Shown here piece after piece: positions 1 through 64,000 of a stretch of DNA of 64,000 nucleotides (its first letter is position 1; each line of letters begins with the position of its first letter). The position numbers and the translations under genes are program-made. This DNA comes from Opitutales bacterium. Its GTDB lineage: Bacteria; Verrucomicrobiota; Verrucomicrobiia; Opitutales; Seribacteraceae. A model generated the notes under the pieces. That model was not told where the DNA came from. It saw only the letters and a program-made list of their open reading frames with translations, and made no database searches. The DNA is taken from positions 1-64,000 of the forward strand of contig JAOHKZ010000003.1 in the NCBI GenBank assembly GCA_028101545.1, given 5' to 3'.

Positions 1-476
1 CTTCACTAGCTATCGATGGTGGAGTAGTTAACATTAAAGTACCAATTGATTTCCGAGGACAAACTACAAACTTTTTAGCAGCAGTTGGGGGAATTGATGT
101 TAAACCTGATGTTCCGGCTCGTGTTATTATTAACGAGCGTACTGGAACTATTGTCGCTACTCAAAGTGTTCGTATTTCTCCAGTTGCTGTAAGTAGTAGT
201 AATGTCACAATTTTCTTGAACCCAACAACTGGGGTAAGTCAGCCATTACCATTCTCGCAAGGTGCTACTACTTTACTGGAAGGTGAGAATGCTGATTTAA
301 TAGAAGAAGTCGGTAGGTTTGAACCCCTAGATGAACTAGATCCTCCCGGTGCATCTACAGTGAATGAACTTGCCTCTGCATTAAATAAATTAGGACTTAC
401 AACCCGTGAAATGACTTCAATTTTGCAATCTATTAAAAATGCTGGTGCCCTCCAGGCTGAACTAATTATCAATTGA
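1..476 (+). CDS. flgI: Flagellar P-ring protein FlgI, 3' part
   Basis: This is the C-terminal 157 codons of FlgI, the periplasmic P-ring protein that surrounds the flagellar rod; the 5' end lies before the window and the reading frame begins at base 3. The recognisable C-terminal block is present: an INERTGTIV stretch, then VRISPVAVSSSNVTI and a VSQPLPFSQG segment, all typical of the end of FlgI. The last ~50 residues (a helical tail starting LNKLGLTTREMTSILQ) also match the family. The stop lies 4 bp before flgJ. A P-ring implies a peptidoglycan layer and outer membrane. The truncation is only the window edge. Confidence 0.93.
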   Translation, partial: SLAIDGGVVNIKVPIDFRGQTTNFLAAVGGIDVKPDVPARVIINERTGTIVATQSVRISPVAVSSSNVTIFLNPTTGVSQPLPFSQGATTLLEGENADLIEEVGRFEPLDELDPPGASTVNELASALNKLGLTTREMTSILQSIKNAGALQAELIIN

Positions 477-480
477 TTTT

Positions 481-822
481 ATGGATACTGAAGGAACAAA
501 CACTCAATACATTGGAATGGATTCATCTATGTTAATGCAGATGGCTCATTCCAAGCATACTTCAAAAGACCAAAAAGTTGCTGCAGTTAGTGATCAATTT
601 GAGTCAGTTTTAGTAAAGCAGTTTTTGAAAGAAGCACTCAAGCCAATGTTTAAAGGTGTTTTTAATGAAGATGGAGGTGCTCACCGCATGTATCGTCATT
701 TTTTTACAGATGCAATTTCTGAAAGTATTGCTAGCGGAGGAGGTTTTGGGGTGTCTACAATTCTCCAGCAACAATTGTCTGATGTAAAAACACATCCGAA
801 TTTAGATAAAAATTCTAAATAG
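481..822 (+). CDS. flgJ: FlgJ-type rod-binding protein (rod-binding domain only)
   Basis: This 113-aa protein corresponds to the N-terminal rod-binding domain of FlgJ, which caps the growing rod in the periplasm. The segment from about residue 36 (VAAVSDQFESVLVKQFLKEAL) to about residue 100, with the MYRHFFTDAISESIA core and a glycine-rich GGGFG turn, follows the family pattern. The muramidase domain found in enterobacterial FlgJ is absent, as in many other phyla, so peptidoglycan would have to be opened by a separate enzyme. It begins with ATG 4 bp after flgI and is followed 9 bp later by the FlgN-like gene. No Shine-Dalgarno is evident. Confidence 0.85.
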   Translation: MDTEGTNTQYIGMDSSMLMQMAHSKHTSKDQKVAAVSDQFESVLVKQFLKEALKPMFKGVFNEDGGAHRMYRHFFTDAISESIASGGGFGVSTILQQQLSDVKTHPNLDKNSK

Positions 823-831
823 TTAAAATTT

Positions 832-1362
832 ATGGTTCAGCTTTCACAATTACAAAAGCCACATACTTCTTTCACTTGGGAAGATCTATTATCTTTGCTT
901 CGCGATGAACTCCAAGAGTATGGTGGTTTAGTTGGTTTACTTAATGCTCAGCAACAAAGCATTTTGAACCGAAATCCGCAAAGCCTTTTGGAGGTTAATC
1001 GTTCTGTGCAAAATCAAATAGAAGCTAGTAAAATTCTGCACAAAAGAAGAGAGGGGTTTGTTTCTTCACTTGCATCTAATTATGGACATCCAGAAGATGT
1101 TGCCTTATCTGAAATCTTAGAGCATTTTCCTAGTGTTACTCAACCCATGTTCCATAGTATAATAGAAGAAATTAATAACTTAATTACCCAGATTCGAAAA
1201 AGAATTGCTCAGAATGGTAGACTTCTTTCACGCTTAACAGATGTTACGGATCAATTATTGACTGTTTCCGACCCAGCTTCGCATTCTAAAACTTACAGTA
1301 AAACTGGAGATCTAAGTTCGCTTTCATTAAGCAAGCGAGCTTCCTTGAATGAATCAGCTTAA
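832..1362 (+). CDS. flgN: FlgN-like chaperone for FlgK/FlgL
   Basis: A 176-aa mostly helical protein without signal peptide or membrane segment. A heptad-like region around residues 25-90 (DELQEYGGLVGLLNAQQQ, then repeated Q/N/R) and a second helix around 110-140 resemble FlgN, the cytosolic chaperone that holds FlgK and FlgL for type III export. Position directly upstream of flgK and flgL is the strongest support, since primary sequence of FlgN is poorly conserved. The last ~25 residues are serine-rich and probably disordered. If the assignment is right, its clients here are far larger than usual, about 1,090 and 1,230 residues. Confidence 0.7.
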   Translation: MVQLSQLQKPHTSFTWEDLLSLLRDELQEYGGLVGLLNAQQQSILNRNPQSLLEVNRSVQNQIEASKILHKRREGFVSSLASNYGHPEDVALSEILEHFPSVTQPMFHSIIEEINNLITQIRKRIAQNGRLLSRLTDVTDQLLTVSDPASHSKTYSKTGDLSSLSLSKRASLNESA

Positions 1363-1386
1363 AATATTATATTTTAGTTTTTGCCG

Positions 1387-4300
1387 ATGAGTCTACTTGG
1401 AGGTATAGTCAAAACTACAGAAGCACTTCGTTATCATTCGAAAAGTGCTGAGATTGCTGGGCAAAACCTTGCTCATGTAAATGATGAAAGCTATGCTAGG
1501 CAACGTGTACTTACGCGAGAAGGGGTTATGTATAACTCTGCCGAAGGTTTACTTACATCTGGACTTGAAGTTGGTGGATTAGATCATGCTAGGAATGATC
1601 TTATTGATGCTCGAGTTATCACTGAAACGGGCGAAACCTCTTCTCTTAGTGCTCAAAAAGAAATTTTAGAATTATTACAGGGTACATTGGGTGAAAAAAT
1701 TACGCGCCAAGGAGTAAATGTTGGTTTAGATGATTTACATGAGAGTGACCTAGCACCGGGCAGTTTAACTCGTGCCATGAATGACTTTTTTAACGCTTTT
1801 CAAGAGTTGTCGGCATCGCCTCATGAGGAGACTATTAAACAGGAGTTATTACATAAGATTGAGACATTGACCAAGAGATTCAATGAGGCAGGTGAAAGTT
1901 TAGAAAATATTGAATCAGATCTATCGGAAACAATTCGCCGATCCGTTGAAGATGTTAACAGAATTTTATCCCAAATCCACCAAGTTAACACTCAGGTTCG
2001 CCGATTTGAATTACTTGATAAGGGAAAGGCTGTTTCTTATCGTGATCGTAGGCAAGCTTTACTTGAAGACCTTTCAACATACATTAATTTTAAGACAGAA
2101 GACGATATTTCAACAGCAACAGGCAAACCATCAGGCTTTGTAAATATTTTTGTAGATGGTGTGAATGGTGAAAAAGTAAACATTTTAGATTCTACTGGAG
2201 CAAAACCTATGACTAATGACTGGGGCCAGGAGTTCTCTTTGGCTTTACCATCTAATCCTGACGGTACAGCGGCAACAGTCAGGGCAAAAATCGATTCTAG
2301 CGGGCAACTTGGGCGATTTGAAGTTTTAGAAAGTGGATCTAAATACGATGATAGTAAAGGTCCCTTTATTGTTAGTTTATTACCACCTATTTCTCCTGTA
2401 ACAGCTTTACAGGACAATGCTTTTGCTGCTCCAATAGAAGAAGCTAATCAGGGTTTGTTGCAAGCCGCTCCAGAGCTTATGGCTAATCAACCAGTTGATA
2501 CAGGAAACGAACTTGCCAATACAACTGGAGGTGAGATCGGAACAAGTGTTACCTCTGATCCTGCACTTTCTTCTAGAATATTGGATGAAGTTTTTCATGA
2601 AGGAGGAGTTTATTATCAAGCATTGGCTAATACTCAAAAAGGAGATTTACTATCGGATGAGACTAAGTTTATGAAAATCTCCAACCCGCCCAATGGAGTT
2701 ATTTCCGAGACAAAGAGAACTTTTTCGGATTTAGAATTCATTGGAAAGGGAGAGCAGGTTTACTATGAAGGTAAATTATATCAAGCCACCACTGATGTAG
2801 GACCTTACATTACAGAATCTGGCATATTGGAACCAGAAACTCAGGTTTTAGGCAGCTCTAGAAATTACCTATCTGGAGAGGTTTTTAACTTCAACGATGT
2901 TTTTTATCAGGCAATCAATGATGTAGGGAAGGGAGCAGACCTTTCTGCTTTATCCGCTTCTGCCGGCACCGTGAATTCTTCAGGAATAGTAACTCTCGGT
3001 GCTACACTACCCCTTAAGTCAGAACTTGCAAATGTACAGTGGCCCAATGGTAATGATGTTACAAAAGGCCAAATTATTTCCTTCAAGGATCCAGACAGTA
3101 CATCAGATGGTGATTTTTATATCGCGCTCGACACTGTAAATGCTTCATCTCCTGAAATTCCATCCACTTCAACAAATTTTGCTCGTGTTGGTGTCTTTAT
3201 TGATGACACAATTGAAAATGTTTCGAATTTACCACAAACACAAACACTACTAGTTAATAATGTTGAAGTTACAGATGTTCAAATTGCATTTGAAGATGGT
3301 AAAGTTTATTATGATGATGCATCTCAATCCCATTTTTTAGTCAAAGCGTCCCCAAAGCCAATTACTGGAGACGCCAATGTTAATTCCTTTAATCCAAATG
3401 ATTCAAAATGGAGTAATCATTTTCATGTGTTTAAGCCCAATGCTAATTCTGGCTTAAATGTAAATTCAATCGCAAGGAAATCTTTTCCATCCGGTCTAAA
3501 TGTGACCAATGGATCGTTGCAAGAAGTGAAAATAGGTGTTGCTGAAGCAATTATTGAAAATGGAGAGGTGAAAAGTTTTAATATTCTTCAAACCGGTAAT
3601 GATCTACCATCTACAGATACGATTTTTGCAAATGGTGTTGAACTAGTTATTGATCGCGGTTCTATCCATGGTTACCAAACTGCCCGTCTTAATGATCTTG
3701 AAACATTTAGGAAAAGTTTGAACGGTCTCGTTTCAGAATTTGTCACACAAGTAAATACAATTTACAACCCAGAAGATGAACCAGGTGGGTATTTGTTTGG
3801 TTTTGAGGCTAATTTAACCAGACCAAAGTTGGGCCGGAATGTTATCATGGAAGAAGAGTTTGGTCTTTATGGTGTTGAGGGTAACGGAGAAATGAAAATG
3901 TACCCTAATGAAGTAAGCATGACTCTTGCGTATGCAGAGTCCGACACTTTCACCGTTACCAGCACAACTCCTGTTGTGCCTAAGGAACTAAAACAGCAGT
4001 TTGAAAACACGGGTTACATCATTCGAGATGATTCTGGAGCAGGTTTTGAGTTAGAAGACCCAAATTCCGGCTCTATTTATACTTTTTATGCGAGTGCAAG
4101 AAGAATGCAGAATGTCACCTTGGAGACTGACAGTAATTATCCAGGAGAAGATTTACTTTTAGGAACTGCAGATGATGGAAGGTCGATAATGTTAGCATAC
4201 CAAAATGTTCCTTTTAGGTTAGAGCAAGGAGATAAAGAATTTTTACTAGGCGACAATTTTTCTTTTGATGCCGTCTTAGAAAACAGTTGGAATTTAGCAT

Positions 4301-4662
4301 CATCTCTCATTGTTGATAAGAATCTTGATGTTGAAAGTATTAGAGCAAGTTTGGATGACGATCAGGGGGCTAATGAGTTGGCTCTGAAAATTAGTGAGTT
4401 GAGTAATGGTGAGTTTACAAAACAAATTGCATCGATAAATTCAGATTTAGGGAACACATTATCCGATATTGGAGATAACTTAGATCATCATACCACAATC
4501 GAAAACCTTTTGTTAGATCAAAGAAGAGCAGTTAGTTCTGTTTCGGTCGATGAGGAGGTTTCTGATTTAATGGTTTTCCAAAGGTCTTTCCAGGCGTCTT
4601 CACGAGTGCTTAATACGCTCGACAAAATGTTGGAATTAGTTGTAATGGGGTTAATTAAGTAA
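1387..4662 (+). CDS. flgK: Flagellar hook-associated protein 1 FlgK, giant form with inserted modules
   Basis: FlgK joins hook to filament. The N-terminus (LLGGIVKTTEALRYHSKSAE, then NLAHVNDESYARQRV) and the C-terminus (SVDEEVSDLMVFQRSFQAS, then VLNTLDKMLE) are the conserved rod-forming D0/D1 ends. At 1091 aa it is about twice the usual 450-600. The excess lies in the centre, about residues 270-750, built of short beta-rich units with a G-x-V-Y/F-Y-x-G/N-x-Y/F-Y-x-A pattern (near residues 405, 457, 497, 575, 636). Two further units match A-x-A-x-I-x(3)-G-x-V with a later G-x(2)-Y or G-N-D (near 303 and 719). I chose ATG 1387 rather than TTG 1381 because MSLLGGIVK fits the family start. The added part should project from the filament surface. 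Confidence 0.93.
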   Translation: MSLLGGIVKTTEALRYHSKSAEIAGQNLAHVNDESYARQRVLTREGVMYNSAEGLLTSGLEVGGLDHARNDLIDARVITETGETSSLSAQKEILELLQGTLGEKITRQGVNVGLDDLHESDLAPGSLTRAMNDFFNAFQELSASPHEETIKQELLHKIETLTKRFNEAGESLENIESDLSETIRRSVEDVNRILSQIHQVNTQVRRFELLDKGKAVSYRDRRQALLEDLSTYINFKTEDDISTATGKPSGFVNIFVDGVNGEKVNILDSTGAKPMTNDWGQEFSLALPSNPDGTAATVRAKIDSSGQLGRFEVLESGSKYDDSKGPFIVSLLPPISPVTALQDNAFAAPIEEANQGLLQAAPELMANQPVDTGNELANTTGGEIGTSVTSDPALSSRILDEVFHEGGVYYQALANTQKGDLLSDETKFMKISNPPNGVISETKRTFSDLEFIGKGEQVYYEGKLYQATTDVGPYITESGILEPETQVLGSSRNYLSGEVFNFNDVFYQAINDVGKGADLSALSASAGTVNSSGIVTLGATLPLKSELANVQWPNGNDVTKGQIISFKDPDSTSDGDFYIALDTVNASSPEIPSTSTNFARVGVFIDDTIENVSNLPQTQTLLVNNVEVTDVQIAFEDGKVYYDDASQSHFLVKASPKPITGDANVNSFNPNDSKWSNHFHVFKPNANSGLNVNSIARKSFPSGLNVTNGSLQEVKIGVAEAIIENGEVKSFNILQTGNDLPSTDTIFANGVELVIDRGSIHGYQTARLNDLETFRKSLNGLVSEFVTQVNTIYNPEDEPGGYLFGFEANLTRPKLGRNVIMEEEFGLYGVEGNGEMKMYPNEVSMTLAYAESDTFTVTSTTPVVPKELKQQFENTGYIIRDDSGAGFELEDPNSGSIYTFYASARRMQNVTLETDSNYPGEDLLLGTADDGRSIMLAYQNVPFRLEQGDKEFLLGDNFSFDAVLENSWNLASSLIVDKNLDVESIRASLDDDQGANELALKISELSNGEFTKQIASINSDLGNTLSDIGDNLDHHTTIENLLLDQRRAVSSVSVDEEVSDLMVFQRSFQASSRVLNTLDKMLELVVMGLIK

Positions 4663-4683
4663 TTATGGTTTCAAATTTCTAAA

Positions 4684-7600
4684 ATGCGTTTACCAAATCT
4701 CAGCGTTAGTGATTCTATTATTAGAACGATACAGGAGTTAAACAATGATCGTTTTAAATTAGATCAACAAATCTCTAGCGGTCAAAAAATTGCCTTGCCC
4801 GAAGATGATGGCATGAGAATGGGGCGTGTCATTGAACTTGAAACGCACAAAGGCCAGATTACACAATATCAAAGGAATGCCTCATACGCCAAAGAGTTTT
4901 TGGATGCAGGTTATTTAAACTTAGACCATTTAAGAGATTTAAATCAACGTGCTCAAGAAATAGCAAGATCTGCTGGTTCTAGTTTAAACGGACCTGCAAT
5001 GGAGACTTATGGCCATGAAATCGATCAACTGATTGAAGAGGCTTTAAATAGGGTCAATTCTACTCATCGAAAACAAGCTTTATTTGCTGGAACTAAGTTA
5101 AAACCGGAGTTCAACCACTCAGATATTCTCGTTGAGAAACGAGAAAAGAAGTCTTTTGCTTTCAATCAAGTAGGTACTATTGGTTCTGATGGCAAAAGAA
5201 GATTGGACGAGAATGAACAGATAATCCTTGCTGTTAATGGTAGGGAATATGTTTTTAAGGCTAAAGTTAATGGGTTGGATTTAGATGAAGCCAAACATAG
5301 GCTTAGAGATTTAATTAATAAAGATACTCAATATCTTTCAAATTCTCCCACATACGAAACTGATCAATATTCTGCATTTGTCAGAGGCGCTGTATCTGCA
5401 TCAACATTTAGGAATGATAATGCAAAACTTTCTGCTGAAATTACATCCCAAGGTGATATTGTAGTTTTGGGTTCACCAAGTGAAAAATTCTCTGCTGCTT
5501 CAACATTTGTAACTAAGTGGGATCCTAACAACTATTTTCCTAATCAATTACAAGCAAAGTTAGATTCTGAAACTTCTTCCCGTTACCCTGGTTCCTCATA
5601 TGATTCTTTATCTAAGGGTGAAAAACAACTCGTTCAAGATGCTGTTTACAATAGTGAATGGACTAGATCTCTCACTGTTACTTCAACTTCCATTGACAGC
5701 AATTCCAATCTTTCATTTGAAATTCCCAGTAATTGGAAAAGATTAACTATTTATAATCAGGGTGATGTCGTTGAAAGGGGTGGTAAACTTTGGGAGTCAA
5801 TTGGTGCAGAAAATGTTAATCACGATCCAAGTGCTTCGGGAGTAGATTATTGGCGGGAAATTGGCTCTAGTTATAGTAAAGAAAGGGAGGACTGGGATCT
5901 TGAGGTAACAGGTAAATCCAACCGTCTTTATTTTACTTCCCCTGATGGGACACTATTTCCCGATAGGACTTCCGCAGTCAATTATTCTAGAAATATTTTA
6001 ATTTCCACTAAAATTAAAGATTATCAACTTAGTTCCAACCCTGCACAAGCCCTAGCTACTGATTTAGAAAATGCGGTAAAACAAGTTTCTATACCAGTTA
6101 ATCAATTTTCGGTTTCTGGTTCTGAAAATGAAGGTGCTGTATTTTTTGATCCAGAAACTCTTAAATATTCCCTTAATTCTGCTCCTAGCGATGGTTCAAT
6201 AATTTCTGGCTCGTTTATTAAAGATAATGGTCAAGTATTCAGAGCTAATCAAAAAGTTTCTGCTAATGATGTTGTCTTGCACGAAGGCAGGTACTTCTTA
6301 GTCCAAAACCCTAATTCTGTTGACGCACAAACTTTACCCCATCTAGTTGAAAAATTGCCTCCATCAGGAGATGTAATTTCTTACAATGGTCCAATTGTTA
6401 AGTCCACTGATTCTTCAACACCTTCACTTAATTCAGGTCAATATTTTGAGGTTGTCAATGCAGACCCGACACTACCTTCGCAATTTTATTTAGCGAGTTC
6501 ACAAATTTCTCTTTCCGCAGGTGATCTAACTGGTTTGAGTTCTGCGACACCAGTTGTTCCATCAGCTTTAAGTAAAGTGAGCTATGATCCTTCACTTTCT
6601 AATGTATCCATTAAGGCAGGTCAGCATCTTTTTGACTCTACCACTGGTAAGTATTTTTTAATCAAATCGAATTCGTCTTTCTCGCTTTCTGACACTACCA
6701 GTAATGTTTTCAATGGGGTAGAGAAGGTAGAAGTTATGGAAAGAACTGATGGGAATGTATTTTTGCTAGGATCGACTTTACCAGTCGAGGGCAAAGAAAA
6801 ACTCTTCTACGAGGACCGTGAATTAATTGCTAGTGCAGGAGATTACATCGCATATCAACCCCCTGCAATTAACATTAATGATACTTTTGTTCTACCACCA
6901 GTTGAGCATTATGTTGCACTTCAAAATATCAACAAATATGCCTCATGGGTTGAAGGTAATCCCTCACTTTCTGGAGAGTTTGCCATGAAATCTGGTAAAT
7001 TATACTTTGCGAACACAGCTATCATTGGGGCAGATAATACAGAAGCGAATTTTTCATTAAACTGGAGCGAAGCAACAACTTGGCAAGAAGGTTTTGCTGC
7101 CAAAACTGGTGATTCTGTTTTTAAAAATGGAATTTACTACACTTCCAACACGGATTTAACTCCAAGTGATAATTCAGAACTTAATTTCTCATCTAATTGG
7201 ACAGCATCCAATTTTCCTGATTATAATATTTCAGAGGGAAGTTTTTACAGTAAAGTTGGAAGTTCTTTGACTTCACCTGGACCTACAGTAGCAAATCAGG
7301 GTGAAAATTGGAGTCCTAACTTAACCTACGATTTTGGACAAATCGTTTACCATGAAGGTGCTTATTTTCAATGCCAGGTGAATAGTTTTGATAACACTTC
7401 CGACGCACAGAGCATATCAGGAGTTCCTTCGATAATAACTCCTAATGACAAATTTATATATAACGAAACAAACCAAAAGGTAGCCAACGATAAATGGTTG
7501 CAAATAGATAAACCATTGGATCATGTTTTGAAATTTTCTGTTGATAATGCGGAAAAACCACTAGTTTCAATTCAACCCTCTGGAGTTTCTGGAAATGATG

Positions 7601-8385
7601 CAAGAGCTGAAGCAATTCTCGATTCCGATGGAGAAGTTGTTGGTTTAAAAGTTATTGATGCTGGTAGATATTTTTTCGGAGTTTCAAGTGCCGGTTTTGT
7701 ACCTCCAGATTTCGAAAAGGCAAAAGTAATTCTTGCTAATGGTCAGGAAATGGAAGCTGATATTTTGTGGGAACAAAACCCTGTGGACCCAGGTGCTTAT
7801 CGAGTCGCGGGATTCGATATTTCAGTTGGTGTGCCTTTGAGTTCTGTTAAGCAATCTGCTGTTACAGGAGACTCATACTCTTTTGCAACAGGGAACAAAA
7901 CATTTTTAGACCATCGTGATAAAGATGGTAATGTCCTTAATGTAACTTACACTGGTAGTGAATCTAACTCTAGTTATTACATTGGTAGTGAAAGTAAAAT
8001 TTCCGCGTTTTTACAAGCTGGAAATAATGGAACATCTGAACTAGGTGATGTAGTTAACGATTTGGTCAGTTTGCGAGATTCACTTCTTAATTCTACACCA
8101 TCTCATTATTCTCAAGAAATTGAAGAGAATGAAAGGAAACTTTTGCTTCAGGAGGATAAACTTATTGATAAAATGGGCGAATTGTCTGCTCGAATGTCAA
8201 GAATGGAAACAGTAAAAGCGCACGATGAAGATTATTTCATGCAACTAGACCAGAGAATCTCTAGTGATGTCGACATTGATTTATCAGAGGCTATAATGAG
8301 ACTTACTCAACTATCTACTGCCTATCAGGCTTCTTTACAAGTTGGTTCCCAACTACTGAACACTTCTCTACTTAACTACCTATAA
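4684..8385 (+). CDS. flgL: Flagellar hook-associated protein 3 FlgL, giant form with inserted modules
   Basis: FlgL is the second hook-filament junction protein and a flagellin homologue of usually 300-500 aa; this one is 1233 aa. The flagellin-like ends are clear: residues 1-130 (LNNDRFKLDQQISSGQKI, then NRVNSTHRKQALFAGTK) and the last ~110 (EAIMRLTQLSTAYQASLQVG). Between them lie many small Trp/Tyr/Gly modules, for example YNQGDVVERGGKLWES near residue 357, WVEG...MKSGKLYFANT near 754, WQEG...DSVFKNGIYYTS near 800 and YDFGQIVYHEGAYFQC near 882. These look like repeated chitin-binding-type (CBM5/12-like) units; that resemblance is inference. ATG start 21 bp after flgK. Probable client of the FlgN-like protein. 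Confidence 0.92.
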   Translation: MRLPNLSVSDSIIRTIQELNNDRFKLDQQISSGQKIALPEDDGMRMGRVIELETHKGQITQYQRNASYAKEFLDAGYLNLDHLRDLNQRAQEIARSAGSSLNGPAMETYGHEIDQLIEEALNRVNSTHRKQALFAGTKLKPEFNHSDILVEKREKKSFAFNQVGTIGSDGKRRLDENEQIILAVNGREYVFKAKVNGLDLDEAKHRLRDLINKDTQYLSNSPTYETDQYSAFVRGAVSASTFRNDNAKLSAEITSQGDIVVLGSPSEKFSAASTFVTKWDPNNYFPNQLQAKLDSETSSRYPGSSYDSLSKGEKQLVQDAVYNSEWTRSLTVTSTSIDSNSNLSFEIPSNWKRLTIYNQGDVVERGGKLWESIGAENVNHDPSASGVDYWREIGSSYSKEREDWDLEVTGKSNRLYFTSPDGTLFPDRTSAVNYSRNILISTKIKDYQLSSNPAQALATDLENAVKQVSIPVNQFSVSGSENEGAVFFDPETLKYSLNSAPSDGSIISGSFIKDNGQVFRANQKVSANDVVLHEGRYFLVQNPNSVDAQTLPHLVEKLPPSGDVISYNGPIVKSTDSSTPSLNSGQYFEVVNADPTLPSQFYLASSQISLSAGDLTGLSSATPVVPSALSKVSYDPSLSNVSIKAGQHLFDSTTGKYFLIKSNSSFSLSDTTSNVFNGVEKVEVMERTDGNVFLLGSTLPVEGKEKLFYEDRELIASAGDYIAYQPPAININDTFVLPPVEHYVALQNINKYASWVEGNPSLSGEFAMKSGKLYFANTAIIGADNTEANFSLNWSEATTWQEGFAAKTGDSVFKNGIYYTSNTDLTPSDNSELNFSSNWTASNFPDYNISEGSFYSKVGSSLTSPGPTVANQGENWSPNLTYDFGQIVYHEGAYFQCQVNSFDNTSDAQSISGVPSIITPNDKFIYNETNQKVANDKWLQIDKPLDHVLKFSVDNAEKPLVSIQPSGVSGNDARAEAILDSDGEVVGLKVIDAGRYFFGVSSAGFVPPDFEKAKVILANGQEMEADILWEQNPVDPGAYRVAGFDISVGVPLSSVKQSAVTGDSYSFATGNKTFLDHRDKDGNVLNVTYTGSESNSSYYIGSESKISAFLQAGNNGTSELGDVVNDLVSLRDSLLNSTPSHYSQEIEENERKLLLQEDKLIDKMGELSARMSRMETVKAHDEDYFMQLDQRISSDVDIDLSEAIMRLTQLSTAYQASLQVGSQLLNTSLLNYL

Positions 8386-8401
8386 TACTTTTACTATTAG
8401 T

Positions 8402-8857
8402 ATGAAATTAGAACTAGGTGGTGGAACTGAAAGCCAAAATATAAATCAGTCTGTCTCGAGAAATAAAGTTTCTCTACCTGATGGACTATTTGGTTTTGCT
8501 GAAATCAGATCAATGGAATTAGTTTTTGATCATGAAGAACTTCCATTTATGTGGTTGCGTGAAGATAAGCAAGACGGGTTAGCATTTGTTGTAATTGAAC
8601 CTGGTGGGGTAATACCTAATTATTCTGTCGAAATTGCGGATGCTGATGTTCAATTACTAGGTATAACTGGACCGGAAGATACTATGATCTTGAATATTGT
8701 GACTCTTCCTCCTGACCAAAGCGGGAAAATTTCTTTAAACCTTGTTGGACCTATAATAGTGAACAGAAAAGATTTAGTTGGGAAACAATGTATCATTAAT
8801 AATCATGAAGAATTTTCTGCTCGTCATATTTTAGATGTGAGTGGAGATACTCTCTAA
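8402..8857 (+). CDS. fliW: Flagellar assembly factor FliW
   Basis: FliW binds flagellin and also binds and antagonises CsrA, coupling filament assembly to flagellin translation. The 151-aa protein has the family pattern: LPDGLFGFAEIRSMELV near the N-terminus, a PFMWLREDKQDGLAFVVIEP block around residue 50, and a conserved MILNIVTLPPDQ then NLVGPIIVN core around 100-120. It is followed after 23 bp by csrA, the classic FliW-CsrA pairing. The stop codon sits inside a hairpin whose other arm covers the csrA leader, so translation of fliW could affect csrA initiation. The flagellin gene, the usual target of this switch, is not in the window. Confidence 0.93.
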   Translation: MKLELGGGTESQNINQSVSRNKVSLPDGLFGFAEIRSMELVFDHEELPFMWLREDKQDGLAFVVIEPGGVIPNYSVEIADADVQLLGITGPEDTMILNIVTLPPDQSGKISLNLVGPIIVNRKDLVGKQCIINNHEEFSARHILDVSGDTL

Positions 8858-8878
8858 TTTTTATCTTAGATTAGAGAG
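8850..8878 (+). promoter_or_regulatory. Hairpin between fliW stop and csrA start, masking the csrA ribosome-binding region
   Basis: Bases 8850-8858 (CTCTCTAAT) and 8870-8878 (ATTAGAGAG) are perfectly complementary over 9 bp with an 11-nt loop. The left arm contains the fliW stop codon (8855-8857). The right arm overlaps the purine-rich AGAGAGG tract just before the csrA ATG at 8881. In RNA this would occlude csrA initiation unless a ribosome finishing fliW opens it. There is no T-tract directly after it, so it is not an obvious terminator. Pairing is seen directly; translational control is inference. Confidence 0.5.
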
Positions 8879-8880
8879 GT

Positions 8881-9183
8881 ATGCTTATTTTATCTAGAAA
8901 AGTCGATCAAGGAATAAGAATTGGGGATGAGATTGAAATATCAATTACTAAGATAGAAGGAGATTCTGTCAAAATTGGTATTTCGGCTCCTCGTTCTATT
9001 TCTATATTAAGGCGTGAAATTCTTGAAGAAATGCAGGATTCTAATATCGCGGCTGCTGTCTCATCTGTGCCTAGTAAGACTAGTTTAAAAAGCACTCTTG
9101 CTGCTGGTTCTGCAAAAAAACTAATTGCTCAAATAAGAGCTAAAAAAGCCGCGTCACAGAAAGGTGAATTACCCCAAAGCTAG
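8881..9183 (+). CDS. csrA: Carbon storage regulator / translational repressor CsrA, C-terminally extended
   Basis: CsrA dimers bind GGA motifs in mRNA leaders and repress or activate translation, including that of flagellin. The first ~55 residues are canonical: [20 protein letters not shown], then [11 protein letters not shown] and RREILEEMQ, including the conserved RNA-binding Arg at the RREI position. Typical CsrA has 60-75 residues; this one has 100. The extra ~40 residues are Ser/Ala/Lys-rich with a basic patch ([13 protein letters not shown]), probably disordered or RNA-contacting. It lies 23 bp after fliW, whose product should antagonise it. The start is fixed by the conserved N-terminus. 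Confidence 0.95.
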
Positions 9184-9209
9184 CTGTTAATCTACCAATT
9201 AATTAAATT

Positions 9210-10454
9210 ATGGCTATTTTCAAACCCTTTAGGGCAATTCGTCCGTTAAATAGTTATGTCTCACAAGTCGCATCAAAACCTTATGATGTTTTAGATTCAA
9301 CTGAGGCAAAAGACGAAGCAGCTGGAAATAGTTTGTCTTTCCTTCATATCGTTAAACCAGAGATTGATCTTCCCCTAAATACAGACCCTTATTCGCAAGC
9401 TGTCTACGACAAAGGGAAAGAAAACTTTGATAAATTAAGATCAAACGGAGTTTTTGTACAAGATGAAGCGAAATCCTTTTATATTTATCGACTTACTATG
9501 GATGGTCGAAGCCAGACGGGGGTGGTAGGTTGCTGTTCTTTCGAGGAATATTACAATGGTATAATTAAAAAACATGAATTGACCCGTACAGTAAAAGAAG
9601 ATGATAGGGTTAACCATGTAAAGAGTTTAAATGCTAATGCAGAACCTGTCTTTTTTTCATATCGTGGTAAGGAGTCCATTGATAATTTGGTATCTGAAAA
9701 GACTCTGTCAGAACCTATTTATAATTTTCATGCTGATGATGGAATACAGCATGAATTATGGTTAGTTTCTCAATCTGAAGATGTCAGTATTATAGAGGAA
9801 GCTTTCAAGAAAGTTCCTTATCTTTATGTAGCAGATGGGCATCATAGAACTGCTGCTGCTGCACGTATAGGTCAAAGGAGAAAAGAAGAAAATTCCAGTC
9901 ATACTGGACTTGAAGAGTATAATTATTTCTTAGCTGTTTTATTTCCTGAACATCAACTAAAGATTTTTGATTATAATCGAGTTGTTAAGGATTTTAATGG
10001 TTTATCACCAGAAGATTTCCTGAAGAGATTGGATGATTCGTTCCTTGTAACAAAAATAGATAAAGCTGATTCTAGACCTCGTTCGATTCGTGAGTTCTGT
10101 CTTTACATGGAGAATGGTTGGTATCGGTTATTAGCAAAGGAGGGCTCGTGGGATAATAATGATCCTGTTTCAGATCTTGATGTTACAATTTTGTCTGAGC
10201 AAGTGCTTTCTCCATTGTTAAATATTACTGACTTAAGAAATGATAATCGTATCGATTTTGTTGGCGGTATTAGAGGACTTGTAGAACTTGAGAAAAGGGT
10301 TGATTCCGGAGAAATGAAGGCAGCTTTCGCACTGTACCCTGTGTCTATGGATCAGTTGCTTAATATCGCAGATGCGGGTGAAATTATGCCACCAAAGACT
10401 ACATGGTTCGAACCGAAGTTGAGGAGTGGTTTATTTATTCACGACTTAGAATGA
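9210..10454 (+). CDS. DUF1015 family protein
   Basis: A 414-aa soluble protein of the DUF1015 family. Diagnostic stretches are IFKPFRAIRP at the start, the YVADGHHRTAAAARIG motif near residue 207, and the C-terminal block GGIRGLVELEKRV followed by MPPKTTWFEPKLRSGL. Its length matches the family. The biochemical role is not firmly known; members often sit near serine or phosphoglycerate metabolism genes, and the ADGHHR motif recalls ParB/sulfiredoxin-like nucleotide-binding proteins, but that is only a suggestion. It starts with ATG 26 bp after csrA, so it could be cotranscribed with the flagellar operon, although no functional link is apparent. Confidence 0.85.
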   Translation: MAIFKPFRAIRPLNSYVSQVASKPYDVLDSTEAKDEAAGNSLSFLHIVKPEIDLPLNTDPYSQAVYDKGKENFDKLRSNGVFVQDEAKSFYIYRLTMDGRSQTGVVGCCSFEEYYNGIIKKHELTRTVKEDDRVNHVKSLNANAEPVFFSYRGKESIDNLVSEKTLSEPIYNFHADDGIQHELWLVSQSEDVSIIEEAFKKVPYLYVADGHHRTAAAARIGQRRKEENSSHTGLEEYNYFLAVLFPEHQLKIFDYNRVVKDFNGLSPEDFLKRLDDSFLVTKIDKADSRPRSIREFCLYMENGWYRLLAKEGSWDNNDPVSDLDVTILSEQVLSPLLNITDLRNDNRIDFVGGIRGLVELEKRVDSGEMKAAFALYPVSMDQLLNIADAGEIMPPKTTWFEPKLRSGLFIHDLE

Positions 10455-10507
10455 ATTAGGTTCTCCCTTTGTATTCTTGAGAACACTCATCATTTCAGAT
10501 TTGTGAA

Positions 10508-11614
10508 GTGAATAAAAATCTCTTAATTCTTAGCTCATCAACGGGTGGTGGGCATAATATGAGAGCTAATGCTTTAAAGCAATGGTGGGAAGATTACGGC
10601 GGAAACGCGATTGTCTCACAGCCATTAGAGACAACATCTAACTTGTATAAATTTGGTAGTAATTTCTACAATTTTATTCAAAGGTTTTATCCGGCGCTGC
10701 ATTTATTTTATTTTCATTTTCTTGAAATTGCTAGTTTTCATCGGAATAAGAAAAATATCATCGGAGCAGGTCCATGGCTAAAAGAAATAAAAGATTTTAA
10801 TCCCAAATTGGTCCTTAGTGTTCATGCGCATTTAAATCACGGCTATTTAGATTTGTTACGCGATGAATTGGGTGACTTTTTCAAGTTTGTTATTTATTGC
10901 GGAGAACTTGCTGATAGTAATGGTTTTAGTCGTCATTGGGTAAATCCAGGTGCGGATTACTTTTTGGGGCCGTTTGATGAAACTTGTAAAGCTGCTAGGT
11001 TAAGGAATATGCCCTTACATAAGACTCTAACAGTTGGACCTCTTTTACGAAAAGCGTTTTATCGAAAACCGGGCGAAGATTTTAAAAGTATAACTTTTAA
11101 TAAATATAAGATTTTTTCTGATGTTCCTATTTTTTTATTGGGAACTGGTGCTAATGGTGTCAATAGGCACTTAGATATTTTAAATTCCCTAATAGATTAT
11201 CATGAGAATTTTCAAGTTATTGCATTATGTGGGGCGAATTTAAAAATTTTTACGAAGATTCAGGAGATGAGTAAAAATCTTAAATTTAATGTTATTCCTT
11301 TAAAGACTATCGGAGATAAGGAGATGACTTTGTTTTTAAAAGAAGCAAAGTTTTTATTTGCTCGCCCAGGAGCAGGCACTACCACCGAAGCTTTAATTTG
11401 TGGAACACCTATGATTTTTGATATATCTCGAGGAATAATGCCTCAGGAATTTAATAATTTGAATTTTTGGAAATTGAATTCTTCTAAAATAATCTGTCTT
11501 AAGAAACCAAAAAATATTTTAAAATCTCTTAGTAAACCAATACCTAAAATTAAGATTAAAACGACTAGTTCTCCCAAAGTTCTTCTCGATCATTTAGAAC
11601 TACTCTGTTCATAG
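10508..11614 (+). CDS. GT28 / MGDG-synthase-like glycosyltransferase
   Basis: A 368-aa protein with the two-domain GT-B plan of MurG and monogalactosyldiacylglycerol synthase-type transferases. The N-terminal LSSSTGGGHNMRANAL motif is the glycine-rich acceptor loop of that group. The C-terminal FARPGAGTTTEALICGTPMI block is the donor-nucleotide site, matching the RPG-x(2)-T-x-E-A pattern. A lipid acceptor is therefore likely, and the following gene encodes a possible lipid-binding protein, but substrates cannot be read from sequence. Start is GTG at 10508. It ends 2 bp before the next gene, which in turn overlaps the aminotransferase, so the three form one translational unit. Confidence 0.75.
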   Translation: MNKNLLILSSSTGGGHNMRANALKQWWEDYGGNAIVSQPLETTSNLYKFGSNFYNFIQRFYPALHLFYFHFLEIASFHRNKKNIIGAGPWLKEIKDFNPKLVLSVHAHLNHGYLDLLRDELGDFFKFVIYCGELADSNGFSRHWVNPGADYFLGPFDETCKAARLRNMPLHKTLTVGPLLRKAFYRKPGEDFKSITFNKYKIFSDVPIFLLGTGANGVNRHLDILNSLIDYHENFQVIALCGANLKIFTKIQEMSKNLKFNVIPLKTIGDKEMTLFLKEAKFLFARPGAGTTTEALICGTPMIFDISRGIMPQEFNNLNFWKLNSSKIICLKKPKNILKSLSKPIPKIKIKTTSSPKVLLDHLELLCS

Positions 11615-11616
11615 AT

Positions 11617-12303
11617 ATGAAGGACTTAGGTAATCGAGTAATAGCTTATGCTGCTGCACTTTCAATTCAGGCATTAAGTGTTGAACTTCTTAAAAGAGAA
11701 AAAGTGACAAGAAGGTTAAAGGTCAGACTCTTGAATGATGGTTTAGTTGAAGTTGGTGGCCCAGGCTTATGTTTTAAGGAAACGAAATTGCTTAAGGCAG
11801 TTGCATCTGGCTTTGCTGTACCACAGCTTTTACCCTTGGTTTTAAATTTTAAAAATAGTCTAGAATCAATTTTTATCTTACTTCAAATAAGGAAGTTTTT
11901 CTCAAACAAGGAAGTTAATTTTGATAAAGTTTCTTTGGGATTAATTGCAGGTTTGGCGGGAACCGCAGCTTTTGCAAATCATAATCTTCATTACATTGAA
12001 TTATTAAAGGAGCATAAAGATGAAGTAGTTTTATTTAATGTGGCAAATTCAGGTATTGAGATTTGGTTTTATTTTTCTTCGGACGATTTTTGGACAGTTG
12101 ATTCAGGTGAATTTTCATTGAATCCTACATCTGTTTTTACTTTTAAAGATCTTTCTGTTGCACACGGTGCTATTATTGGTTGGTTTGATCATTTGGCGGG
12201 CCCAGCTATTGGAGATGTTCAAATTTCAGGCAACCTCCCTTTATTGGATAAGGTTGGATATATATCCAGGAAAGTTCAGCAACAAGTGCCCTCTATGTTA
12301 TGA
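11617..12303 (+). CDS. Unknown protein, possible SCP2-like lipid-binding domain
   Basis: I do not recognise this 228-aa protein with certainty. The C-terminal third (from about residue 165, VFTFKDLSVAHGAIIGWFDH, then GDVQISGNLPLLDKVGYIS) resembles the end of sterol-carrier-protein-2 domains, which hold lipids in a hydrophobic tunnel: a TFKD strand, a helix, and a final G-x-L-P-L-L-D-K helix. The N-terminal two thirds contain hydrophobic stretches (around 60-85 and 105-120) without a clear signal peptide. It is sandwiched 2 bp after the glycosyltransferase and overlaps the aminotransferase by 4 bp (ATGA), implying joint function, perhaps presenting a lipid to the transferase. That role is speculation. 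Confidence 0.45.
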   Translation: MKDLGNRVIAYAAALSIQALSVELLKREKVTRRLKVRLLNDGLVEVGGPGLCFKETKLLKAVASGFAVPQLLPLVLNFKNSLESIFILLQIRKFFSNKEVNFDKVSLGLIAGLAGTAAFANHNLHYIELLKEHKDEVVLFNVANSGIEIWFYFSSDDFWTVDSGEFSLNPTSVFTFKDLSVAHGAIIGWFDHLAGPAIGDVQISGNLPLLDKVGYISRKVQQQVPSML

Positions 12304-13535
12304 GTTTAAAACACGATAAGTCCGATAATTTATTTGCTAGAGCTATGAATGTCATCCCCGGTGGCATTTATGGGCATGTGGCACCAGTTGCTGGTCTTCC
12401 CATGCATTTACCAAAGTACATTCAGGAAGCATCAGGTTGTAGATTCATTGATGTTGATGGAAACGAGTGGATCGATTTTATGTGTGGATTTGGTGCTATT
12501 TTGCACGGATATTCAAACCCGGAGATCGACAATTTTGCTAATGTGCAACGCAACAAAGGATCTGTTTTTAATCAACCCAGTCCTGTAATGGTTGAATTGG
12601 CGGAATCATTGACAAGCAAAATTGATTTTGCCGATTGGGCTGTTTTTGCGAAGAACGGTTCCGATTTGACAACATGGGCAATTCGTGTTGCTAGAGAGTA
12701 CACGCAAAGGCCATTTGTCGTGAAAGCAAAAGGTGCTTACCACGGGGTAGATGCTTGGTGTGATCCTGGTTTTGGAGGAAGGATCGATGATGATAGGTCT
12801 AAGATATTAGAGTTCCCCTGGAATGATTTGGATTATCTTAAATCGCTATTAAAAACTTATTCAAAACAAGTATCAGCAATTATTTTAACTCCTTATCATC
12901 ATGCAGCATTTGCTCCATCCATCATGCCGGCAGAAGGTTTTTGGTCTGAGATTGAGAAGGAATGTCAGAAAAATGGTATTATTTTAATCCTTGATGATGT
13001 AAGGGTAGGAGGGAGGTTGAATGATGGTGGTTCGCACAGGTACTTCAATTTTACTCCAGATTTATCTATCTATTCAAAGGCTTTGGGAAATGGATACACA
13101 ATTTCTGCATGTACGGGAAAAAAGTTTTTGATGAATGCTTCGAAAGAAGTTTTTTTGACTGGGAGTTGTTGGAATGATGCTGTAGCAATGTCAGCTGCTT
13201 TAAAGTCCCTTGAAATCTCCCATAGGGATCAAGTGGCCGAATCTATTAAAAATAAGGGTGAATATTTCTGCAAAGGCTTGTGTGCAAGAGCTAAGAAATA
13301 TAATCTGCCTTTATTTATGACAGGACCATCTTCAATGCCTTACCCATGGTTTGAAGGCGATGAAAATTTATTCCGAATTCAAAAATTTTGTAAAATTGCT
13401 GCCGGTAAAGGGTTATATTTTCACCCACACCATAATTGGTTCATTTCGAATTCGCATAGCATAGTGGATCTTGACCTTGCACTAGATCTAGCCGACGAAG
13501 CTATGTGTGAACTAATACAAATTGAGAATTCTTAA
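12300..13535 (+). CDS. Class III aminotransferase (glutamate-1-semialdehyde aminomutase-like)
   Basis: A 411-aa PLP-dependent fold-type I aminotransferase of the GSA-aminomutase branch. Visible features are an N-terminal IPGGIYGHVAPV substrate loop, the GSDLTTWAIRVARE cofactor-phosphate region near residue 120, the GAYHGVDAW segment, an LDDVRVGG motif where the PLP-binding Asp sits, and the Schiff-base Lys in YSKALGNGYTIS. It is unlikely to be haem-pathway HemL, because the context is a glycosyltransferase cassette and several GSA-specific stretches differ. Similar enzymes occur in nonulosonic-acid and surface-sugar clusters. Its start overlaps the preceding gene by ATGA, and its 3' end overlaps the convergent MAF gene by 4 bp. 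Confidence 0.75.
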   Translation: MSLKHDKSDNLFARAMNVIPGGIYGHVAPVAGLPMHLPKYIQEASGCRFIDVDGNEWIDFMCGFGAILHGYSNPEIDNFANVQRNKGSVFNQPSPVMVELAESLTSKIDFADWAVFAKNGSDLTTWAIRVAREYTQRPFVVKAKGAYHGVDAWCDPGFGGRIDDDRSKILEFPWNDLDYLKSLLKTYSKQVSAIILTPYHHAAFAPSIMPAEGFWSEIEKECQKNGIILILDDVRVGGRLNDGGSHRYFNFTPDLSIYSKALGNGYTISACTGKKFLMNASKEVFLTGSCWNDAVAMSAALKSLEISHRDQVAESIKNKGEYFCKGLCARAKKYNLPLFMTGPSSMPYPWFEGDENLFRIQKFCKIAAGKGLYFHPHHNWFISNSHSIVDLDLALDLADEAMCELIQIENS

Positions 13536-13545
13536 TTAAATTTTT
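13520..13545. terminator. Stop-spanning hairpin at the convergent aminotransferase/MAF junction
   Basis: Bases 13520-13526 (AATTGAG) pair with 13531-13537 (CTTAATT) over 7 bp including one G-T wobble, leaving an AATT loop. On the plus strand a TTTTT tract follows at 13541-13545. The hairpin covers both stop codons of the overlapping convergent genes. It is weak and AT-rich, but its position fits a terminator. Confidence 0.4.
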
Positions 13546-15076
13546 CAGTAAAGAATCGCGATAGAAAATCATCCTCAGGATTGCATTCCAATATCGCATC
13601 TTCTAACTTCCAAATAAGGGTTTCAATTTCCTTTGAAAATCCTTTCAACTCTAGAGGCGTCGGCTCTTTCTCTGGAGAAATTATTGGCATTACTGAAAAA
13701 GCAAAATCACCCAATAATTTCGCCTTATCATGGTCCGCTAATGTTTCTCTTAAAAAATTTAGAAGAATTGCATTGTTCTCATTTTCTTGTTTGGGGAAAG
13801 TGTCCCAGATAGAGTCGCAGATTGTCGTTAATTGACAAAGTAATTGATTAAGTCCGAGCCCTCGAAGCGATTTCCGTTTATTTAAGAGAACTAATTCTTC
13901 TGAGTTAAATGGTTTTATAATTTGATTTAATACATTTTTTAATTCTTCAACTTGATCAGGATGAACAAGGGTTGCGCCTTCAAGTTTTGCCCCACGATCA
14001 TTTAAGTTAATTATTGTTTTATTTTCTGAAATTTTACGGCAAAAAGCCGATGTTTCCTGCCAGTCGGATAAAAAAGGTGTTGTTACTGTATCACTAAAAT
14101 TTCCTGGTATTTTATGATAATGAGAAGCAAAAATTTGAACATGAGCTCGATTAGTATTTTTTGCATACCTTTCTTGACCAGCACCTCCTCCAGATAAATC
14201 CATTCCCAATGTTAAAATTGCTGAAGGGTTTAAGAAATTTGCAACCATCAGAGCAGTCAGCCCCGCGTTATTAATCGCAATTACATCTGTTTTGGAAATA
14301 CCTTTTTCGGTTAACCAATCTTCGGTAATAATCCGCCCAGATAAATAGCAACAATTTTTACCCCATTTTTTGGACCAGCTTTCATGTGATTGACTTGATA
14401 AAACAGCAATCCCGGGGGAGTAGCCTTCTTCGCTACATGATTCAAAAGTTTTTTGTGGATCAATACTTACCACAAAATCAGGATTTAAATTGGCACTTCT
14501 TAAAGCCGTTAAACTACTGTCGCTTGCCACAATTATTGGCTTTGGGATACCACTTTTCAAAAAGGGGAGAGTGACATCAAGAGAAGGGCCAGCGCCGACT
14601 ACTACGGCTAAAGATCCTTGTGCAAGACCATTCCACTCAGTTGGTATTCGTTTTGTTAGATACCCTGCCAAATTAACGAATACTTGCCTTTGGCGAAGGT
14701 AACCAGTTTCAGAGCGAGTCCTTCTTGCTCGCATGGTGGAATCAATTTCAGAAATAGTGAGATCAAGTATTTTATTATATTCGCTTGTTGATTCATCAGA
14801 GATTGACTTTGATACCTTAACAGTTGGAGGCGAATCATAATCAAGAAGCATAAAGTTCTCTAATTTTTCTTTTATGACTGAAGCACTTTCTTTTCTGTCA
14901 ATAAAAGTTAGTTCTTTAGGCAAAGGACTGATCGTTTCTTTTTTTGAAGAGAATAATAAAATTCCCATTGAGAATTCTTTTGATAATTCAGAAATTGTCA
15001 GTCGATCGATAGAACCTAATACAATTACAGATTTGGCTCCATCGGAAACTGATTCTGAGAGCCAATCATCAACCAT
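13532..15076 (-). CDS. Motility accessory factor (MAF / DUF115) protein, flagellin glycosylation
   Basis: A 514-aa member of the DUF115 (MptE-like, PF01973) family, whose motility accessory factor branch is required for adding nonulosonic acids to flagellin. The DUF115 core runs from about residue 125 to 330: NLAGYLTKRIPTEW, AVVVGAGPSLDVTLPFL, VASDSSLTALRSANLNPDFVVSIDP and GMDLSGGGAG. No signal peptide or membrane segment is seen, so it acts in the cytosol. It lies back to back with pseB-pseI, which make the matching sugar type, and near the flagellar operon; this supports a flagellin transferase role. ATG 15076 is the only standard start, though the frame is open upstream to 15128. Confidence 0.8.
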   Translation of the reverse strand: MVDDWLSESVSDGAKSVIVLGSIDRLTISELSKEFSMGILLFSSKKETISPLPKELTFIDRKESASVIKEKLENFMLLDYDSPPTVKVSKSISDESTSEYNKILDLTISEIDSTMRARRTRSETGYLRQRQVFVNLAGYLTKRIPTEWNGLAQGSLAVVVGAGPSLDVTLPFLKSGIPKPIIVASDSSLTALRSANLNPDFVVSIDPQKTFESCSEEGYSPGIAVLSSQSHESWSKKWGKNCCYLSGRIITEDWLTEKGISKTDVIAINNAGLTALMVANFLNPSAILTLGMDLSGGGAGQERYAKNTNRAHVQIFASHYHKIPGNFSDTVTTPFLSDWQETSAFCRKISENKTIINLNDRGAKLEGATLVHPDQVEELKNVLNQIIKPFNSEELVLLNKRKSLRGLGLNQLLCQLTTICDSIWDTFPKQENENNAILLNFLRETLADHDKAKLLGDFAFSVMPIISPEKEPTPLELKGFSKEIETLIWKLEDAILECNPEDDFLSRFFTEKFN

Positions 15077-15191
15077 AGAAGGATTGATTAAAGGTAATGC
15101 TAAAATATTCAGAATTGCTGAAATTCATTAAATTTAACTTGCATCTTTCGAATCGACTAAATCTCATAAAGATGTTTAATATGATTATTCT

Positions 15192-16190
15192 ATGCTTAAC
15201 GACAAATCAATTCTTGTAACTGGTGGTACCGGTTCTTTTGGGCAAAAATTTGTTAAGACCGTTTTAGAGAAATACCGTCCGCGGAGAGTTATTGTTTATT
15301 CTCGCGATGAATGGAAGCAGTCGGAGATGCAAAAAGATAAGGATTTCACCCAAGGTCAGGTCAGATTTTTTCTTGGGGATGTTCGAGATAAAGATAGGCT
15401 TTGTTTAGCAATGAGAGGGGTCGATTATGTTGTTCATGCCGCTGCATTAAAGCAAGTTCCAGCTGCCGAATATAATCCCCATGAATTTATTAAGACCAAT
15501 GTGGATGGTGCCACAAATGTGGTAGAGGCATCTCTTCATGCCGGTGTCAAAAAAGTTGTAGCTTTAAGCACAGACAAAGCCGTTAACCCTGTGAATTTAT
15601 ACGGAGCAACAAAATTATGTTCAGACAAAGTCTTTGTTGCAGCAAATAGTTACACAGGAGATGCTGGTACTACCTTTTCTGTTGTTCGCTATGGAAATGT
15701 TGTGGGTAGCCGAGGTAGTGTCGCACCTCTCTTTGCGAATCAAAGAGAATCTGGTACCTTAACAATTACAAACCCAGAAATGACTCGTTTTTTAATTACA
15801 CTTGAAGAGGGTGTTCAATTTGTTTTACAGAGTCTTGAGAACATGGTCGGTGGAGAACTTTTTGTCCCGAAAATCCCTGCTTGTTCAGTTGGAGATATTG
15901 CTAGCATAATTGGTCCAGATTGTCAGTGGAACACAATTGGCTTGAGACCGGGAGAGAAAATGCATGAAATTCTTATTCCAGAGGATGAGTCTAGGAATGT
16001 TTTAGAATTTGATAATCATTATCTTATTCAACCAATTCAATCTTTTTGGGGAAACAAGATTGGAATTTTGGGAGGAGTTTCTTGTTCTGATGGGTTTAAA
16101 TTTGCTAGTAATTGTAATTGTGAAAATTTAAGTAGTGACGATTTAAGAAAATTACTAGTTGATTTTATCCCTCAATCTCAGCCTCATTAA
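15192..16190 (+). CDS. pseB: UDP-N-acetylglucosamine 4,6-dehydratase (inverting), PseB
   Basis: First enzyme of CMP-pseudaminic acid synthesis, converting UDP-GlcNAc to a 4-keto-6-deoxy-L-sugar nucleotide. The 332-aa protein has the NAD(P) Rossmann motif VTGGTGSFGQKFV at residues 8-20, the AALKQVPAAEYNP segment with the PseB-type catalytic Lys near residue 97, and the extended-SDR YGATK motif (Y-x3-K). LRPGEKMHEILIP near the C-terminus also matches PseB/FlaA1. It starts with ATG 115 bp from the divergent MAF gene and is followed after 20 bp by pseI. PseC, PseH, PseG and PseF are not in the window. Confidence 0.92.
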   Translation: MLNDKSILVTGGTGSFGQKFVKTVLEKYRPRRVIVYSRDEWKQSEMQKDKDFTQGQVRFFLGDVRDKDRLCLAMRGVDYVVHAAALKQVPAAEYNPHEFIKTNVDGATNVVEASLHAGVKKVVALSTDKAVNPVNLYGATKLCSDKVFVAANSYTGDAGTTFSVVRYGNVVGSRGSVAPLFANQRESGTLTITNPEMTRFLITLEEGVQFVLQSLENMVGGELFVPKIPACSVGDIASIIGPDCQWNTIGLRPGEKMHEILIPEDESRNVLEFDNHYLIQPIQSFWGNKIGILGGVSCSDGFKFASNCNCENLSSDDLRKLLVDFIPQSQPH

Positions 16191-16210
16191 TTTTCGTTCC
16201 ATCTACAGCG

Positions 16211-17254
16211 ATGGATATTTTAAGTAAAATTTCTGATCTTAAGAATCCTCCTCTTATCGTTGCCGAATTGTCTGGTAATCATGGTGGTGATTTGAGTAAA
16301 GCTTTTCGCCTTGTTGAGTCTGCAATTGAATCGGGTGCAGATGCAATAAAGCTTCAAACTTATAAACCTGATACTATAACGGTAGAAGGAAGAGACGACC
16401 GGTTCCTCTTGAATTCCGGGTTATGGAAAGGCCGTTATTTATACGACTTGTATAAAGAAGCCATGACTCCCTGGGAATGGCATAAGCCCCTTGCTGATAG
16501 GGCCGAAGAATTAGGATCTTTTTTATTTAGTTCTCCATTTGACGAATCTGCCGTTCAATTTTTGGAATCTACATTAGACCCCATTATCCATAAAATTGCA
16601 TCTTTTGAGTTAAATCATTTTCCTCTATTGGAAAAAATTGGTGAGACAAAGAAAGTGGTCTTTGCCAGCGTGGGAGTATCTAACATTGAAGAAATTGATC
16701 AAGCCCTTGAGACTTTGAAAGCATCTGGGTGTCCACAAGTTGTTCTTTTGCATTGTGTAAGTGAGTATCCGGCCGATGCACGAGATTTTAATTTAGCGTC
16801 TATGATCGAATTGAAAAAACGATTTGGAGATTTTGTTGGTCTGTCTGATCATTCGCCTGGTCATACTATTGCTGTTGCATCTACTGCTCTTGGTGCACGG
16901 GTAATTGAGAAACATTTTACTTTGGATCGGAATGATAATTCAATCGACGGGGCTTTTTCGATGCTCCCTAATGAATTTAAGAATTTAGTTGATGAAGTTA
17001 AAACAGCACATATCGCGATGGGGGATTCTCAATTTTATCATTTAAAAAAAGAATTAAAGGGTGCTAATTTTAAACGTTCGATTCTTGTTTCATCATCCAT
17101 AAAAAAAGGCGAAATACTTTCATGTCATAATATAAGAGTTGCACGACCTGGGGATGGGTTATGTCCGAGTTTATGGAGGCATGCTCTTGGTTGTGTAGCT
17201 AAGAAAGATATGGAGGTGGGGTATCCAATATCCCTAAACGATTTTACTGAATAA
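16211..17254 (+). CDS. pseI: Pseudaminic acid synthase PseI (NeuB family)
   Basis: Condenses phosphoenolpyruvate with a 6-deoxy-diacetamido-hexose to give a nonulosonic acid. The TIM-barrel part shows LIVAELSGNHGGDLSKAF at the start, ESGADAIKLQTYKPDTIT near residue 40, an FSSPFDESAVQFLE stretch, and GLSDHSPGHT then VIEKHFTLDR toward its end. The C-terminal antifreeze-like SAF domain begins about residue 285 (FKRSILVSSSIKKGE). The AELS-x-NH and KLQTY-x-PDT motifs resemble PseI more than sialic acid synthase NeuB, and the neighbour pseB agrees. Legionaminic-acid synthase remains possible. The stop codon lies within a hairpin followed by a T-run. Confidence 0.85.
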   Translation: MDILSKISDLKNPPLIVAELSGNHGGDLSKAFRLVESAIESGADAIKLQTYKPDTITVEGRDDRFLLNSGLWKGRYLYDLYKEAMTPWEWHKPLADRAEELGSFLFSSPFDESAVQFLESTLDPIIHKIASFELNHFPLLEKIGETKKVVFASVGVSNIEEIDQALETLKASGCPQVVLLHCVSEYPADARDFNLASMIELKKRFGDFVGLSDHSPGHTIAVASTALGARVIEKHFTLDRNDNSIDGAFSMLPNEFKNLVDEVKTAHIAMGDSQFYHLKKELKGANFKRSILVSSSIKKGEILSCHNIRVARPGDGLCPSLWRHALGCVAKKDMEVGYPISLNDFTE

Positions 17255-17278
17255 AATGCTTTTAGGGACCTAATTTTT
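17231..17278 (+). terminator. Rho-independent terminator of the pseB-pseI operon, overlapping the pseI stop
   Basis: A two-part hairpin: 17231-17238 (TCCCTAAA) pairs with 17261-17268 (TTTAGGGA), and 17241-17246 (ATTTTA) pairs with 17252-17257 (TAAAAT), with a 5-nt apical loop and a small internal loop. TTTTT follows at 17274-17278. The pseI stop codon (17252-17254) is in the inner stem. This is the best terminator-like structure I see in the window. Confidence 0.55.
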
Positions 17279-17307
17279 ACCTTACCTATGGTATAGAAAG
17301 CAATTTC

Positions 17308-17568
17308 GTGCTATATTGTATAGTGTCCCAATTAAAAATTGATGAAATCGAAATACCTAATTTTAAGGGTACAACTGATGAAAAGTTAAGAAAAGCTTGC
17401 TGTTGGGTTTCTGAATTTTTCCCGGGTCGTACCCTAACTCTAGAGCAAATCGGGAAAGTAATGGGTGTGTCGAGAGAAAGAGTTCGGCAGATTGAGGCCC
17501 AGGCATTACGGAAACTTAGGCATCCATCACGGGTTAATATTCTGAAAGAGCATAGTTTCAATAGCTAG
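17308..17568 (+). CDS. Stand-alone sigma-70 region 4 (helix-turn-helix) protein
   Basis: A small (up to 86 aa) protein that is essentially only sigma-70 region 4, the domain that contacts the -35 element. The segment [23 protein letters not shown] followed by [10 protein letters not shown] is nearly the consensus of primary sigma factors. Regions 1-3 are absent and there is no upstream remnant, so it is not an obvious truncated sigma gene. It could bind DNA on its own or compete with sigma for RNA polymerase. Initiation is uncertain: GTG at 17308 or GTG at 17323, with no ATG in front. It sits alone between the pseI terminator and dprA. Confidence 0.7.
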
Positions 17569-17578
17569 ATTAGCTATT

Positions 17579-17600
17579 AAGGAAAGTTTATCTTTCCTTT
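17579..17600 (+). terminator. Candidate terminator hairpin after the sigma-region-4 gene
   Basis: AAGGAAAG at 17579-17586 and CTTTCCTT at 17592-17599 form a perfect 8-bp stem with a 5-nt loop, 11 bp after the stop codon. Only one extra T follows, so the U-tract is weak. Confidence 0.4.
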
Positions 17601-17650
17601 GCGTGAAGAGAGCCTATAGTGGAGATTGTTGATTTATTCCATCGCAATTT

Positions 17651-18766
17651 ATGAACAATAGAGATGCATTTCTATTGCTCAACGGGTTGTCTAAAATAGG
17701 CCCCATCTCCGCAAAAAATTTATTAGAATTTTTTAATTTTGATCCTGTCGCTATTTTCAAAGCAAATAGATCCGATTTATTAAAAATTAAAGGTGTTGGA
17801 GAAAAGATTTGTGATTCATTAAAGGAATCACAAAATGAAAAATGGCTTCTTGGAGAAAAAAAGCAGATTGAAAAAAGAAATGCTAGTTTTTTAATTCAAT
17901 CGGAACTCCCTGACATGCTTTTGGAGATTTATGATCCCCCAATTGGCCTTTATGTGGCTGGGCAAATTCCCAATCGTCCATTTGTGGCAATTGTTGGAAC
18001 GCGAAATCCTACAATGTATGGACAGAAGCAAGCCCGTATCATGGCTCAAAAACTTACACAAGCTGGATTTTGTATAGTCAGCGGTATGGCTAGGGGAATT
18101 GATTCTGCTGCACATGAAGGTGCCCTTGAGGTTGGTGGTCCAACTATTGCATTTTTAGGTAGCGGGCTTGATATTGTCTATCCTCCCGAAAATATTAATT
18201 TATACAAACGCATTATGGAGAATGGTGCGGTTATTTCAGAGTTCCCTTTTGGAAGAAGAGCAGATCGCCGAACTTTTCCAATGCGCAATAGGCTTGTTTC
18301 TGGTGTTTCTCAGGCAGTTTTAGTAGTAGAATCGGCCGCTTCAGGGGGTAGCTTAATTACGGCCCAGTTTGCTGCAGATCAAGGACGTACAGTTTTTGCC
18401 GTTCCCGGGCGTATTGATCAACCAAGTTCCGTTGGCTGCCATAAAATTATTCGGGAAGGAGCAACATTGGTTTGTTCGGCCAACGATATTATTGACGACC
18501 TAAGGCCATATATGAAACAAGATCAGTATTTACTGAATTTTACCGATCAAACAGAAGGCGGGGGGGTAGATTCTGACAATATAGGTGAACTCAGTGACAG
18601 TGAGAATTTAGTAATCAATGAACTGAAGGAAGGAGAACAACTGACACTTGATGAATTGTGTAAAAGAACATCTCTTGGCATGCCTGATACAATGTCCGCT
18701 TTAACTCTCTTGGAGTTGAGTCGTCGAGTGAAGAAGTATCCAAGCGGAAGATATGAATTAATTTAA
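17651..18766 (+). CDS. dprA: DNA-processing protein DprA (Smf)
   Basis: DprA protects incoming single-stranded DNA during natural transformation and loads RecA. The 371-aa protein has an N-terminal helix-hairpin-helix region (about 1-65, ALSKIG-like helices with IKGVGEKICD), then the Rossmann-like DprA domain: VAIVGTRNPTMYGQKQAR, FCIVSGMARGIDSAAHEGAL, FLGSGLDIVYPPEN, SEFPFG, FPMRNRLVSG and SAASGGSLITA. The final ~60 residues form the winged-helix domain (LTLDELCKRTSLG). ATG start. It suggests competence, or at least an ancestral capacity for it, but other com genes are not in the window. Confidence 0.94.
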   Translation: MNNRDAFLLLNGLSKIGPISAKNLLEFFNFDPVAIFKANRSDLLKIKGVGEKICDSLKESQNEKWLLGEKKQIEKRNASFLIQSELPDMLLEIYDPPIGLYVAGQIPNRPFVAIVGTRNPTMYGQKQARIMAQKLTQAGFCIVSGMARGIDSAAHEGALEVGGPTIAFLGSGLDIVYPPENINLYKRIMENGAVISEFPFGRRADRRTFPMRNRLVSGVSQAVLVVESAASGGSLITAQFAADQGRTVFAVPGRIDQPSSVGCHKIIREGATLVCSANDIIDDLRPYMKQDQYLLNFTDQTEGGGVDSDNIGELSDSENLVINELKEGEQLTLDELCKRTSLGMPDTMSALTLLELSRRVKKYPSGRYELI

Positions 18767-18787
18767 TGATGAAATAAAATTTTTATT

Positions 18788-18827
18788 TTAGATTTACTGT
18801 AAGTTTACCGCTTGATTTTAAATCTAA
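18788..18827. repeat. 9-bp inverted repeat upstream of the GntP permease gene
   Basis: TTAGATTTA at 18788-18796 and TAAATCTAA at 18819-18827 are perfect inverted arms separated by 22 nt, 40 bp before the permease start. This could be an operator for a dimeric regulator or a weak terminator loop. Both arms are AT-rich, so chance is possible. Confidence 0.3.
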
Positions 18828-18866
18828 TAATCGATGGGGTAGGGAATACTAAATTTTAAAATTATC

Positions 18867-20387
18867 ATGTTAAATTCTTTAGTCTCCATTGTGTCCTCGA
18901 ACTGGCCTTTGTTAGTTCTGCTATTGAGTGTGGCTTGGGTTATTTTCGGAATAACCAAATTAAAACTTCATCCGTTTATTACCCTGATGATTGCGTCTGT
19001 AATGGTTGGCTTACTTTCCTGTCCGTTACCTGAAGTTACAGCCGAAAATAAAGGGCTCTTTCATAGTCGAGTAGACTTGCCTCAATCTGCTCAGCTTGAT
19101 TATGTATTGGCGGTTAAGTGGTCTCTTCTTGGATTTGGAAATACCGCTGGTGGTATTGGGCTTATTATCGCACTTGCTGCAATTGTTGGAACATGCATGA
19201 TGAAGAGTGGTGCTGCGGATCGGATTGTCCGTTTTTTGCTGTCTGTATTTGGCCTTAAACGGGCGGGCTTTGTCCTTTTAATAAGTGGCTTTCTTTTGTC
19301 AATTCCTGTCTTTTTCGACACAGTTTTCTTCTTGTTGATCCCTTTGGCTCGAGCAATGGCAGTTCGAACTGGTGGTAAATATCTATTTTTTGTGATGGCA
19401 ATGGCTGGAGCCGGTGCCATTACACACTCTATGGTAATTCCCACTCCAGGACCTTTGATGATTGCGGATGGGCTTGGTCTCGAGATGGGGTATGCTTTAA
19501 TCGGAGGATTAGTTGCCAGTATTTTGCCTGCTTGCTTAGTTTTTTTTATGGCTAAGTGGTTTGATAATAAATTTGATTTCCCTATGAGGGAAGTTGCCGG
19601 TTCCACCAAGAAGAGTTTAGAGACTATAGTAAAGAAACCTGACGAAGAACTTCCATCCATTTTTTTATCTTTTTTGCCTATTGTTTTACCAGTTGTTCTT
19701 ATCGCGTCGGTATCCTTCGTTGGGGTTTTGCATTCACAGGGAGTAAACCTAGGCTTTATTAGCCCAAATTCTAGTAATTTATGTTTCTCAATATTGTCAT
19801 TTTTGGGGGAGCCTAACATTGCTATGTCTTTGGCCGCAGCTTCCTCTATATATATTCTGATACAGCAGTCACTTAAGGATAGGTTAAGGGAACAAATGAC
19901 TGTAACAAGTTTCTTATCCAAGTATTTGGAAGAACCACTAGTAACCGCGGGTACGATTATTTTAATTACCGGAGCAGGTGGTGCTTTTGGTGGTATGATA
20001 AGATTAAGTGGTGTAGGGCAATCAATTGAAAATCTTTCATATAATTTTAATATTTCTTATGTTTTACTAGCTTGGATAGTAACTGCAATTATTCGAATTG
20101 CTCAGGGTTCCGCTACAGTAGCTATGATCACGGGAGTTGGTTTGATGTCAGCAGTATTGGGGAACGGTAGTGAGCTACCTTACCATTCATTATATATATT
20201 TTTAGCTATTGGCTTTGGTTCTATCACCATGTCATGGATGAATGATAGCGGTTTCTGGGTAGTTCAGAGATTGAGTGGCTTTACCGAAAAAGAAACCTTG
20301 AAAACATGGTCTGTTTTACTTACTGCAATTTCTCTTCTTGGTTTAATTATTTGTTTGATCGGCTCGAGCTTAATTCCATTAAAATAA
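18867..20387 (+). CDS. GntP-family permease (gluconate:H+ symporter type)
   Basis: A 506-aa polytopic inner-membrane protein, hydrophobic almost throughout, of the GntP family that imports gluconate and related hydroxy-acids with protons. Typical stretches are LLLSVAWVIFGITKLKLHPF at the first helix, a GFGNTAGGIGLIIALAAIVG region near residue 90, and the family's ITHSMVIPTPGPLMIADGLG loop near residue 190. WIVTAIIRIAQGSATVAMIT is also family-typical. Substrate cannot be assigned; no sugar-acid kinase or dehydratase is adjacent. It is separated from dprA by 100 bp and from the TPP riboswitch by 95 bp, so it is probably transcribed alone. Confidence 0.87.
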   Translation: MLNSLVSIVSSNWPLLVLLLSVAWVIFGITKLKLHPFITLMIASVMVGLLSCPLPEVTAENKGLFHSRVDLPQSAQLDYVLAVKWSLLGFGNTAGGIGLIIALAAIVGTCMMKSGAADRIVRFLLSVFGLKRAGFVLLISGFLLSIPVFFDTVFFLLIPLARAMAVRTGGKYLFFVMAMAGAGAITHSMVIPTPGPLMIADGLGLEMGYALIGGLVASILPACLVFFMAKWFDNKFDFPMREVAGSTKKSLETIVKKPDEELPSIFLSFLPIVLPVVLIASVSFVGVLHSQGVNLGFISPNSSNLCFSILSFLGEPNIAMSLAAASSIYILIQQSLKDRLREQMTVTSFLSKYLEEPLVTAGTIILITGAGGAFGGMIRLSGVGQSIENLSYNFNISYVLLAWIVTAIIRIAQGSATVAMITGVGLMSAVLGNGSELPYHSLYIFLAIGFGSITMSWMNDSGFWVVQRLSGFTEKETLKTWSVLLTAISLLGLIICLIGSSLIPLK

Positions 20388-20439
20388 TGATTTATTAGCA
20401 GAAACTGAGCGCAAGGTTTTGAGTTTAATTTAAATTCTT

Positions 20440-20469
20440 TTGATTGCGTTTAAAGATTCGCGAGATAAA
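20440..20469 (+). promoter_or_regulatory. Candidate sigma-70 promoter of the thiamine operon
   Basis: TTGATT at 20440-20445 and GATAAA at 20464-20469 are spaced 18 bp apart and each match the consensus hexamers at four positions. They would place transcription start near 20476, a few bases before the TPP aptamer. Weak by itself; the placement supports it. Confidence 0.35.
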
Positions 20470-20482
20470 TTGTATTTTGTTT

Positions 20483-22751
<2,269 letters not shown>

Positions 22752-22755
<4 letters not shown>

Positions 22756-23381
22756 GTGATATACCTAGTATAATTCTCATCTCCCCTCCTTCTGCAAAGA
22801 ACGGTGAAATTGAAATGTTAGATGAATTTTTTGACGCTGGATTGCAAAGGTTTCATCTAAGAAAACCAAATTTTTCAACTGATGAACTTAGTAAGTATTT
22901 AGAACAAGTTTCCCCGAAAAACTTATCCAAAATTGTGATACATCGTGCACCTCAATTGTTGGAGCAATTTCCTCTTGCTGGTTATCACTACACCTCTACA
23001 GAAAACACTCTTAGTATCAAAGGCAGTGTAAGCCGTTCTATGCATAAGCTTAGTGAATTAAAAAATTTTAATGAAAACTTAGACTATGTTTTCTTTGGTC
23101 CTGTTTATCATTCGATATCCAAGAAAGGTTACAGTCCTAAGATTTCTTTGAGTGAAATTTTTTCTTTTTTTAGATCTGGTAGATTAGAAAAATTAAATAA
23201 AAAACCAAAAGTTTTTGCTCTTGGTGGTATTCGTAAGAAGAAAATGAAAAGATTATCTGAAGTTGGCTTTGATGGCGTCGCTCTTCTGGGGTCGATTTGG
23301 GGAAGTCGTGATCCATTAAGAGCCATAAAGGAATTTTTGAAAATGGACTTAAAATTCATGTTAAATGGAAGATGTGAGTGA
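22752..23381 (+). CDS. Thiamine phosphate synthase-like protein (TenI/ThiE superfamily), first copy
   Basis: A 209-aa (beta/alpha)8 protein of the ThiE/TenI superfamily, shorter and more divergent than the next gene. It shows the DAGLQRFHLRKP strand-helix, a DYVFFGPVYHSISKKGY segment in place of the ThiE G-P-x2-x-T-x-T-K phosphate loop, and FALGGIRKKKMK near the C-terminus. This form (FHLRKP, SPVYxSISKxGY-like) is familiar from Bacteroidota thiamine operons. It may be a second thiamine phosphate synthase or a TenI-type thiazole tautomerase, which in Bacillus aromatises the ThiG product. Located inside the operon with ATGA overlap on its 5' side, so a thiamine role is safe; the exact activity is not. 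Confidence 0.75.
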
Positions 23382-24024
23382 AATGAAAGCTTTTCCACCC
23401 TTGTTATGCCTTACGAATGATAACCCAAAAATTACTCATGATGAACAGGTTCGAATTCTTATTGACGAAGGAGCCAAGTTTATTCAAATCCGATCAAAAG
23501 AAACACCAGCATACGATTTATTGGAACAGGTTAACATAGCTTCTTCATATGCATTTGAAAATGAAGTTATTTTAATCATTAATGATCATTTAGAATTAGC
23601 TAGTAGGGGTAAGGTTTCAGGGGTTCATTTAGGTGAAGAGGACCATTCAGTTTCAAGAGCAAGATCTGTGTTGGGGGAGCAAGCTATTATTGGCTCGACA
23701 GTCCACAATTTTGATGACGCAAAAACTGTTAAAAAACTTGGTCTTAGCAACTATGTTGGTCTTGGTCCCTACAGTAGATCAAAGACAAAATTAGATTTGA
23801 ATTCTTTTTTAAATCCTGAAGAGATTACTGAAATAGTAAGTTTCCTGTATCCTACTCCTGTTTTTTTAATTGGAGGTATTGATTTGGATAAATGTGGTTT
23901 GATCTCAGAGTTTAATCTTGCTGGATTAGCTGTTTGTTCAAGTTTGTCATCTGCCGAACATTATGGGATTCATGTAAAGAAATTTATTAACAAAATATCC
24001 GAGGTCACTTGTGTATCCGTATGA
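23365..24024 (+). CDS. thiE: Thiamine phosphate synthase ThiE
   Basis: Couples HMP-pyrophosphate with carboxythiazole/thiazole phosphate to thiamine monophosphate. Diagnostic ThiE stretches are [18 protein letters not shown] (Q-x-R-x-K motif), [34 protein letters not shown] and [13 protein letters not shown], with [11 protein letters not shown] at the end. All the pyrophosphate-binding residues expected of an active enzyme appear in place. ATG 23365 overlaps the upstream gene by 17 bp; ATG 23383 (giving [13 protein letters not shown]) is equally plausible. The stop overlaps the thiG start as ATGA. Confidence 0.9.
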
Positions 24025-24800
24025 ATGATTATTTTAAGCAGTTAGAAATAGCTGGAGAAAAATTCAATTCCAGGTTGTTTGTGGGAACTGGAAAGTTTGA
24101 ATCTGGTGAAATTTTAAAAAAATCCGTAAAGAAAAGCGGTTCTCAAATGGTTACAGTCGCAATGAAGCGGGCAAACCCAAAAGGTGCGGAAGATTCGATT
24201 TTAGATTTCCTGGATCCCAAGATTGTAAAGATTTTGCCAAATACTTCGGGTGTTCGGGATGCTAAGGAAGCAGTTTTTGTTGCAAAAATGGCGAGAGAAG
24301 CACTGGGCACTAACTGGTTGAAGTTGGAGATCCATCCTGATCCTAAATACTTAATGCCGGATCCAATAGAAACGCTTGAGGCTACATTAGAATTGGCGAA
24401 AGATGGTTTTGTGGTTCTACCTTATTGTCACGCAGATCCTGTATTATGCAAAAAACTGGAAGATGCAGGAGCTGCTGCCGTCATGCCACTTGGGTCTCCT
24501 ATTGGAAGTAATCAAGGATTAGAAAGTCGTGAGTTTTTGCGTATTATTATCGAACAGGCTTCCGTGCCGGTCGTTGTTGATGCGGGTATAGGGACACCAT
24601 CGCAAGCAGCGGAGGCAATGGAAATGGGAGCAAGTGCAGTCCTTGTTAATACCGCAATTGCAGTATCCGCCGACCCTATTGCGATGGGAGAAGCTTTTGG
24701 TAAGGCAGTTGAGGCTGGAAGCATGGCACGCATTGCTGGTTTGGGTGCAGTTCGAAGCAATGCTCATGCAACTTCTCCATTAACTAGTTTTCTTTCTTAG
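24021..24800 (+). CDS. thiG: Thiazole synthase ThiG
   Basis: Forms the thiazole phosphate from deoxyxylulose 5-phosphate, dehydroglycine and ThiS-thiocarboxylate. The 259-aa TIM barrel shows [30 protein letters not shown], the Schiff-base Lys in [43 protein letters not shown] and [20 protein letters not shown], all classic. ATG 24021 overlaps the thiE stop by ATGA and is preferred to the TTG 12 bp earlier. Followed after 8 bp by thiH, the radical-SAM enzyme that supplies dehydroglycine from tyrosine. Confidence 0.97.
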
Positions 24801-24808
24801 GGATTCAC

Positions 24809-26011
24809 ATGGTTTCTTTTAAGCAGAAGTTTGAATCGACTAATTGGAGTACTATTTCTGAGAAAATTCTTACTGCCGAGCATAGAAATATTGAGTTAGC
24901 TCTGTCTCGATCAGGTTCCGGTGGATTAGATGACTTTGTGGCTTTGCTTTCACCGTTAGCAGGTAAAGAATATTTAGAGGAGATGGCTCAACTTGCTCAC
25001 AGGTTAACTATTCAGAGGTTTGGAAAAGTAATCCGTTTGTTTGCTCCTATGTATCTATCAAATGAATGTAACAATATTTGTGATTATTGTGGATTTAGTA
25101 TGGGGAATCAAATACCTAGAAAAACTTTGTCACTTGCTGAGATTCTTAGGGAGTCCAGTGCCTTGAAAAAAAATAATTTTGAGCATGTTTTATTGGTAAC
25201 TGGAGAGTCTTCGACAAAGGTTGGCGTTGATTACCTTCTCGAAGCGATCAAAACCCTTAATGATTGTTTTGCTAATGTATCGATGGAGGTTCAGCCTTTA
25301 TCAGAACATGATTATTGTAAATTAATTAATGCTGGATTACATGCTGTCCTAGTTTATCAAGAAACATATGACAAAGTAAGTTATTCCAAGCATCATAAGA
25401 AAGGGAAAAAAACAAATTTTGATTGGCGTCTTGATACTCCAGATAGGTTGGGGCGGTCTGGGATCAATAAAATTGGGCTAGGCTGTCTTTATGGATTAAC
25501 AGAGGATTGGCGCACTGATTCTTATTTTGCGGCAATGCATCTTGATTATTTAGAAAAACGATATTGGAAAACATCATATTCTATGTCTTTTCCGAGAATT
25601 CGTCCTTACGAAGGAGAGATTGATCCGATTGTTGATTTAAAAGACCGAGATTTAGTTCAATTACTATGTGCGTTTCGAATCTTTAATCATGAACTGGAAT
25701 TAAGTTTATCTACTCGGGAGTGCCCTGAATTAAGGGAACAACTTTTGCCCCTTGGAATTACGACTATGAGTGCTGGTTCCAAGACGAACCCTGGAGGGTA
25801 TTCTGTGACAGAAGATTCACTTGAGCAATTTACAATCTCGGATGAGAGAAATCCCAAGGAAATTTCCCGGATGCTTAGTGAAAAGGGATATGAACCTGTC
25901 TGGAAAGACTGGGATTCTTCCTATCATGGCAAAAAGGATAACCTTACTGGTGTTAGTTTTTCGACCAATAAAAAAGTTTTGAAAAGCAATAGTATCTCTT
26001 CGGTGTGTTGA
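24809..26011 (+). CDS. thiH: 2-iminoacetate (dehydroglycine) synthase ThiH
   Basis: Radical-SAM tyrosine lyase that makes dehydroglycine (2-iminoacetate) for ThiG. The 400-aa protein has the radical-SAM cysteines in NECNNICDYCGF (C-x3-C-x2-C) near residue 87, the APMYLSNECNN entry, EHVLLVTGE, EVQPLSEHDY, VYQETYDKVSY and SFPRIRPYEG, matching ThiH length and order. Use of ThiH rather than the oxygen-dependent glycine oxidase ThiO fits a pathway that works with low oxygen. ATG start, 8 bp after thiG; 23 bp before thiF. Confidence 0.96.
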   Translation: MVSFKQKFESTNWSTISEKILTAEHRNIELALSRSGSGGLDDFVALLSPLAGKEYLEEMAQLAHRLTIQRFGKVIRLFAPMYLSNECNNICDYCGFSMGNQIPRKTLSLAEILRESSALKKNNFEHVLLVTGESSTKVGVDYLLEAIKTLNDCFANVSMEVQPLSEHDYCKLINAGLHAVLVYQETYDKVSYSKHHKKGKKTNFDWRLDTPDRLGRSGINKIGLGCLYGLTEDWRTDSYFAAMHLDYLEKRYWKTSYSMSFPRIRPYEGEIDPIVDLKDRDLVQLLCAFRIFNHELELSLSTRECPELREQLLPLGITTMSAGSKTNPGGYSVTEDSLEQFTISDERNPKEISRMLSEKGYEPVWKDWDSSYHGKKDNLTGVSFSTNKKVLKSNSISSVC

Positions 26012-26034
26012 AATTTAATTAGATAGTTTTAGAC

Positions 26035-27147
26035 ATGCTTTCGATTGAGGAAATAAATCAATACCAGAGACATTTGTCACTCCCTTCCTTTGGGAGTGTC
26101 GCACAGGAAAAACTCAAATGTGCATCGGTTCTGGTTATTGGTGCAGGTGGGTTAGGGTGTCCAGCACTTCAATATTTAAGTGCAGCAGGAGTCGGTAAGA
26201 TTGGTATTGTAGACAATGATGTGGTTGAATCCTCAAATTTACAAAGACAGATTCTTTTTAGCCGAGATGATGTTGGGAAATTTAAGGCTGAAGTCGCAGC
26301 TTTAAAATTAAGCAGGATGAATCCATTTATAAAAATACAGGCTCATGTGGTTCGATTTACCGTGGAAAATGCGGAATCCTTGCTGGATGGCTATGATATT
26401 ATTTTAGATGGAACAGATAATTTTTCTTCGAGATATTTAATTAATGATGCCAGTATTCTTTTTGATAAGATTTTGATTTATGGAGCAATTTATCAATTTG
26501 AAGGACAACTCAGTGTTTTTAATTACAAAGATGGTCCAACTTATCGTTGTTTATTTCCTAACCCTCCCAGCTCAGCAGCATTGCCCAATTGTTCAGAAGT
26601 CGGAGTTCTAGGTGTACTTCCTGGAATAATTGGAAATTTCCAAGCATTAGAGGCTATAAAAGTAATTACTCAGATTGCTGAGCCTTTATCTGGTAAAGTA
26701 TTATTATATGATGCTTTAACTCAAAAATCTCAATTGCTCACACTTAAACCCCAAAAGAGAAGTCGAGAAATTACTGAACTTAAGGAAAATCCTGTAAATT
26801 GTTCAACAAACTTAGATAATGAAATGATTACCGAAATTATGCCTCAAGATTTTTTTAAAATGATTAAAGAAAATAAAGAGATATTGGTTGTGGATGTTCG
26901 GGAAGATTGGGAGCGTGGGATATCTAAGATTTCTCCTTCTGTCCATATCCCTCTGGGAGAATTTACCTCAATCGAAGGTCCCCCTTTACCAATAGAATCT
27001 AAAGATTCGAATATTTTGATTTATTGTAAAGCTGGAGTGCGAAGTAGAATGGCTTGTGAATCATTGGAAAACAAAGGTTTTCAAAACTTATTTAATCTCT
27101 CAGGTGGTATTTTGAATTGGGAAGAACAAGGACTTCCTCTCAATTAG
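26035..27147 (+). CDS. thiF: ThiF/MoeB adenylyltransferase fused to a rhodanese domain
   Basis: E1-like enzyme that adenylates the ThiS C-terminus (and possibly MoaD). The N-terminal ~235 residues show YQRHLSLPSFG, VLVIGAGGLGCPALQYLSAAG (nucleotide site), SNLQRQILF, LDGTDNFSSRYLIND and LPNCSEVGVLGVLPG with the reactive Cys. A rhodanese domain occupies about 280-370: VVDVREDWE, the catalytic loop IYCKAGVRSRMA, and LSGGILNW. Of the four zinc cysteines of classical MoeB/ThiF only one remains (TYRC instead of CYRC, and no second C-x2-C), so the zinc site appears lost. The stop overlaps the thiD start by one base (TAGTG). Confidence 0.9.
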   Translation: MLSIEEINQYQRHLSLPSFGSVAQEKLKCASVLVIGAGGLGCPALQYLSAAGVGKIGIVDNDVVESSNLQRQILFSRDDVGKFKAEVAALKLSRMNPFIKIQAHVVRFTVENAESLLDGYDIILDGTDNFSSRYLINDASILFDKILIYGAIYQFEGQLSVFNYKDGPTYRCLFPNPPSSAALPNCSEVGVLGVLPGIIGNFQALEAIKVITQIAEPLSGKVLLYDALTQKSQLLTLKPQKRSREITELKENPVNCSTNLDNEMITEIMPQDFFKMIKENKEILVVDVREDWERGISKISPSVHIPLGEFTSIEGPPLPIESKDSNILIYCKAGVRSRMACESLENKGFQNLFNLSGGILNWEEQGLPLN

Positions 27148-27893
27148 TGCCCAATTTATTAGTCATAGGTGGATCGGATAGCTCGGGGGGCGCTGGTGTA
27201 TCTGCTGATATTCAAACAATTCATGATCTTGGGGGTAGTTGCTTAATATGCATTACTGCGATTACCGCACAAGGCTCAAAGGGAATTTTCCAGTCTCATT
27301 CGACCCCATTATCGATTCTTCAGGCTCAGCTCGAATCTACTCTTGAGCAATCTATTGATGGAATTAAAATTGGAATGCTTCCGAATGCAGAATCGGTTGA
27401 TATCGTGGCAGCTTTTTTAAAAAGAGTTTCCATCCCTCTTGTAATCATTGACCCTGTCCTTAAGTCTTCATCTGGTGAAACCTTATGTTCTGAGGACTGT
27501 GTTTCTTCTTTCAAAGAAAACTTATTTCCTTTGGCGACTTTAGTTACACCTAATCTTTACGAAGCTAATTTCTTAACAGGAGAAAGTTGTTGTAAACATG
27601 AAGAAGTTCTCATGCTGGCTGAAAAATTTCTAACATTTGGTTCCGATGCGGTGCTTATAAAAGGCGGGCATATAGAAAGTAATTATTGTAAAGATTCTCT
27701 AATGTTTCAGGACGGTACTGTAAAATCTTTTGTACATGATCGTATTCTTAATGGAACTAGTGTGAGGGGAACAGGCTGTCGATTGGCGAGCGCAATTGGA
27801 TATTATTTTGCGTGCAATAAAAACCTCCCTCTTTCAATTGAGAAAGCAATTGATTACATTACAGAATACATAGCCAAGAAGGCTGTGTATTAA
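27147..27893 (+). CDS. thiD: Hydroxymethylpyrimidine/phosphomethylpyrimidine kinase ThiD
   Basis: Phosphorylates HMP and HMP-phosphate to HMP-pyrophosphate, the ThiE substrate. The ribokinase-fold protein (248 aa from GTG 27147) starts with the family pattern LLVIGGSDSSGGAGVSADIQ, continues with CITAITAQGS, IKIGMLP, VIIDPVLKSSSGETL and VTPNLYEANFLTG, and has the catalytic GTGCRLASAIG near the end. GTG 27147 overlaps the thiF stop and gives a canonical N-terminus; the frame is open back to TTG 27117, which would add ten unlikely residues. It closes the operon. A strong hairpin covers its last codons. Confidence 0.94.
   Translation: MPNLLVIGGSDSSGGAGVSADIQTIHDLGGSCLICITAITAQGSKGIFQSHSTPLSILQAQLESTLEQSIDGIKIGMLPNAESVDIVAAFLKRVSIPLVIIDPVLKSSSGETLCSEDCVSSFKENLFPLATLVTPNLYEANFLTGESCCKHEEVLMLAEKFLTFGSDAVLIKGGHIESNYCKDSLMFQDGTVKSFVHDRILNGTSVRGTGCRLASAIGYYFACNKNLPLSIEKAIDYITEYIAKKAVY
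27866..27892. terminator. Hairpin over the thiD 3' end at the convergent thiD/ruvA junction
   Basis: AATACATAGCC at 27866-27876 pairs with GGCTGTGTATT at 27882-27892 over 11 bp (one G-T wobble), loop AAGAA. The right arm includes the first two bases of the thiD stop codon at 27891-27893. No clean T-tract follows on either strand, so it may act as a 3'-end stabiliser or a weak bidirectional terminator. Confidence 0.45.
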
Positions 27894-27903
27894 ACCATTT
27901 GAA

Positions 27904-28539
27904 TTATCTTCCGAGTGCTTTGCGAATAAGGTCTTCGGTAGATGCATTTTTGCCAATCTCATCCGAAGCCTTACGTATCGCTTGGTCGGCGTCGGTTGCT
28001 TTATACCCAAGTGTCAGTAGTGCAGAAACTGCATCATGATATGCACCAAAACCAACATCATTCCCAGTTTGTTCATCCCCAAGATGCTCTGGAGTGGAGG
28101 CACGCGGTGAAGGGGAGGGGGGAGTAATTCCTTTTGGTAAAACTTTATCTTTGAGTTCAACCACAATTCGCTCGGCTGTTTTCTTTCCTAGTCCCTGGGC
28201 TTTTGAGAGCATGGCAATATCGCCATTCGCAATTGAATTTTTTAACATAGGTAAAGATAGAGAACCGAGTAAATTTAGAGCAATCTTTGGCCCAATCCCC
28301 GAGACTTTATCCACGATCATTCGGAAAAAATCACGAGATTCCCGATCGATGAATCCATAAAGTGTCTGTGAGTCTTCTCGGTAGGTTGCTTGGGTATATA
28401 GTTTAATTTCTTTTCCTAAGGAAGGTAGCTTTTCAGATGTTGTGAGTGGTATATTCACTTCGTAACCAATTCCACCAATCTGAATTACTGCCATATTGAG
28501 TTGGCATTCGATTAAATCACCTTCTATAAAAGCAATCAT
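27904..28539 (-). CDS. ruvA: Holliday junction helicase subunit RuvA
   Basis: RuvA binds Holliday junctions and loads the RuvB motor. The 211-aa protein has domain I (MIAFIEGDLIE, GGIGYEVNIPL), the helix-hairpin-helix pair in domain II (VSGIGPKIALNLLGSL and AQGLGKKTAERIVVELKDK), a proline/serine linker (about 138-158), and the domain III RuvB-binding helices (DAVSALLTLGYKATDADQAIRKA). Length is normal. It is the last gene of a dapA-dapB-ruvA run on this strand, 4 bp after dapB, and converges with thiD. RuvB is not in the window. Confidence 0.95.
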   Translation of the reverse strand: MIAFIEGDLIECQLNMAVIQIGGIGYEVNIPLTTSEKLPSLGKEIKLYTQATYREDSQTLYGFIDRESRDFFRMIVDKVSGIGPKIALNLLGSLSLPMLKNSIANGDIAMLSKAQGLGKKTAERIVVELKDKVLPKGITPPSPSPRASTPEHLGDEQTGNDVGFGAYHDAVSALLTLGYKATDADQAIRKASDEIGKNASTEDLIRKALGR

Positions 28540-28543
28540 TCAA

Positions 28544-29284
28544 TTATGCGGTTAAACCGAGAACATCCTGCATGGAGTAAAGGTTTGCTGGTTGATTTCT
28601 AACCCATTTTGCAGCTTTGAGTGCTCCTGCTGCAAAAATTACACGATCTGTTGCTCTATGCGTTAGCTCTATTCTTTCTCCAGTACCTGCAAACATAACT
28701 GTATGTTCTCCGACTACATCCCCGCCCCTTAGTGCATGCGATCCGATCTCACTTGTTTTTCTTTCACCGGGCATTCCTTCACGTCCGTGAATAATGTCAG
28801 TCTCGCTCGCGCTTCTTGATTCCTTTAATATTTCAAGCAGGCGATCCGCTGTACCACTAGGAGCGTCTTTTTTCAAACGATGGTGCATCTCTATTACCTC
28901 AGGATCAAAACCTGAATTTAAATCCAATACCTTTGCCGCTTGTTGGGTAAGAAAAAATAATAAATTAACCCCTGTGGAGAAATTTCCTGCCCATACGATG
29001 GGAATGGAACTGGTAAGTTGCTCGATGGCTCGACGTTCATCTTTTTCATGTCCCGTCGTTCCAATAACCAGAGGTTTGTTATATTGCTTTGCCAATTCAG
29101 CAAGAGAGCGAGTTGCATCACGGAGAGAAAAATCAATCACAACATCACAGTGCTCAATCCCATCCTCTGCATTATCACCTATATCGACCGGGAAACTTAT
29201 TTCGCAATCATGTTCGTTTGCAATCGATTGAATAGCTTTACCCATTCTTCCCTTTGCTCCACTTAGTAAAATTTTTAAACTCAT
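28544..29284 (-). CDS. dapB: 4-hydroxy-tetrahydrodipicolinate reductase DapB
   Basis: Reduces hydroxy-tetrahydrodipicolinate in lysine and diaminopimelate (cell wall) synthesis. The protein (246 aa from ATG 29284) shows the NAD(P) motif LLSGAKGRMGKAIQS, VVIDFSLRDATR, KPLVIGTTGHEKDE, NFSTGVNLLF and the signature EMHHRLKKDAPSGTA, with GREGMPGERK-x-x-EIGSHALRGGDVVGEH in the C-terminal domain. ATG 29284 gives a standard N-terminus 5 bp after the dapA stop; TTG 29293, overlapping that stop, is a less likely alternative. Confidence 0.96.
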   Translation of the reverse strand: MSLKILLSGAKGRMGKAIQSIANEHDCEISFPVDIGDNAEDGIEHCDVVIDFSLRDATRSLAELAKQYNKPLVIGTTGHEKDERRAIEQLTSSIPIVWAGNFSTGVNLLFFLTQQAAKVLDLNSGFDPEVIEMHHRLKKDAPSGTADRLLEILKESRSASETDIIHGREGMPGERKTSEIGSHALRGGDVVGEHTVMFAGTGERIELTHRATDRVIFAAGALKAAKWVRNQPANLYSMQDVLGLTA

Positions 29285-29289
29285 AAAAT

Positions 29290-30177
29290 TCAAATGTTTA
29301 ATTTTTTAGCCATCTCCTGCAAAAATTTTAGGTTTTGTTCAGATGGAGGAGTAAGAGGAAGCCTTACTTCCGCAGACTGAATCATTTCTTTGCAATGAAG
29401 AAGTGTTTTAATGGGAACTGGGTTTGGTTCAATAAATATATCTGAAAAGAACTGAAAGTTTTCAAGATGTATCTTTTGTGCTTCTGTAAAGTTTCCATCG
29501 ATGGCTAACTTGACTAAGTTAGATACGGTTTCGGGTATAATATTTGAGGCAACACTAATAACGCCTTTTGCTCCACATGCTATAAATGGGAGAGTCAGAC
29601 CATCATCTCCAGATAAAATGATGAAGTCTTGATCAACAGCACAGGCAGTTTCAGATACTTTTGCCGACCTTCCACCTGCTTCCTTTAGAGCACAAATATT
29701 AGGATATTTTTCGTATAATCTAGCCACAGTAGAGGTAGAGATTTCGATCCCACATCGAGATGGGATTGAATAAAGGACAATTGGTTTTTCTGTGCATTCA
29801 GCAAGTTTACTGAAATGAGCAAAAAGACCATCCTGACTGGGTTTGTTGTAATATGGTGCAACTAAAAGAAATGCATCGGCCCCAATGGCATCAGCTTTTT
29901 GGGTTAATTCAAGAGCTTCCTGAGTCGAGTTTGCTCCGGTTCCGGCAATTACCGGAATTTTTTTATCCACAATCTCAATAGTAGATTTAATTACTTGAAG
30001 GTGTTCATCCTCAGATAGAGTAGGGGACTCTCCAGTTGTGCCGCAAGGGACAACTCCAGATATTCCCGAAGATAACTGTGCGTTAACTAGGCATTCTAGA
30101 TCGGTATATGATACCGACCCATCTTTCATAGGTGTGATTAAAGCAGTGTGTGCTCCTTGAAGTAGTTTCTTGTCCAT
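29290..30177 (-). CDS. dapA: 4-hydroxy-tetrahydrodipicolinate synthase DapA
   Basis: Condenses pyruvate with aspartate semialdehyde, the first committed step to lysine and diaminopimelate. The 295-aa TIM barrel has GAHTALITPMKDGSVSY, the GVVPCGTTGESPTLS phosphate-like loop, AGTGANSTQEAL, the catalytic-relay Tyr in VAPYYNKPSQDG, and the Schiff-base Lys in ICALKEAGGR. Everything needed for activity is in place. ATG start; 84 bp from the divergent lepA. It heads a dapA-dapB-ruvA unit. Confidence 0.96.
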   Translation of the reverse strand: MDKKLLQGAHTALITPMKDGSVSYTDLECLVNAQLSSGISGVVPCGTTGESPTLSEDEHLQVIKSTIEIVDKKIPVIAGTGANSTQEALELTQKADAIGADAFLLVAPYYNKPSQDGLFAHFSKLAECTEKPIVLYSIPSRCGIEISTSTVARLYEKYPNICALKEAGGRSAKVSETACAVDQDFIILSGDDGLTLPFIACGAKGVISVASNIIPETVSNLVKLAIDGNFTEAQKIHLENFQFFSDIFIEPNPVPIKTLLHCKEMIQSAEVRLPLTPPSEQNLKFLQEMAKKLNI

Positions 30178-30261
30178 TTGAAATAAATATGCGAGAAAGG
30201 ATAATTCCCTCTTTTACACATGTTCTTTTTCAAGGGGAATTTTTCAGTGGTCAACTTTTTA

Positions 30262-32064
30262 ATGGTGGAAACTCAAAGGATTCGTAATTTTTGTATCATA
30301 GCGCATGTCGATCATGGCAAGACAACCTTGTCTGATCGATTGCTTGAAAGTACCCAAACAGTTCAAGCGCGGGAAATGAAGGATCAATTACTCGATTCAA
30401 TGGATTTGGAGAGAGAACGGGGCATAACCATAAAATGTCACCCCGTTTCGATGAATTATCGATACAAGGACGGAGTGGAATATCTTTTTAATTTAATTGA
30501 TACTCCAGGCCATGTAGATTTTTCCTACGAAGTTTCGCGTAGTTTAGCAGCATGTGAGGGAGCACTTTTATTAGTCGATGCTTCACAGGGCGTGGAAGCT
30601 CAGACTTTAGCGAATGCACAACTTGCAGATGCACAAGGTCTTACCATTATTCCCGTTATTAATAAAGTGGACTTGCCAAGTGCAGATGTGGAACGGGTCT
30701 CCAAGCAAATTGAAGACATGCTGGCGATTCCTGCTGAAGAAGTTATCTTAGCTAGTGGAAAGTCGGGAATTGGAGTAGAAGAAATTCTAGAGGCAGTTGT
30801 AGAACGTTTGCCGCAACCCCGTTGGGCTGAATTTCCTAAAGCCAGAGCTTTGGTTTTTGATAACCAGTTTGATTCCTTCAAGGGAGTTATTTGTTATGTG
30901 AGGGTATTTTCAGGAACATTTACTAAAAATGCTAATCTTTTGTTAATGAGCGATGAGCGAAAAACCCCAATTAAAGAGCTTGGTAAGTTTTGCCCACAAC
31001 CTGTTCCGATGAAGAATTTAAATGTTGGGGAAGTCGGATATGTGGTAACGGGTATTAGGGATGTGGCTGAGATTAAGATTGGTGATACATTAACACTTGC
31101 CGATTCACCAGCTGATGAGATGCTTCCTGGTTACAAAGAAGTTCGCCCTATGGTATTTAGTGGACTTTATCCACTTGATACATCTGATTATGAAAAGTTA
31201 AAGAAAAGTGTGGGTAAACTTCGCTTAAATGATGCTGCATTTACTTTTCAATCAGAAACCTCAGTAGCTCTTGGCTTTGGATTTCGATGTGGTTTTCTTG
31301 GATTATTGCATATGGAAATCATCCAAGAGCGCTTGCGTCGTGAATATGATATTGATTTAATTTCCACTTATCCGAGCGTTGTATATAAAGTGCACTTAAC
31401 TGTTGGAGGGGTTGTGGAGGTGGATAACCCATTGGATTTACCTGATACGACAGAGGTACTTAAAATTGAAGAGCCCACCATTATTGCTCGAATTCATGCT
31501 CCCAATCATTGTATTGGTGATTTGCTTGCCTTGGTAACTGAGAAGCGGGGTTCGTGTAGTGACACTGAAACAATTGATGAAACTAGAGTCATGATGACTT
31601 GTCATCTGCCCTTGAATGAAATCCTTGTCGATTTTAATGATCGGCTGAAAAGTGTAACACATGGTTATGGTTCTATGGACTACGATATGGCAGATTATGT
31701 CGAATCTTCTCTTGTGCGAATGGAAATATTAGTAAATGCAGAACCGGTTGATGCTTTTTCGACCATTGTCCATAAAGATAAAGCAGAAAGTAGGGGTAGG
31801 GTTCTCTGCTCAAAATTGAAGGATATTCTTCCTCGTCAGTTATTTAAAATTGCATTACAAGCCGCAGTTGGAGGTAAAGTTATTGCTCGTGAAACCATTA
31901 GTGCAATGCGTAAAGATGTAACTGCAAAGTGTTACGGGGGGGATATTTCCCGTAAGAGAAAACTATTAGAGAAGCAAAAAGAAGGAAAAAAACGAATGAA
32001 GCAAATTGGTAATGTTAATATTCCTCAGGAAGCTTTTGTTCAAATTCTAAAGAGCTCGACTTAA
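30262..32064 (+). CDS. lepA: Elongation factor 4 (LepA)
   Basis: Translational GTPase that can back-translocate or help ribosomes under stress. GTPase motifs: AHVDHGKTTL (G1), the RERGITIKCH switch I, DTPGHVDFSYEVSRSLAACEG (G3 and the LepA signature), NKVDLPSA (G4) and ASGKSGIG (G5). The LepA-specific C-terminal domain is recognisable from GYGSMDYDM and the GDISRKRKLLEKQKEGKKRM tail. I prefer ATG 30262 (MVETQRIRNFC, 600 aa, the usual length) over ATG 30220, which would add 14 hydrophobic residues not found in the family. Confidence 0.96.
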   Translation: MVETQRIRNFCIIAHVDHGKTTLSDRLLESTQTVQAREMKDQLLDSMDLERERGITIKCHPVSMNYRYKDGVEYLFNLIDTPGHVDFSYEVSRSLAACEGALLLVDASQGVEAQTLANAQLADAQGLTIIPVINKVDLPSADVERVSKQIEDMLAIPAEEVILASGKSGIGVEEILEAVVERLPQPRWAEFPKARALVFDNQFDSFKGVICYVRVFSGTFTKNANLLLMSDERKTPIKELGKFCPQPVPMKNLNVGEVGYVVTGIRDVAEIKIGDTLTLADSPADEMLPGYKEVRPMVFSGLYPLDTSDYEKLKKSVGKLRLNDAAFTFQSETSVALGFGFRCGFLGLLHMEIIQERLRREYDIDLISTYPSVVYKVHLTVGGVVEVDNPLDLPDTTEVLKIEEPTIIARIHAPNHCIGDLLALVTEKRGSCSDTETIDETRVMMTCHLPLNEILVDFNDRLKSVTHGYGSMDYDMADYVESSLVRMEILVNAEPVDAFSTIVHKDKAESRGRVLCSKLKDILPRQLFKIALQAAVGGKVIARETISAMRKDVTAKCYGGDISRKRKLLEKQKEGKKRMKQIGNVNIPQEAFVQILKSST

Positions 32065-32070
32065 ATATCT

Positions 32071-33459
32071 ATGAAAGAACAAAAAAAAGCGAAGCGTTCA
32101 CAGAAAAAGGGTGCCAAAGAAATTTTAAGGTTGGGCGAGAAAGCTTTGGCTTACCGAAAAGACTTACTTAGTTCAGACCAAGTCGGGAAACTCGAATTTT
32201 CCATTAATGAACTCAGGAATGCTCTGAAGCAAAAATTAGTTCTTATTGATGAACTGGAGGAAAAAGCAGAAAGGTTAGATCAAGAATTAAAAGAATCTGG
32301 AGGATTATATTACCATAAGAAAGGCTGGGTGGAAAATATTGAAATGCTAATGGTTGCGGCCATTGTTGTAATCGGAATTAGAAGTTTTTTCTTACAACCC
32401 TTTATCATTCCAACAAATTCGATGTATCCTTCTTTCTATGGGATGCAGCCAAATTTATACAAAGATTCAGAGGATGTTCCCAATTTTGTGGAAAGAGGAG
32501 TTGATAAAATACTTTTAGGAGCTTCACATTATCGTTTAAAATTAGAAAGTACTGGTAGTCTTTATCTAGTTCTTCAAAACGGCGGCAGTTTCAGACCAGC
32601 CCAAGCTACCTTTCCGGATGGTCGGTTTTTTATTATTCCCAATAGGGTAAAAGAGTATGTTTTTGAAGTAGCTGGAAAAGAGCATATTCTACAAGTTCCG
32701 GCTGAATTCGATTTTGATACTTTAATAGCCCAAAAGTTTGCAGGAATTGAAAATTTGAGAGATTTGCCACTTATTGTATCTCAGGATCAGGGCTTTACGG
32801 GAAATCGTCTCAAACTTTCTGATACAATTTATAAAACGGGTGATATCGCAATTGCTTTTGATATATTACTTGGAGATGCATTATTTGTAGATCGGATGAC
32901 ATACAATTTTGTAAAACCAAAAGCTGGTGACCCGGCAGTCTTTCGGACTGCCTCCATTGATAAATTTAATCGAGAACTTGGTACGCCAGTTCGAAGTTTT
33001 ATTGGTGAAGATAAATACTATATCAAAAGATTGGTTGGTGAACCTGGTGATCGTTTGCAAATGATTGTTCCTGATTCTATTTTTACTAATGGAACAGATG
33101 TCCGCAAAGGTACCCCAGGAGTCTTGCATCGTAATAATCATCCAATTACAGGAAAAACTGCCTTTGATGAAAACAGAAAAAGGACAGAAATGTTAGCAAC
33201 GGATCCGAATGCTGAAAACCCGTTGAAATATCCTGGTTACAGAGCGGAAGGTCTGCTTACCAATCGAGAAATTCTGAATGTTCCACAAAAAGAAGATCCT
33301 GGAAATCCCACTGGACTAAATGCTTATTTTGCAATGGGAGATAATTCTACTGACAGTTTAGATGGGCGTGCGTGGGGTTTTGTTCCAGAGAATGAAATTA
33401 TAGGCCGAGCTTTTGTTGTGTATTATCCATTCACAAAAAGATGGGGTTTCTCAAATTAA
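32071..33459 (+). CDS. lepB: Signal peptidase I (LepB) with large insertions
   Basis: Cleaves signal peptides of exported proteins at the outer face of the inner membrane. A single membrane segment (about residues 90-107, MLMVAAIVVIGIRSFF) leads into the catalytic Ser box IIPTNSMYPSF, and the general-base Lys is in YYIKRLVGEPGD. GDNSTDSLDGRAWGFVP is the conserved box E. Between the Ser and Lys boxes lie ~190 residues instead of the usual ~50, and a further insertion lies before box E, giving 462 aa. A hydrophilic coiled-coil-like extension of ~85 residues precedes the membrane segment. Similar enlarged forms are common in Bacteroidota and Verrucomicrobiota. It starts 6 bp after lepA, a widely conserved pairing. 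Confidence 0.93.
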   Translation: MKEQKKAKRSQKKGAKEILRLGEKALAYRKDLLSSDQVGKLEFSINELRNALKQKLVLIDELEEKAERLDQELKESGGLYYHKKGWVENIEMLMVAAIVVIGIRSFFLQPFIIPTNSMYPSFYGMQPNLYKDSEDVPNFVERGVDKILLGASHYRLKLESTGSLYLVLQNGGSFRPAQATFPDGRFFIIPNRVKEYVFEVAGKEHILQVPAEFDFDTLIAQKFAGIENLRDLPLIVSQDQGFTGNRLKLSDTIYKTGDIAIAFDILLGDALFVDRMTYNFVKPKAGDPAVFRTASIDKFNRELGTPVRSFIGEDKYYIKRLVGEPGDRLQMIVPDSIFTNGTDVRKGTPGVLHRNNHPITGKTAFDENRKRTEMLATDPNAENPLKYPGYRAEGLLTNREILNVPQKEDPGNPTGLNAYFAMGDNSTDSLDGRAWGFVPENEIIGRAFVVYYPFTKRWGFSN

Positions 33460-33539
33460 GTATTCATAGCCAACAGTTTATATCATATTTGCTCATATTA
33501 ATTATTCGCACAATATGTATTATGTCTAATTAATGTTTT

Positions 33540-35117
33540 ATGACACCTTCTCTTACTTCTTTACCCCAATGGCTGGAAAATCGTTCGAGTGGTGTACTTC
33601 TTCATGCGACTTCGTTGCCCGGAAAGTTTGGAATTGGTAACCTTGGTCTAACTGCACGACGTTTTGTTGATTTTCTCGTAAAATCAGGTTTTGGATTTTG
33701 GCAAACATGCCCACTTGGTCCTACAGGATATGGCGATTCACCTTATCAAGTGTTCTCGTCATCAGCAGGTAATCCATATTTAATCGATTGGGATCAACTC
33801 ATAGAACTTGAGGTTATCAATGAAGATGAACTTTCACCTCTTATTTGCGACCCTAATAATGATATTGATTATGGTAATTTGTATAAAAATTTCACCATTA
33901 TTGCTGAAAAAGCTTACTTGAATTTTGAGAAAATTAAAAAATCCATTGAATCCCGATTAGGTTCTTTTTCTGATTTTAAAGAAGCAAATAAGGCATGGTT
34001 AAATCCATATTGTTGCTATCAAGTATTTAAAAAGGATGAAGGTAATAAACCTTGGTGGGAATGGGATGAAGCAATACGCCTCTATAATCCTGTGCTACTT
34101 ACCCATTTTACAGAAAATCAGTTGAGAACTTTTGATACTCATGCTTTTCTTCAATTTATTTTTTTTAATCAATGGAGCGATCTTAGATCCTATGCGAATT
34201 CAAAAGGAATTAAAATTATAGGAGACCTTCCTATTTATGTCGCTCCGGATTCAGCCGATGTTTGGGAGAGACCTAATCTTTTTCAATTAGATCAGCGGTT
34301 ATGTAGTTTTTCTCATGTCGCGGGAGTTCCTCCCGATTATTTTAACAAGGACGGACAATTTTGGGGTAATCCATTGTATGATTGGGAGGCACATAAAGAA
34401 GAGAAATATGATTGGTGGATGACAAGGTTGGATTCGCAACTTCGACTTTTTGATGTGGTAAGGATAGATCATTTTCGTGGATTTCATGACTATTGGAGCA
34501 TTCCCGTTTCCAAGAATGATGTAAAACAGGATGCGAAACTTGGCCAATGGCAATCAGGGCCAGGTTTGGATTTTTGGAAATTTGCTAAAAATCGCTTTCC
34601 CTCCCTCCCCTTCCTTGCTGAAGATTTAGGTCTGATTACTGATGGAGTGCGAAGATTGCGATGCTCTGCTGGCTTGCCTGGTATGGCGGTTCTTCAATTT
34701 GCTTTTGATGGAGATCCTGAAAACTTATATCTTCCTCACAACTTGAAGCCCGACTTGGTTCTCTATACTGGAACTCATGATAATGATACAACCTGTGGTT
34801 GGTATAATTCTGCATCGGAAGAAGTTCGTGGTAATTTTAGAACTTACTTTAATATTCCGGGTGAATTTCCTTCGTGGGATATGCTTAGGATTGCCTATCG
34901 AACTACATCTCAACTGGTTATTGTTCCCATGCAGGATTTATTAAGTTTGGGGTCTGAAGCTCGTTTAAATGAGCCTGGTTATCCATTCGGTAATTGGACA
35001 TGGCGAATGACTTCCTGGCAATTGGACAAGGTCTCTAATGACTGTTCTGATTATATTAAGACTCAGGCTGAGATTTGTGGACGATTACCAATTGATAAAC
35101 AACTAGTTCTTGAATAA
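33540..35117 (+). CDS. malQ: 4-alpha-glucanotransferase MalQ (GH77)
   Basis: Disproportionating enzyme that transfers maltodextrin segments; acts with glycogen/starch breakdown. The 525-aa protein shows the GH77 pattern: SGVLLHATSLPGKFGIGNLG, the FWQTCPLGPTGYGDSPYQ loop, KIIGDLPIYVAPDSADVW, the nucleophile Asp in VRIDHFRGFHDYW, the acid/base Glu in FLAEDLGLIT, and the third carboxylate in TGTHDNDTTCGW. ATG 33540 gives the usual N-terminus. Stands alone with an 80-bp AT-rich leader. A GH13 debranching enzyme lies at 60814-63138 and could feed it linear chains. Confidence 0.95.
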   Translation: MTPSLTSLPQWLENRSSGVLLHATSLPGKFGIGNLGLTARRFVDFLVKSGFGFWQTCPLGPTGYGDSPYQVFSSSAGNPYLIDWDQLIELEVINEDELSPLICDPNNDIDYGNLYKNFTIIAEKAYLNFEKIKKSIESRLGSFSDFKEANKAWLNPYCCYQVFKKDEGNKPWWEWDEAIRLYNPVLLTHFTENQLRTFDTHAFLQFIFFNQWSDLRSYANSKGIKIIGDLPIYVAPDSADVWERPNLFQLDQRLCSFSHVAGVPPDYFNKDGQFWGNPLYDWEAHKEEKYDWWMTRLDSQLRLFDVVRIDHFRGFHDYWSIPVSKNDVKQDAKLGQWQSGPGLDFWKFAKNRFPSLPFLAEDLGLITDGVRRLRCSAGLPGMAVLQFAFDGDPENLYLPHNLKPDLVLYTGTHDNDTTCGWYNSASEEVRGNFRTYFNIPGEFPSWDMLRIAYRTTSQLVIVPMQDLLSLGSEARLNEPGYPFGNWTWRMTSWQLDKVSNDCSDYIKTQAEICGRLPIDKQLVLE

Positions 35118-35152
35118 TATTAAACTTATTCTAATCGAGTGACATTTATCTC

Positions 35153-36922
35153 TTGAAAAAACTTTTTCCATATTTTCTTCTATTGCGACCATACTGGTTT
35201 CCTTTCGTTATCGCTTTGATTTGCGGTTCATTATACGGCATATCAAGTGGATTTGGTCTGCCTTACATGATTGACCAAGTTTTTCCCAAGATTTTCCCAG
35301 GCCCAAACACTCAATCAAACTTGGGTCCGTGGGAATTATTAAAATATGTGATTTGGTTTCCTTTTGTTTTTTTAATTCGTGGTGTTAGTGGATACTTTAA
35401 TACTTATTTTATCAATTATTGTGGAATTCGAGTTTTGGAGGAAATTAGATCGCAGGTGTTTGCTAAATTGCAACGTCTGCCAGTCGCTTTTTTTCATCGA
35501 AACCAAGAAGGTGATTTAGTTAGCCGAGTCATATCGGATACGAGTCAATTACAGGTTGCCATTTTGCAGGTTAGTAATGATTTGATCAAGCAACCCATAA
35601 CATTTGTTGGAGCAATCACCGCTCTTGTGGTAATGGCAGTTGAGAGAGAGGGAATGGCTTTTGTACTTTTATGCTTAGCCGTAATTCCTATTTGTGTATT
35701 CCCGATTCGAAAAATTGGGGAATTATTAATGAATAAAGCATTAAATATGCAAGAGAAAGCGGGTGGATTAACCTCAGTACTAAGTGAAAATTTGAGTGCT
35801 TACAAAGAGGTTCGAGCCTACAATCTCGAAGATAGAGAAATAAGTCGTTTTTCTGATATTTCTGAAAAATTTGTAACCGCAAGAATGAAGGTGATCAAGT
35901 ATTCGCATATGCTTACCCCTATTATTGAAATTATAACTGCGGTAGGAATAACTGCGGCTATTTTTCAGGCCGCTCGTCAATCCATACAGCTCGATGCTGT
36001 AGTGCCTGTAATTGTAGCCTTATACATGTCCTATGAACCGGTCAAGAAGTTGGGTGGCATTCATAACTCCGTCAAGCAGGCACTTGCTTCTTTAACTCGA
36101 TTAGAGGGAGTAATAGAGGAAGAGGAATCTATCGCTAACCCTACAAATGTAGTTGAATTAAATAATGTACAGGGCGAATTAGAATTTAAGGAAGTGTCAT
36201 TTACTTATGCGAACCGTGATTCTAAAGAAAATAAAATACCAGCTTTAGTTGATATTAATCTTAAAATTAAGGCTGGTGAAGTAGTTGCTTTGGTTGGTCC
36301 GAGTGGTGCGGGGAAAACTACACTGGCAGGATTGTTGCCTCGTTTTCATGATCCCGTAAAAGGTGCGGTCTTACTAGATGGTGTTGATTTGCGAAATCTC
36401 CAATTGCACGACTTGAGGGACAGTATTGCTCTTGTTCCACAAAAACCATTTATTTTCGACCTTAATGTGGAAGAGAATATTTCTCTAGGAAGATCAAATT
36501 ATACCCGATCATCAGTTGCTGAAGTTTGTCAGTCGGCTTATGCCGATAATTTCATTGAAGAATTTGAGAATGATTACAAAGAGCGATTGGGAGAAAAGGG
36601 AAGTCGATTGTCTGGCGGTCAACTTCAACGATTGGCTTTGGCCCGAGCCTTTTACAAAAATTCACCTCTACTTATTCTTGATGAAGCAACTTCAGCGTTA
36701 GATGCAGAAAATGAAGAAAAGATTCATGAAGCGATGGAAAATCTTATTAAAGGAAAAACAACTTTGCTTATTGCCCACCGTTTCAGTTCCTTAAGGTTGG
36801 CCAACCGTATATTGGTAATGGACAAGGGAAGAATAGTCGCAGACGGTCCCCACAATCAGATATATAATGAATGTGATCTTTATCGGAATCTCTATGATCA
36901 ACAAAACGAGGGCCTTTCATAA
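35153..36922 (+). CDS. MsbA-like ABC exporter (fused membrane and ATPase domains)
   Basis: A 589-aa half-transporter of the type I exporter class that includes MsbA, the lipid A flippase. About six membrane helices fill residues 1-310. The ATPase domain has Walker A GPSGAGKTTLAG near residue 383, the signature LSGGQLQRLALARA near 485, Walker B LLILDEATSALD near 505, and the H-loop AHRFSS. Substrate cannot be told from sequence; MsbA-type lipid export is the common assignment for this size and layout. Start is TTG 35153 (MKKLFPYFLLLRPYW). Its 3' end converges with the M50-like gene. Confidence 0.85.
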   Translation: MKKLFPYFLLLRPYWFPFVIALICGSLYGISSGFGLPYMIDQVFPKIFPGPNTQSNLGPWELLKYVIWFPFVFLIRGVSGYFNTYFINYCGIRVLEEIRSQVFAKLQRLPVAFFHRNQEGDLVSRVISDTSQLQVAILQVSNDLIKQPITFVGAITALVVMAVEREGMAFVLLCLAVIPICVFPIRKIGELLMNKALNMQEKAGGLTSVLSENLSAYKEVRAYNLEDREISRFSDISEKFVTARMKVIKYSHMLTPIIEIITAVGITAAIFQAARQSIQLDAVVPVIVALYMSYEPVKKLGGIHNSVKQALASLTRLEGVIEEEESIANPTNVVELNNVQGELEFKEVSFTYANRDSKENKIPALVDINLKIKAGEVVALVGPSGAGKTTLAGLLPRFHDPVKGAVLLDGVDLRNLQLHDLRDSIALVPQKPFIFDLNVEENISLGRSNYTRSSVAEVCQSAYADNFIEEFENDYKERLGEKGSRLSGGQLQRLALARAFYKNSPLLILDEATSALDAENEEKIHEAMENLIKGKTTLLIAHRFSSLRLANRILVMDKGRIVADGPHNQIYNECDLYRNLYDQQNEGLS

Positions 36923-36927
36923 AGTTA

Positions 36928-36954
36928 TTTTTCTATTTGAAAAAAAGATTTTTT
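36928..36954 (+). terminator. Hairpin plus T-run at the ABC exporter/M50-like convergent junction
   Basis: TTTTTC at 36928-36933 pairs with GAAAAA at 36939-36944, loop TATTT, and a run of six T lies at 36949-36954. It spans the stop codon of the convergent gene (36933-36935). AT-only pairing makes it weak, but the downstream T-run fits a terminator for the exporter gene. Confidence 0.4.
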
Positions 36955-37460
36955 AATTCCAGTCCGTCGCTTGGTGGTCCTTCAGGAAAGGAGTTTGTTG
37001 GCTTTAATCTAAGTGGAATAACTGAGCGAATAAAAACTAAAGCATTAGTGCAAAACCAACTAACAAGTAAAACTTCGATCCAAATGGGGTGATGATTTCC
37101 AAATATTTGCCAGCCAACTATAAATGTCATAAAAAATGACGAAAAAAGACCTCCGGATATAACAATAAAAAGTGAAGCTTTATTTAAGCTCTCTTTGTCA
37201 TAACCTGAAAAACCTTCGTTTCCATTTATCAAATTAAATTCCCATAAGATATTTCCTATTTTACCATTCCACTTACTTCCACTTTGACCAATTCGTATGA
37301 AGACTTCCTGTTTGGTGAAAAGTAAAGCTGGTATTATGTGGCCAACCTCGTGGACAAAGGTGGCAAAAGGTCGAAGCAATATTAGTCCAACCCAAGCAGC
37401 CAGAACCCAAGGTAAGCCCTGAATACTTAAATAATCGATACTGTTTCCTAATGATATCAT
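36933..37460 (-). CDS. M50-like membrane protein with HExxH motif
   Basis: A 175-aa protein with about four hydrophobic segments (near residues 13-33, 40-50, 105-125, 133-150). The first cytosolic-face helix contains FVHEVGHIIPALLF, an H-E-x2-H zinc motif as in site-2 and M50B-type membrane metallopeptidases. A late SDGLELKNLF segment recalls the (N/S)DG region that supplies the third zinc ligand in the family. It is short for a site-2 protease and lacks a PDZ domain. M50B-like 'peptidase' members often have no proven activity. Start is ATG 37460; the 68-bp gap to the divergent HAD gene contains its promoter. Confidence 0.6.
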   Translation of the reverse strand: MISLGNSIDYLSIQGLPWVLAAWVGLILLRPFATFVHEVGHIIPALLFTKQEVFIRIGQSGSKWNGKIGNILWEFNLINGNEGFSGYDKESLNKASLFIVISGGLFSSFFMTFIVGWQIFGNHHPIWIEVLLVSWFCTNALVFIRSVIPLRLKPTNSFPEGPPSDGLELKNLFFK

Positions 37461-37528
37461 ATTTTAATGCGATTGAACTTGCTCGTACATTTTCATTTTA
37501 TAAGTTATTTAATATTGATCGATAAAGA

Positions 37529-37981
37529 ATGTTTCGTTTTCTTATGCAAGCCTTCTCGGGCAAAAAGCCCCATGTTCGTGTCCCTCATACAAAAGGATTA
37601 CCGTTGACTGACGAGAATAAATTTGGAGAAGATGCTGAGTCTAGTCAATGGATTGGTGTAGATTTAGATGGAACCTTAGCTGTTGCAGAACCATGGCAAG
37701 GTTTTGAACATATTGGTAAACCAGTACCTAATATGATGAAGCGTTTGAAGATATGGCTCGATATGGGGTATCGAGTGAAAATTGTTACCGCTCGTGCTCA
37801 GAATCCAGAAATGGCAATCCCTCCTATCAAAAAATGGCTAAGTAAGCATGGTTTGCCTGAGCTTGAGATTACTAATGCAAAAGATATGGATATGATCGAA
37901 CTTTGGGATGATCGTTGTGTTCAAGTTATACCTAACACTGGTAATCCTATTGGACCTGCATCCGATCCCTATCGCACCTAG
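37529..37981 (+). CDS. Small HAD-superfamily protein
   Basis: A 150-aa soluble protein with haloacid-dehalogenase motifs. Motif I is IGVDLDGTLAV (nucleophile Asp and acid Asp at the DxDGT), motif II is the VKIVTARA threonine, and motif IV is a LWDDRCVQV pair of aspartates. There is little room for a cap, so this is a C0-type HAD, similar in layout to small 5'-nucleotidase or phage-type polynucleotide phosphatase proteins. The first ~35 residues are basic and look unrelated to the domain. Substrate unknown. No neighbour gives a hint. Confidence 0.65.
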   Translation: MFRFLMQAFSGKKPHVRVPHTKGLPLTDENKFGEDAESSQWIGVDLDGTLAVAEPWQGFEHIGKPVPNMMKRLKIWLDMGYRVKIVTARAQNPEMAIPPIKKWLSKHGLPELEITNAKDMDMIELWDDRCVQVIPNTGNPIGPASDPYRT

Positions 37982-38237
37982 ATTTTAGTTATGTGGTGTC
38001 TTTTGCAACATAGTTGCAGTTATCGTAAGTCATTATTTAAAAAAATTGGTCTAGATTTGACCAAATAGAATATTAAAATTACTTATTATAGAATATTTCA
38101 AATTCGTTATTAACTTCTTTTCGATGATTTAATTTTTCAATTCTTATAATTTCGAGATATAAAATTGGCTTTATGAAAATATTTATTCTATTACAAACCT
38201 TTACCCAATATCCTTAAGGGGGAATAGAGTAATTGAG
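37982..38237. other. 256-bp AT-rich intergenic region, no gene seen
   Basis: The HAD gene and the DjlA-like gene are separated by an unusually long gap for this compact window. It contains only short hairpins (GCAAC/GTTGC at 38005-38017; TTGGTC/GACCAA at 38046-38064) without T-runs, and long AT tracts. I see no reading frame, tRNA or riboswitch motif. Probably the promoter region of the downstream gene. Confidence 0.5.
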
Positions 38238-38996
38238 ATGAATTGGTGGGGTAAGCTAATTGGAACAGGAGTGGGTATGTTTGGAGGACCAATAGGTGCG
38301 ATTGCCGGTGCTGCAATCGGTCACCTTTATGACGATGACGACATCACACCGCAGAACGAACAAAAAGCACGTATTCTTTACCTTGCTTATTTTTTTTCCT
38401 GTGCTGCAAAAATTGCAAAAGCAGATGGGCATATTTCTGAAGGAGAGATTCGAACGGTGGAGTCACTTATCCAAAGATTTGGTCTTGATGAAAAAAGGTC
38501 AGAGTTTGCTAAAAATGTTTTTCGAAAAGCAAAGACAAGCCGTCGTTCAATAGATGAAGATTTTAAGGAAGTAGGCCGCCTCATCGGATATGAAGCAACT
38601 GTTGGTCAGTCTTTTCTCGGAGGGCTTTTTGAGATTGTTTGGTCAAATGGAAAGAATCTGAATGAATTGCAGGTTCGTTATTTACTCCGTTGTGAAGAGC
38701 GCCTTAGACTTAAGCCTGGCATTGTGCAGACTTGGATTCGCGGAGGGTATGCCCCACCCTGCTACAATAGTTCTAATAATGAAATCTCCTTGGAGGAAGC
38801 TTACCAAATATTAGATTCAACTCCCCAAAGCACAGACTCAGAAATTAAGTCGAGATATAGAAAAAAAGCTGCAAATTTTCATCCAGATAAGCTTAGTAGC
38901 AAAAATTTACCTAAAGAGTTTACTTCATTTGCGAATGATCAATTGGCTAAAATTAATCATGCCCATGAGTTGATTTGTAAAAACCGTGGAATTTAA
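38238..38996 (+). CDS. djlA: DjlA-like J-domain co-chaperone with TerB domain
   Basis: A 252-aa protein with an N-terminal glycine-zipper-like hydrophobic segment (WWGKLIGTGVGMFGGPIGAI), a TerB-like helical domain (about 50-165, with ADGHISEGEIRTVESLIQRFG), and a C-terminal J domain (about 186-250) bearing the HPD motif in NFHPDKLSSKNLP. This is the domain order of DjlA, a membrane-anchored DnaK co-chaperone. The J domain should stimulate DnaK ATPase at the membrane. ATG start. Its stop overlaps the convergent ABC ATPase gene by 4 bp within a short hairpin. Confidence 0.88.
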   Translation: MNWWGKLIGTGVGMFGGPIGAIAGAAIGHLYDDDDITPQNEQKARILYLAYFFSCAAKIAKADGHISEGEIRTVESLIQRFGLDEKRSEFAKNVFRKAKTSRRSIDEDFKEVGRLIGYEATVGQSFLGGLFEIVWSNGKNLNELQVRYLLRCEERLRLKPGIVQTWIRGGYAPPCYNSSNNEISLEEAYQILDSTPQSTDSEIKSRYRKKAANFHPDKLSSKNLPKEFTSFANDQLAKINHAHELICKNRGI

Positions 38997-39002
38997 TCTA
39001 CG
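38985..39002. terminator. Short stop-spanning hairpin at the djlA/ABC ATPase junction
   Basis: CGTGGA at 38985-38990 pairs with TCTACG at 38997-39002 (6 bp, one G-T wobble), loop ATTTAA. Both stop codons of the overlapping convergent genes lie in the loop and right arm. No T-run, so a terminator role is tentative. Confidence 0.3.
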
Positions 39003-39670
39003 ATCAATCCATCATTCATAGAAATAAACCTATCGCATCTTCTAGCGAGTTGATTGTTATGAGTTACCAGTAATACTGCTAAATTTTGTTCTCTCGATAA
39101 ACGTTGCAGTAGATCAAACACAATTTCTGAATTTGCCGTATCTAAGTTACCAGTTGGTTCATCTGCCAAAATCAGAGAGGGTGAATTAATTAATGCTCTA
39201 GCGATAGCGACCCGTTGTTGTTCGCCTCCCGACAATTTATTGGCAAAGCGATCAAGCTTTTCACTAAGTCCTAACTGATTCAGTATCTGATCAGCACGCT
39301 CTAGTGCATCTTCTGAATCTTCACCTTTTTTTATAGCCGGCAGAGCTACATTTTCTCTTGCAGATAATTCTTTAATGAGAAAATGAAATTGAAAAATAAA
39401 TCCAATTTTTTCATTTCTTAGCTGGGTTTTTTGAATTTCGTTTAATTTAGATATCGAATTATTATTTATAATAATTTCCCCACTATCGGGTTGGTCGAGG
39501 AGACCAAGCAGATACATTAGTGTACTTTTCCCACATCCTGAAGGGCCTATTATAGAGGTAATTTCTCCTTGATTTGCATTAAATGAAACTCCTCGAAGAG
39601 CATGAACTTTTTCTTCACCCTCTAAAAAAGAATGAGTCAGATTACGAACTTGAAGTAGGGGAACATTCAT
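38993..39670 (-). CDS. ABC transporter ATPase (LolD/MacB type)
   Basis: A 225-aa ATPase of the LolD/MacB/FtsE group. Motifs are Walker A GPSGCGKSTLMYLLG near residue 41, a Q-loop in FIFQFHFLIKELSA, the signature LSGGEQQRVAIARAL near 145, Walker B LILADEPTGNLD, and VTHNNQLA with the H-loop His. It works with the FtsX-type permease encoded immediately upstream; the permease stop and this start share base 39670 region, showing tight coupling. Given the membrane-fusion and TolC-like genes in the same operon, it more likely powers MacAB-type export than lipoprotein release. Confidence 0.9.
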   Translation of the reverse strand: MNVPLLQVRNLTHSFLEGEEKVHALRGVSFNANQGEITSIIGPSGCGKSTLMYLLGLLDQPDSGEIIINNNSISKLNEIQKTQLRNEKIGFIFQFHFLIKELSARENVALPAIKKGEDSEDALERADQILNQLGLSEKLDRFANKLSGGEQQRVAIARALINSPSLILADEPTGNLDTANSEIVFDLLQRLSREQNLAVLLVTHNNQLARRCDRFISMNDGLIVD

Positions 39671-40917
39671 TAAATTGTTTCCCTAATGATTTTAGCCGGT
39701 TCAACTTTAGAAGCCCTGCGTGCTGGGATCCAGCTGGCAATACTAACAAATATTGTGGCAATTAAAATTGCCCAAATGTAATGAGATATATCCCAGTTAA
39801 CCACAAAACTATCGGTTGTAAAAATACCCCTTATCTCTAAAGGAATTTGCGAGACTAAATATGTACCTATTACACCAAATAAAACTCCGCCTACGATCCC
39901 TGCGATAAGAACAATCATTCCTTGCCAAAGAAAAATTGCTGAGATGTCTTTAGGTTCAAAACCAATAGATCGTAATATTGCCACATCACGAGTTTTTTCT
40001 ATTACCATGATGGCAAATACATTGAACATACCTAAGCCAGATAATAATAGAATAGTTGAAACTGTAATGGCCGAGGAAATACGTAAGGCCTTGAAAACAT
40101 CGAGCCAAACTTTTTCTCTTTCTTGCCAACTAACAGTTCTGTGTCCTAAGGTTTGTTGAATTTGAGAAGCAACACTCCTAGCATTATCTGGGTTGAACAT
40201 GCTCAATTGAAATACAGAACCGCCAAATCTTTTCCCTTCAATTGATCGGGCTGTGGCTAGAGATATGTAGATTCTTTTTTTATCAATTTCACTAACTCCT
40301 GTCTCGAAGATTCCAGAAACTCGCAATTGGAAATTTCCCTTTTTACCAACGATGTTGACCCTATCATTCACATGTAAATTTAATCTCTCAGCAACCCGGT
40401 TTCCAATAAATATACCCATTTCATCGCTTAAGAAATTCTCAATGGAACCATGCATCAATTGATTTTCGATCTCGGATGCAATCATATGGTCATTAATTCT
40501 TATTCCATGTGCCTGAACCGAGTAGTTTCTAGATTTTGTTTGAAGTGCTGCATTACATTCAAATACTTCGGAGATTCCATTAATTGATGGGAATTCGGAA
40601 AGAGCGTTTCGGATTTTCCCTGGATAGTCTACTCCATCGATATATTCAGCATCTTCTCGACTTTTAAATTGAAATTTAAATTGCCCGTCCTTTGAAATTT
40701 TATTTACAGTTCCCTTCATATCCTGAAACCGGTCAGATATTCTTATCGCTCCGTTTGTACCTAAAATAGTTCGTATGAAATAAGTTTGAAAACCTGAAGT
40801 TTGTGCCTGAGTGACAATAAAAAAAGAAATTCCAAAAATAATTCCAATGAGACTCATTGTCATTGCCCGTTTGCGAGAAAATACATACCGCAAGGCAAGT
40901 TGAAATGTAATGTTCAC
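39670..40917 (-). CDS. FtsX-family ABC permease (MacB/LolCE type)
   Basis: A 415-aa permease with one N-terminal membrane helix (about 18-38), a ~220-residue periplasmic domain of MacB/LolC type, and three C-terminal helices (near 280-300, 320-345, 375-395). The conserved FtsX region appears as VFAIMVIEKTRDVAILRSIGF and the C-terminal WIPARRASKVEPAKIIRE. It pairs with the ATPase that follows and the membrane-fusion protein upstream. ATPase and permease being separate proteins differs from E. coli MacB (fused) but is common elsewhere. ATG start. Confidence 0.85.
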   Translation of the reverse strand: MNITFQLALRYVFSRKRAMTMSLIGIIFGISFFIVTQAQTSGFQTYFIRTILGTNGAIRISDRFQDMKGTVNKISKDGQFKFQFKSREDAEYIDGVDYPGKIRNALSEFPSINGISEVFECNAALQTKSRNYSVQAHGIRINDHMIASEIENQLMHGSIENFLSDEMGIFIGNRVAERLNLHVNDRVNIVGKKGNFQLRVSGIFETGVSEIDKKRIYISLATARSIEGKRFGGSVFQLSMFNPDNARSVASQIQQTLGHRTVSWQEREKVWLDVFKALRISSAITVSTILLLSGLGMFNVFAIMVIEKTRDVAILRSIGFEPKDISAIFLWQGMIVLIAGIVGGVLFGVIGTYLVSQIPLEIRGIFTTDSFVVNWDISHYIWAILIATIFVSIASWIPARRASKVEPAKIIRETI

Positions 40918-40937
40918 TGAGAAAACCTATTCGTATT

Positions 40938-42062
40938 TTATTTAAGGTAGACTGGTTGTACAGTCTGACCATCTCTAAGGAGATGAGGCGTTTCAACAAT
41001 AATAATTTCTCCCTCTTTTAATCCGTCAAGAACTTCTACCGTTTGAAAATTTTTGGCACCAATTTTGATATTTTTAATAATGGCTTTGTTATTTTCTAAT
41101 ATAAAGACAGAATTTCCTATGACAGCTTTCGCTGGAATGATTAAGCTGTTTTTCTTTTGGCTTTTGATAATTTCCACGCTACCCGATGCTCCAGTTGGAA
41201 GTAGTCTTGTTGTATTATTCATTTTTAGATAAATAAACCTTCTGCCAGATTGCGGATTTACACTACTCGATAAACGGGATACATTTGCCTCAATTACCTC
41301 ATCACCAAGTGAGAAAAGACTAACTGCAGCTGGTAACCCTTCTTTTAAACCAAAGAAATCTTCTTCATTTAAGGACGCTTGAATTACTCGTTCATTAGAT
41401 ATGATTGTACCAATCAGTTGCCCAATTGAAACTAAATTACCTGGAGATACATATGATTCAATCAACTGACCTTTTAATGGACTGCGAATCGTCATTTTAT
41501 CGATTTGGGATATAAGGTTTTCAATATTTGTATTAAGATCAAATAATTTTTCATCATTATCGATTTTTTCCCGTTCAACTTGTGTCTTCAGTCGATTTAC
41601 ATGATTTCTCTTTCTGTTAAGGTCAGCTATCGAAATGTGTTCTCCTTCTGAGAATTTGGATAGTGCGTTAAGTTCTTCCTGTTCAATCTCTAATTCTAAG
41701 GCGTGAATCGATCCTTTTTTAATTTTTTTGATAAAATGATCCTTAGTTGTTAACGCTTGTTTCAAAGTTCTGTTAAGGTCCGTAATGTCAAGTTGAGCAA
41801 TAATTTGATTTTTCTCGACAAAGATTGTTTTCGCTAATGGTAACTTAGCTACCGTAGATACAATTCCCGGCAGGCTAGATTTTAGCTGGTGGGTTTGCTC
41901 TGCTAAAATATGAACATTGCCGGTTACAGAATCTTGGATTTCACCTTTTGTCACCATCCTACAGCGAACTTCTTGTCCAGAATTCCAAAAAAGCAAATAA
42001 AGGGCTAAGAATATTATTAATACTAGAGTAACAAAAACACTTTTCAAATTAGTAGTTTTCAT
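40938..42062 (-). CDS. Periplasmic membrane-fusion (adaptor) protein, HlyD/MacA family
   Basis: A 374-aa adaptor with an N-terminal signal anchor (about residues 8-27), a barrel-sandwich half-lipoyl motif (VRCRMVTKGEIQDSVTGNV), a coiled-coil hairpin of ~100 residues (about 110-190), the second lipoyl half IRSPLKGQLIESYVSPGNLV, and beta-barrel plus membrane-proximal domains to the end. It would connect the inner-membrane permease to the TolC-like channel encoded just upstream (4-bp gap). Family and role are clear; the cargo is not. Confidence 0.87.
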   Translation of the reverse strand: MKTTNLKSVFVTLVLIIFLALYLLFWNSGQEVRCRMVTKGEIQDSVTGNVHILAEQTHQLKSSLPGIVSTVAKLPLAKTIFVEKNQIIAQLDITDLNRTLKQALTTKDHFIKKIKKGSIHALELEIEQEELNALSKFSEGEHISIADLNRKRNHVNRLKTQVEREKIDNDEKLFDLNTNIENLISQIDKMTIRSPLKGQLIESYVSPGNLVSIGQLIGTIISNERVIQASLNEEDFFGLKEGLPAAVSLFSLGDEVIEANVSRLSSSVNPQSGRRFIYLKMNNTTRLLPTGASGSVEIIKSQKKNSLIIPAKAVIGNSVFILENNKAIIKNIKIGAKNFQTVEVLDGLKEGEIIIVETPHLLRDGQTVQPVYLK

Positions 42063-42066
42063 AAGT

Positions 42067-43437
42067 CTAAGAATTGGGAAATTTTATAGTCATTTCATAT
42101 TCCAACTTTAATTGGAGGTATGTAAATACAGATTTAAATAATCCTAGTTCAGCTTCTGTTAGAATTAACCTTGATGAAAGAAGATCATTAATTGTTATTT
42201 GGTTTTCGTTAAACTCAATCTGGCTTTTCTCGAAACGGTTTTTGGCAGTAGAGGCAAGTTTCCTGGATAATTTAATTTGATTAGCTAAATTATTTAACTG
42301 TGATTGAAGATTTTTAATTTTTAATCTTAATTCCCTAATACTGCTTTCAAGTTTAATTTCAAAGGTTCTTTTATGTGACAAAGCGAGAGACTTTTCAGCT
42401 TTGCTTCTTGAAGAGTCCCATAAATTCCAATTAGCCTCAATCCCTGCTAGCAAATTATTTCTTCTTACCGAATCAGGGTTATCTGGTAAATCTATTTGGT
42501 CTTGGTAAATTCCTGCAATCAAATTTAATTTTGGTTTTAGGGAAGCTTCAGCAATTTTAATTTGTTCCTTTTCTATTTGAATTAAATTTTTCAATTTTTC
42601 AACTTCTTCGGATGAATGAGAAGTGATCAACTGAGGTAAGTTTTTTCCAAATTCATGGTTCCTACATAGTTGGATGAAGTTATCGGGAATTGAAAGATCA
42701 ACGGCTTTGTAATATCCAGTTTCAAATTGAAAATAAGATTTCTCTAATTGTAAAATTCGCTCAGTTTCTGCAATTAGAATAGAATGTTCCAATTTTCTTA
42801 TTGTCGCCTCGCTTACTTCTAACTCCGTTCCTAAGCCTAATTCTTTTTTTTCGATTAATTTTGCTTCATTTTCTTCAGAAAACTTCAATGTTTCTTTTTC
42901 AAGTAGAAGTTTATAATTAAGATACAGTAGTTGCATGAAATCTGATTTCATTCGAATTATTAAATTCGATTTAACAGAATCTGACTTTTGAACCGCTAAT
43001 TCTCTAGATAATTCAGCAATTTTACTTTTCGCTCCCAAAGCCCCCCAATGATATAAAGGTTTCTTTGCTGATATTGAAGCAATTGTACGATAGCTCTGTG
43101 AGTAACCTTGCCCTGGACGATCTTCATGAATCGAATGACTCCCAATATTTAAACGAGCTGTAAATCCTTTTGCTGAGTTGGCAATTGTTTTCCTTGATTC
43201 AGCTTCATTAAGAAGCTCCTTAGACTCCTTAATCATTGGAGCATTAAGATCAAGCTTTTGCTCTATTTCTTTTAAGGCAGGAAAAAAGAATGCTATTTTT
43301 TCTTGTTGAAGAGAATCTACATTTTTATTTTGCGAAAAAGCTAATGAAATGCTCCACAAAAAAAATGTGAGAAGATAAATTATTGAGTAATTAGAATTCA
43401 AAAAACCAAGTATGATCAAAAATCTTCCATATCTCAA
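42067..43437 (-). CDS. TolC-family outer-membrane efflux protein
   Basis: A 456-aa TolC-like channel subunit with a signal peptide (IIYLLTFFLWSISLAFSQ, about residues 19-36) and two long alpha-helical repeats rich in Glu/Lys/Leu (about 60-210 and 265-440), as expected for the periplasmic tunnel. The WGALGAKSKIAELSRELAVQ and NLWDSSRSKAEKSLALSHK segments correspond in the two halves. No ATG precedes the signal peptide in frame; TTG 43437 or an internal TTG (near 43419 or 43401) must be used. It heads a four-gene export operon 32 bp after the cytochrome c gene and may be cotranscribed with the respiratory operon. Confidence 0.82.
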   Translation of the reverse strand: MRYGRFLIILGFLNSNYSIIYLLTFFLWSISLAFSQNKNVDSLQQEKIAFFFPALKEIEQKLDLNAPMIKESKELLNEAESRKTIANSAKGFTARLNIGSHSIHEDRPGQGYSQSYRTIASISAKKPLYHWGALGAKSKIAELSRELAVQKSDSVKSNLIIRMKSDFMQLLYLNYKLLLEKETLKFSEENEAKLIEKKELGLGTELEVSEATIRKLEHSILIAETERILQLEKSYFQFETGYYKAVDLSIPDNFIQLCRNHEFGKNLPQLITSHSSEEVEKLKNLIQIEKEQIKIAEASLKPKLNLIAGIYQDQIDLPDNPDSVRRNNLLAGIEANWNLWDSSRSKAEKSLALSHKRTFEIKLESSIRELRLKIKNLQSQLNNLANQIKLSRKLASTAKNRFEKSQIEFNENQITINDLLSSRLILTEAELGLFKSVFTYLQLKLEYEMTIKFPNS

Positions 43438-43469
43438 CCAGAATGAAAGAATTTAATACTAAGCTATTT

Positions 43470-44141
43470 TTAGTCAGAAGTATTGGTAAGATAAAGAGAT
43501 TGAAGTGCACTTCCAATCCATTGTTCTTGTTGAGAGGATGATTCCTCCCTAACTCGAGCAACTTGGTCTTCGCTTACCTCGGAGGAATCGTTACCCCAAG
43601 CTTGCCTAACATAAGTTGATACATTCGCTATTTCTCGATCATTTATTGGAACAGCAGCCATGTTGACTGCTGCCGAAGTACCATATTTTTCTCCATTAAC
43701 TAAAATCTCACCTTTGAGGCCTTTTAAAATGACTTTGATTATTAAATCAGGGTCAGCAGAAACCCATTCTGAACCCGCTAATGGAGGATATTGGGTAGCA
43801 ATACCTAAGCCGTTAGCTTGATGACAAGATGCACAACGAACGGCAAATATTTTTTTCCCTGAATCGACCTTTCTTTCTAATCTCAGAATTTCCTTTTCTT
43901 CATCAGTTAACTCGACAACTTCTTTAGGTGGGTGAACTTGAAAACCATTAGTTGAATGTGCCAACTGTATGGAGCAAACAAAAATCAAGCAACCAAACAT
44001 AAAAACGAAAACAAGGGGAGCAATGAGAAAACCCTTGGTGGGGGGATGCTTTTCACGATTCAGTTCAGAATGAACCTCAACCATATCATCATCATTCATA
44101 ACCTTAATATCATCTAAGCTTTTATTTGTCTTATTGCTCAT
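43470..44141 (-). CDS. Membrane-anchored monohaem cytochrome c
   Basis: A 223-aa protein with a membrane anchor at about residues 38-60 and one class I cytochrome c domain: CASCH at 103-107, PPLAGSEWV, a candidate axial Met in AVNMAAVP at 161, and a final helix VSTYVRQAWGN. The domain closely resembles the second cytochrome domain of the CcoO-like protein upstream (GLG...PPL-x-(G/D)-S-(E/D)-WV, KG/HGLxGEI, WGN), so the two probably arose by duplication. Its start overlaps the upstream stop by ATGA. It likely receives electrons from ACIII or passes them to a separate oxidase; it may correspond functionally to CcoP, but has one haem only. Confidence 0.85.
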   Translation of the reverse strand: MSNKTNKSLDDIKVMNDDDMVEVHSELNREKHPPTKGFLIAPLVFVFMFGCLIFVCSIQLAHSTNGFQVHPPKEVVELTDEEKEILRLERKVDSGKKIFAVRCASCHQANGLGIATQYPPLAGSEWVSADPDLIIKVILKGLKGEILVNGEKYGTSAAVNMAAVPINDREIANVSTYVRQAWGNDSSEVSEDQVARVREESSSQQEQWIGSALQSLYLTNTSD

Positions 44142-45250
44142 TTGTCAGAATTTAGTTCTGCCGCAGTCCACATTTGCATCTGCCCCCGATCTTTGACGGA
44201 GTCCCTTACAATAGCAACTTCCTCTGGACTGATAGCGGACCCTGAGTTACCCCAGTCATTTCTAATGTAAGTGAGGACATCAGCAATTTGCTGATCAGTC
44301 AGTGAACCTGGTGGTACTCCTGGAGGTATCATAACACCATTATATTTCACTCCACTAACTTCGATTTCACCCATTAAGCCGTGCATGCTAATTTTTATAA
44401 TTCTTTCCTTGTCTCCGAGCACCCAATCAGAATCTACTAGTGGAGGGAATACACCAGGTTGACCTAAACCAGTGGGTTGATGGCAGGATACACACCCTCC
44501 CCCACCTGGGCCGACTTTTGTATAAATTTCTTTTCCGGATGAAATTTGGTCAGATAACCAAGAAGGTAATTTAGTTGAGGTCGTTGGGATTGTAACAAGT
44601 TCGGATGTAACCGGTTCCTCCTCCTCCACGAAACTCATCTCAGGTAATTCATAATCTTGGCGAAGTTCTTGAAGGTACGCCACGATACGATTTGCTTTAA
44701 TTCCTGGTTTTACGAATCTTGTTGTATTATCTTCTGAAATAATTTGTAAAGCCCCTGATACATTAGAATCCTTGATGTCATAAAGAAAAGGATTCGGAGG
44801 GCAAATCGATTTTTCAATTAAGGATTGTGGTTCGAAAAGGTGTTGATGCAACCATTCATCTGAATATTCTCTCAGTCCTATATTAGCTAAATCAGGACCT
44901 ACCCTAGTATTTCCAATATTTACTTCATTCTGCAAAATATAATCTCTTGCAACCGAAGGTCTTTTTCCCCACCCTCTCTCCACATCAAAACCAGCTTCGA
45001 CTAAGCGAACTTGTTGAGTATGGCATGTGGCGCAACCAAGGGATAAATATTCTTCAGCACCTTGTTGGGCAGCACCAGAAAACGCAATAGGGTACAAATC
45101 AGAATCTTCAGGTATACTTCCATCCTCGTTTAAAACAGATGAAGTAGGAGATAAATCTCCAAATTGTTTTCGGGCACCAACTACAAAGGCAAACCAAGCA
45201 ACTGCGAGTGTGGAAAAAATTCCAAATGAGAATTTAAAAATATTATTCAT
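44138..45250 (-). CDS. CcoO-like cytochrome c fused to a second cytochrome c domain; altered axial ligand
   Basis: A 370-aa protein with an N-terminal anchor (about 7-24). Residues 60-160 follow CcoO of cbb3 oxidases closely: LGCATCHTQQVR (haem at C73, C76, H77), ERGWGKRPSVARDY and TRVGPDLANIG. At the axial-ligand loop, where CcoO has Met followed by Pro, this protein has SICPPNPFL, with Cys at 150. A second cytochrome domain (about 235-350) has CVSCH at 253-257 and a plausible Met at 307. So it is a dihaem fusion. It overlaps both neighbours by 4 bp. Pairing with the ligand-poor CcoN-like subunit suggests the pair has diverged together. Confidence 0.85.
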   Translation of the reverse strand: MNNIFKFSFGIFSTLAVAWFAFVVGARKQFGDLSPTSSVLNEDGSIPEDSDLYPIAFSGAAQQGAEEYLSLGCATCHTQQVRLVEAGFDVERGWGKRPSVARDYILQNEVNIGNTRVGPDLANIGLREYSDEWLHQHLFEPQSLIEKSICPPNPFLYDIKDSNVSGALQIISEDNTTRFVKPGIKANRIVAYLQELRQDYELPEMSFVEEEEPVTSELVTIPTTSTKLPSWLSDQISSGKEIYTKVGPGGGGCVSCHQPTGLGQPGVFPPLVDSDWVLGDKERIIKISMHGLMGEIEVSGVKYNGVMIPPGVPPGSLTDQQIADVLTYIRNDWGNSGSAISPEEVAIVRDSVKDRGQMQMWTAAELNSDK

Positions 45251-46659
45251 ACTGTAGAAGCCTTGGATGCAAACTTTTTACTTCTTCCCGTATCTTCAAA
45301 GGGGTTAGGGACAAGAACCTTCCAAATATTAATTACAAACACCAATTGTGAAAACCCCAGTATGATAAATGAAATTTCGGTGATTAAGAAATAGGGTTGA
45401 ATCGAAGCAATGACAGAGTTAGCCCAATCAAGATCAGGTTGTTGAGCCAAAACACCGTGAGTTAAACCGCCAATCAAGTAAGCTAATAATAGCATCATGA
45501 CCCCCAAAGCTGAAGTCCAAAAGTGAAATGTTTTTGCTGCTATTGTAATCTCTTTACCAGTGATTTTAGGTAGCATGTAGTAAACAGCACCAAAAACGAT
45601 CATGCTGAAAAAGCCGTAAACTCTTTGATTAAAATGGAATTCATTTATGATAGAGAATTGAGTCAACTTGGCTACAGCGGGTAGCGAAAATATCACACCA
45701 ATATAACTAGAAATTGTGTAAGATAGAGTTCCAAATATAACAAATCTTAATGGTAAGCTGTTCCAGACTTTATCAATGTCTTTAAAAGCAGTTGCATGAA
45801 AGTTAGTTGAGGCAACTGCAATGGGGAAAATCATTGCGATACTCATAACTGTTCCAATAGCAGGTATCCACATTGGAACGGGTCCACCTTCTAAATGATG
45901 TACTACAGACCATGGTGCCAATGATGCAATACACCAAAATCCGAATATAGCCAGATAGTATTTATCGATGGGTTTACCAATAATTGAAGGAATTATGTAG
46001 TATGCAACTCCAAGGGCAAATGGTGTAAGCCAAAGCCAAATTAAATTTTGACCAAACCACATTGATAGAACACTCTGAACCGTTCCGGGAGAAGGATTAA
46101 TTTCAAGGCCATTCCAAGCGATTAAGAAAAGTGCAGGGAACCACAATATGGCAGCTAGTATGAACCATTGCGGGGCTATCGTGTCTGAGTACTTACGAGA
46201 GCGATGCAGTACAATAATCAAGCAAGTAATGATTGCGTATGAAATAAATAGAAGTGGCCAAATCTCCTTAGGCATTTCAAGCATCTCATGAGAATTCATG
46301 TGCCCATCTAAAATCCCTAACAATCCTAAAGTGATTCCAATATTCCAGATGAAACCAGCAACAAGTAGTAAAACACGGCCTCTTACTTCTGCTTGCGATA
46401 ACCTAGCGATAATCCAAATACTTATTGCAAAAATTGAATTTCCACCCCAACCATAAACAAAAGCATTTGCTTGTGCTATTTTAACTTTTCCGTAAGTAAA
46501 AAATTCAAAAGATGAAAGAAAAAAAGGATCTGTTAATTTAGCAGCGGCAATGTAAGCGAGGAGTGCGGCGGCAAGTAACCACAAACCAGCAGAGGCAACA
46601 AAAAAAGAAACCACCCATTTTGCAGATTTGTCTATCACTTGTTCGTCAGTAATTTTCAC
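45247..46659 (-). CDS. CcoN-like haem-copper oxidase subunit I homologue lacking several metal ligands
   Basis: A 470-aa, ~12-helix membrane protein homologous to CcoN of cbb3 oxidases: GWGGNSIFAIS in helix II, MWFGQNLIWLWLTP in helix VI, WSVVHHLEGGPVPMW in helix VII, RVYGFFSMIVFGAVYYMLP in helix X. Key differences from CcoN: the low-spin haem b His in helix II is Gln63; the CuB His in helix VI is Gln204; the second His of the helix X H-x-H is Asn344. The helix VII Tyr is Ala248. Only His254-His255 (CuB pair) and His342 (haem b3 ligand) remain. The codons (CAA, CAA, AAT) were read directly. Start is GTG. O2 reduction by the usual mechanism seems unlikely. Confidence 0.85.
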   Translation of the reverse strand: MKITDEQVIDKSAKWVVSFFVASAGLWLLAAALLAYIAAAKLTDPFFLSSFEFFTYGKVKIAQANAFVYGWGGNSIFAISIWIIARLSQAEVRGRVLLLVAGFIWNIGITLGLLGILDGHMNSHEMLEMPKEIWPLLFISYAIITCLIIVLHRSRKYSDTIAPQWFILAAILWFPALFLIAWNGLEINPSPGTVQSVLSMWFGQNLIWLWLTPFALGVAYYIIPSIIGKPIDKYYLAIFGFWCIASLAPWSVVHHLEGGPVPMWIPAIGTVMSIAMIFPIAVASTNFHATAFKDIDKVWNSLPLRFVIFGTLSYTISSYIGVIFSLPAVAKLTQFSIINEFHFNQRVYGFFSMIVFGAVYYMLPKITGKEITIAAKTFHFWTSALGVMMLLLAYLIGGLTHGVLAQQPDLDWANSVIASIQPYFLITEISFIILGFSQLVFVINIWKVLVPNPFEDTGRSKKFASKASTV

Positions 46660-46666
46660 GTTTAAG

Positions 46667-46966
46667 TTATTGGGCTTTATTTGGTTTGGGTCTGTAAGAA
46701 TCAGTTGTTTTTTTCATGGCTGATTCTAGGCTAGAATTTTTTTCGTTATGGTATTCGATAATTTTTGACTCAAGAGTAGTGGAATCGTTTTTGAACTCCA
46801 TAATTTTTACACTTCTTTGGTCAGAGATCATTTTCTTGGATACATTTTCATTTTTTTCATCAAAAAACATTTGAAATAAAAAATAAGCGGATACTAAAAT
46901 GATACCAATGATAAGTGAGAAGAATACACTACATCCATCTGCACGCTGTAATTTTGGGTCACTCAT
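46667..46966 (-). CDS. Small single-span membrane protein in the ACIII operon
   Basis: A 99-aa protein with one membrane helix (about residues 13-31, VFFSLIIGIILVSAYFLF) and a charged, Lys/Glu/Ser-rich C-terminal tail. I recognise no family. It overlaps the end of actF by 8 bp and ends 7 bp before the CcoN-like gene, so it is translated as part of the respiratory operon. It could be an accessory subunit of ACIII (some complexes have a small seventh subunit) or of the oxidase-like module, similar in size and topology to CcoQ/CcoS-type small subunits. Sequence alone does not decide. Confidence 0.7.
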   Translation of the reverse strand: MSDPKLQRADGCSVFFSLIIGIILVSAYFLFQMFFDEKNENVSKKMISDQRSVKIMEFKNDSTTLESKIIEYHNEKNSSLESAMKKTTDSYRPKPNKAQ

Positions 46967-48236
46967 GATGGTTTAAAGAATCTAAAATTCTTGGATCTCT
47001 TACTGGCACAACTTCTGCAATTTGTGAATTAAAACTTTTAATTACTACACGGGCACAAAGGCAACCGATTCCGATCAAAGAAGCCAACCCCCAGAATAAG
47101 TGCGGGCCAACCACAGGTCTTGCCTCATATCCAACATAAGCTCCGGGAACAATTTCGCGTCCGGGAATTATATTCCAATATAAGTCTAATAGATGAAAGG
47201 CCAAAATCCATATAGCGATAAAAGTTATGCGAGCTCCATTAATTTTGTTTTTATAGAATAATAAATACAGGAAAGGGAAGAAAAAGTGACCAAAGATTAG
47301 TCCCATACTTACCCAAAACCAGGCGGATGTTTCACCTGTATTTGGATTAATTTCACGGATATTATACCAAAAAGTCTCTTCTGGAATATTGGCACTGTAT
47401 ATTAGAAAGTACTGAGAAAAACTGATGTATGCCCAAAATACTGTGAATGCAAGTGATAGGCAGGCTAAATCGTATTGGTGTGCTTGTTTATAGATACCTT
47501 TAAGGCTCCCTTGTTTACATAAATAAAGACAACCCAAAATCGTAATTGCCAAGGCAGAACGCATTCCAGATGCAAAAAACCACACTCCGTACATAGTTGA
47601 AAACCATTGATATTCTAAACTCATGAATAAATCAAAAGCTCCAAATGTAAGGGACAATGCTGTAGCAGGAATTCCAACAGCAGAAATTTTCATACCTAAA
47701 TGAGTCCATTTGGGATCTCCATCTATATCCTGTGAAAAGGATACTTTACGCATCCAATAAGCGAGTCCAGAGAAAACTGCGAAATAAAATATCAAACGGA
47801 TACTAAAGAAATACAGATTTAAATACCCAGCTTTCTTTTGATGCAAGACATCACCCGCCACAGTAATACCATCAACTGTCGGACTGTCTGGGTTTATCCA
47901 TGACCAAAGAATGCCGGCATTTTCATGTCCAAAAAGAGCTACTAAAAGAAGAGGTAAAAAACACAAACCTAACCAAGGAAAGACAACTAAACCGTGTTCC
48001 TGTTGTCTTCGTACTACCGGCGACCACCTCGAGTTAAAAACCCGGAAAATCATAACAAGCATTAAAAGCCCTATCGCGATACTTAACCAAAAAGATCCAC
48101 CCCAGAGCCAACCTAGGAAAGGAGCATTATCGCCATTTGATAATCCAATTAGCAATCCAGCTATTCCAATTCCAATTCCCAAAACAGCTCCTGCAAGTAG
48201 TTTGATGTCAACATCTTTTGTGTTGATTTGACTCAT
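46959..48236 (-). CDS. actF: Alternative complex III subunit ActF (NrfD-like quinol-binding membrane subunit)
   Basis: A 425-aa polytopic protein (about ten helices) of the ActF/NrfD-like family, paralogous to ActC. Visible family stretches include FLGWLWGGSFWLSIAIG near residue 40, RSALAITILGCLYLC near 230, the FSQYFLIYSANIPEETFWY block near 272, and GHFFFPFLYLLFYKN. ACIII oxidises menaquinol and reduces cytochrome c or an oxidase directly; ActF lies beside ActC in the membrane. Its ATG overlaps the actE stop by ATGA. Confidence 0.88.
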   Translation of the reverse strand: MSQINTKDVDIKLLAGAVLGIGIGIAGLLIGLSNGDNAPFLGWLWGGSFWLSIAIGLLMLVMIFRVFNSRWSPVVRRQQEHGLVVFPWLGLCFLPLLLVALFGHENAGILWSWINPDSPTVDGITVAGDVLHQKKAGYLNLYFFSIRLIFYFAVFSGLAYWMRKVSFSQDIDGDPKWTHLGMKISAVGIPATALSLTFGAFDLFMSLEYQWFSTMYGVWFFASGMRSALAITILGCLYLCKQGSLKGIYKQAHQYDLACLSLAFTVFWAYISFSQYFLIYSANIPEETFWYNIREINPNTGETSAWFWVSMGLIFGHFFFPFLYLLFYKNKINGARITFIAIWILAFHLLDLYWNIIPGREIVPGAYVGYEARPVVGPHLFWGLASLIGIGCLCARVVIKSFNSQIAEVVPVRDPRILDSLNHHE

Positions 48237-48895
48237 GATTTCTTGCCTCCGTTATTGGTAGCCTCACTCACAAAACTTTGTAATGATCTAAGATAAAGTA
48301 CGATTGCCCAACGCTCTTGGGGGGTAAGTTTATCCTTTAAACCGAGCATGATACCAGAGGCTGAACCCATCGAGATGGCGTTATAAATTTGTCCATCGGA
48401 CCAGGGAGATGCAGATTCTAAGTATGTTCCAGATTGAGATGAATCAGATAAATTTCTTGGAGCAACTCCAAAATATGAAATAACGCCTTTACCGCTTCCA
48501 TATTTTCCATGACAAATAGCACAATGAATATCATATTTTTCTTTTCCTAAACGCATTAGGGCAAGATCGATATTAATTTCATCAGGAATCTTCTGAACCC
48601 AATCACCATTTTCCAATTTTCCAGTCTTCACAACTTCGCTTTGGAAACTAGGTTTTGTGGAGAACACATTGTCTTGGGTAATAAGGTTACCACGAATTGC
48701 AGTCCCACGAATAGGTAAACGATCGGCTTTACCATCAGTAAAAAAAGTATTTTTCGTTTGGCTTTTATATTTTGCTTGGCGATCCATATCCGGGAAAACT
48801 TCGATAGGAGTATTTTTAGATAAACTTCCTCGATATCCTAGTATTGAAACAATACTTACGACAATGATTATGAATGTAGGTATAAAATATCTCAC
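48233..48895 (-). CDS. actE: Alternative complex III subunit ActE (monohaem cytochrome c)
   Basis: A 220-aa membrane-anchored cytochrome c. An N-terminal hydrophobic segment (FIPTFIIIVVSIVSILGY) precedes a periplasmic domain with a single CxxCH, HCAICHGKYGSGKG, near residue 130, a candidate Met in GSASGIMLGLKDKL, and the final helix WAIVLYLRSLQ. The PIRGTAIRGNL segment before the haem is typical of ActE, which relays electrons from ActB/ActA toward the acceptor. Start is GTG 48895, directly abutting the actD stop codon; there is no better ATG. Confidence 0.88.
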   Translation of the reverse strand: MRYFIPTFIIIVVSIVSILGYRGSLSKNTPIEVFPDMDRQAKYKSQTKNTFFTDGKADRLPIRGTAIRGNLITQDNVFSTKPSFQSEVVKTGKLENGDWVQKIPDEINIDLALMRLGKEKYDIHCAICHGKYGSGKGVISYFGVAPRNLSDSSQSGTYLESASPWSDGQIYNAISMGSASGIMLGLKDKLTPQERWAIVLYLRSLQSFVSEATNNGGKKS

Positions 48896-49450
48896 TTAAG
48901 AATCTATAGGTTCGCGGATCATTGTAATTGATTTACCTCCAACGCTTTTGAGAAAATCTTTTGTTTCCTCATCATCAAATTTTGGATCCTCAATCTCAAT
49001 CACTATCATGTATTTATCATCTCCTGTTCTTCCAAATGAGGGATGTTCGAATACCGGATGGTTGTGTCTAGGTAAACGATTAAGGAAAAACATTCCAAAA
49101 AGGGTACCAAAAGCAGCAAAAAGAATGGTTAATTCGTAAAACACCGGAAAAGGATAAATTGGACTGAAGTACGGTTTACCGCCCACTATTAAAGGATAAT
49201 CGTATGCGTTCATAAACCAAACAATTAACATTCCAGTACAAAATCCAGTTATACCACCGAGAAGTGTAAAACATGGAACCTTGGAGCGCCCTACCCCCAT
49301 TTGAGCATCCAGTCCATGTACAGGTATGGGAGTGTAACATTCCCATTCTTTGTAACCTTCTTCACGTACTTTGCCTGCTGCATCATAAATTTCTTTAGCC
49401 GAATTAAATGTTGCTGCTAAACCGTATTTAATATCCATGAGCTTACTCAT
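48896..49450 (-). CDS. actD: Alternative complex III subunit ActD (DUF3341)
   Basis: A 184-aa membrane subunit of the DUF3341 family. It shows the family opening YGLAATFNSAKEIYDAAGKV and YTPIPVHGLDAQMG, two membrane helices (about 62-82 and 98-120), then a cytosolic C-terminal region with NRLPRHNHPVFEHPSF. In known ACIII structures ActD caps the membrane sector on the cytoplasmic side; no cofactor is bound. Located between actC and actE in the usual order A-B-C-D-E-F. Confidence 0.9.
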   Translation of the reverse strand: MSKLMDIKYGLAATFNSAKEIYDAAGKVREEGYKEWECYTPIPVHGLDAQMGVGRSKVPCFTLLGGITGFCTGMLIVWFMNAYDYPLIVGGKPYFSPIYPFPVFYELTILFAAFGTLFGMFFLNRLPRHNHPVFEHPSFGRTGDDKYMIVIEIEDPKFDDEETKDFLKSVGGKSITMIREPIDS

Positions 49451-49459
49451 AACTAAATA

Positions 49460-50881
49460 TTAATGCTTCCCTCCATGTGGGTCAGCGGCAGGCATTACAG
49501 ATTTCACTTCTGCCATTGGCATAAGAGGTAAAAACCTTAGAAATAAAAGAAAGAGAACTGAGAAAAAGCCAAAAGTGCCAAAGAAGGTGAAAATATCGAC
49601 CACTGTTGGAGAATAGTAACCCCAACTGGATGGAAGGAAATCTCGGGATAAAGTTGTATTAGCAATAACAAATCTTTCAAACCACATTCCAACATTAACA
49701 AATATGGAAATGATCCAAACGAGAGGTATGTTATTTTTAATTCCCTTAAACCAAAATAGTTGAGGACAGATTACATTACAGGAGATCATTATCCAATAAG
49801 CCCACCAATAATTTCCGAATGCTCGATTGATAAATGCAAACCCCTCATAAGAGTTTGCTCCATACCATGCGATGAAGAATTCCATTGCGTATGCATATCC
49901 AACCATACTTCCCGTAGCTAGTATGATTTTACACATATTATCTATGTGTTTTTCAGTGATCAGATCATGAAGGCGAAAGATTGCACGCAGTGGAAGCAGC
50001 AATGTTAATACCATACCAAAACCAGAGAAGATCGCACCTGCAACAAAGTAGGGAGGGAAAATTGTCGTATGCCAACCAGGTAGATTAGCAACTGCAAAGT
50101 CAAATGAAACGATCGTGTGTACGGAAAGAACTAGAGGAGTTGATAAACCTGCAAGCAAAAGGTAAGCCATTTCAAAATTCCTCCAATGATTATTTGCATT
50201 ACGCCAACCCATTGCTAAGAAACCATAAAAATACTTCCTCCATGTTTCCTTAGCGCGATCACGAATTACTGCAAGGTCAGGTATCATACCCATATACCAA
50301 AATAGTATGGAAACAGTGAAATAAGTAGAAACTGCGAATACATCCCATTCCAAGGGGCTTCGAAATTGTGGCCAAATTGCATTTGAGTTAGGTAGTGGAA
50401 ATAACCACCAAGCAAACCAAACTCGTCCCACATGAAAAAGCGGGAAAATACCAGCACACATAACCGCAAAGACGGTCATAGCTTCTGAAGCTCGATTGAT
50501 AGATGTTCTCCACTTTTGCTTAAGTAGGCATAAGATAGCTGAAATAAGAGTTCCTGCGTGTCCAATTCCAATCCAGAAAACAAAGTTAACAATAGCCCAA
50601 CCCCAATTAACAGGATTGCTGTTTCCCCACACTCCCACTCCAGTTGATACAAGATAAACAAGACCTAATCCTGTAAAACTTGCTATTCCCATTGCTGTGA
50701 TAAAACACCACCACCACCAAGTCGGTGTCTTTTGTTCGACAATTCCACAAATTTTTTCAGTTACCCAATGAAAGTTTCTTTTGTTAAGCACAAGAGGTTT
50801 CTCTTCCCACTTTGCAGGCTTAACTTTTTTCATTAATTCAGGAGAGATTGAATCTCCATGATCTGTTGCATTCACTGACAT
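49460..50881 (-). CDS. actC: Alternative complex III subunit ActC (NrfD/PsrC-like, quinol binding)
   Basis: A 473-aa polytopic protein (about ten helices) of the NrfD/PsrC family that carries the main quinol oxidation site of ACIII. Characteristic stretches are [24 protein letters not shown] near residue 108, [21 protein letters not shown] near 150, [17 protein letters not shown] near 262 and a [12 protein letters not shown] segment. The order and lengths match other ACIII operons. Its ATG is directly adjacent to the actB stop codon, without overlap. Confidence 0.94.
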
Positions 50882-53800
50882 CTAATGACTGCCCTCTTCG
50901 TGGGTATCGTGTTCACCATCATCATGATGTACAGGATGTGCTTTATCGTGATATTCTCTGGATGAATGAGGAGAAGATTCAAAATCGGGCATCAGAGGAT
51001 TTGGGTTTCGAACTTTTGCCAAAAAAGTAGTGCGAGGTCTAGTATTGAGGTATCCAAGAACAGAATAATCCCTAGGGTTGTTCTTTAATTTACTCACTTC
51101 ACTATTAGGATCTGAAATATCACCAAAAGAAATACTATCAGATGGACAAACCTGTTGGCATGCAGTTTTAATAGAACCGTCAGGCACCTTAATATCGGAT
51201 TCTTCCAATACCAAATCAGCACCATCTTTTCCGGTTTCAAGCATTGCATTTCTTTGTGCTTTGACTTTAACTTGTATTTTTGATTCTTGGATTCTTTGTA
51301 CACAATAAGTGCATTTTTCCATAACTCCACGCATCCGCACGGTAACATCAGGATTTTTACCCATTGCTGGTAAAGAATCATTCTCTTCTCCCAAAGGCCC
51401 CTTGTAAAGTTCATCAGTGCTGCGTTTATTCCAATCAAAAAAGTTGAACCTTCTAACTTTGTAAGGGCAATTATTAGCACAATATCTCGTACCCACACAA
51501 CGATTATAGGCCATAGCATTTAAGCCTTCTTCATCATGAACGGTAGCATTTACCGGACAAACTGTTTCACACGGTGCTGTTTCACAATGCATGCATGCAA
51601 CACCCTGAAAAGAAACTTGAACATCAGAAGGTAATTCCGCCCCATCTCTTTCGGTTGAACTGAAATACCTATCCAAGCGAATCCAATGCATCTCTCTACC
51701 ACGGAGTACTTGATCTTTTCCTACAATTGGAATGTTATTTTCACTCTGACAGGCAACTACGCAAGCACTGCAACCCGTACATTGGTTTAAATCAATTGCC
51801 ATTCCCCATTGGTGTAAACCAGGGGTTTCTGACTTTTCGTAATTATGGTCTGGATGCTCGTAGGAGGAGTTTCCTCTAGGCGTTGTTCTCGCTTTATAAG
51901 CAAGGTCAGCTTCTTGATCTTTGCCCCAAATTTTAGGTGAATGGGATTCTGCACCCATGTGGGAAGCAAATGCCTGATCGGAAATATACTCATTCGCATT
52001 GCCCTCCCTGACAATAGCTCTGCCTTCCATTGACCAATGTTCTTGAACATTCGCAAGTATTTTAAAATCACCAGTCGGTTCAAGAGAAACTTTAGATAAA
52101 ATACGGTTAAAATCTTTGTTGAAAAGAGGGTAAGAATTGAAACCAGTTCCTTTACCAACATTTCCAACTTTTTCTCTACCTAAACCAAGAGTTGAAATAA
52201 TGCTATAGTCTGCTAGTCCAGGTTGGACATATAGTGGTCCTGTGATTGATTGGTCCTCGCTTACAGTAAGTTTGACTATAGGTGCTTTTTGTTTCCCATG
52301 ATCAAAAACGGCTGCGTCAGGAGCTATCTGACCATTTTTGTTAAGCATGGTTGGTTTAGGCAATAAACCCAAATTAGGATATTTTTCTTCCAGTTCCTTG
52401 GCTAATACAGGGCTGATGAGCAATGCATTGTCCCAGGTTAATTTAGATATAGGATCTGGACACTCTTGCATCCAGCCATTATTAGCGAATCGTCCATCCC
52501 ATGCATGGAAATCAGGAATAAGTAAAACTTCCAAATTTTCTGACGAAGGTTTATCCGCAATTTTACCCTTAAATTGATCTAAAGAAGTAAGAGAGACTTT
52601 ATCGCTGTAAATACTTGGTTTCAATTTTTCAACACCTAGGCGAAGAAAATCCTCAAACGAGACACTCGTGGAACGTTTTTCCTGAAGGGATACTACAAAA
52701 TCATAGCTGGATTTATCAGAATCAATTAATTTTAGTAACAATTCGATATCTGAAACAGTGTCAAACAGGGGGGCAATCAGAGGTTGTACAGGTACGATCG
52801 TACTACCATCCCAAGTGATACCTTCATCCCAGGATTCTAGAAAATGAGATTGTCCTAAATGGAAATTACAAATCAGGGAAGTTTCGTTCAGAGAATGACC
52901 TAAATGCAATTTATTTTTGATCTTCTTAGATAAATCTGCCCAGTCATAGGAACTTGCAGTAAGTACGGGATTCCCACCAAGAAAAATTACACTTTCGATG
53001 TCTCCATCATTAATTTTTTTGAAAAAGTCTGATATGGAAGATGCAGAGTTATCTGTCTTTTGGTATTCGACTGTTGTTCCAATTGCTCCTAATTCTTGGT
53101 TAATAAGAAAGGCTAAGGCATGGACTTCAGTTGGAAGATGACTCCCTGGCAATATTACAGAATTCTTTGGTTTTTTACATATATCTTTAGCGCATTCTAA
53201 AACCCATTTGCTATGTTGTGCCTGAGATGAACCCCTATCATTTAATTTTGCAATTAGGGGCTCATCACCTTTTTTAAGTAGGGTTAAAATTTCGGCAGCA
53301 AGCAAGTTTGTAAAAGCTACAAACTGCGATGAGTCTAATCGTAATCTATGGTCTGCAACTCCACCTGTAATAGTTAAGTCGGACTCGACCGAATAAAGAC
53401 GATTCATTTTCTTGGCGTCATTAGCCGAGAGAACTTTGCGTCCTTTCATCAATGCCCGAGTGTTAGCCAAAGAATTGGGTTCACGATTCCCCAAGAAATC
53501 AGAATCTAAAGAAATAACTCTAGATGCTTTCCTGAGTTTAGGAGTTAATCTTAATCCATGATTGATACCAAAAGCTTTTCCTAAAGTATTTTCCGGGGAA
53601 CTTAAGTCTATTGATTCATGTTCAAACCATTCTATCCCTTTAGACTCAAGCTGTGTTTTCAGATGCTTGCGTGCTGTGGAGGATGATTTATCAGCCAATA
53701 CTGCAATTTTACCTTCTTTTACCCAGTTAGATACATCACCAAGCAATTGAGACGAGCTAGAAGATTTCCAGGTAGATGAATCTGATGAATCTCGGTGTAG

Positions 53801-54259
53801 CCCTGTCTTTGTACGATCGGGGTCATAAATATCTAATACGCTTGCTTGAGCATATATATTTGTGCCACCACCATAGGGAGTATAACTTGGATTCCCCTCT
53901 ACTTTGGTTGGGCGACCGCTGTGGCTTTCCACTATCAAGGGAATGAAACCATGAGCAGAAGGCATAGATGTCGCGTAAAAATTTGGAACGCCAGGGATTA
54001 ATTCTTCAGGACTTTTTCCGTAAGGTAGAATTGTGTGTTCGGGTCGCCTGCAACCTGTCATCCCAAGACCGGCAAGGCCAAAAGATGCGGCCATTAATTT
54101 AACAAAACCTCTTCTTTGAACACCTTCGAGCATACTTGCACCTTCAGGGAATTCTCTTTCAACCCAAGTTTTAAAGCTAGGCGTCTCGGCCAAGTCATCA
54201 AGGCTTTTCCAATAACGTTTTCCGCTATCTAGGGTGTGATCGGGGATTTCTTTTATCAT
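50882..54259 (-). CDS. actB: Alternative complex III subunit ActB (molybdopterin-oxidoreductase-like plus iron-sulfur domain)
   Basis: The large periplasmic ACIII subunit, 1125 aa. A twin-arginine signal (RR at 49-50, then FVKLMAASFGLAGLGMTGC with a lipobox-like Cys70) indicates folded export. The first ~720 residues resemble a molybdopterin oxidoreductase without cofactor. The C-terminal part binds Fe-S clusters: NQCTGCSACVVACQSENN, CMHCETAPCETVCPVNA, CVGTRYCANNCPYK, CTYCVQR and CQQVCPSDS. The extreme C-terminus is His/Asp-rich (HPVHHDDGEHDTHEEGSH), possibly metal-binding. ATG 54259 overlaps the actA stop (ATGA) and is preferred over TTG 54268. Confidence 0.95.
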   Translation of the reverse strand: MIKEIPDHTLDSGKRYWKSLDDLAETPSFKTWVEREFPEGASMLEGVQRRGFVKLMAASFGLAGLGMTGCRRPEHTILPYGKSPEELIPGVPNFYATSMPSAHGFIPLIVESHSGRPTKVEGNPSYTPYGGGTNIYAQASVLDIYDPDRTKTGLHRDSSDSSTWKSSSSSQLLGDVSNWVKEGKIAVLADKSSSTARKHLKTQLESKGIEWFEHESIDLSSPENTLGKAFGINHGLRLTPKLRKASRVISLDSDFLGNREPNSLANTRALMKGRKVLSANDAKKMNRLYSVESDLTITGGVADHRLRLDSSQFVAFTNLLAAEILTLLKKGDEPLIAKLNDRGSSQAQHSKWVLECAKDICKKPKNSVILPGSHLPTEVHALAFLINQELGAIGTTVEYQKTDNSASSISDFFKKINDGDIESVIFLGGNPVLTASSYDWADLSKKIKNKLHLGHSLNETSLICNFHLGQSHFLESWDEGITWDGSTIVPVQPLIAPLFDTVSDIELLLKLIDSDKSSYDFVVSLQEKRSTSVSFEDFLRLGVEKLKPSIYSDKVSLTSLDQFKGKIADKPSSENLEVLLIPDFHAWDGRFANNGWMQECPDPISKLTWDNALLISPVLAKELEEKYPNLGLLPKPTMLNKNGQIAPDAAVFDHGKQKAPIVKLTVSEDQSITGPLYVQPGLADYSIISTLGLGREKVGNVGKGTGFNSYPLFNKDFNRILSKVSLEPTGDFKILANVQEHWSMEGRAIVREGNANEYISDQAFASHMGAESHSPKIWGKDQEADLAYKARTTPRGNSSYEHPDHNYEKSETPGLHQWGMAIDLNQCTGCSACVVACQSENNIPIVGKDQVLRGREMHWIRLDRYFSSTERDGAELPSDVQVSFQGVACMHCETAPCETVCPVNATVHDEEGLNAMAYNRCVGTRYCANNCPYKVRRFNFFDWNKRSTDELYKGPLGEENDSLPAMGKNPDVTVRMRGVMEKCTYCVQRIQESKIQVKVKAQRNAMLETGKDGADLVLEESDIKVPDGSIKTACQQVCPSDSISFGDISDPNSEVSKLKNNPRDYSVLGYLNTRPRTTFLAKVRNPNPLMPDFESSPHSSREYHDKAHPVHHDDGEHDTHEEGSH

Positions 54260-54993
54260 CGGTGGCAACCTGTACAGCTAAGCGGTGGATTAACACCCCA
54301 ATTGTGTTTCATATCTAAACCTGAGTGAATGGAGTCAAAAGTTGAATTGTTAGAATCTGTTTGTTTCGTCCAGCTCAAGTTAGTCACTTCATTCATCGGG
54401 CGAAGGGAATCTTCAGGGTTACGGTGGCAATCAAGGCAAAATGCCATACTTAAAGGTTTATCATGATGAACTACTTCCATTTGGTCAATCCTGCCATGGC
54501 ATTCAACACAACTAACCCCGCGATTAACATGAATGGCATGGTTGAAGTAAACATAGTCTGGCGTTTTGTGAATACGCACCCAAGGAACTGAAGGTCCTGT
54601 GGTAAGTATACCGTCACCGTTCAAATCTTCACCTTCTGAAAGTTTACCATCTTTGTTTGAGTCCTCTCCGAAATAGGAATCTCTGATAGGTGCAAGGAGA
54701 GGAGAATCCGCTTTGACATTTTTGTGGCAAGACATACAGACATTAGCAGATGGAATATTGGCGTGGGGCGATTTGTCTGCACCATGGTGACAGTAGCGAC
54801 AATCTATGCCAAGTTCACCTGCATGAAACTCATGATTATATGATACTGGTTGAGTGGGTTGGTAACCAACTCGGGTGTATTTTGGCGTGGCGTAATAATT
54901 AATTCCAGCCGTTACAGCACCACCAATTAATCCGAGTGCAAAAATTACTTTTACTGGAATCGTGTTGGTCCATCTTGGGAAAAGGTTTCTCAT
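54256..54993 (-). CDS. actA: Alternative complex III subunit ActA (pentahaem cytochrome c) with EF-hand-like insert
   Basis: A 245-aa periplasmic multihaem cytochrome anchored by one N-terminal helix (about 12-31, IPVKVIFALGLIGGAVTAG). Five CxxCH motifs are visible at residues 65-69, 86-90, 162-166, 186-190 and 240-244, the number normal for ActA. Between haems 2 and 3 is an insert with DSNKDGKLSEGE (111-122), a perfect EF-hand calcium loop, followed at once by DLNGDGIL. I chose ATG 54993 (MRNLFPRW) over TTG 55035, since the extra 14 residues are not family-like. It is the first gene of the ACIII operon. Confidence 0.93.
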   Translation of the reverse strand: MRNLFPRWTNTIPVKVIFALGLIGGAVTAGINYYATPKYTRVGYQPTQPVSYNHEFHAGELGIDCRYCHHGADKSPHANIPSANVCMSCHKNVKADSPLLAPIRDSYFGEDSNKDGKLSEGEDLNGDGILTTGPSVPWVRIHKTPDYVYFNHAIHVNRGVSCVECHGRIDQMEVVHHDKPLSMAFCLDCHRNPEDSLRPMNEVTNLSWTKQTDSNNSTFDSIHSGLDMKHNWGVNPPLSCTGCHR

Positions 54994-55288
54994 GCGATAA
55001 GAACTATGATTTAAAGAAACGATTTCTCGCCTCAAAAATGAAGGATAGTTTCATTAAGACACTGGAAACATTCCAATCAAGAAAGGGAGATTTCTTGTAT
55101 GGGCAAAAAGAAAAAACTGTAGTGGGCTTAAACACTCTTTCCACGCTACGAATTCGTGCTGTACCTTTCAATAGCAAACATTTTGATCGCCAACTATTAA
55201 TAAAGCTTAATTTGACTCATTAGTAAAACTTAACAAAATCAAATCTTGCTTTATTTAAAACAATCAACGAAATGCTGATGTAATAGAT
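54994..55288. other. 295-bp divergent intergenic region between actA and the FAD oxidoreductase
   Basis: This region must hold the promoters of the respiratory operon (minus) and the FAD oxidoreductase gene (plus). A 61-codon plus-strand frame (55038-55223) lies within it but has no recognisable family or ribosome-binding site, so I do not annotate it as a gene. I see no riboswitch, tRNA or strong inverted repeat. Confidence 0.5.
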
Positions 55289-57505
55289 TTGAAAACATTA
55301 TCTCAAAGAAGCGATGTAGTTGTTGTGGGTTCCGGTTTGGCCGGAATATGTTCTGCCGTTGCTGCAGCTAGAGAAGGTGCAATCGTTAGGCTTGTAGAAT
55401 CTCGTCCATGTTTGGGCGGGCGAATAAGCAAAGAAGTACAATTTCCTTACGACTTTGAGGGTGCTACAAATTTTGCCTATCAAAGAGAGACAGGAATTCT
55501 GGAAGAGATTATGTCTTCAATTTTTAAGGAAAATCATGAAGGTAACTATTGTGGTCAGGAGAGGGCTTTAACAAATTGGATTAAAAGAGAAAAAAGACTG
55601 GGAATATTTTTGGAGACTCAACTTTTTGAGGTGAAGAAAAATTCAGCCGGGGATAGGATTGAATCAATTATTGCGATTTCTAATGAATTAGAAAGTCGGA
55701 TTTTATTTAAATCTCCCTTTTTTATAGACTGCTCCGAAACAGGAGTTTTGTGTCAATTAGCAGCTGCTCCAGGCGAGACAGGGTTAGACCAAAGTGAATA
55801 TCAACAATCCTCTGCCTCGAGTGCATCTGTTCCTCTTAGAGCTGCTGCAAGTATGCAAATTAGTATTTCGGAGCATACGGTTCCTTTTAATTGTTCTTCA
55901 TGGACTTCGCTAAAATGGGAGGATAATCATCGGTCAGCTCAAATTGATTTACTAGAATCTTTAAGCCAAGGAATCGAGGGAATTCATAATGTTGAATGGC
56001 TCGGAAAGACTAAAAATGAATTAAGAATAAATTCAGCTGAATTAATTTGGTCTTCTTGGGATTATTTAAAGAATCGTTCACCTTTGGCAGCTCGGGCTAA
56101 AAACTGGATTATTGAAGGATTTTCTCCTATCGCACTTAATGCTCAGGGGTATCGAGCAAATGGGGAATATGTTCTTACTCCCGAAGATATGGAAGGAGCT
56201 AGTCGTTTTTATGATTCAGTTGCACTTGGGCGAGCTCCATTGGATGTGGCAGATTCTCTTTTATCTTCACCACGAGGAAAAGTTGCACTCCCCCAGCCTT
56301 TTGAGATTCCGCTTCGTTCCTTATTTTCTAGTCGAATAAAAAATCTTTTTTTTGCAGGTGAGCACGCATCTGCCACTAGCAGAGCATCTGCAAGTTTTTC
56401 ACACCCTCCCACTTCAGCTCAAATGGGGGAAGCAGTCGGGATTTGTGCTGCTTTATGCAACACTAAAGGTAGGCTACCTAGAACCATTGCAAAGCAAGGT
56501 AATGTAAATGAATTAATCAAGCGATTGAACAAACGAAATCATTCTTGCAGTTTGCTCGGTGTGGAGGACTCTGACAACTTGGTTGTGGATTCAAAAGTGT
56601 TTGCATCAACGACGACTAAAAATTTTGAAATGAATCGTTCCCTGGAGCCTAATCTTACGTCTCCCGACCAGATCTTAATTCAGTTCCCTGTTACTACTAA
56701 ATGTATTAACGAAATATCTCTTTATCTCGAATCTCGGGAAGATTGTGTCTTAGAATGTCGTCTTTTTGAAAGTGCTTCAGGAGTCAGCACAATTCCAGGT
56801 GCTTGCCTTGTTTCGGTTAGTCAAACTATTATAGCCGGAGGCCCGCGTTGGGAAAAGATTATTCTAGAGGCAGATGTCAATAAAGTTGGCTGGCATTTTA
56901 TCGAATTTAAATTTGATAAAAAAATTATTATTTATGAACAAGAAAATGCTCCCGTTGGTTTACTTTCACACAATTTGATCAAGAGTTTTAAATCCGGTTT
57001 ATTAAATCCATACTCCGAGTATTTTCCCAAACTTCCTTCGTCTCCTTCTTTGGCATCGGTTCCCGCGTTTAAAGTTTCTCCGCCACAAGATGTTTATTGT
57101 GAGGAAAACCTCAAGAATAAAGCAGTTCGCCCAAGTTCATTACCAAACTTATGGATTTCCGAAGAAACTAATTTTCAGTATCCCGAATACCTTGAGTTTC
57201 ATTGGGACGATCCGGTTGATATCTCAAAAATTCAAATTGTATGGGACTCAACTTTGGAATTTTTATACCCAAATCGTCCTCAGGTTTTTGGTCATTCGAT
57301 TTTGCCATCTATTGTAAAAGATTATAAAATTTATTTCATGAATTCTGTCGGTCACTGGGTGGAATTATTAGAAGTATGTGGTAATGAAAATGGCTTTGCT
57401 TCTCATGACTTTGATAATATCAACACCCGAGCAATTGAAATTGAAATTAAGGCAACGCATGGTTTAAATAGAGCTCAAGTCTATCAAGTGCGTGCTTATT
57501 CCTAA
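55289..57505 (+). CDS. FAD-dependent oxidoreductase with C-terminal beta domain
   Basis: A 738-aa protein of the FAD-dependent oxidoreductase family (PF12831 type) abundant in PVC bacteria. The N-terminal Rossmann site is VVVGSGLAGICSAVAAAREG, followed by VRLVESRPCLGGR, and FFAGEHASATSRASASFSHPPT near residue 353 is the second FAD contact. The last ~130 residues (from about 610: LEFHWDDPVDISKIQIVWDS) form a beta-rich, discoidin (F5/8 C)-like domain. No signal peptide is visible. Start is TTG 55289, as no ATG precedes the Rossmann fold. Substrate unknown; relatives are often called xanthan-lyase-associated or secreted-sugar oxidoreductases, without proof. Confidence 0.72.
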   Translation: MKTLSQRSDVVVVGSGLAGICSAVAAAREGAIVRLVESRPCLGGRISKEVQFPYDFEGATNFAYQRETGILEEIMSSIFKENHEGNYCGQERALTNWIKREKRLGIFLETQLFEVKKNSAGDRIESIIAISNELESRILFKSPFFIDCSETGVLCQLAAAPGETGLDQSEYQQSSASSASVPLRAAASMQISISEHTVPFNCSSWTSLKWEDNHRSAQIDLLESLSQGIEGIHNVEWLGKTKNELRINSAELIWSSWDYLKNRSPLAARAKNWIIEGFSPIALNAQGYRANGEYVLTPEDMEGASRFYDSVALGRAPLDVADSLLSSPRGKVALPQPFEIPLRSLFSSRIKNLFFAGEHASATSRASASFSHPPTSAQMGEAVGICAALCNTKGRLPRTIAKQGNVNELIKRLNKRNHSCSLLGVEDSDNLVVDSKVFASTTTKNFEMNRSLEPNLTSPDQILIQFPVTTKCINEISLYLESREDCVLECRLFESASGVSTIPGACLVSVSQTIIAGGPRWEKIILEADVNKVGWHFIEFKFDKKIIIYEQENAPVGLLSHNLIKSFKSGLLNPYSEYFPKLPSSPSLASVPAFKVSPPQDVYCEENLKNKAVRPSSLPNLWISEETNFQYPEYLEFHWDDPVDISKIQIVWDSTLEFLYPNRPQVFGHSILPSIVKDYKIYFMNSVGHWVELLEVCGNENGFASHDFDNINTRAIEIEIKATHGLNRAQVYQVRAYS

Positions 57506-57583
57506 AAATCCTATCGAATAAATCAGTTTGCATTCAATCGCATTGACCATCATGTTAGTATTTCAAATCAAAATTATTTGCCC

Positions 57584-58939
57584 ATGAATGCACTAGCCGT
57601 ACTTTTTCGATTGTTAAGTTTATTTTCAGTTGCAGGTCTTGCAGCCTTTTTGTGGATCAGTTCTGAAACTAAGAAATTGCAAAAAAATGTTTTCTTGGAT
57701 GAGCAGGTCAAAAATGGTTATTTGATACTTCAGTCCTCGAAAGAAGCTCAATGGAAAGACATATCTGACAAGCGGAGTAGTTTTAGTGAAGTTTTTGATG
57801 ACAACCAACCAGTTGGCTTAAATGACGAAAACCCGCTTGCTGAAGCACTCTCAAACTTAAGATCATCCGAAGATGCTATTCTTAGAAATCCCGATTACCG
57901 AGACGCTTTGGAGGCGCATTCAATGGAGTTTGGAGCAAATACCTTTATTTGGGATTCTGAATCCAAGATTTGGAAGAGTAATCCTGGGGTTAAAGCAGAG
58001 TCTATCGCTAGTCTGAAAGATCCCTTTACCGATGAGACGCTTTTCCCTAAAGAGGATGTCAAAAAAGAAGATGGCTCAGTCATTCCAGGCGTTTCTCGTG
58101 AAAACCGTCTTCGTACAGTACTTGGCATGTTTTACAAGGACCGACATGACAAGTTTTCTGAAATTGGAAAATTGAGAGCAATGATTGTTGAAAGAGATGA
58201 GGCGCTTCGTGAATCCCAAAACCTTTTTGAAAAAATGAAAGAGCAAAAGGAGGACTGGGAGAGAAAATCCGGAGAGTTTGAAGTTAAGCTCGGTCAGACC
58301 GAAGCCGATTTGACAACTGAAAAAGCAGAAAGAAAGTCCGAGAAGGAAGCCTCCGATCAGCAGATAGTTGTTCTTAATAACAACATTGCTGGACTGGAGC
58401 AGCAAAAGTTGGATAATGAAAAAAAACACATTGCTGAAATCGACCAAATGAAAGTCGAGCATGGAGAAAAAATCAAAGCACTTGGGAAAGAGATTACTTT
58501 AGCTGATGCTGCTGGTTATAAACGAGGAATTGATGAAATGGTTGCAAAGCAGACTGGAGGAGAAAATCTGGAAGAAGGTACCGCGTTGGCAGTCAACCCA
58601 TTTGCTGCTGCTAATGAGGGACCTCCAATGGTTCCTGATGGAACGGTTGAGGAAATAACTGAAATGTCAGAAATTAATGAGTTTGGCGTTACCTCAACGA
58701 TAGCAAGAATAGATAGTAGATCAGGAATGCTGATGCTCCCGATCGGGTCTGATAGAGGATTAACTGCAGGTGAAATTTTCACTCTTTGGAAGGGGCAAAG
58801 AGAAGCAGCAAGGATAAAAGTTCAAAGTACTGACAAAGGTTTTGCATTGGCTTATATCCTTCCTAGGTTTGGAGAACCAAATCGACTTAGACCAGGAGAT
58901 TTGATACAAATTGTTCCAGAAAAAAAGAAAACTCTTTAA
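57584..58939 (+). CDS. Unknown membrane-anchored coiled-coil protein
   Basis: I do not recognise this 451-aa protein. It has one N-terminal hydrophobic segment (about 3-24, ALAVLFRLLSLFSVAGLAAF) that could anchor it in the inner membrane. A long Glu/Lys/Gln-rich coiled coil follows at about residues 195-310, and a compact C-terminal beta domain (about 350-450, including SRSGMLMLPIGSDRGLTAGEIF and RLRPGDLIQIVP). The C-terminal region recalls small beta-barrels seen after coiled coils in envelope proteins. ATG 57584 is preferred over TTG 57578. Followed 10 bp later by a small lipoprotein, suggesting an envelope pair. Confidence 0.65.
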   Translation: MNALAVLFRLLSLFSVAGLAAFLWISSETKKLQKNVFLDEQVKNGYLILQSSKEAQWKDISDKRSSFSEVFDDNQPVGLNDENPLAEALSNLRSSEDAILRNPDYRDALEAHSMEFGANTFIWDSESKIWKSNPGVKAESIASLKDPFTDETLFPKEDVKKEDGSVIPGVSRENRLRTVLGMFYKDRHDKFSEIGKLRAMIVERDEALRESQNLFEKMKEQKEDWERKSGEFEVKLGQTEADLTTEKAERKSEKEASDQQIVVLNNNIAGLEQQKLDNEKKHIAEIDQMKVEHGEKIKALGKEITLADAAGYKRGIDEMVAKQTGGENLEEGTALAVNPFAAANEGPPMVPDGTVEEITEMSEINEFGVTSTIARIDSRSGMLMLPIGSDRGLTAGEIFTLWKGQREAARIKVQSTDKGFALAYILPRFGEPNRLRPGDLIQIVPEKKKTL

Positions 58940-58949
58940 CCTTCACTTT

Positions 58950-59111
58950 ATGAAAAATATTATATCTATAATTTCATTAATTGGAATTACGCTCTTTTTA
59001 TCAGGTTGTTTTACTGCCTCTCCTGAAACATCCAAGATGCCACAAGGCCGCCCCGCTAACTGGGAGTATAGCTTACCTGGCGGGTTTGATAGAGGTGGTT
59101 TCAGTCGTTAG
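58950..59111 (+). CDS. Small lipoprotein
   Basis: A 53-aa predicted lipoprotein: a hydrophobic signal (IISIISLIGITLFLSG) ending in the lipobox LSGC with acylated Cys at 20, then about 33 mature residues rich in Gly/Pro/Ser with no known domain (TASPETSKMPQGRPANWEYS, then a Gly/Arg-rich tail). The frame is open upstream to 58911, but ATG 58950 gives the proper lipoprotein start. It follows the coiled-coil gene by 10 bp and precedes rsmI by 26 bp. Function unknown. Confidence 0.65.
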   Translation: MKNIISIISLIGITLFLSGCFTASPETSKMPQGRPANWEYSLPGGFDRGGFSR

Positions 59112-59137
59112 CGCACGCAAGCTCGATCTACATCCCG

Positions 59138-59839
59138 GTGACAGAGTTGCAACCTGAAGGGGTTTTGTGGTTAGTTGCCACCCCCATTGGGAACCTTAAG
59201 GACTTTACTACTCGCGGGGTCGAAGTGCTTTCGCTTGCTGACCTTATTGCCTGTGAAGACACTCGAGTTACTACCAAATTATTAGGTTTTCTGTCTCTCT
59301 CAAAACCTCTTGTTTCATATCGAGAGGAAAACGAAAAAGTAAAATCTGTTGAACTAGCTGAATTAATTTCTTCGGGGCAATCGGTTGCATTAGTTTCGGA
59401 TGCAGGTTACCCCGGAATTAGTGACCCGGGGTTTCGTTTGGTTCGGGAATGCAGAAGAAGAGGAATTAAAGTTTGTCCAATCCCAGGAGCAAATGCCGCA
59501 ATTACTGCCCTTGCTGCATCGGGTCTACCTACACATCAATTTATTTATCTTGGTTTTCTTCCCAAGAAGTCGGCAGCAGCCAAAAAAGTCTTTGAGCAAT
59601 GGAAAGAGTTTGAGGGTTCTCTCGTCTTATACGAGTCTAAGCACAGAATTGATAAAACCCTTTCCTGCATCAAAGAAATAATGGGAGAAGAGAGGTTTGT
59701 TTGTTTGTCTCGGGAGATTACTAAATTACATGAAACTTTTCATATTGGAACCACTGCGAATGTAATAGAGAAGATGAAAACGAGTAGTACTAAAGGGGAG
59801 TTTACAATCGTTGTGGCCCCTGAGGGGTATTCTTTGTGA
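59138..59839 (+). CDS. rsmI: 16S rRNA (cytidine1402-2'-O)-methyltransferase RsmI
   Basis: SAM-dependent enzyme that 2'-O-methylates C1402 in the ribosomal decoding centre. The 233-aa protein shows the tetrapyrrole-methylase fold signature of RsmI: WLVATPIGNLKDFTTRG, IACEDTRVTTKLLGF, VALVSDAGYPGISDPGF, PIPGANAAITALAASGLP and FLGFLPKK-like stretches, then SREITKLHETFHIG. Slightly shorter than the E. coli enzyme, lacking its C-terminal tail. Start is GTG 59138; there is no nearby ATG. Confidence 0.95.
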   Translation: MTELQPEGVLWLVATPIGNLKDFTTRGVEVLSLADLIACEDTRVTTKLLGFLSLSKPLVSYREENEKVKSVELAELISSGQSVALVSDAGYPGISDPGFRLVRECRRRGIKVCPIPGANAAITALAASGLPTHQFIYLGFLPKKSAAAKKVFEQWKEFEGSLVLYESKHRIDKTLSCIKEIMGEERFVCLSREITKLHETFHIGTTANVIEKMKTSSTKGEFTIVVAPEGYSL

Positions 59840-59854
59840 GACTTATTTATTGTT

Positions 59855-60796
59855 ATGACGGTTGCTATTTTAGATATTGGTTCTAACACATCCAAAGTTT
59901 TAGTCGCTCGAAAAGATGATTGTGGACTCGTTACTGAAGTTGCTCAGAAAAGCTTGCCCTGTCGCTTGGCAAAAGGATTAGGAAAAGGAAACTTAATACT
60001 TTCTGAAGCATCTATTGAGACTACAGTTAAAGTTGTTTCTGACCTGCTTACTTTTTCAAAAGAATTCTCTCCCTATTTTACTAAAATTGTGGCGACCGAA
60101 GCCTTGCGGCTTCTCAGTAATGCTGATGTCTTTATCGAAAGGATTGAGAAAGAATTTGGGATTTTAATTGATGTAATAAGTGGTTCACAAGAAGCATCTT
60201 ACATCGCAAGAGGTTTATTAACTGATCCGGCTATCTCATCGTTGACCGAATTTCATGCCATTGACCTTGGTGGAGGTAGTTTGGAGATAATGAGAGTGGT
60301 TAATGGTACACCTCAAGATGTTACGAGTCTACCATTGGGAGCGGTTGTTATAGCCGAAAAGTTTTTTGGGAACCTAAGTTTAAAGCCTCTCTGTAAGGAC
60401 ATTTTGGCGTTGCAAAATTACATTTCTCAGATGTTGAAGGACGATGCCTTTTCAATCACTCAAAAATGTGACCATTTAGTTGGTACGGGTGGATCTATTT
60501 TATTTATAAGGCGTTTAATTAGTTCCTTTAAAGATATTGAATTCTTCAGTAATTCGAATTTGAGTTTTTCTGATATTGAAAAAATTACTAAGCAAGTTAA
60601 TTCCCTGAGCTTAAGTGAGAGAACTGTTCAATTTGATAAATTACCTCGTGATCGCGCGGATGTTTTCCCTGCTGCCCTTATTGTTGTTATGGAGCTTATG
60701 AAATTTTTTAAATTAGAAAATTTAACCCACTCCTTTCATAACCTACGATTTGGGTTAGCTGACGAATTGCTCACTGATCTTGACCCGTCACATTGA
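59855..60796 (+). CDS. Exopolyphosphatase / guanosine pentaphosphatase (Ppx/GppA family)
   Basis: A 313-aa member of the ASKHA-fold Ppx/GppA family, which hydrolyses polyphosphate or pppGpp. The first phosphate-binding loop is VAILDIGSNTSKVLVA, the second is FHAIDLGGGSLEIMRV, and VVATEALRLLSNADVF and VGTGGSILFIRRL are further family blocks. It is the short form comprising only domains I and II, lacking the HD and C-terminal domains of E. coli Ppx, so processivity on long polyphosphate may be limited. Located 15 bp after rsmI; ends 17 bp from the convergent GH13 gene. Confidence 0.85.
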   Translation: MTVAILDIGSNTSKVLVARKDDCGLVTEVAQKSLPCRLAKGLGKGNLILSEASIETTVKVVSDLLTFSKEFSPYFTKIVATEALRLLSNADVFIERIEKEFGILIDVISGSQEASYIARGLLTDPAISSLTEFHAIDLGGGSLEIMRVVNGTPQDVTSLPLGAVVIAEKFFGNLSLKPLCKDILALQNYISQMLKDDAFSITQKCDHLVGTGGSILFIRRLISSFKDIEFFSNSNLSFSDIEKITKQVNSLSLSERTVQFDKLPRDRADVFPAALIVVMELMKFFKLENLTHSFHNLRFGLADELLTDLDPSH

Positions 60797-60813
60797 TCCT
60801 CACTGAACAAGTT

Positions 60814-63138
60814 TTATTTAATATCCCAGACTTGAATAGATATTGGGGGGACTGAGCCAAAGTTTGAAGTTTTCTCACCAAGTAAAATCAATTTACTTCT
60901 TTTAATTTTTATGTCTGGTATTGATAGCTTTACTTCTTGATCGCTTGGATTGATCAAAATGAGAAGGGAGGAATTTTCAGAATCACGATCAGGCGAATGG
61001 ATGAAAAGCCCAAATGAATTTTTCGGACCATCAATCGTATGGTATTGTTCCTCAGGAATAAATTCAGATAAACGCAGTAGATTTCCATGCTGTGAAGAGC
61101 GAAATGAAATCAATTTTTTCGTCCAATTATGAAAATTTTCTGTATGAGTGAATTCATTGTATTTCAATGCATTTAAATCTCCTCTTTGGTAGGTGTTTTG
61201 AACTCCTTTTTTGCTGCGTAGATAGTCCTGGCCTGATCCGAGCATTGGAATTCCTGGAGAAAGAAGTAGAACCCCCATTGCAATCATTGCTTGTTTGACA
61301 ACTTTTTCAGGAGGCGAACCATTAACCCATTCTTCGTGTGAGCAAAGGCGATCAATAAAGGTGAAATCATCATGGGATTCGAGGTAATTAATCGATTGCC
61401 AAGGATAAAGGTTATCTTTGTCGAGTTTGCCCTTAAGTAATTCTATCATCTCAGTTGAAGACCCATGACCTTTAACATATTGGAGCAGTTTTTCTCTGCA
61501 ATTGTCACTCCATAAACTATATTTTAACTGGTTTATTTCCAGCGGTAACCTGCCTCGGAAACTCCATGGTTCCGCAATCAAAATTAGTTTTGGATTCACC
61601 TTCAAAAGTTCGCTTTCAATTTCAGCGAGAAGGCTTAACCCCAATAGTTCACCAAGGTCGAACCGAAAGCCGTCAACTTTGTAATCATTAACCAATGAAA
61701 GCAGGCTATCAATAATCAACCTGCGGGCCGGTTGAGATTCAGCATTTATATCGTTTCCGCAACCGCTATGATTATTTAAGACTCCATTTTCTGTAGTTGA
61801 GAAATATAATTCACGGTCCAAAAAGGAAAGGTGTGCGGGAACTCCTACATGATTATAAACCACATCGATTATAACCGATAATTTTGCCTTGTGTAGTGCG
61901 GTGACCAAATTTTTGAATTCGTAAATGGCAGATCCATTTTCTGGATTGCTTGCATAAGAAGAGGCAGGAGCAAAAAAATTAACCGACATGTAGCCCCAAT
62001 GGTATTCGTTTTTAGTGCGGGCATCGAACTCGTGAATGGGTTGAAGTTCGATTGCATTTACTCCGAGTTTTTTGAGGTAGCAATCTTCAGATTGTAACCA
62101 ACGAGTTAACCCTCTAAATTCCAGTCTTTCGTCCTCTGTCAAGTCAAGCGGTGCATAAGCAAGCAAGTCCCTAACATGAGTTTCTAAAATAACCAAGTCT
62201 TCCACTTTTGGAATATCAAAAGATGTGTTGTTTGTTTCATGTCTTTTAATACTTAGGGCTAGACCCGGACCATCTCTTCCAATCATTGCTTTTGCATATG
62301 GATCCACCACTTCTTTGACAAAAAAAGTCCCATCGGCTTTACCTTTTGTATTTTGCACGGAATATTTGTAGAGCATGCCCTCGCAATCCATGGGGAGTTC
62401 TACGCACCAACTTCCATCATCTGATCTTTCCATTGAGTAATGCTCAAATTGTTTTTGTTGGAATGATTTTTTTATTAATAATTCCATCTTGGAAACTCTG
62501 GGTGCAAATACTCGGAATTTTGAACCTATTCTTGATTTTGAAAAACCAAATTCTCCCCTAGGTTTAAAATGGATCCATTGATCTAGGTTTTCTTTACCCG
62601 GACCTTCGACTAATTCAAAACTGAGAATATCTTTTCCTGTTCTGTTTGCATTGAATAAAAAGTTTCTTGTACCAACCTTATTCTGTTCGCTGCATGAAAA
62701 AGAAGAATCAGGTTCAATCCACTCGCCCTGGTCGGTAATAAATTTAAATGAGAAAGGATTTTGTAATAATACTTCACTCCACTTTAAATTCAATACATGT
62801 ATAGAGGGTTCTTCAGGAATTCGTTTTAAAGCCCACTTCTTATTTCCAATGCAATTATCCCAATCATTAATATCGGATGCGAGGTAGATTACACTCTTTT
62901 CTTTAGGAAAGAATGAGACCTCATTTGTATCTATTAAAAATTGTGCATTATCTCCCATTTTTGTATATCCACCAATTTTTGCTCTTTCGATTGGTTGTAG
63001 AATTGAAAAAGAAGTTCCCATTAAACCCGATTCCTCGACTAAGTCTTCGGGTAAGCGATTACCTTCCCAGTCTTTTTCCAAGAATACTAGACCTTGAGTA
63101 TCATTTTTTTTCCGAACACATCCACCTCTAGAATACAT
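60814..63138 (-). CDS. GH13 alpha-glucan debranching enzyme (pullulanase / isoamylase-like) with CBM48-like region
   Basis: A 774-aa glycoside hydrolase family 13 protein. After an N-terminal carbohydrate-binding region (about residues 60-180, YLASDINDWDNC as in glucan-binding modules) comes a CBM48-like domain (about 195-310, SKFRVFAPRVSKMELLI). The catalytic barrel (from about 325) carries region I DVVYNHVG, region II DGFRFDLGELL with the nucleophile Asp, region III LIAEPWSF with the acid Glu, and region IV NYLESHDDF with the third Asp. Layout fits type I pullulanase or glycogen debranching. No signal peptide, so intracellular glycogen is the likely substrate, with malQ as a partner. ATG 63138. 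Confidence 0.85.
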   Translation of the reverse strand: MYSRGGCVRKKNDTQGLVFLEKDWEGNRLPEDLVEESGLMGTSFSILQPIERAKIGGYTKMGDNAQFLIDTNEVSFFPKEKSVIYLASDINDWDNCIGNKKWALKRIPEEPSIHVLNLKWSEVLLQNPFSFKFITDQGEWIEPDSSFSCSEQNKVGTRNFLFNANRTGKDILSFELVEGPGKENLDQWIHFKPRGEFGFSKSRIGSKFRVFAPRVSKMELLIKKSFQQKQFEHYSMERSDDGSWCVELPMDCEGMLYKYSVQNTKGKADGTFFVKEVVDPYAKAMIGRDGPGLALSIKRHETNNTSFDIPKVEDLVILETHVRDLLAYAPLDLTEDERLEFRGLTRWLQSEDCYLKKLGVNAIELQPIHEFDARTKNEYHWGYMSVNFFAPASSYASNPENGSAIYEFKNLVTALHKAKLSVIIDVVYNHVGVPAHLSFLDRELYFSTTENGVLNNHSGCGNDINAESQPARRLIIDSLLSLVNDYKVDGFRFDLGELLGLSLLAEIESELLKVNPKLILIAEPWSFRGRLPLEINQLKYSLWSDNCREKLLQYVKGHGSSTEMIELLKGKLDKDNLYPWQSINYLESHDDFTFIDRLCSHEEWVNGSPPEKVVKQAMIAMGVLLLSPGIPMLGSGQDYLRSKKGVQNTYQRGDLNALKYNEFTHTENFHNWTKKLISFRSSQHGNLLRLSEFIPEEQYHTIDGPKNSFGLFIHSPDRDSENSSLLILINPSDQEVKLSIPDIKIKRSKLILLGEKTSNFGSVPPISIQVWDIK

Positions 63139-63220
63139 ACCCTATCTTCATATCCACTCTTTTAACCTAGCCAACCGAAAAATTTTGCCCAATCGAGCAC
63201 TTTGGATTATGAGGTAATAA

Positions 63221-64000
63221 ATGATTGATCGTTCTGGTGAACCTATCTTAGTTGCGCTATCTGGTGGAGTTGATAGTGCTGTAAGTGCCGCGTTGCTTAA
63301 GGCACAAGGATATGATGTGTCAGGGGTTTATGTAAGAACTTGGGAGCATGAGGAAGATCTTCTTGGAGAGTGCCCTGGTGCAAGGGATTTAAAAGATGCC
63401 CGATCTGTTGCAAAGGCAATCGACATTCCCTTCTCCGTGGTGAATTTTATAGATTTTTATCAAAATGAAGTAGTTATGCCTATGGTTAGCGGATATGAAC
63501 GGGGGATAACCCCAAACCCTGATATATTATGTAACCGAGCTATGAAATTTGGAGCTTTATTAGACTATGCTAAAGAACATGGTTTTTCGGCTCTAGCCAC
63601 TGGGCATTATTGCAAGCGAAAGAAATCATCGGGGAATCCGGCGGAACTTTGGGAGGGAGAAGATAAAAACAAGGACCAATCATATTTCCTAGCCCGTATT
63701 ACGAATGAACAACTTGAGAAAGCTCGCTTTCCTTTGGGGGAAATTGAGAAGCCAAAAGTTCGCGAGATTGCAAGAGAATTAGACCTTCCAGTTGCTGAGA
63801 AAAAAGATAGCCAAGGAATTTGTTTTTTAGGAAAAGTAAAAATCGGAGATTTTTTATCAAATTTTCTGGAAGATAATCCGGGTGAGATTTTGACTACTGA
63901 TGGAAGAGTTGTTGGAGAGCACAAAGGTTTGCATCGATACACATTGGGACAGAGAAGAGGAATCGGTGTGCCTTCAAATACTGACAATGAAAATTATGTG
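63221..64000 (+). CDS. mnmA: tRNA-specific 2-thiouridylase MnmA, 5' part
   Basis: Sulfurates U34 in tRNA for Lys, Glu and Gln. The frame starts at ATG 63221 and runs off the end of the window after 260 codons. The ATP-binding P-loop is LVALSGGVDSAVSAALL, the first catalytic Cys is in TPNPDILCNRAMKFG, GHYCKRKK and DQSYFLARI follow, and the second catalytic Cys is in DSQGICFLGKV, all in order. LGQRRGIGVP marks the start of the beta-barrel region. About 100 residues are missing beyond the window. It is divergent from the GH13 gene, with an 82-bp shared upstream region. Confidence 0.95.
   Translation, partial: MIDRSGEPILVALSGGVDSAVSAALLKAQGYDVSGVYVRTWEHEEDLLGECPGARDLKDARSVAKAIDIPFSVVNFIDFYQNEVVMPMVSGYERGITPNPDILCNRAMKFGALLDYAKEHGFSALATGHYCKRKKSSGNPAELWEGEDKNKDQSYFLARITNEQLEKARFPLGEIEKPKVREIARELDLPVAEKKDSQGICFLGKVKIGDFLSNFLEDNPGEILTTDGRVVGEHKGLHRYTLGQRRGIGVPSNTDNENYV

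Follow-up and report, generated by a model that had tools for sequence, protein, structure and literature searches.

FlgK and FlgL, the hook-associated proteins HAP1 and HAP3, are commonly regarded as small, invariant adaptors. Among the closest described systems, the giant flagellins of Bermanella and Oleibacter carry a large insert that replaces D2/D3 and show in-place domain duplication, the account in PMC6248924 concerning flagellin and its DE regions, and flagellinolysin carries a domain of known type, a protease, inserted in an exposed flagellar part, the flagellin variable region (PMC7643111). Tandem CBM5/12-like modules are also part of extracellular machines, namely the tail fibres of phages (8fqc, 9rkv, 9b45) and the baseplates of contractile injection systems (7b5h), and CBM5/CBM12 domains (PF02839; ChiA1 1ed7, ChiC 2d49, COD 3wx7) have the same small beta-fold as the modules described below. 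Analyzing a window of 64,000 nucleotides from an Opitutales bacterium (contig JAOHKZ010000003.1, positions 1 to 64,000), we found this CBM5/12-type fold, which occurs in enzymes that bind chitin and in the tail fibres of phages, in predicted modules of the flagellar junction proteins. Like the Bermanella and Oleibacter flagellins, these proteins are enlarged by large inserts with in-place duplication; in contrast to them, junction proteins and cap are affected too and the modules are of CBM5/12 type. Whereas flagellinolysin has a single catalytic domain in flagellin, here a repeated module extends across hook-associated proteins, and unlike in phage fibres and baseplates the host protein is a flagellar junction subunit. 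The core Tyr and Trp of CBM5/CBM12 are the same in FlgL modules 1 and 7, but the FlgK/FlgL modules have no adjacent exposed aromatic pair and are not joined to an enzyme. A word search of open-library titles and abstract openings found no treatment of CBM modules in FlgK, FlgL, FliD or flagellin; neither FlgK nor FlgL is named in PMC12713411, and the string CBM5 in PMC13317340 is, from its context there, apparently a strain name starting with those letters and not a module.

The window carries the gene order flgN-flgK-flgL-fliW-csrA on the + strand. flgK (1387..4662) encodes 1091 aa from ATG 1387, or 1093 aa from TTG 1381, and flgL (4684..8385) encodes 1233 aa; the neighbors are flgN (832..1362; PF05130, 1.1e-16), the predicted chaperone for export of both junction proteins, fliW (8402..8857; PF02623, 2.5e-30) and csrA (8881..9183; PF02599, 1.4e-21). 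The initial annotation had described both junction proteins as enlarged with intact conserved ends, which the profiles bear out: FlgK retains FlgK_D1 (4.8e-31) and Flg_bbr_C (8.8e-9), both above cut-off, and FlgL retains Flagellin_N (1.8e-9, above cut-off) with a weak Flagellin_C (0.0078, below cut-off). TIGR02550 scored 137 bits against a cut-off of 127.2, and TIGR02492 168.8 bits, slightly under its cut-off of 170.75. Given that Pfam and TIGR profiles identify junction proteins, we rejected the reading of FlgK and FlgL as giant flagellins (~1000 aa) that build the filament. An assembly or frameshift artefact was ruled out, since the frames are open and the same architecture recurs in many independent assemblies.

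An iterated profile model seeded with FlgL aa 349-393 gathered other segments of FlgL and of FlgK, 145 domains in total; shuffled sequences, five for each protein, yielded none. Profile-profile comparison by hhalign of 12 slices, seven from FlgL and five from FlgK, linked 33 of 66 pairs at a probability of at least 50 and placed all 12 in a single group, whereas 0 of 132 module-control pairs were linked at that level, indicating that FlgK and FlgL bear five and seven related, predicted small beta-modules and that the earlier count of at least five repeats in each was correct. The repeat motif as literally spelled in the initial annotation is weak, because regular-expression counts are near chance: the strict expression had no match in the middle of FlgK (shuffle mean 0.09, no excess over chance) and two in FlgL, a mild excess equalled in 35 of 2000 shuffles, and it is the profiles that carry the repeat.

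All modules lie on the + strand. In FlgK, module 1 (aa 396-434; 2572..2688) was detected by hhalign and has a beta hairpin at 402-412 and an aromatic residue 410 in 26/26 rows. Modules 2 (aa 446-486; 2722..2844) and 3 (aa 487-530; 2845..2976) were each detected by the module HMM (454-470 and 490-512, respectively) and hhalign and carry a hairpin. Module 4 (aa 545-605; 3019..3201) was detected by hhalign and its predicted fold resembles solved CBM12/CBM5 domains, and module 5 (aa 608-665; 3208..3381), with hairpins at 618-631 and 640-652, is the weakest member, its sole hhalign link at a probability of at least 50 being to FlgL 630-672. In FlgL, module 1 (aa 346-396; 5719..5871) was found by profiles and hhalign and module 7 (aa 870-944; 7291..7515) by Pfam, hhalign and fold, both in 27/27 rows. 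Between them hhalign detected module 2 (aa 522-562; 6247..6369), with a hairpin and an aromatic residue 538 in 27/27 rows, module 3 (aa 630-672; 6571..6699), with a residue at its anchor in 14/27 rows, module 4 (aa 705-748; 6796..6927), and a tandem pair made of module 5 (aa 757-799; 6952..7080) and module 6 (aa 799-845; 7078..7218; also module HMM 807-824). The array, to which 2563-7410 had been assigned, thus reaches ~7515, slightly past that end. Modules 5 and 6 are linked at a probability of 98 with 39% identity, and the pair is present in 7/27 rows; at the level of sequence, some FlgK/FlgL module copies are shown to be in-place duplicates. Two FlgL modules, close to both ends of the module region, are fixed in all relatives and those between them vary. 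Such fixation in 27/27 rows would suit a purely structural role, in which the modules pack on each other and on adjacent subunits and stiffen or thicken the junction, the cap and a giant-flagellin stretch with no external ligand, but the gain and loss of modules, as in the tandem pair (7/27), is easier to reconcile with dispensable decoration than with a part that bears load.

Pfam CBM_5_12 (PF02839) matched aa 875-900 of the window FlgL with 25.4 bits against a cut-off of 26.2, and the Pfam profile search gave no PF02839 match in the window FlgK. Across the rows it matched 25/27 FlgL and 3/26 FlgK, and it scored above the 26.2 cut-off in a relative's FliD (43.1 bits) and in a flagellin of another family (45.4 bits). 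Full-length models were poor and mostly of low confidence (mean pLDDT 46.5 and 51.1), and fold placement covers two modules, FlgL 872-944 (module 7) and FlgK 547-603 (module 4). The predicted fold of the former matches solved CBM12 and chitin-binding domains with Z up to 6.7 (3wx7; rmsd 1.6, 49 residues) and that of the latter matches 4nz1, 9jeo and 3wx7 (VIA-align Z 5.4, rmsd 1.9, 48 residues), module Z values of 4 to 7 being under 8, the level that the tool deems safe, and read together with the profile evidence. Matched folds comprise solved CBM12, CBM5, phage tail-fibre, contractile-injection baseplate and cap domains, and the best Foldseek PDB match of FlgK was the phage Milano receptor-binding-complex chain 8fqc_Q1 (E 9.9e-4). 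Together, profiles and predicted models indicate that the modules are CBM5/12-like in fold; of the proposed resemblance to chitin-binding units, profile and fold were supported and chitin was not.

The part concerning chitin was judged on the conserved residues. FlgL module 1 conserves W351, an aromatic residue 370, W390 and NxN[H/R]xP across 27 rows, with Tyr or Phe at 357 and an invariant W390, both in 27/27; its non-aromatic invariants are N377, N379 and P382, and an invariant R401-E402-D403-W404 follows. W876, Y882 and Y894 of FlgL module 7 occur in 27/27 rows, and the final position (428) of FlgK module 1 is Phe in 26/26, so that the core Tyr and final Trp pattern is kept there in part. 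The modules had been said to be often preceded by Trp-x-x-G: a Trp does stand ahead of FlgL modules 1 and 7 in 27/27 rows, but the G that should follow is not fixed, and FlgK modules are without the first Trp. Conservation of Tyr/Trp in relatives was thus confirmed, but the positions correspond to the hydrophobic-core residues of CBM5/12, in which PMC8449059 places the conserved Tyr and Trp, assigning chitin binding in CBM5 to an adjacent exposed aromatic pair. Such a pair was found in 0 of 266 instances of the 12 modules, and chitin binding through the usual CBM5 pair was rejected; chitin or cellulose binding is not supported by the sequences. The CBM5 pair presumably sits just after the second strand, and near what we take to be the ligand Trp site of ChiA1 (CBM12), FlgL module 1 has its NxN[H/R]xP, judged by eye. 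The missing pair counts against a contact surface and is consistent with a structural role, in which N377, N379, P382 and R401-E402-D403-W404 would be invariant as packing surfaces.

Among 320 reading frames from flagellar loci and the window, module models m3 and m5 matched 19 and 18, respectively (E <= 0.05), and position or BLAST assigned all matched frames to FlgK, FlgL, FliD or flagellin. No module-model match was obtained in the short versions of FlgK (5) and FlgL (10), nor was the module detected in ordinary flagellins by this search. FliD, which caps the filament, and some of the giant flagellins of this Opitutales family contain the same module as well, most FliD and giant flagellin frames falling under the module threshold; giant flagellin-like frames of ~700-1035 aa occur separately in relatives. 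A ring at the filament base, as first proposed, is therefore an incomplete description. Lengths among relatives spread widely (FlgK 1022-1728 aa, FlgL 930-1500 aa), which would fit inserts serving as a fast-changing cover against flagellum-binding phages or predators, their exact fold being irrelevant, and flagellin variable domains are known antigens and phage targets according to PMC7018530. However, the module core is strictly conserved and ~11 FlgK copies would poorly protect a filament of many ordinary flagellins, none with a detected module, making such a cover improbable.

The same module is also conserved on cytochrome oxidase subunit IV (COX4) of this family and is found in phage tail-fibre proteins (Foldseek), so its presence alone does not imply adhesion. 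On COX4 and tail fibres it is not evidently an adhesin, which speaks against a contact surface. Its occurrence there and in contractile-injection baseplate and cap proteins suits a structural role, as do the giant flagellins elsewhere that build thick filaments (PMC6248924); against this, there is no such enlargement in the family's other PF06429 proteins (rod and hook type), which among the matches listed are <400 aa in nearly every case, a frame of 1266 aa being the exception. In a class draw, 75/286 genomes matched TIGR02550, and among the matches listed FlgL was mostly ~300-350 aa with few long frames (e.g. 987 and 1019 aa); modules as a class-wide feature were thus not seen for FlgL. PF02839 was found in 30/286 genomes (30 loci), where BLAST (~1500 bases each side, large frames incomplete) detected no flagellar ends and some very large proteins weakly matched FlgL module regions. 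These comparisons indicate that the predicted modules in FlgK and FlgL are a mark of one Opitutales family, and with the fold models they show that the middle of both proteins grew in this family by several copies of a small module of predicted CBM5/12 fold.

We infer that the inserts project outward from the junction, because the packed core is made up of D0 and D1. With the FlgK:FlgL ratio of 11:11 given for Salmonella in PMC12221982, the junction would display 11 x 5 and 11 x 7 modules, with further copies on the cap and, should a giant flagellin be built in, on a stretch of the filament. These arrays may act as a multivalent, low-affinity contact surface, the least certain step, whose likeliest targets would be marine-particle glycans or gels, as opposed to chitin via the usual CBM5 pair. 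We give a probability of about 45% to the modules forming a repetitive outward contact surface for a putative ligand; a solely structural role is nearly as probable. Downstream of flgL, at a distance of ~5 to 9 kb, are a pseudaminic-acid pathway (PseB, 483.3 bits, cut-off 407.75; PseI, 403.8 bits, cut-off 340.25) and a Maf-type gene, and MptE-like PF01973 scored 74.2 bits, which raises the idea that modules at junction, cap and giant flagellin grip the flagellum's own sugars on neighboring flagellins. The link is one of gene proximity in this window and we know of no CBM5/12 that binds nonulosonic acids, so that we regard such self-binding as very improbable. A broader version of the contact surface, in which junction, cap and giant flagellin were rebuilt with one lectin-like module so that the propeller would be a multivalent sugar-gripping organ, possibly gripping particles and its own pseudaminic-acid-coated filament, seems rather unlikely.

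Because the same module is found on COX4, part of a respiratory enzyme, carbohydrate binding should not be taken for granted when an outer protein matches CBM5/12. In a whole family, FlgK and FlgL are more than twice their usual length, by a repeated module common to the cap and some giant flagellins. The modules are small expressible domains for probing flagellar attachment to marine particles, and the enlargement of FlgK and FlgL suggests that the junction is likely a functional surface.

Exploring flgK (1387-4662, 1091 aa) and flgL (4684-8385, 1233 aa), we found that both proteins are enlarged while both of their conserved ends are recovered by profile, as the initial annotation had stated. 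The surrounding late-flagellar gene order is standard, with genes for a rod-binding protein, flgN, fliW and csrA alongside; the assembly itself is 2.2 Mb and 57% complete. The relatives compared were Opitutia/Opitutales assemblies, almost all MAGs. The window FlgL as query matched 40 of 57 genomes, and proteins taken from the matching loci gave 27 long FlgL sequences of 930 to 1500 aa (window counted; three ended by contig ends) and 26 long FlgK sequences of 1022 to 1728 aa. The length survey that had been proposed placed these long forms within the family of the window genome and short ones outside it, i.e. FlgK of 466-503 aa (n = 5) and FlgL of 271-378 aa (271 being shortened by a contig end) or, in G046, 513 aa. 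A 513-aa FlgL resembling that of G046 was also present in G005, labelled as the same genus, and is probably contamination. In a separate draw from the class, the FlgL model matched 75 of 286 genomes, most of the listed FlgL being ~300-350 aa. Together, the sequences indicate that the enlargement is a trait of the family. One MAG carries a second, differing flgK-flgL pair with a 1729-aa FlgK (L042 on G008:C268), which may be contamination.

To characterize the enlarged middles, we used sequence profiles. Pfam CBM_5_12 scored 25.4 bits (E 1.5e-5) in the window FlgL against a cut-off of 26.2 and did not match the window FlgK; at E <= 0.01 it matched 25/27 long FlgL (best 1.1e-11) and 3/26 long FlgK. 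An iterated profile seeded on FlgL 349-393 gathered 145 domains, 64 in FlgK and 81 in FlgL, and none from shuffled decoys. Three module models (E <= 0.01) found at least two modules in every long FlgK (26/26) and FlgL (27/27), which are not independent controls because they contributed to model building; the true controls are short proteins, decoys and other protein families, and none of 5 short FlgK, 10 short FlgL and four partial pieces had a match. Profile-profile comparison of 12 module slices linked 33/66 module pairs and 0/132 module-control pairs at probability >= 50. FlgL 757-799 and 799-845, a pair found in 7/27 sequences, are 39% identical, as are FlgK 396-434 and 487-530, and by sequence both look like in-place duplications.

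AlphaFold2 models, built from 9-10 sequences only, were weak at full length (mean pLDDT 46.5 and 51.1); within FlgK 397-720 most values lay at 65-88, and beta hairpins were predicted where the modules are. Structural neighbours of FlgK 547-603 included CBM12 domains from chitin oligosaccharide deacetylases (Z 5.4, rmsd 1.9 over 48 residues), the chitinase domains 4hmc and 2d49, and domains of phage tail fibres; those of FlgL 872-944 included 3wx7 (Z 6.7, rmsd 1.6 over 49 residues) and Serratia ChiB. The top plain Foldseek match of FlgK was a phage Milano receptor-binding-complex chain (E 9.9e-4), and some of the viral matches carry the names CBM 5/12 or ChiC_BD. Given these modest Z values together with the profile evidence, a CBM5/12-like fold is likely, in support of the likeness first noted by eye. 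Separately, a domain predicted at FlgL aa 151-342 (5134-5709) is similar to one from phage tail sheaths (8kee, Z 8.0 with rmsd 1.9 over 85 residues; 9cba, Z 6.9).

Core positions are conserved, e.g. W351, 357 (Tyr/Phe), 370 (aromatic) and W390 in all 27 long FlgL. We take the chitin-binding aromatic pair of CBM5 to lie after the second strand; within 7 residues past that strand, an adjacent aromatic pair occurred in 0/266 instances of the 12 modules, a count made without a positive control. Lone aromatics are present, e.g. at FlgL 902 in 24/27 sequences. In CBM5 the conserved Tyr and Trp, Y265 and W299 of CjCBM5, belong to the core, and an adjacent exposed pair, Y282-W283, forms part of the chitin-binding surface (PMC8449059, in part). 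The Tyr/Trp pattern, read initially as resembling chitin-binding units, is conserved in relatives and therefore speaks for the fold, not for binding.

Across 320 reading frames (flagellar loci and the whole window), the module models (E <= 0.05) matched only FlgK, FlgL, FliD and flagellin. The Pfam CBM_5_12 cut-off was exceeded by FliD of G016 (43.1 bits) and by a flagellin of 567 aa (L115:3855-5555; 45.4 bits) from G053, a genome of another Opitutales family; in G053 a module model also matched FliD (L116:866-3790), and the short FlgL (378 aa) had no module match. At E <= 0.01, 13/62 flagellin- or FliD-like frames were matched and ordinary flagellins of ~290-340 aa were not. The giant FliD of the window genome, at the end of contig 12 (L079:5369-10644), is split over two frames and adjoins fliS-like and fliT-like genes. 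Aligned with a 1951-aa FliD of G004 over 1613 columns, its long frame (1583 aa open) shows 52.6% identity; this frame has no module match at threshold, though module-like motifs can be made out by eye. Giant flagellins of ~700-1035 aa occur in many relatives (L092:3482-6400, L104:11495-14524, L101:1450-4554 and others), several near fliD, alongside many ordinary flagellin genes; Flagellin_N matches reach 33 in one genome.

The module also has a carrier outside the flagellum. In the window genome, a cytochrome c oxidase subunit IV-like protein (L073:1159-1872, C15) matches CBM_5_12 in its C-terminal module, and similar proteins recur in relatives of the family (L136-L140, L142, L143, L145-L153); several of these proteins retain an H-T/S...W pattern resembling that of CBM12 in chitin deacetylases. 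Sixteen of 20 CBM_5_12 loci from relatives, chosen as not among known flagellar matches, code by reading for such a protein; all six scanned matched COX4_pro and CBM_5_12 (E <= 0.01), two over the CBM cut-off. Judged by sequence, this is a counter-example to adhesion, the module being on a membrane respiratory protein and not on a particle-meeting organelle. In the open-library literature, no paper was found joining both terms searched for this combination. Proteins of ~3900-4100 aa with CBM_5_12 matches occur in several families of the class (L159, L163-L165, L168, L171, L173, L180, L182).

Word searches of the open-library literature turned up no paper that describes hook-associated proteins with CBM-type modules; flagellins with large inserts are already known (PMC6248924 and PMC7018530, each in part). 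Downstream of flgL lies a pseudaminic-acid gene set of the flagellin glycosylation type (12300-17254; PseB, PseI, a Maf/MptE-like protein and an aminotransferase), which raises the bolder option that the modules bind the flagellum's own glycans. In flagellin and its relatives the variable middle faces outward. Salmonella FlgK and FlgL form 11-subunit layers (PMC12221982, in part). On these two grounds the module arrays would form a dense outward collar at the junction, as the initial annotation had proposed for the filament base; similar material would also sit at the cap, on FliD, and on some flagellins, so that the modules are not confined to a basal ring. Every step from module architecture to function is one that we infer, and a structural role is only slightly less probable than a contact surface. 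Since modules have multiplied and differ among relatives, with two of them and the core remaining constant, we favour the reading that they would provide a multivalent, weak contact surface.

Follow-up and report, generated by a model that had tools for sequence, protein, structure and literature searches.

Haem-copper oxidase subunit I is among the best studied of enzyme cores, and we know of no described family in which it is conserved after losing its metal sites; the open-access papers searched contained no such case. What, then, is the role of a subunit I gene that stands beside the alternative complex III (ACIII) genes of an Opitutales bacterium with several of its metal ligands replaced? 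The gene, here called N, lies in the window, a stretch of 64,000 nucleotides (contig JAOHKZ010000003.1, positions 1 to 64,000). On the minus strand of the window, the multihaem cytochrome c ActA (54256..55035) is followed by ActB, an iron-sulfur/molybdopterin-type fusion (50882..54268), the NrfD-like ActC (49460..50881), ActD (PF11821; 48896..49450), the monohaem cytochrome c ActE (48233..48895) and an ActF-like ACIII membrane subunit (46959..48236), which has no Pfam match and was assigned by position and synteny. The actABCDEF genes are adjacent and in order. Downstream on the same strand are x99, a small one-TM protein without a Pfam match (46667..46966); N, a CcoN-like subunit I that lacks the low-spin haem ligands (45247..46659); O, a CcoO/FixO-like c-type cytochrome that has two CxxCH motifs and, at its C-terminus, a further cytochrome c domain (44138..45250); and P, a membrane-anchored, CcoP-like monohaem c-type cytochrome (43470..44141). 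The N/O and O/P junctions overlap by ATGA. The same gene order, including a small protein in the x99 position, recurs across the order, and actABCDEF-x-N-O-P is syntenic through order and class. Genes for TolC-like, membrane-fusion and ABC exporter proteins come after P (38993-43437), and TolC-like and fusion-type genes follow P in loci L058-L060 of the same family as well. In family f29 (L258, L260, L261, L264, L265, L288 and L289), an extra monohaem cytochrome gene is located between actF and N.

N is a 470 aa ORF with a GTG start and zero internal stops, and it belongs to the COX1/CcoN family, being a C-family haem-copper subunit I. HMMER aligned it with the solved CcoN chains 9g6b, 3mk7 and 8smr (E down to 2e-33). 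In a MAFFT alignment with P. stutzeri CcoN, Gln63 occupies the position of the TM2 ligand of haem b, Gln204 that of the TM6 ligand of CuB, Ala248 that of the tyrosine and Asn344 that of the TM10 ligand of haem b; His254 and His255 fall on CuB positions and His342 on that of haem b3. The first dozen residues of the P. stutzeri row served as an alignment guide only. The seven site columns (haem b TM2, CuB TM6, Tyr, CuB, CuB, b3, haem b TM10) read Q-Q-A-H-H-H-N, with the codons CAA for Q63 and Q204, GCA for A248, CAT for H254, H255 and H342, and AAT for N344. The register that a sequence-only reading of the window had proposed by eye was thereby reproduced, and the four replacements and three remaining histidines that it named held on checking the codons. 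That reading had also considered that histidines elsewhere in the protein might fill the haem b and CuB sites. The complete list (His120, 124, 152, 254, 255, 288, 342, 379 and 401) offers none, as there is no substitute His for the low-spin haem in TM2 and none further in TM10. The structure prediction it proposed gave a CcoN fold: the AF2 model has 12 TM helices (pLDDT 71, pTM 0.79, with residues 252-277 after TM7 at low confidence), and the best Foldseek matches were CcoN chains with TM-scores of 0.82-0.85.

N thus has the 12-TM fold of a cbb3 core, nearest to CcoN among haem-copper oxidases, in a predicted model of moderate confidence, and His342 stands at the position of the high-spin haem b3 ligand in TM10, a residue gone from most other degenerate lineages. 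The bis-His low-spin haem b site of TM2 and TM10 is absent, as is the set of three CuB histidines with a cross-linked TM7 tyrosine. The haem c subunits of the CcoO and CcoP types are co-encoded, though the O haem has Cys150 where Met is expected. An identity as NO reductase was rejected on the low-spin haem site and on overall similarity: the bis-His low-spin haem that cNOR and eNOR combine with a Glu-ligated non-haem Fe is lost, and NOR matches to N were weaker than the best match, CcoN.

Conservation of N was examined with 25 related loci taken from named Opitutales/Opitutia/Verrucomicrobia records. In a 22-row alignment, Q63, Q204, A248, N344, H255 and H342 were invariant, so that the Gln/Gln/Asn pattern beside actABCDEF, which the sequence-only reading had proposed to test for conservation, is conserved. 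H254 was retained in more than 90% of rows (Asn in L026), and the TM10 block 337-348 was invariant in the window clade. The pairwise dN/dS of N was 0.038 against L004 and 0.023 against L025; in both comparisons, O and P had a higher dN than N. The earlier view that the gene is intact and no decaying pseudogene was borne out by the open ORF, the low dN/dS and the orthologues, and a sequencing error, the other explanation it had allowed for, was ruled out together with a pseudogene because orthologues in genus and family carry the same pattern. Full-ligand homologues do occur in other families of the order, with ccoS; they are orthologues of other lineages and hence give no sign of an error in the window copy. 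Between the window and L004, dS was 0.4-0.8 across x99-N-O and 1.5 for P (genes within 43470-46966), and at or near saturation for the act genes (46959-54268), an unevenness that suggests recombination inside the operon.

To place this pattern in a wider frame, 165 N proteins of the order were compared with P. stutzeri CcoN, and a protein was called degenerate if three or more of the seven positions differed. All six histidines and the tyrosine were present in 60, 101 were degenerate and four were partial. The site strings of degenerate members vary by lineage, and many, such as SQAGDQN and RQGRKLQ, contain no plausible ligand set. Even lineages left with few or no ligands retain N-O-P and the CxxCH motifs, and L058 and L059, from g3, a sister genus within the window family, keep the operon although H254, H255 and H342 are gone too. 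The columns lost are mostly ligand and pocket residues; loop and helix-packing positions are kept, among them G57, G258, P260, P262, W264 and F335, and full-length N ORFs occur across many families and the whole class. In the class, families f36, f39 and f40 are intact and f29, f30, f31, f33, f35, f37 and f38 degenerate; both states coexist within families f10, f13, f19 and f24 and within genus g56. Genome G059 encodes two copies (L177, L180): a degenerate N of the ACIII-linked type and an intact but divergent one, for which the ccoS match is weak. The tree, a quick one with long branches on which the loss count is approximate, requires at least four changes in the order and at least five when the class is included, all forced by the starred branches. 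Judged from these alignments, ligand loss is recurrent and class-wide. The flanks of many loci spanned 1.5-2.5 kb, and some were ended by contig ends.

The gene ccoS provided a second marker. CcoS takes part in inserting the cofactors of cbb3 oxidases. In intact loci its gene lies between the small x99-type protein and N, and its members are FixS/CcoS by both Pfam and NCBIfam; it is absent from the window locus, and no convincing match was found in the genomes of family f1. It precedes N in 60/60 full-ligand loci of the order and is missing from 100 of the 101 degenerate ones, the sole full-ligand row without it in the count being the P. stutzeri reference itself. The exception, L066, combines a degenerate N with a weakly matching, partly decayed ccoS. 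Since many rows are close kin, independent events are the fair measure: all five independent pairs were concordant with ccoS in nearly every random pairing, five being a number that cannot give p < 0.05, and ccoS is gone at each of the at least five ligand losses. Genome-wide in 57 relatives, FixS matches above the curated cut-off occurred only in intact-N genomes, each right before N; G044, whose N is ended by a contig end and intact in its TM2 part, was counted among these. Given the role of CcoS, the parallel disappearance of its gene and of the ligands suggests that N is no longer supplied with cofactors. A further maturation gene, ccoG, was uninformative, as it tracks separate CcoNO operons and not the ACIII-linked N.

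The haem c subunits have also changed. In the window O, Cys150 stands in place of the distal Met of the CcoO haem and is likely the distal ligand of the O haem c. The P. stutzeri CcoO row was used as an alignment guide only. This position holds Met in 72/72 intact rows, but roughly half of the degenerate rows have Cys, His, Lys or some other residue there. The change to Cys took place in the window family and, it seems, a second time in class family f29; other lineages have His or Lys, and Met is never replaced in intact-ligand operons. CxxCH is kept by O in the examined loci and by P as well, and P mostly retains its Met, the misses of a simple pattern count still holding Met on reading. A Cys- or His-ligated O haem would be expected to be low in potential and a poor wire to caa3.

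Nearly all degenerate-N genomes encode another haem-copper oxidase. The source genome, which is 57% complete, carries a caa3-type oxidase on contig 15, separate from the window contig. A ctaD gene follows N-O-P by 1.6-2.6 kb in 17/23 degenerate class genomes examined, and the gene layout is alike in G497, a genome whose N is intact; no aa3 genes were seen in the ACIII operon within the order. Where a degenerate-N genome is 90% complete or more, it encodes another PF00115 protein, save in three fragmented MAGs (G071, G201 and G272). In G045, G110 and G169 (97-99% complete), an intact N is the sole PF00115 protein.

In verrucomicrobial methanotrophs, ACIII genes are reported to neighbour those of a cbb3-type oxidase (PMC6688271; review PMC8498564), which the Kam1 paper ties to high O2 affinity (PMC6688271), and in Methylacidiphilum caldifontis both aa3 and cbb3 genes adjoin ACIII (PMC11102522). 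The seven site columns of N in G404, presumed to be Methylacidiphilum kamchatkense Kam1, read SESSHFV (L279; L322 at 12084-13529), which means that all but possibly one of the site residues are lost; the N of G315, presumed M. fumariolicum SolV, has the same motifs (L342). The order in G404 is act-x-N-O-P-ctaD-coxIII-CuA subunit. Its other PF00115 proteins, typed by motifs and neighbours, are two A-type, one ba3-like and one NorB-like, so that no working cbb3 core was found among the PF00115 proteins of presumed Kam1. The ACIII-linked 'cbb3 oxidase' of Kam1 and SolV, with the genomes so presumed, is very probably a disarmed N and no oxidase.

Taken together, N is almost certainly not an O2 reductase, and it probably serves as a scaffold within an ACIII assembly, because all but the active site is conserved and because some lineages lack any ligand. 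It would be a former cbb3 core that has lost O2 reduction and that, as a membrane scaffold, keeps the c-type cytochromes O and P in place beside ACIII. Menaquinol electrons would leave ACIII via the c haems, most likely that of P and perhaps that of O, and a separate aa3/caa3 oxidase would use them to reduce O2; on gene order and the other oxidases present, this last transfer is a hypothesis with slightly less than even chances. We infer that N would be in physical complex with ACIII, that electrons would take this route and that haem b and CuB would be absent from N. An ex-oxidase core kept as an ACIII scaffold for c cytochromes, with O2 reduced by aa3/caa3, is on balance the likely overall explanation. 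Against it count the retained histidines of the window clade, the low potential expected of the O haem, the absence of an operon aa3 in the order and the incompleteness of the source genome. The sequence-only reading had already suggested a repurposed subunit tied to ACIII, and this view is supported. Among its three options, a scaffold or a partner inside an ACIII assembly is favoured: in sister lineages with few or no ligands left, the gene persists together with its c-haem subunits and the order of the operon, a pattern at odds with an enzyme that depends on a metal site here. Its statement that half of the ligands are lost describes the window clade, but not the lineages that have lost nearly all. 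The recurrent class-wide loss, the loss of ccoS, Cys150 of O and the downstream aa3 of other class members go beyond it.

The retained histidines could alternatively mean that N of the window clade keeps a modified site, in which H342 would bind one high-spin haem b and H254, H255 and Q204 a metal. Such a site would draw electrons directly from a c haem and would serve in sensing or in the conversion of a different substrate (NO, H2O2 or sulfur compounds). A residual haem or metal site may exist in this clade, considering the conservation of its three histidines and of the TM10 block; the invariance of Q63, Q204, A248 and N344 implies an altered pocket under selection, and the O haem c has gained a likely Cys ligand. 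However, the sister genus lost these histidines yet keeps the operon, a misfit with any enzyme needing the metal site, and one clade member has Asn at H254, both of which weaken the three histidines as proof of a working site. With ccoS absent and no electron entry via a low-spin haem, a modified site appears unlikely. That N is an ordinary oxidase subunit drawing its ligands from Gln, Asn, Cys or shifted His could appeal to the CcoN fold and to the polarity of Gln and Asn, but is strongly disfavoured and barely credible, since TM2 and TM10 contain no spare His, many relatives have no plausible ligand, the tyrosine is lost too and ccoS went in step.

Repeated loss of function, with ligand residues drifting differently in each lineage, would also be expected of a decaying remnant kept by co-transcription with the act genes and heading for loss. 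This is very improbable in view of a dN/dS of 0.02-0.04, the lower dN of N than of O and P, the full-length ORFs across families and class and the CxxCH motifs of O and P. Finally, N-O-P might serve a branch other than aa3, passing ACIII electrons to periplasmic acceptors or other reductases. A presumably low-potential Cys- or His-ligated O haem, found in several degenerate lineages and in no intact one, would suit such a role, as would the nos cluster inside the act cluster of M. caldifontis (PMC11102522). Nevertheless, in many class genomes the genes immediately after N-O-P encode aa3, and no other reductase was seen to be consistently linked to N-O-P, which makes this branch rather improbable.

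The scaffold reading would reveal how a respiratory enzyme can become a structural component of a different complex, and the order and class offer a natural series of intact and dismantled oxidase cores. In its broadest form, it would mean that the haem-copper core turned at least five times into a redox-centre-free scaffold in an assembly of ACIII, a dead cbb3 core with c haems, and aa3, and that some proteins of Verrucomicrobiota reported as cbb3 oxidases are no oxidases at all; we regard the chances of this as evenly balanced. Caution is warranted where such genes are counted as high-affinity oxidases, as was done for cultivated methanotrophs.

Three known systems come closest to the locus. 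With the CcoN/CcoO/CcoP of cbb3 oxidases it shares the fold, the subunit set, the N-O-P order, the CcoO motif CHTQQVR and the haem c motifs, and orthologues that occupy this operon position with all ligands present come with ccoS. Unlike them, the window N has no bis-His low-spin site, two of three CuB histidines and no tyrosine, ccoS is missing, Met of the O haem is replaced by Cys, and many relatives are ligand-free. In the supercomplexes of ACIII with aa3/caa3 of Flavobacterium johnsoniae and Rhodothermus marinus, actABCDEF is likewise followed by oxidase-type genes, with monohaem cytochromes as the electron exit; here, by contrast, an oxidase-like module with an incomplete site comes after actF, before or apart from a working aa3. 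The ACIII-linked 'cbb3' of methanotrophs (PMC8498564, PMC6688271) shares the operon position and the protein family, but it was published as a working high-affinity oxidase, and its N reads SESSHFV.
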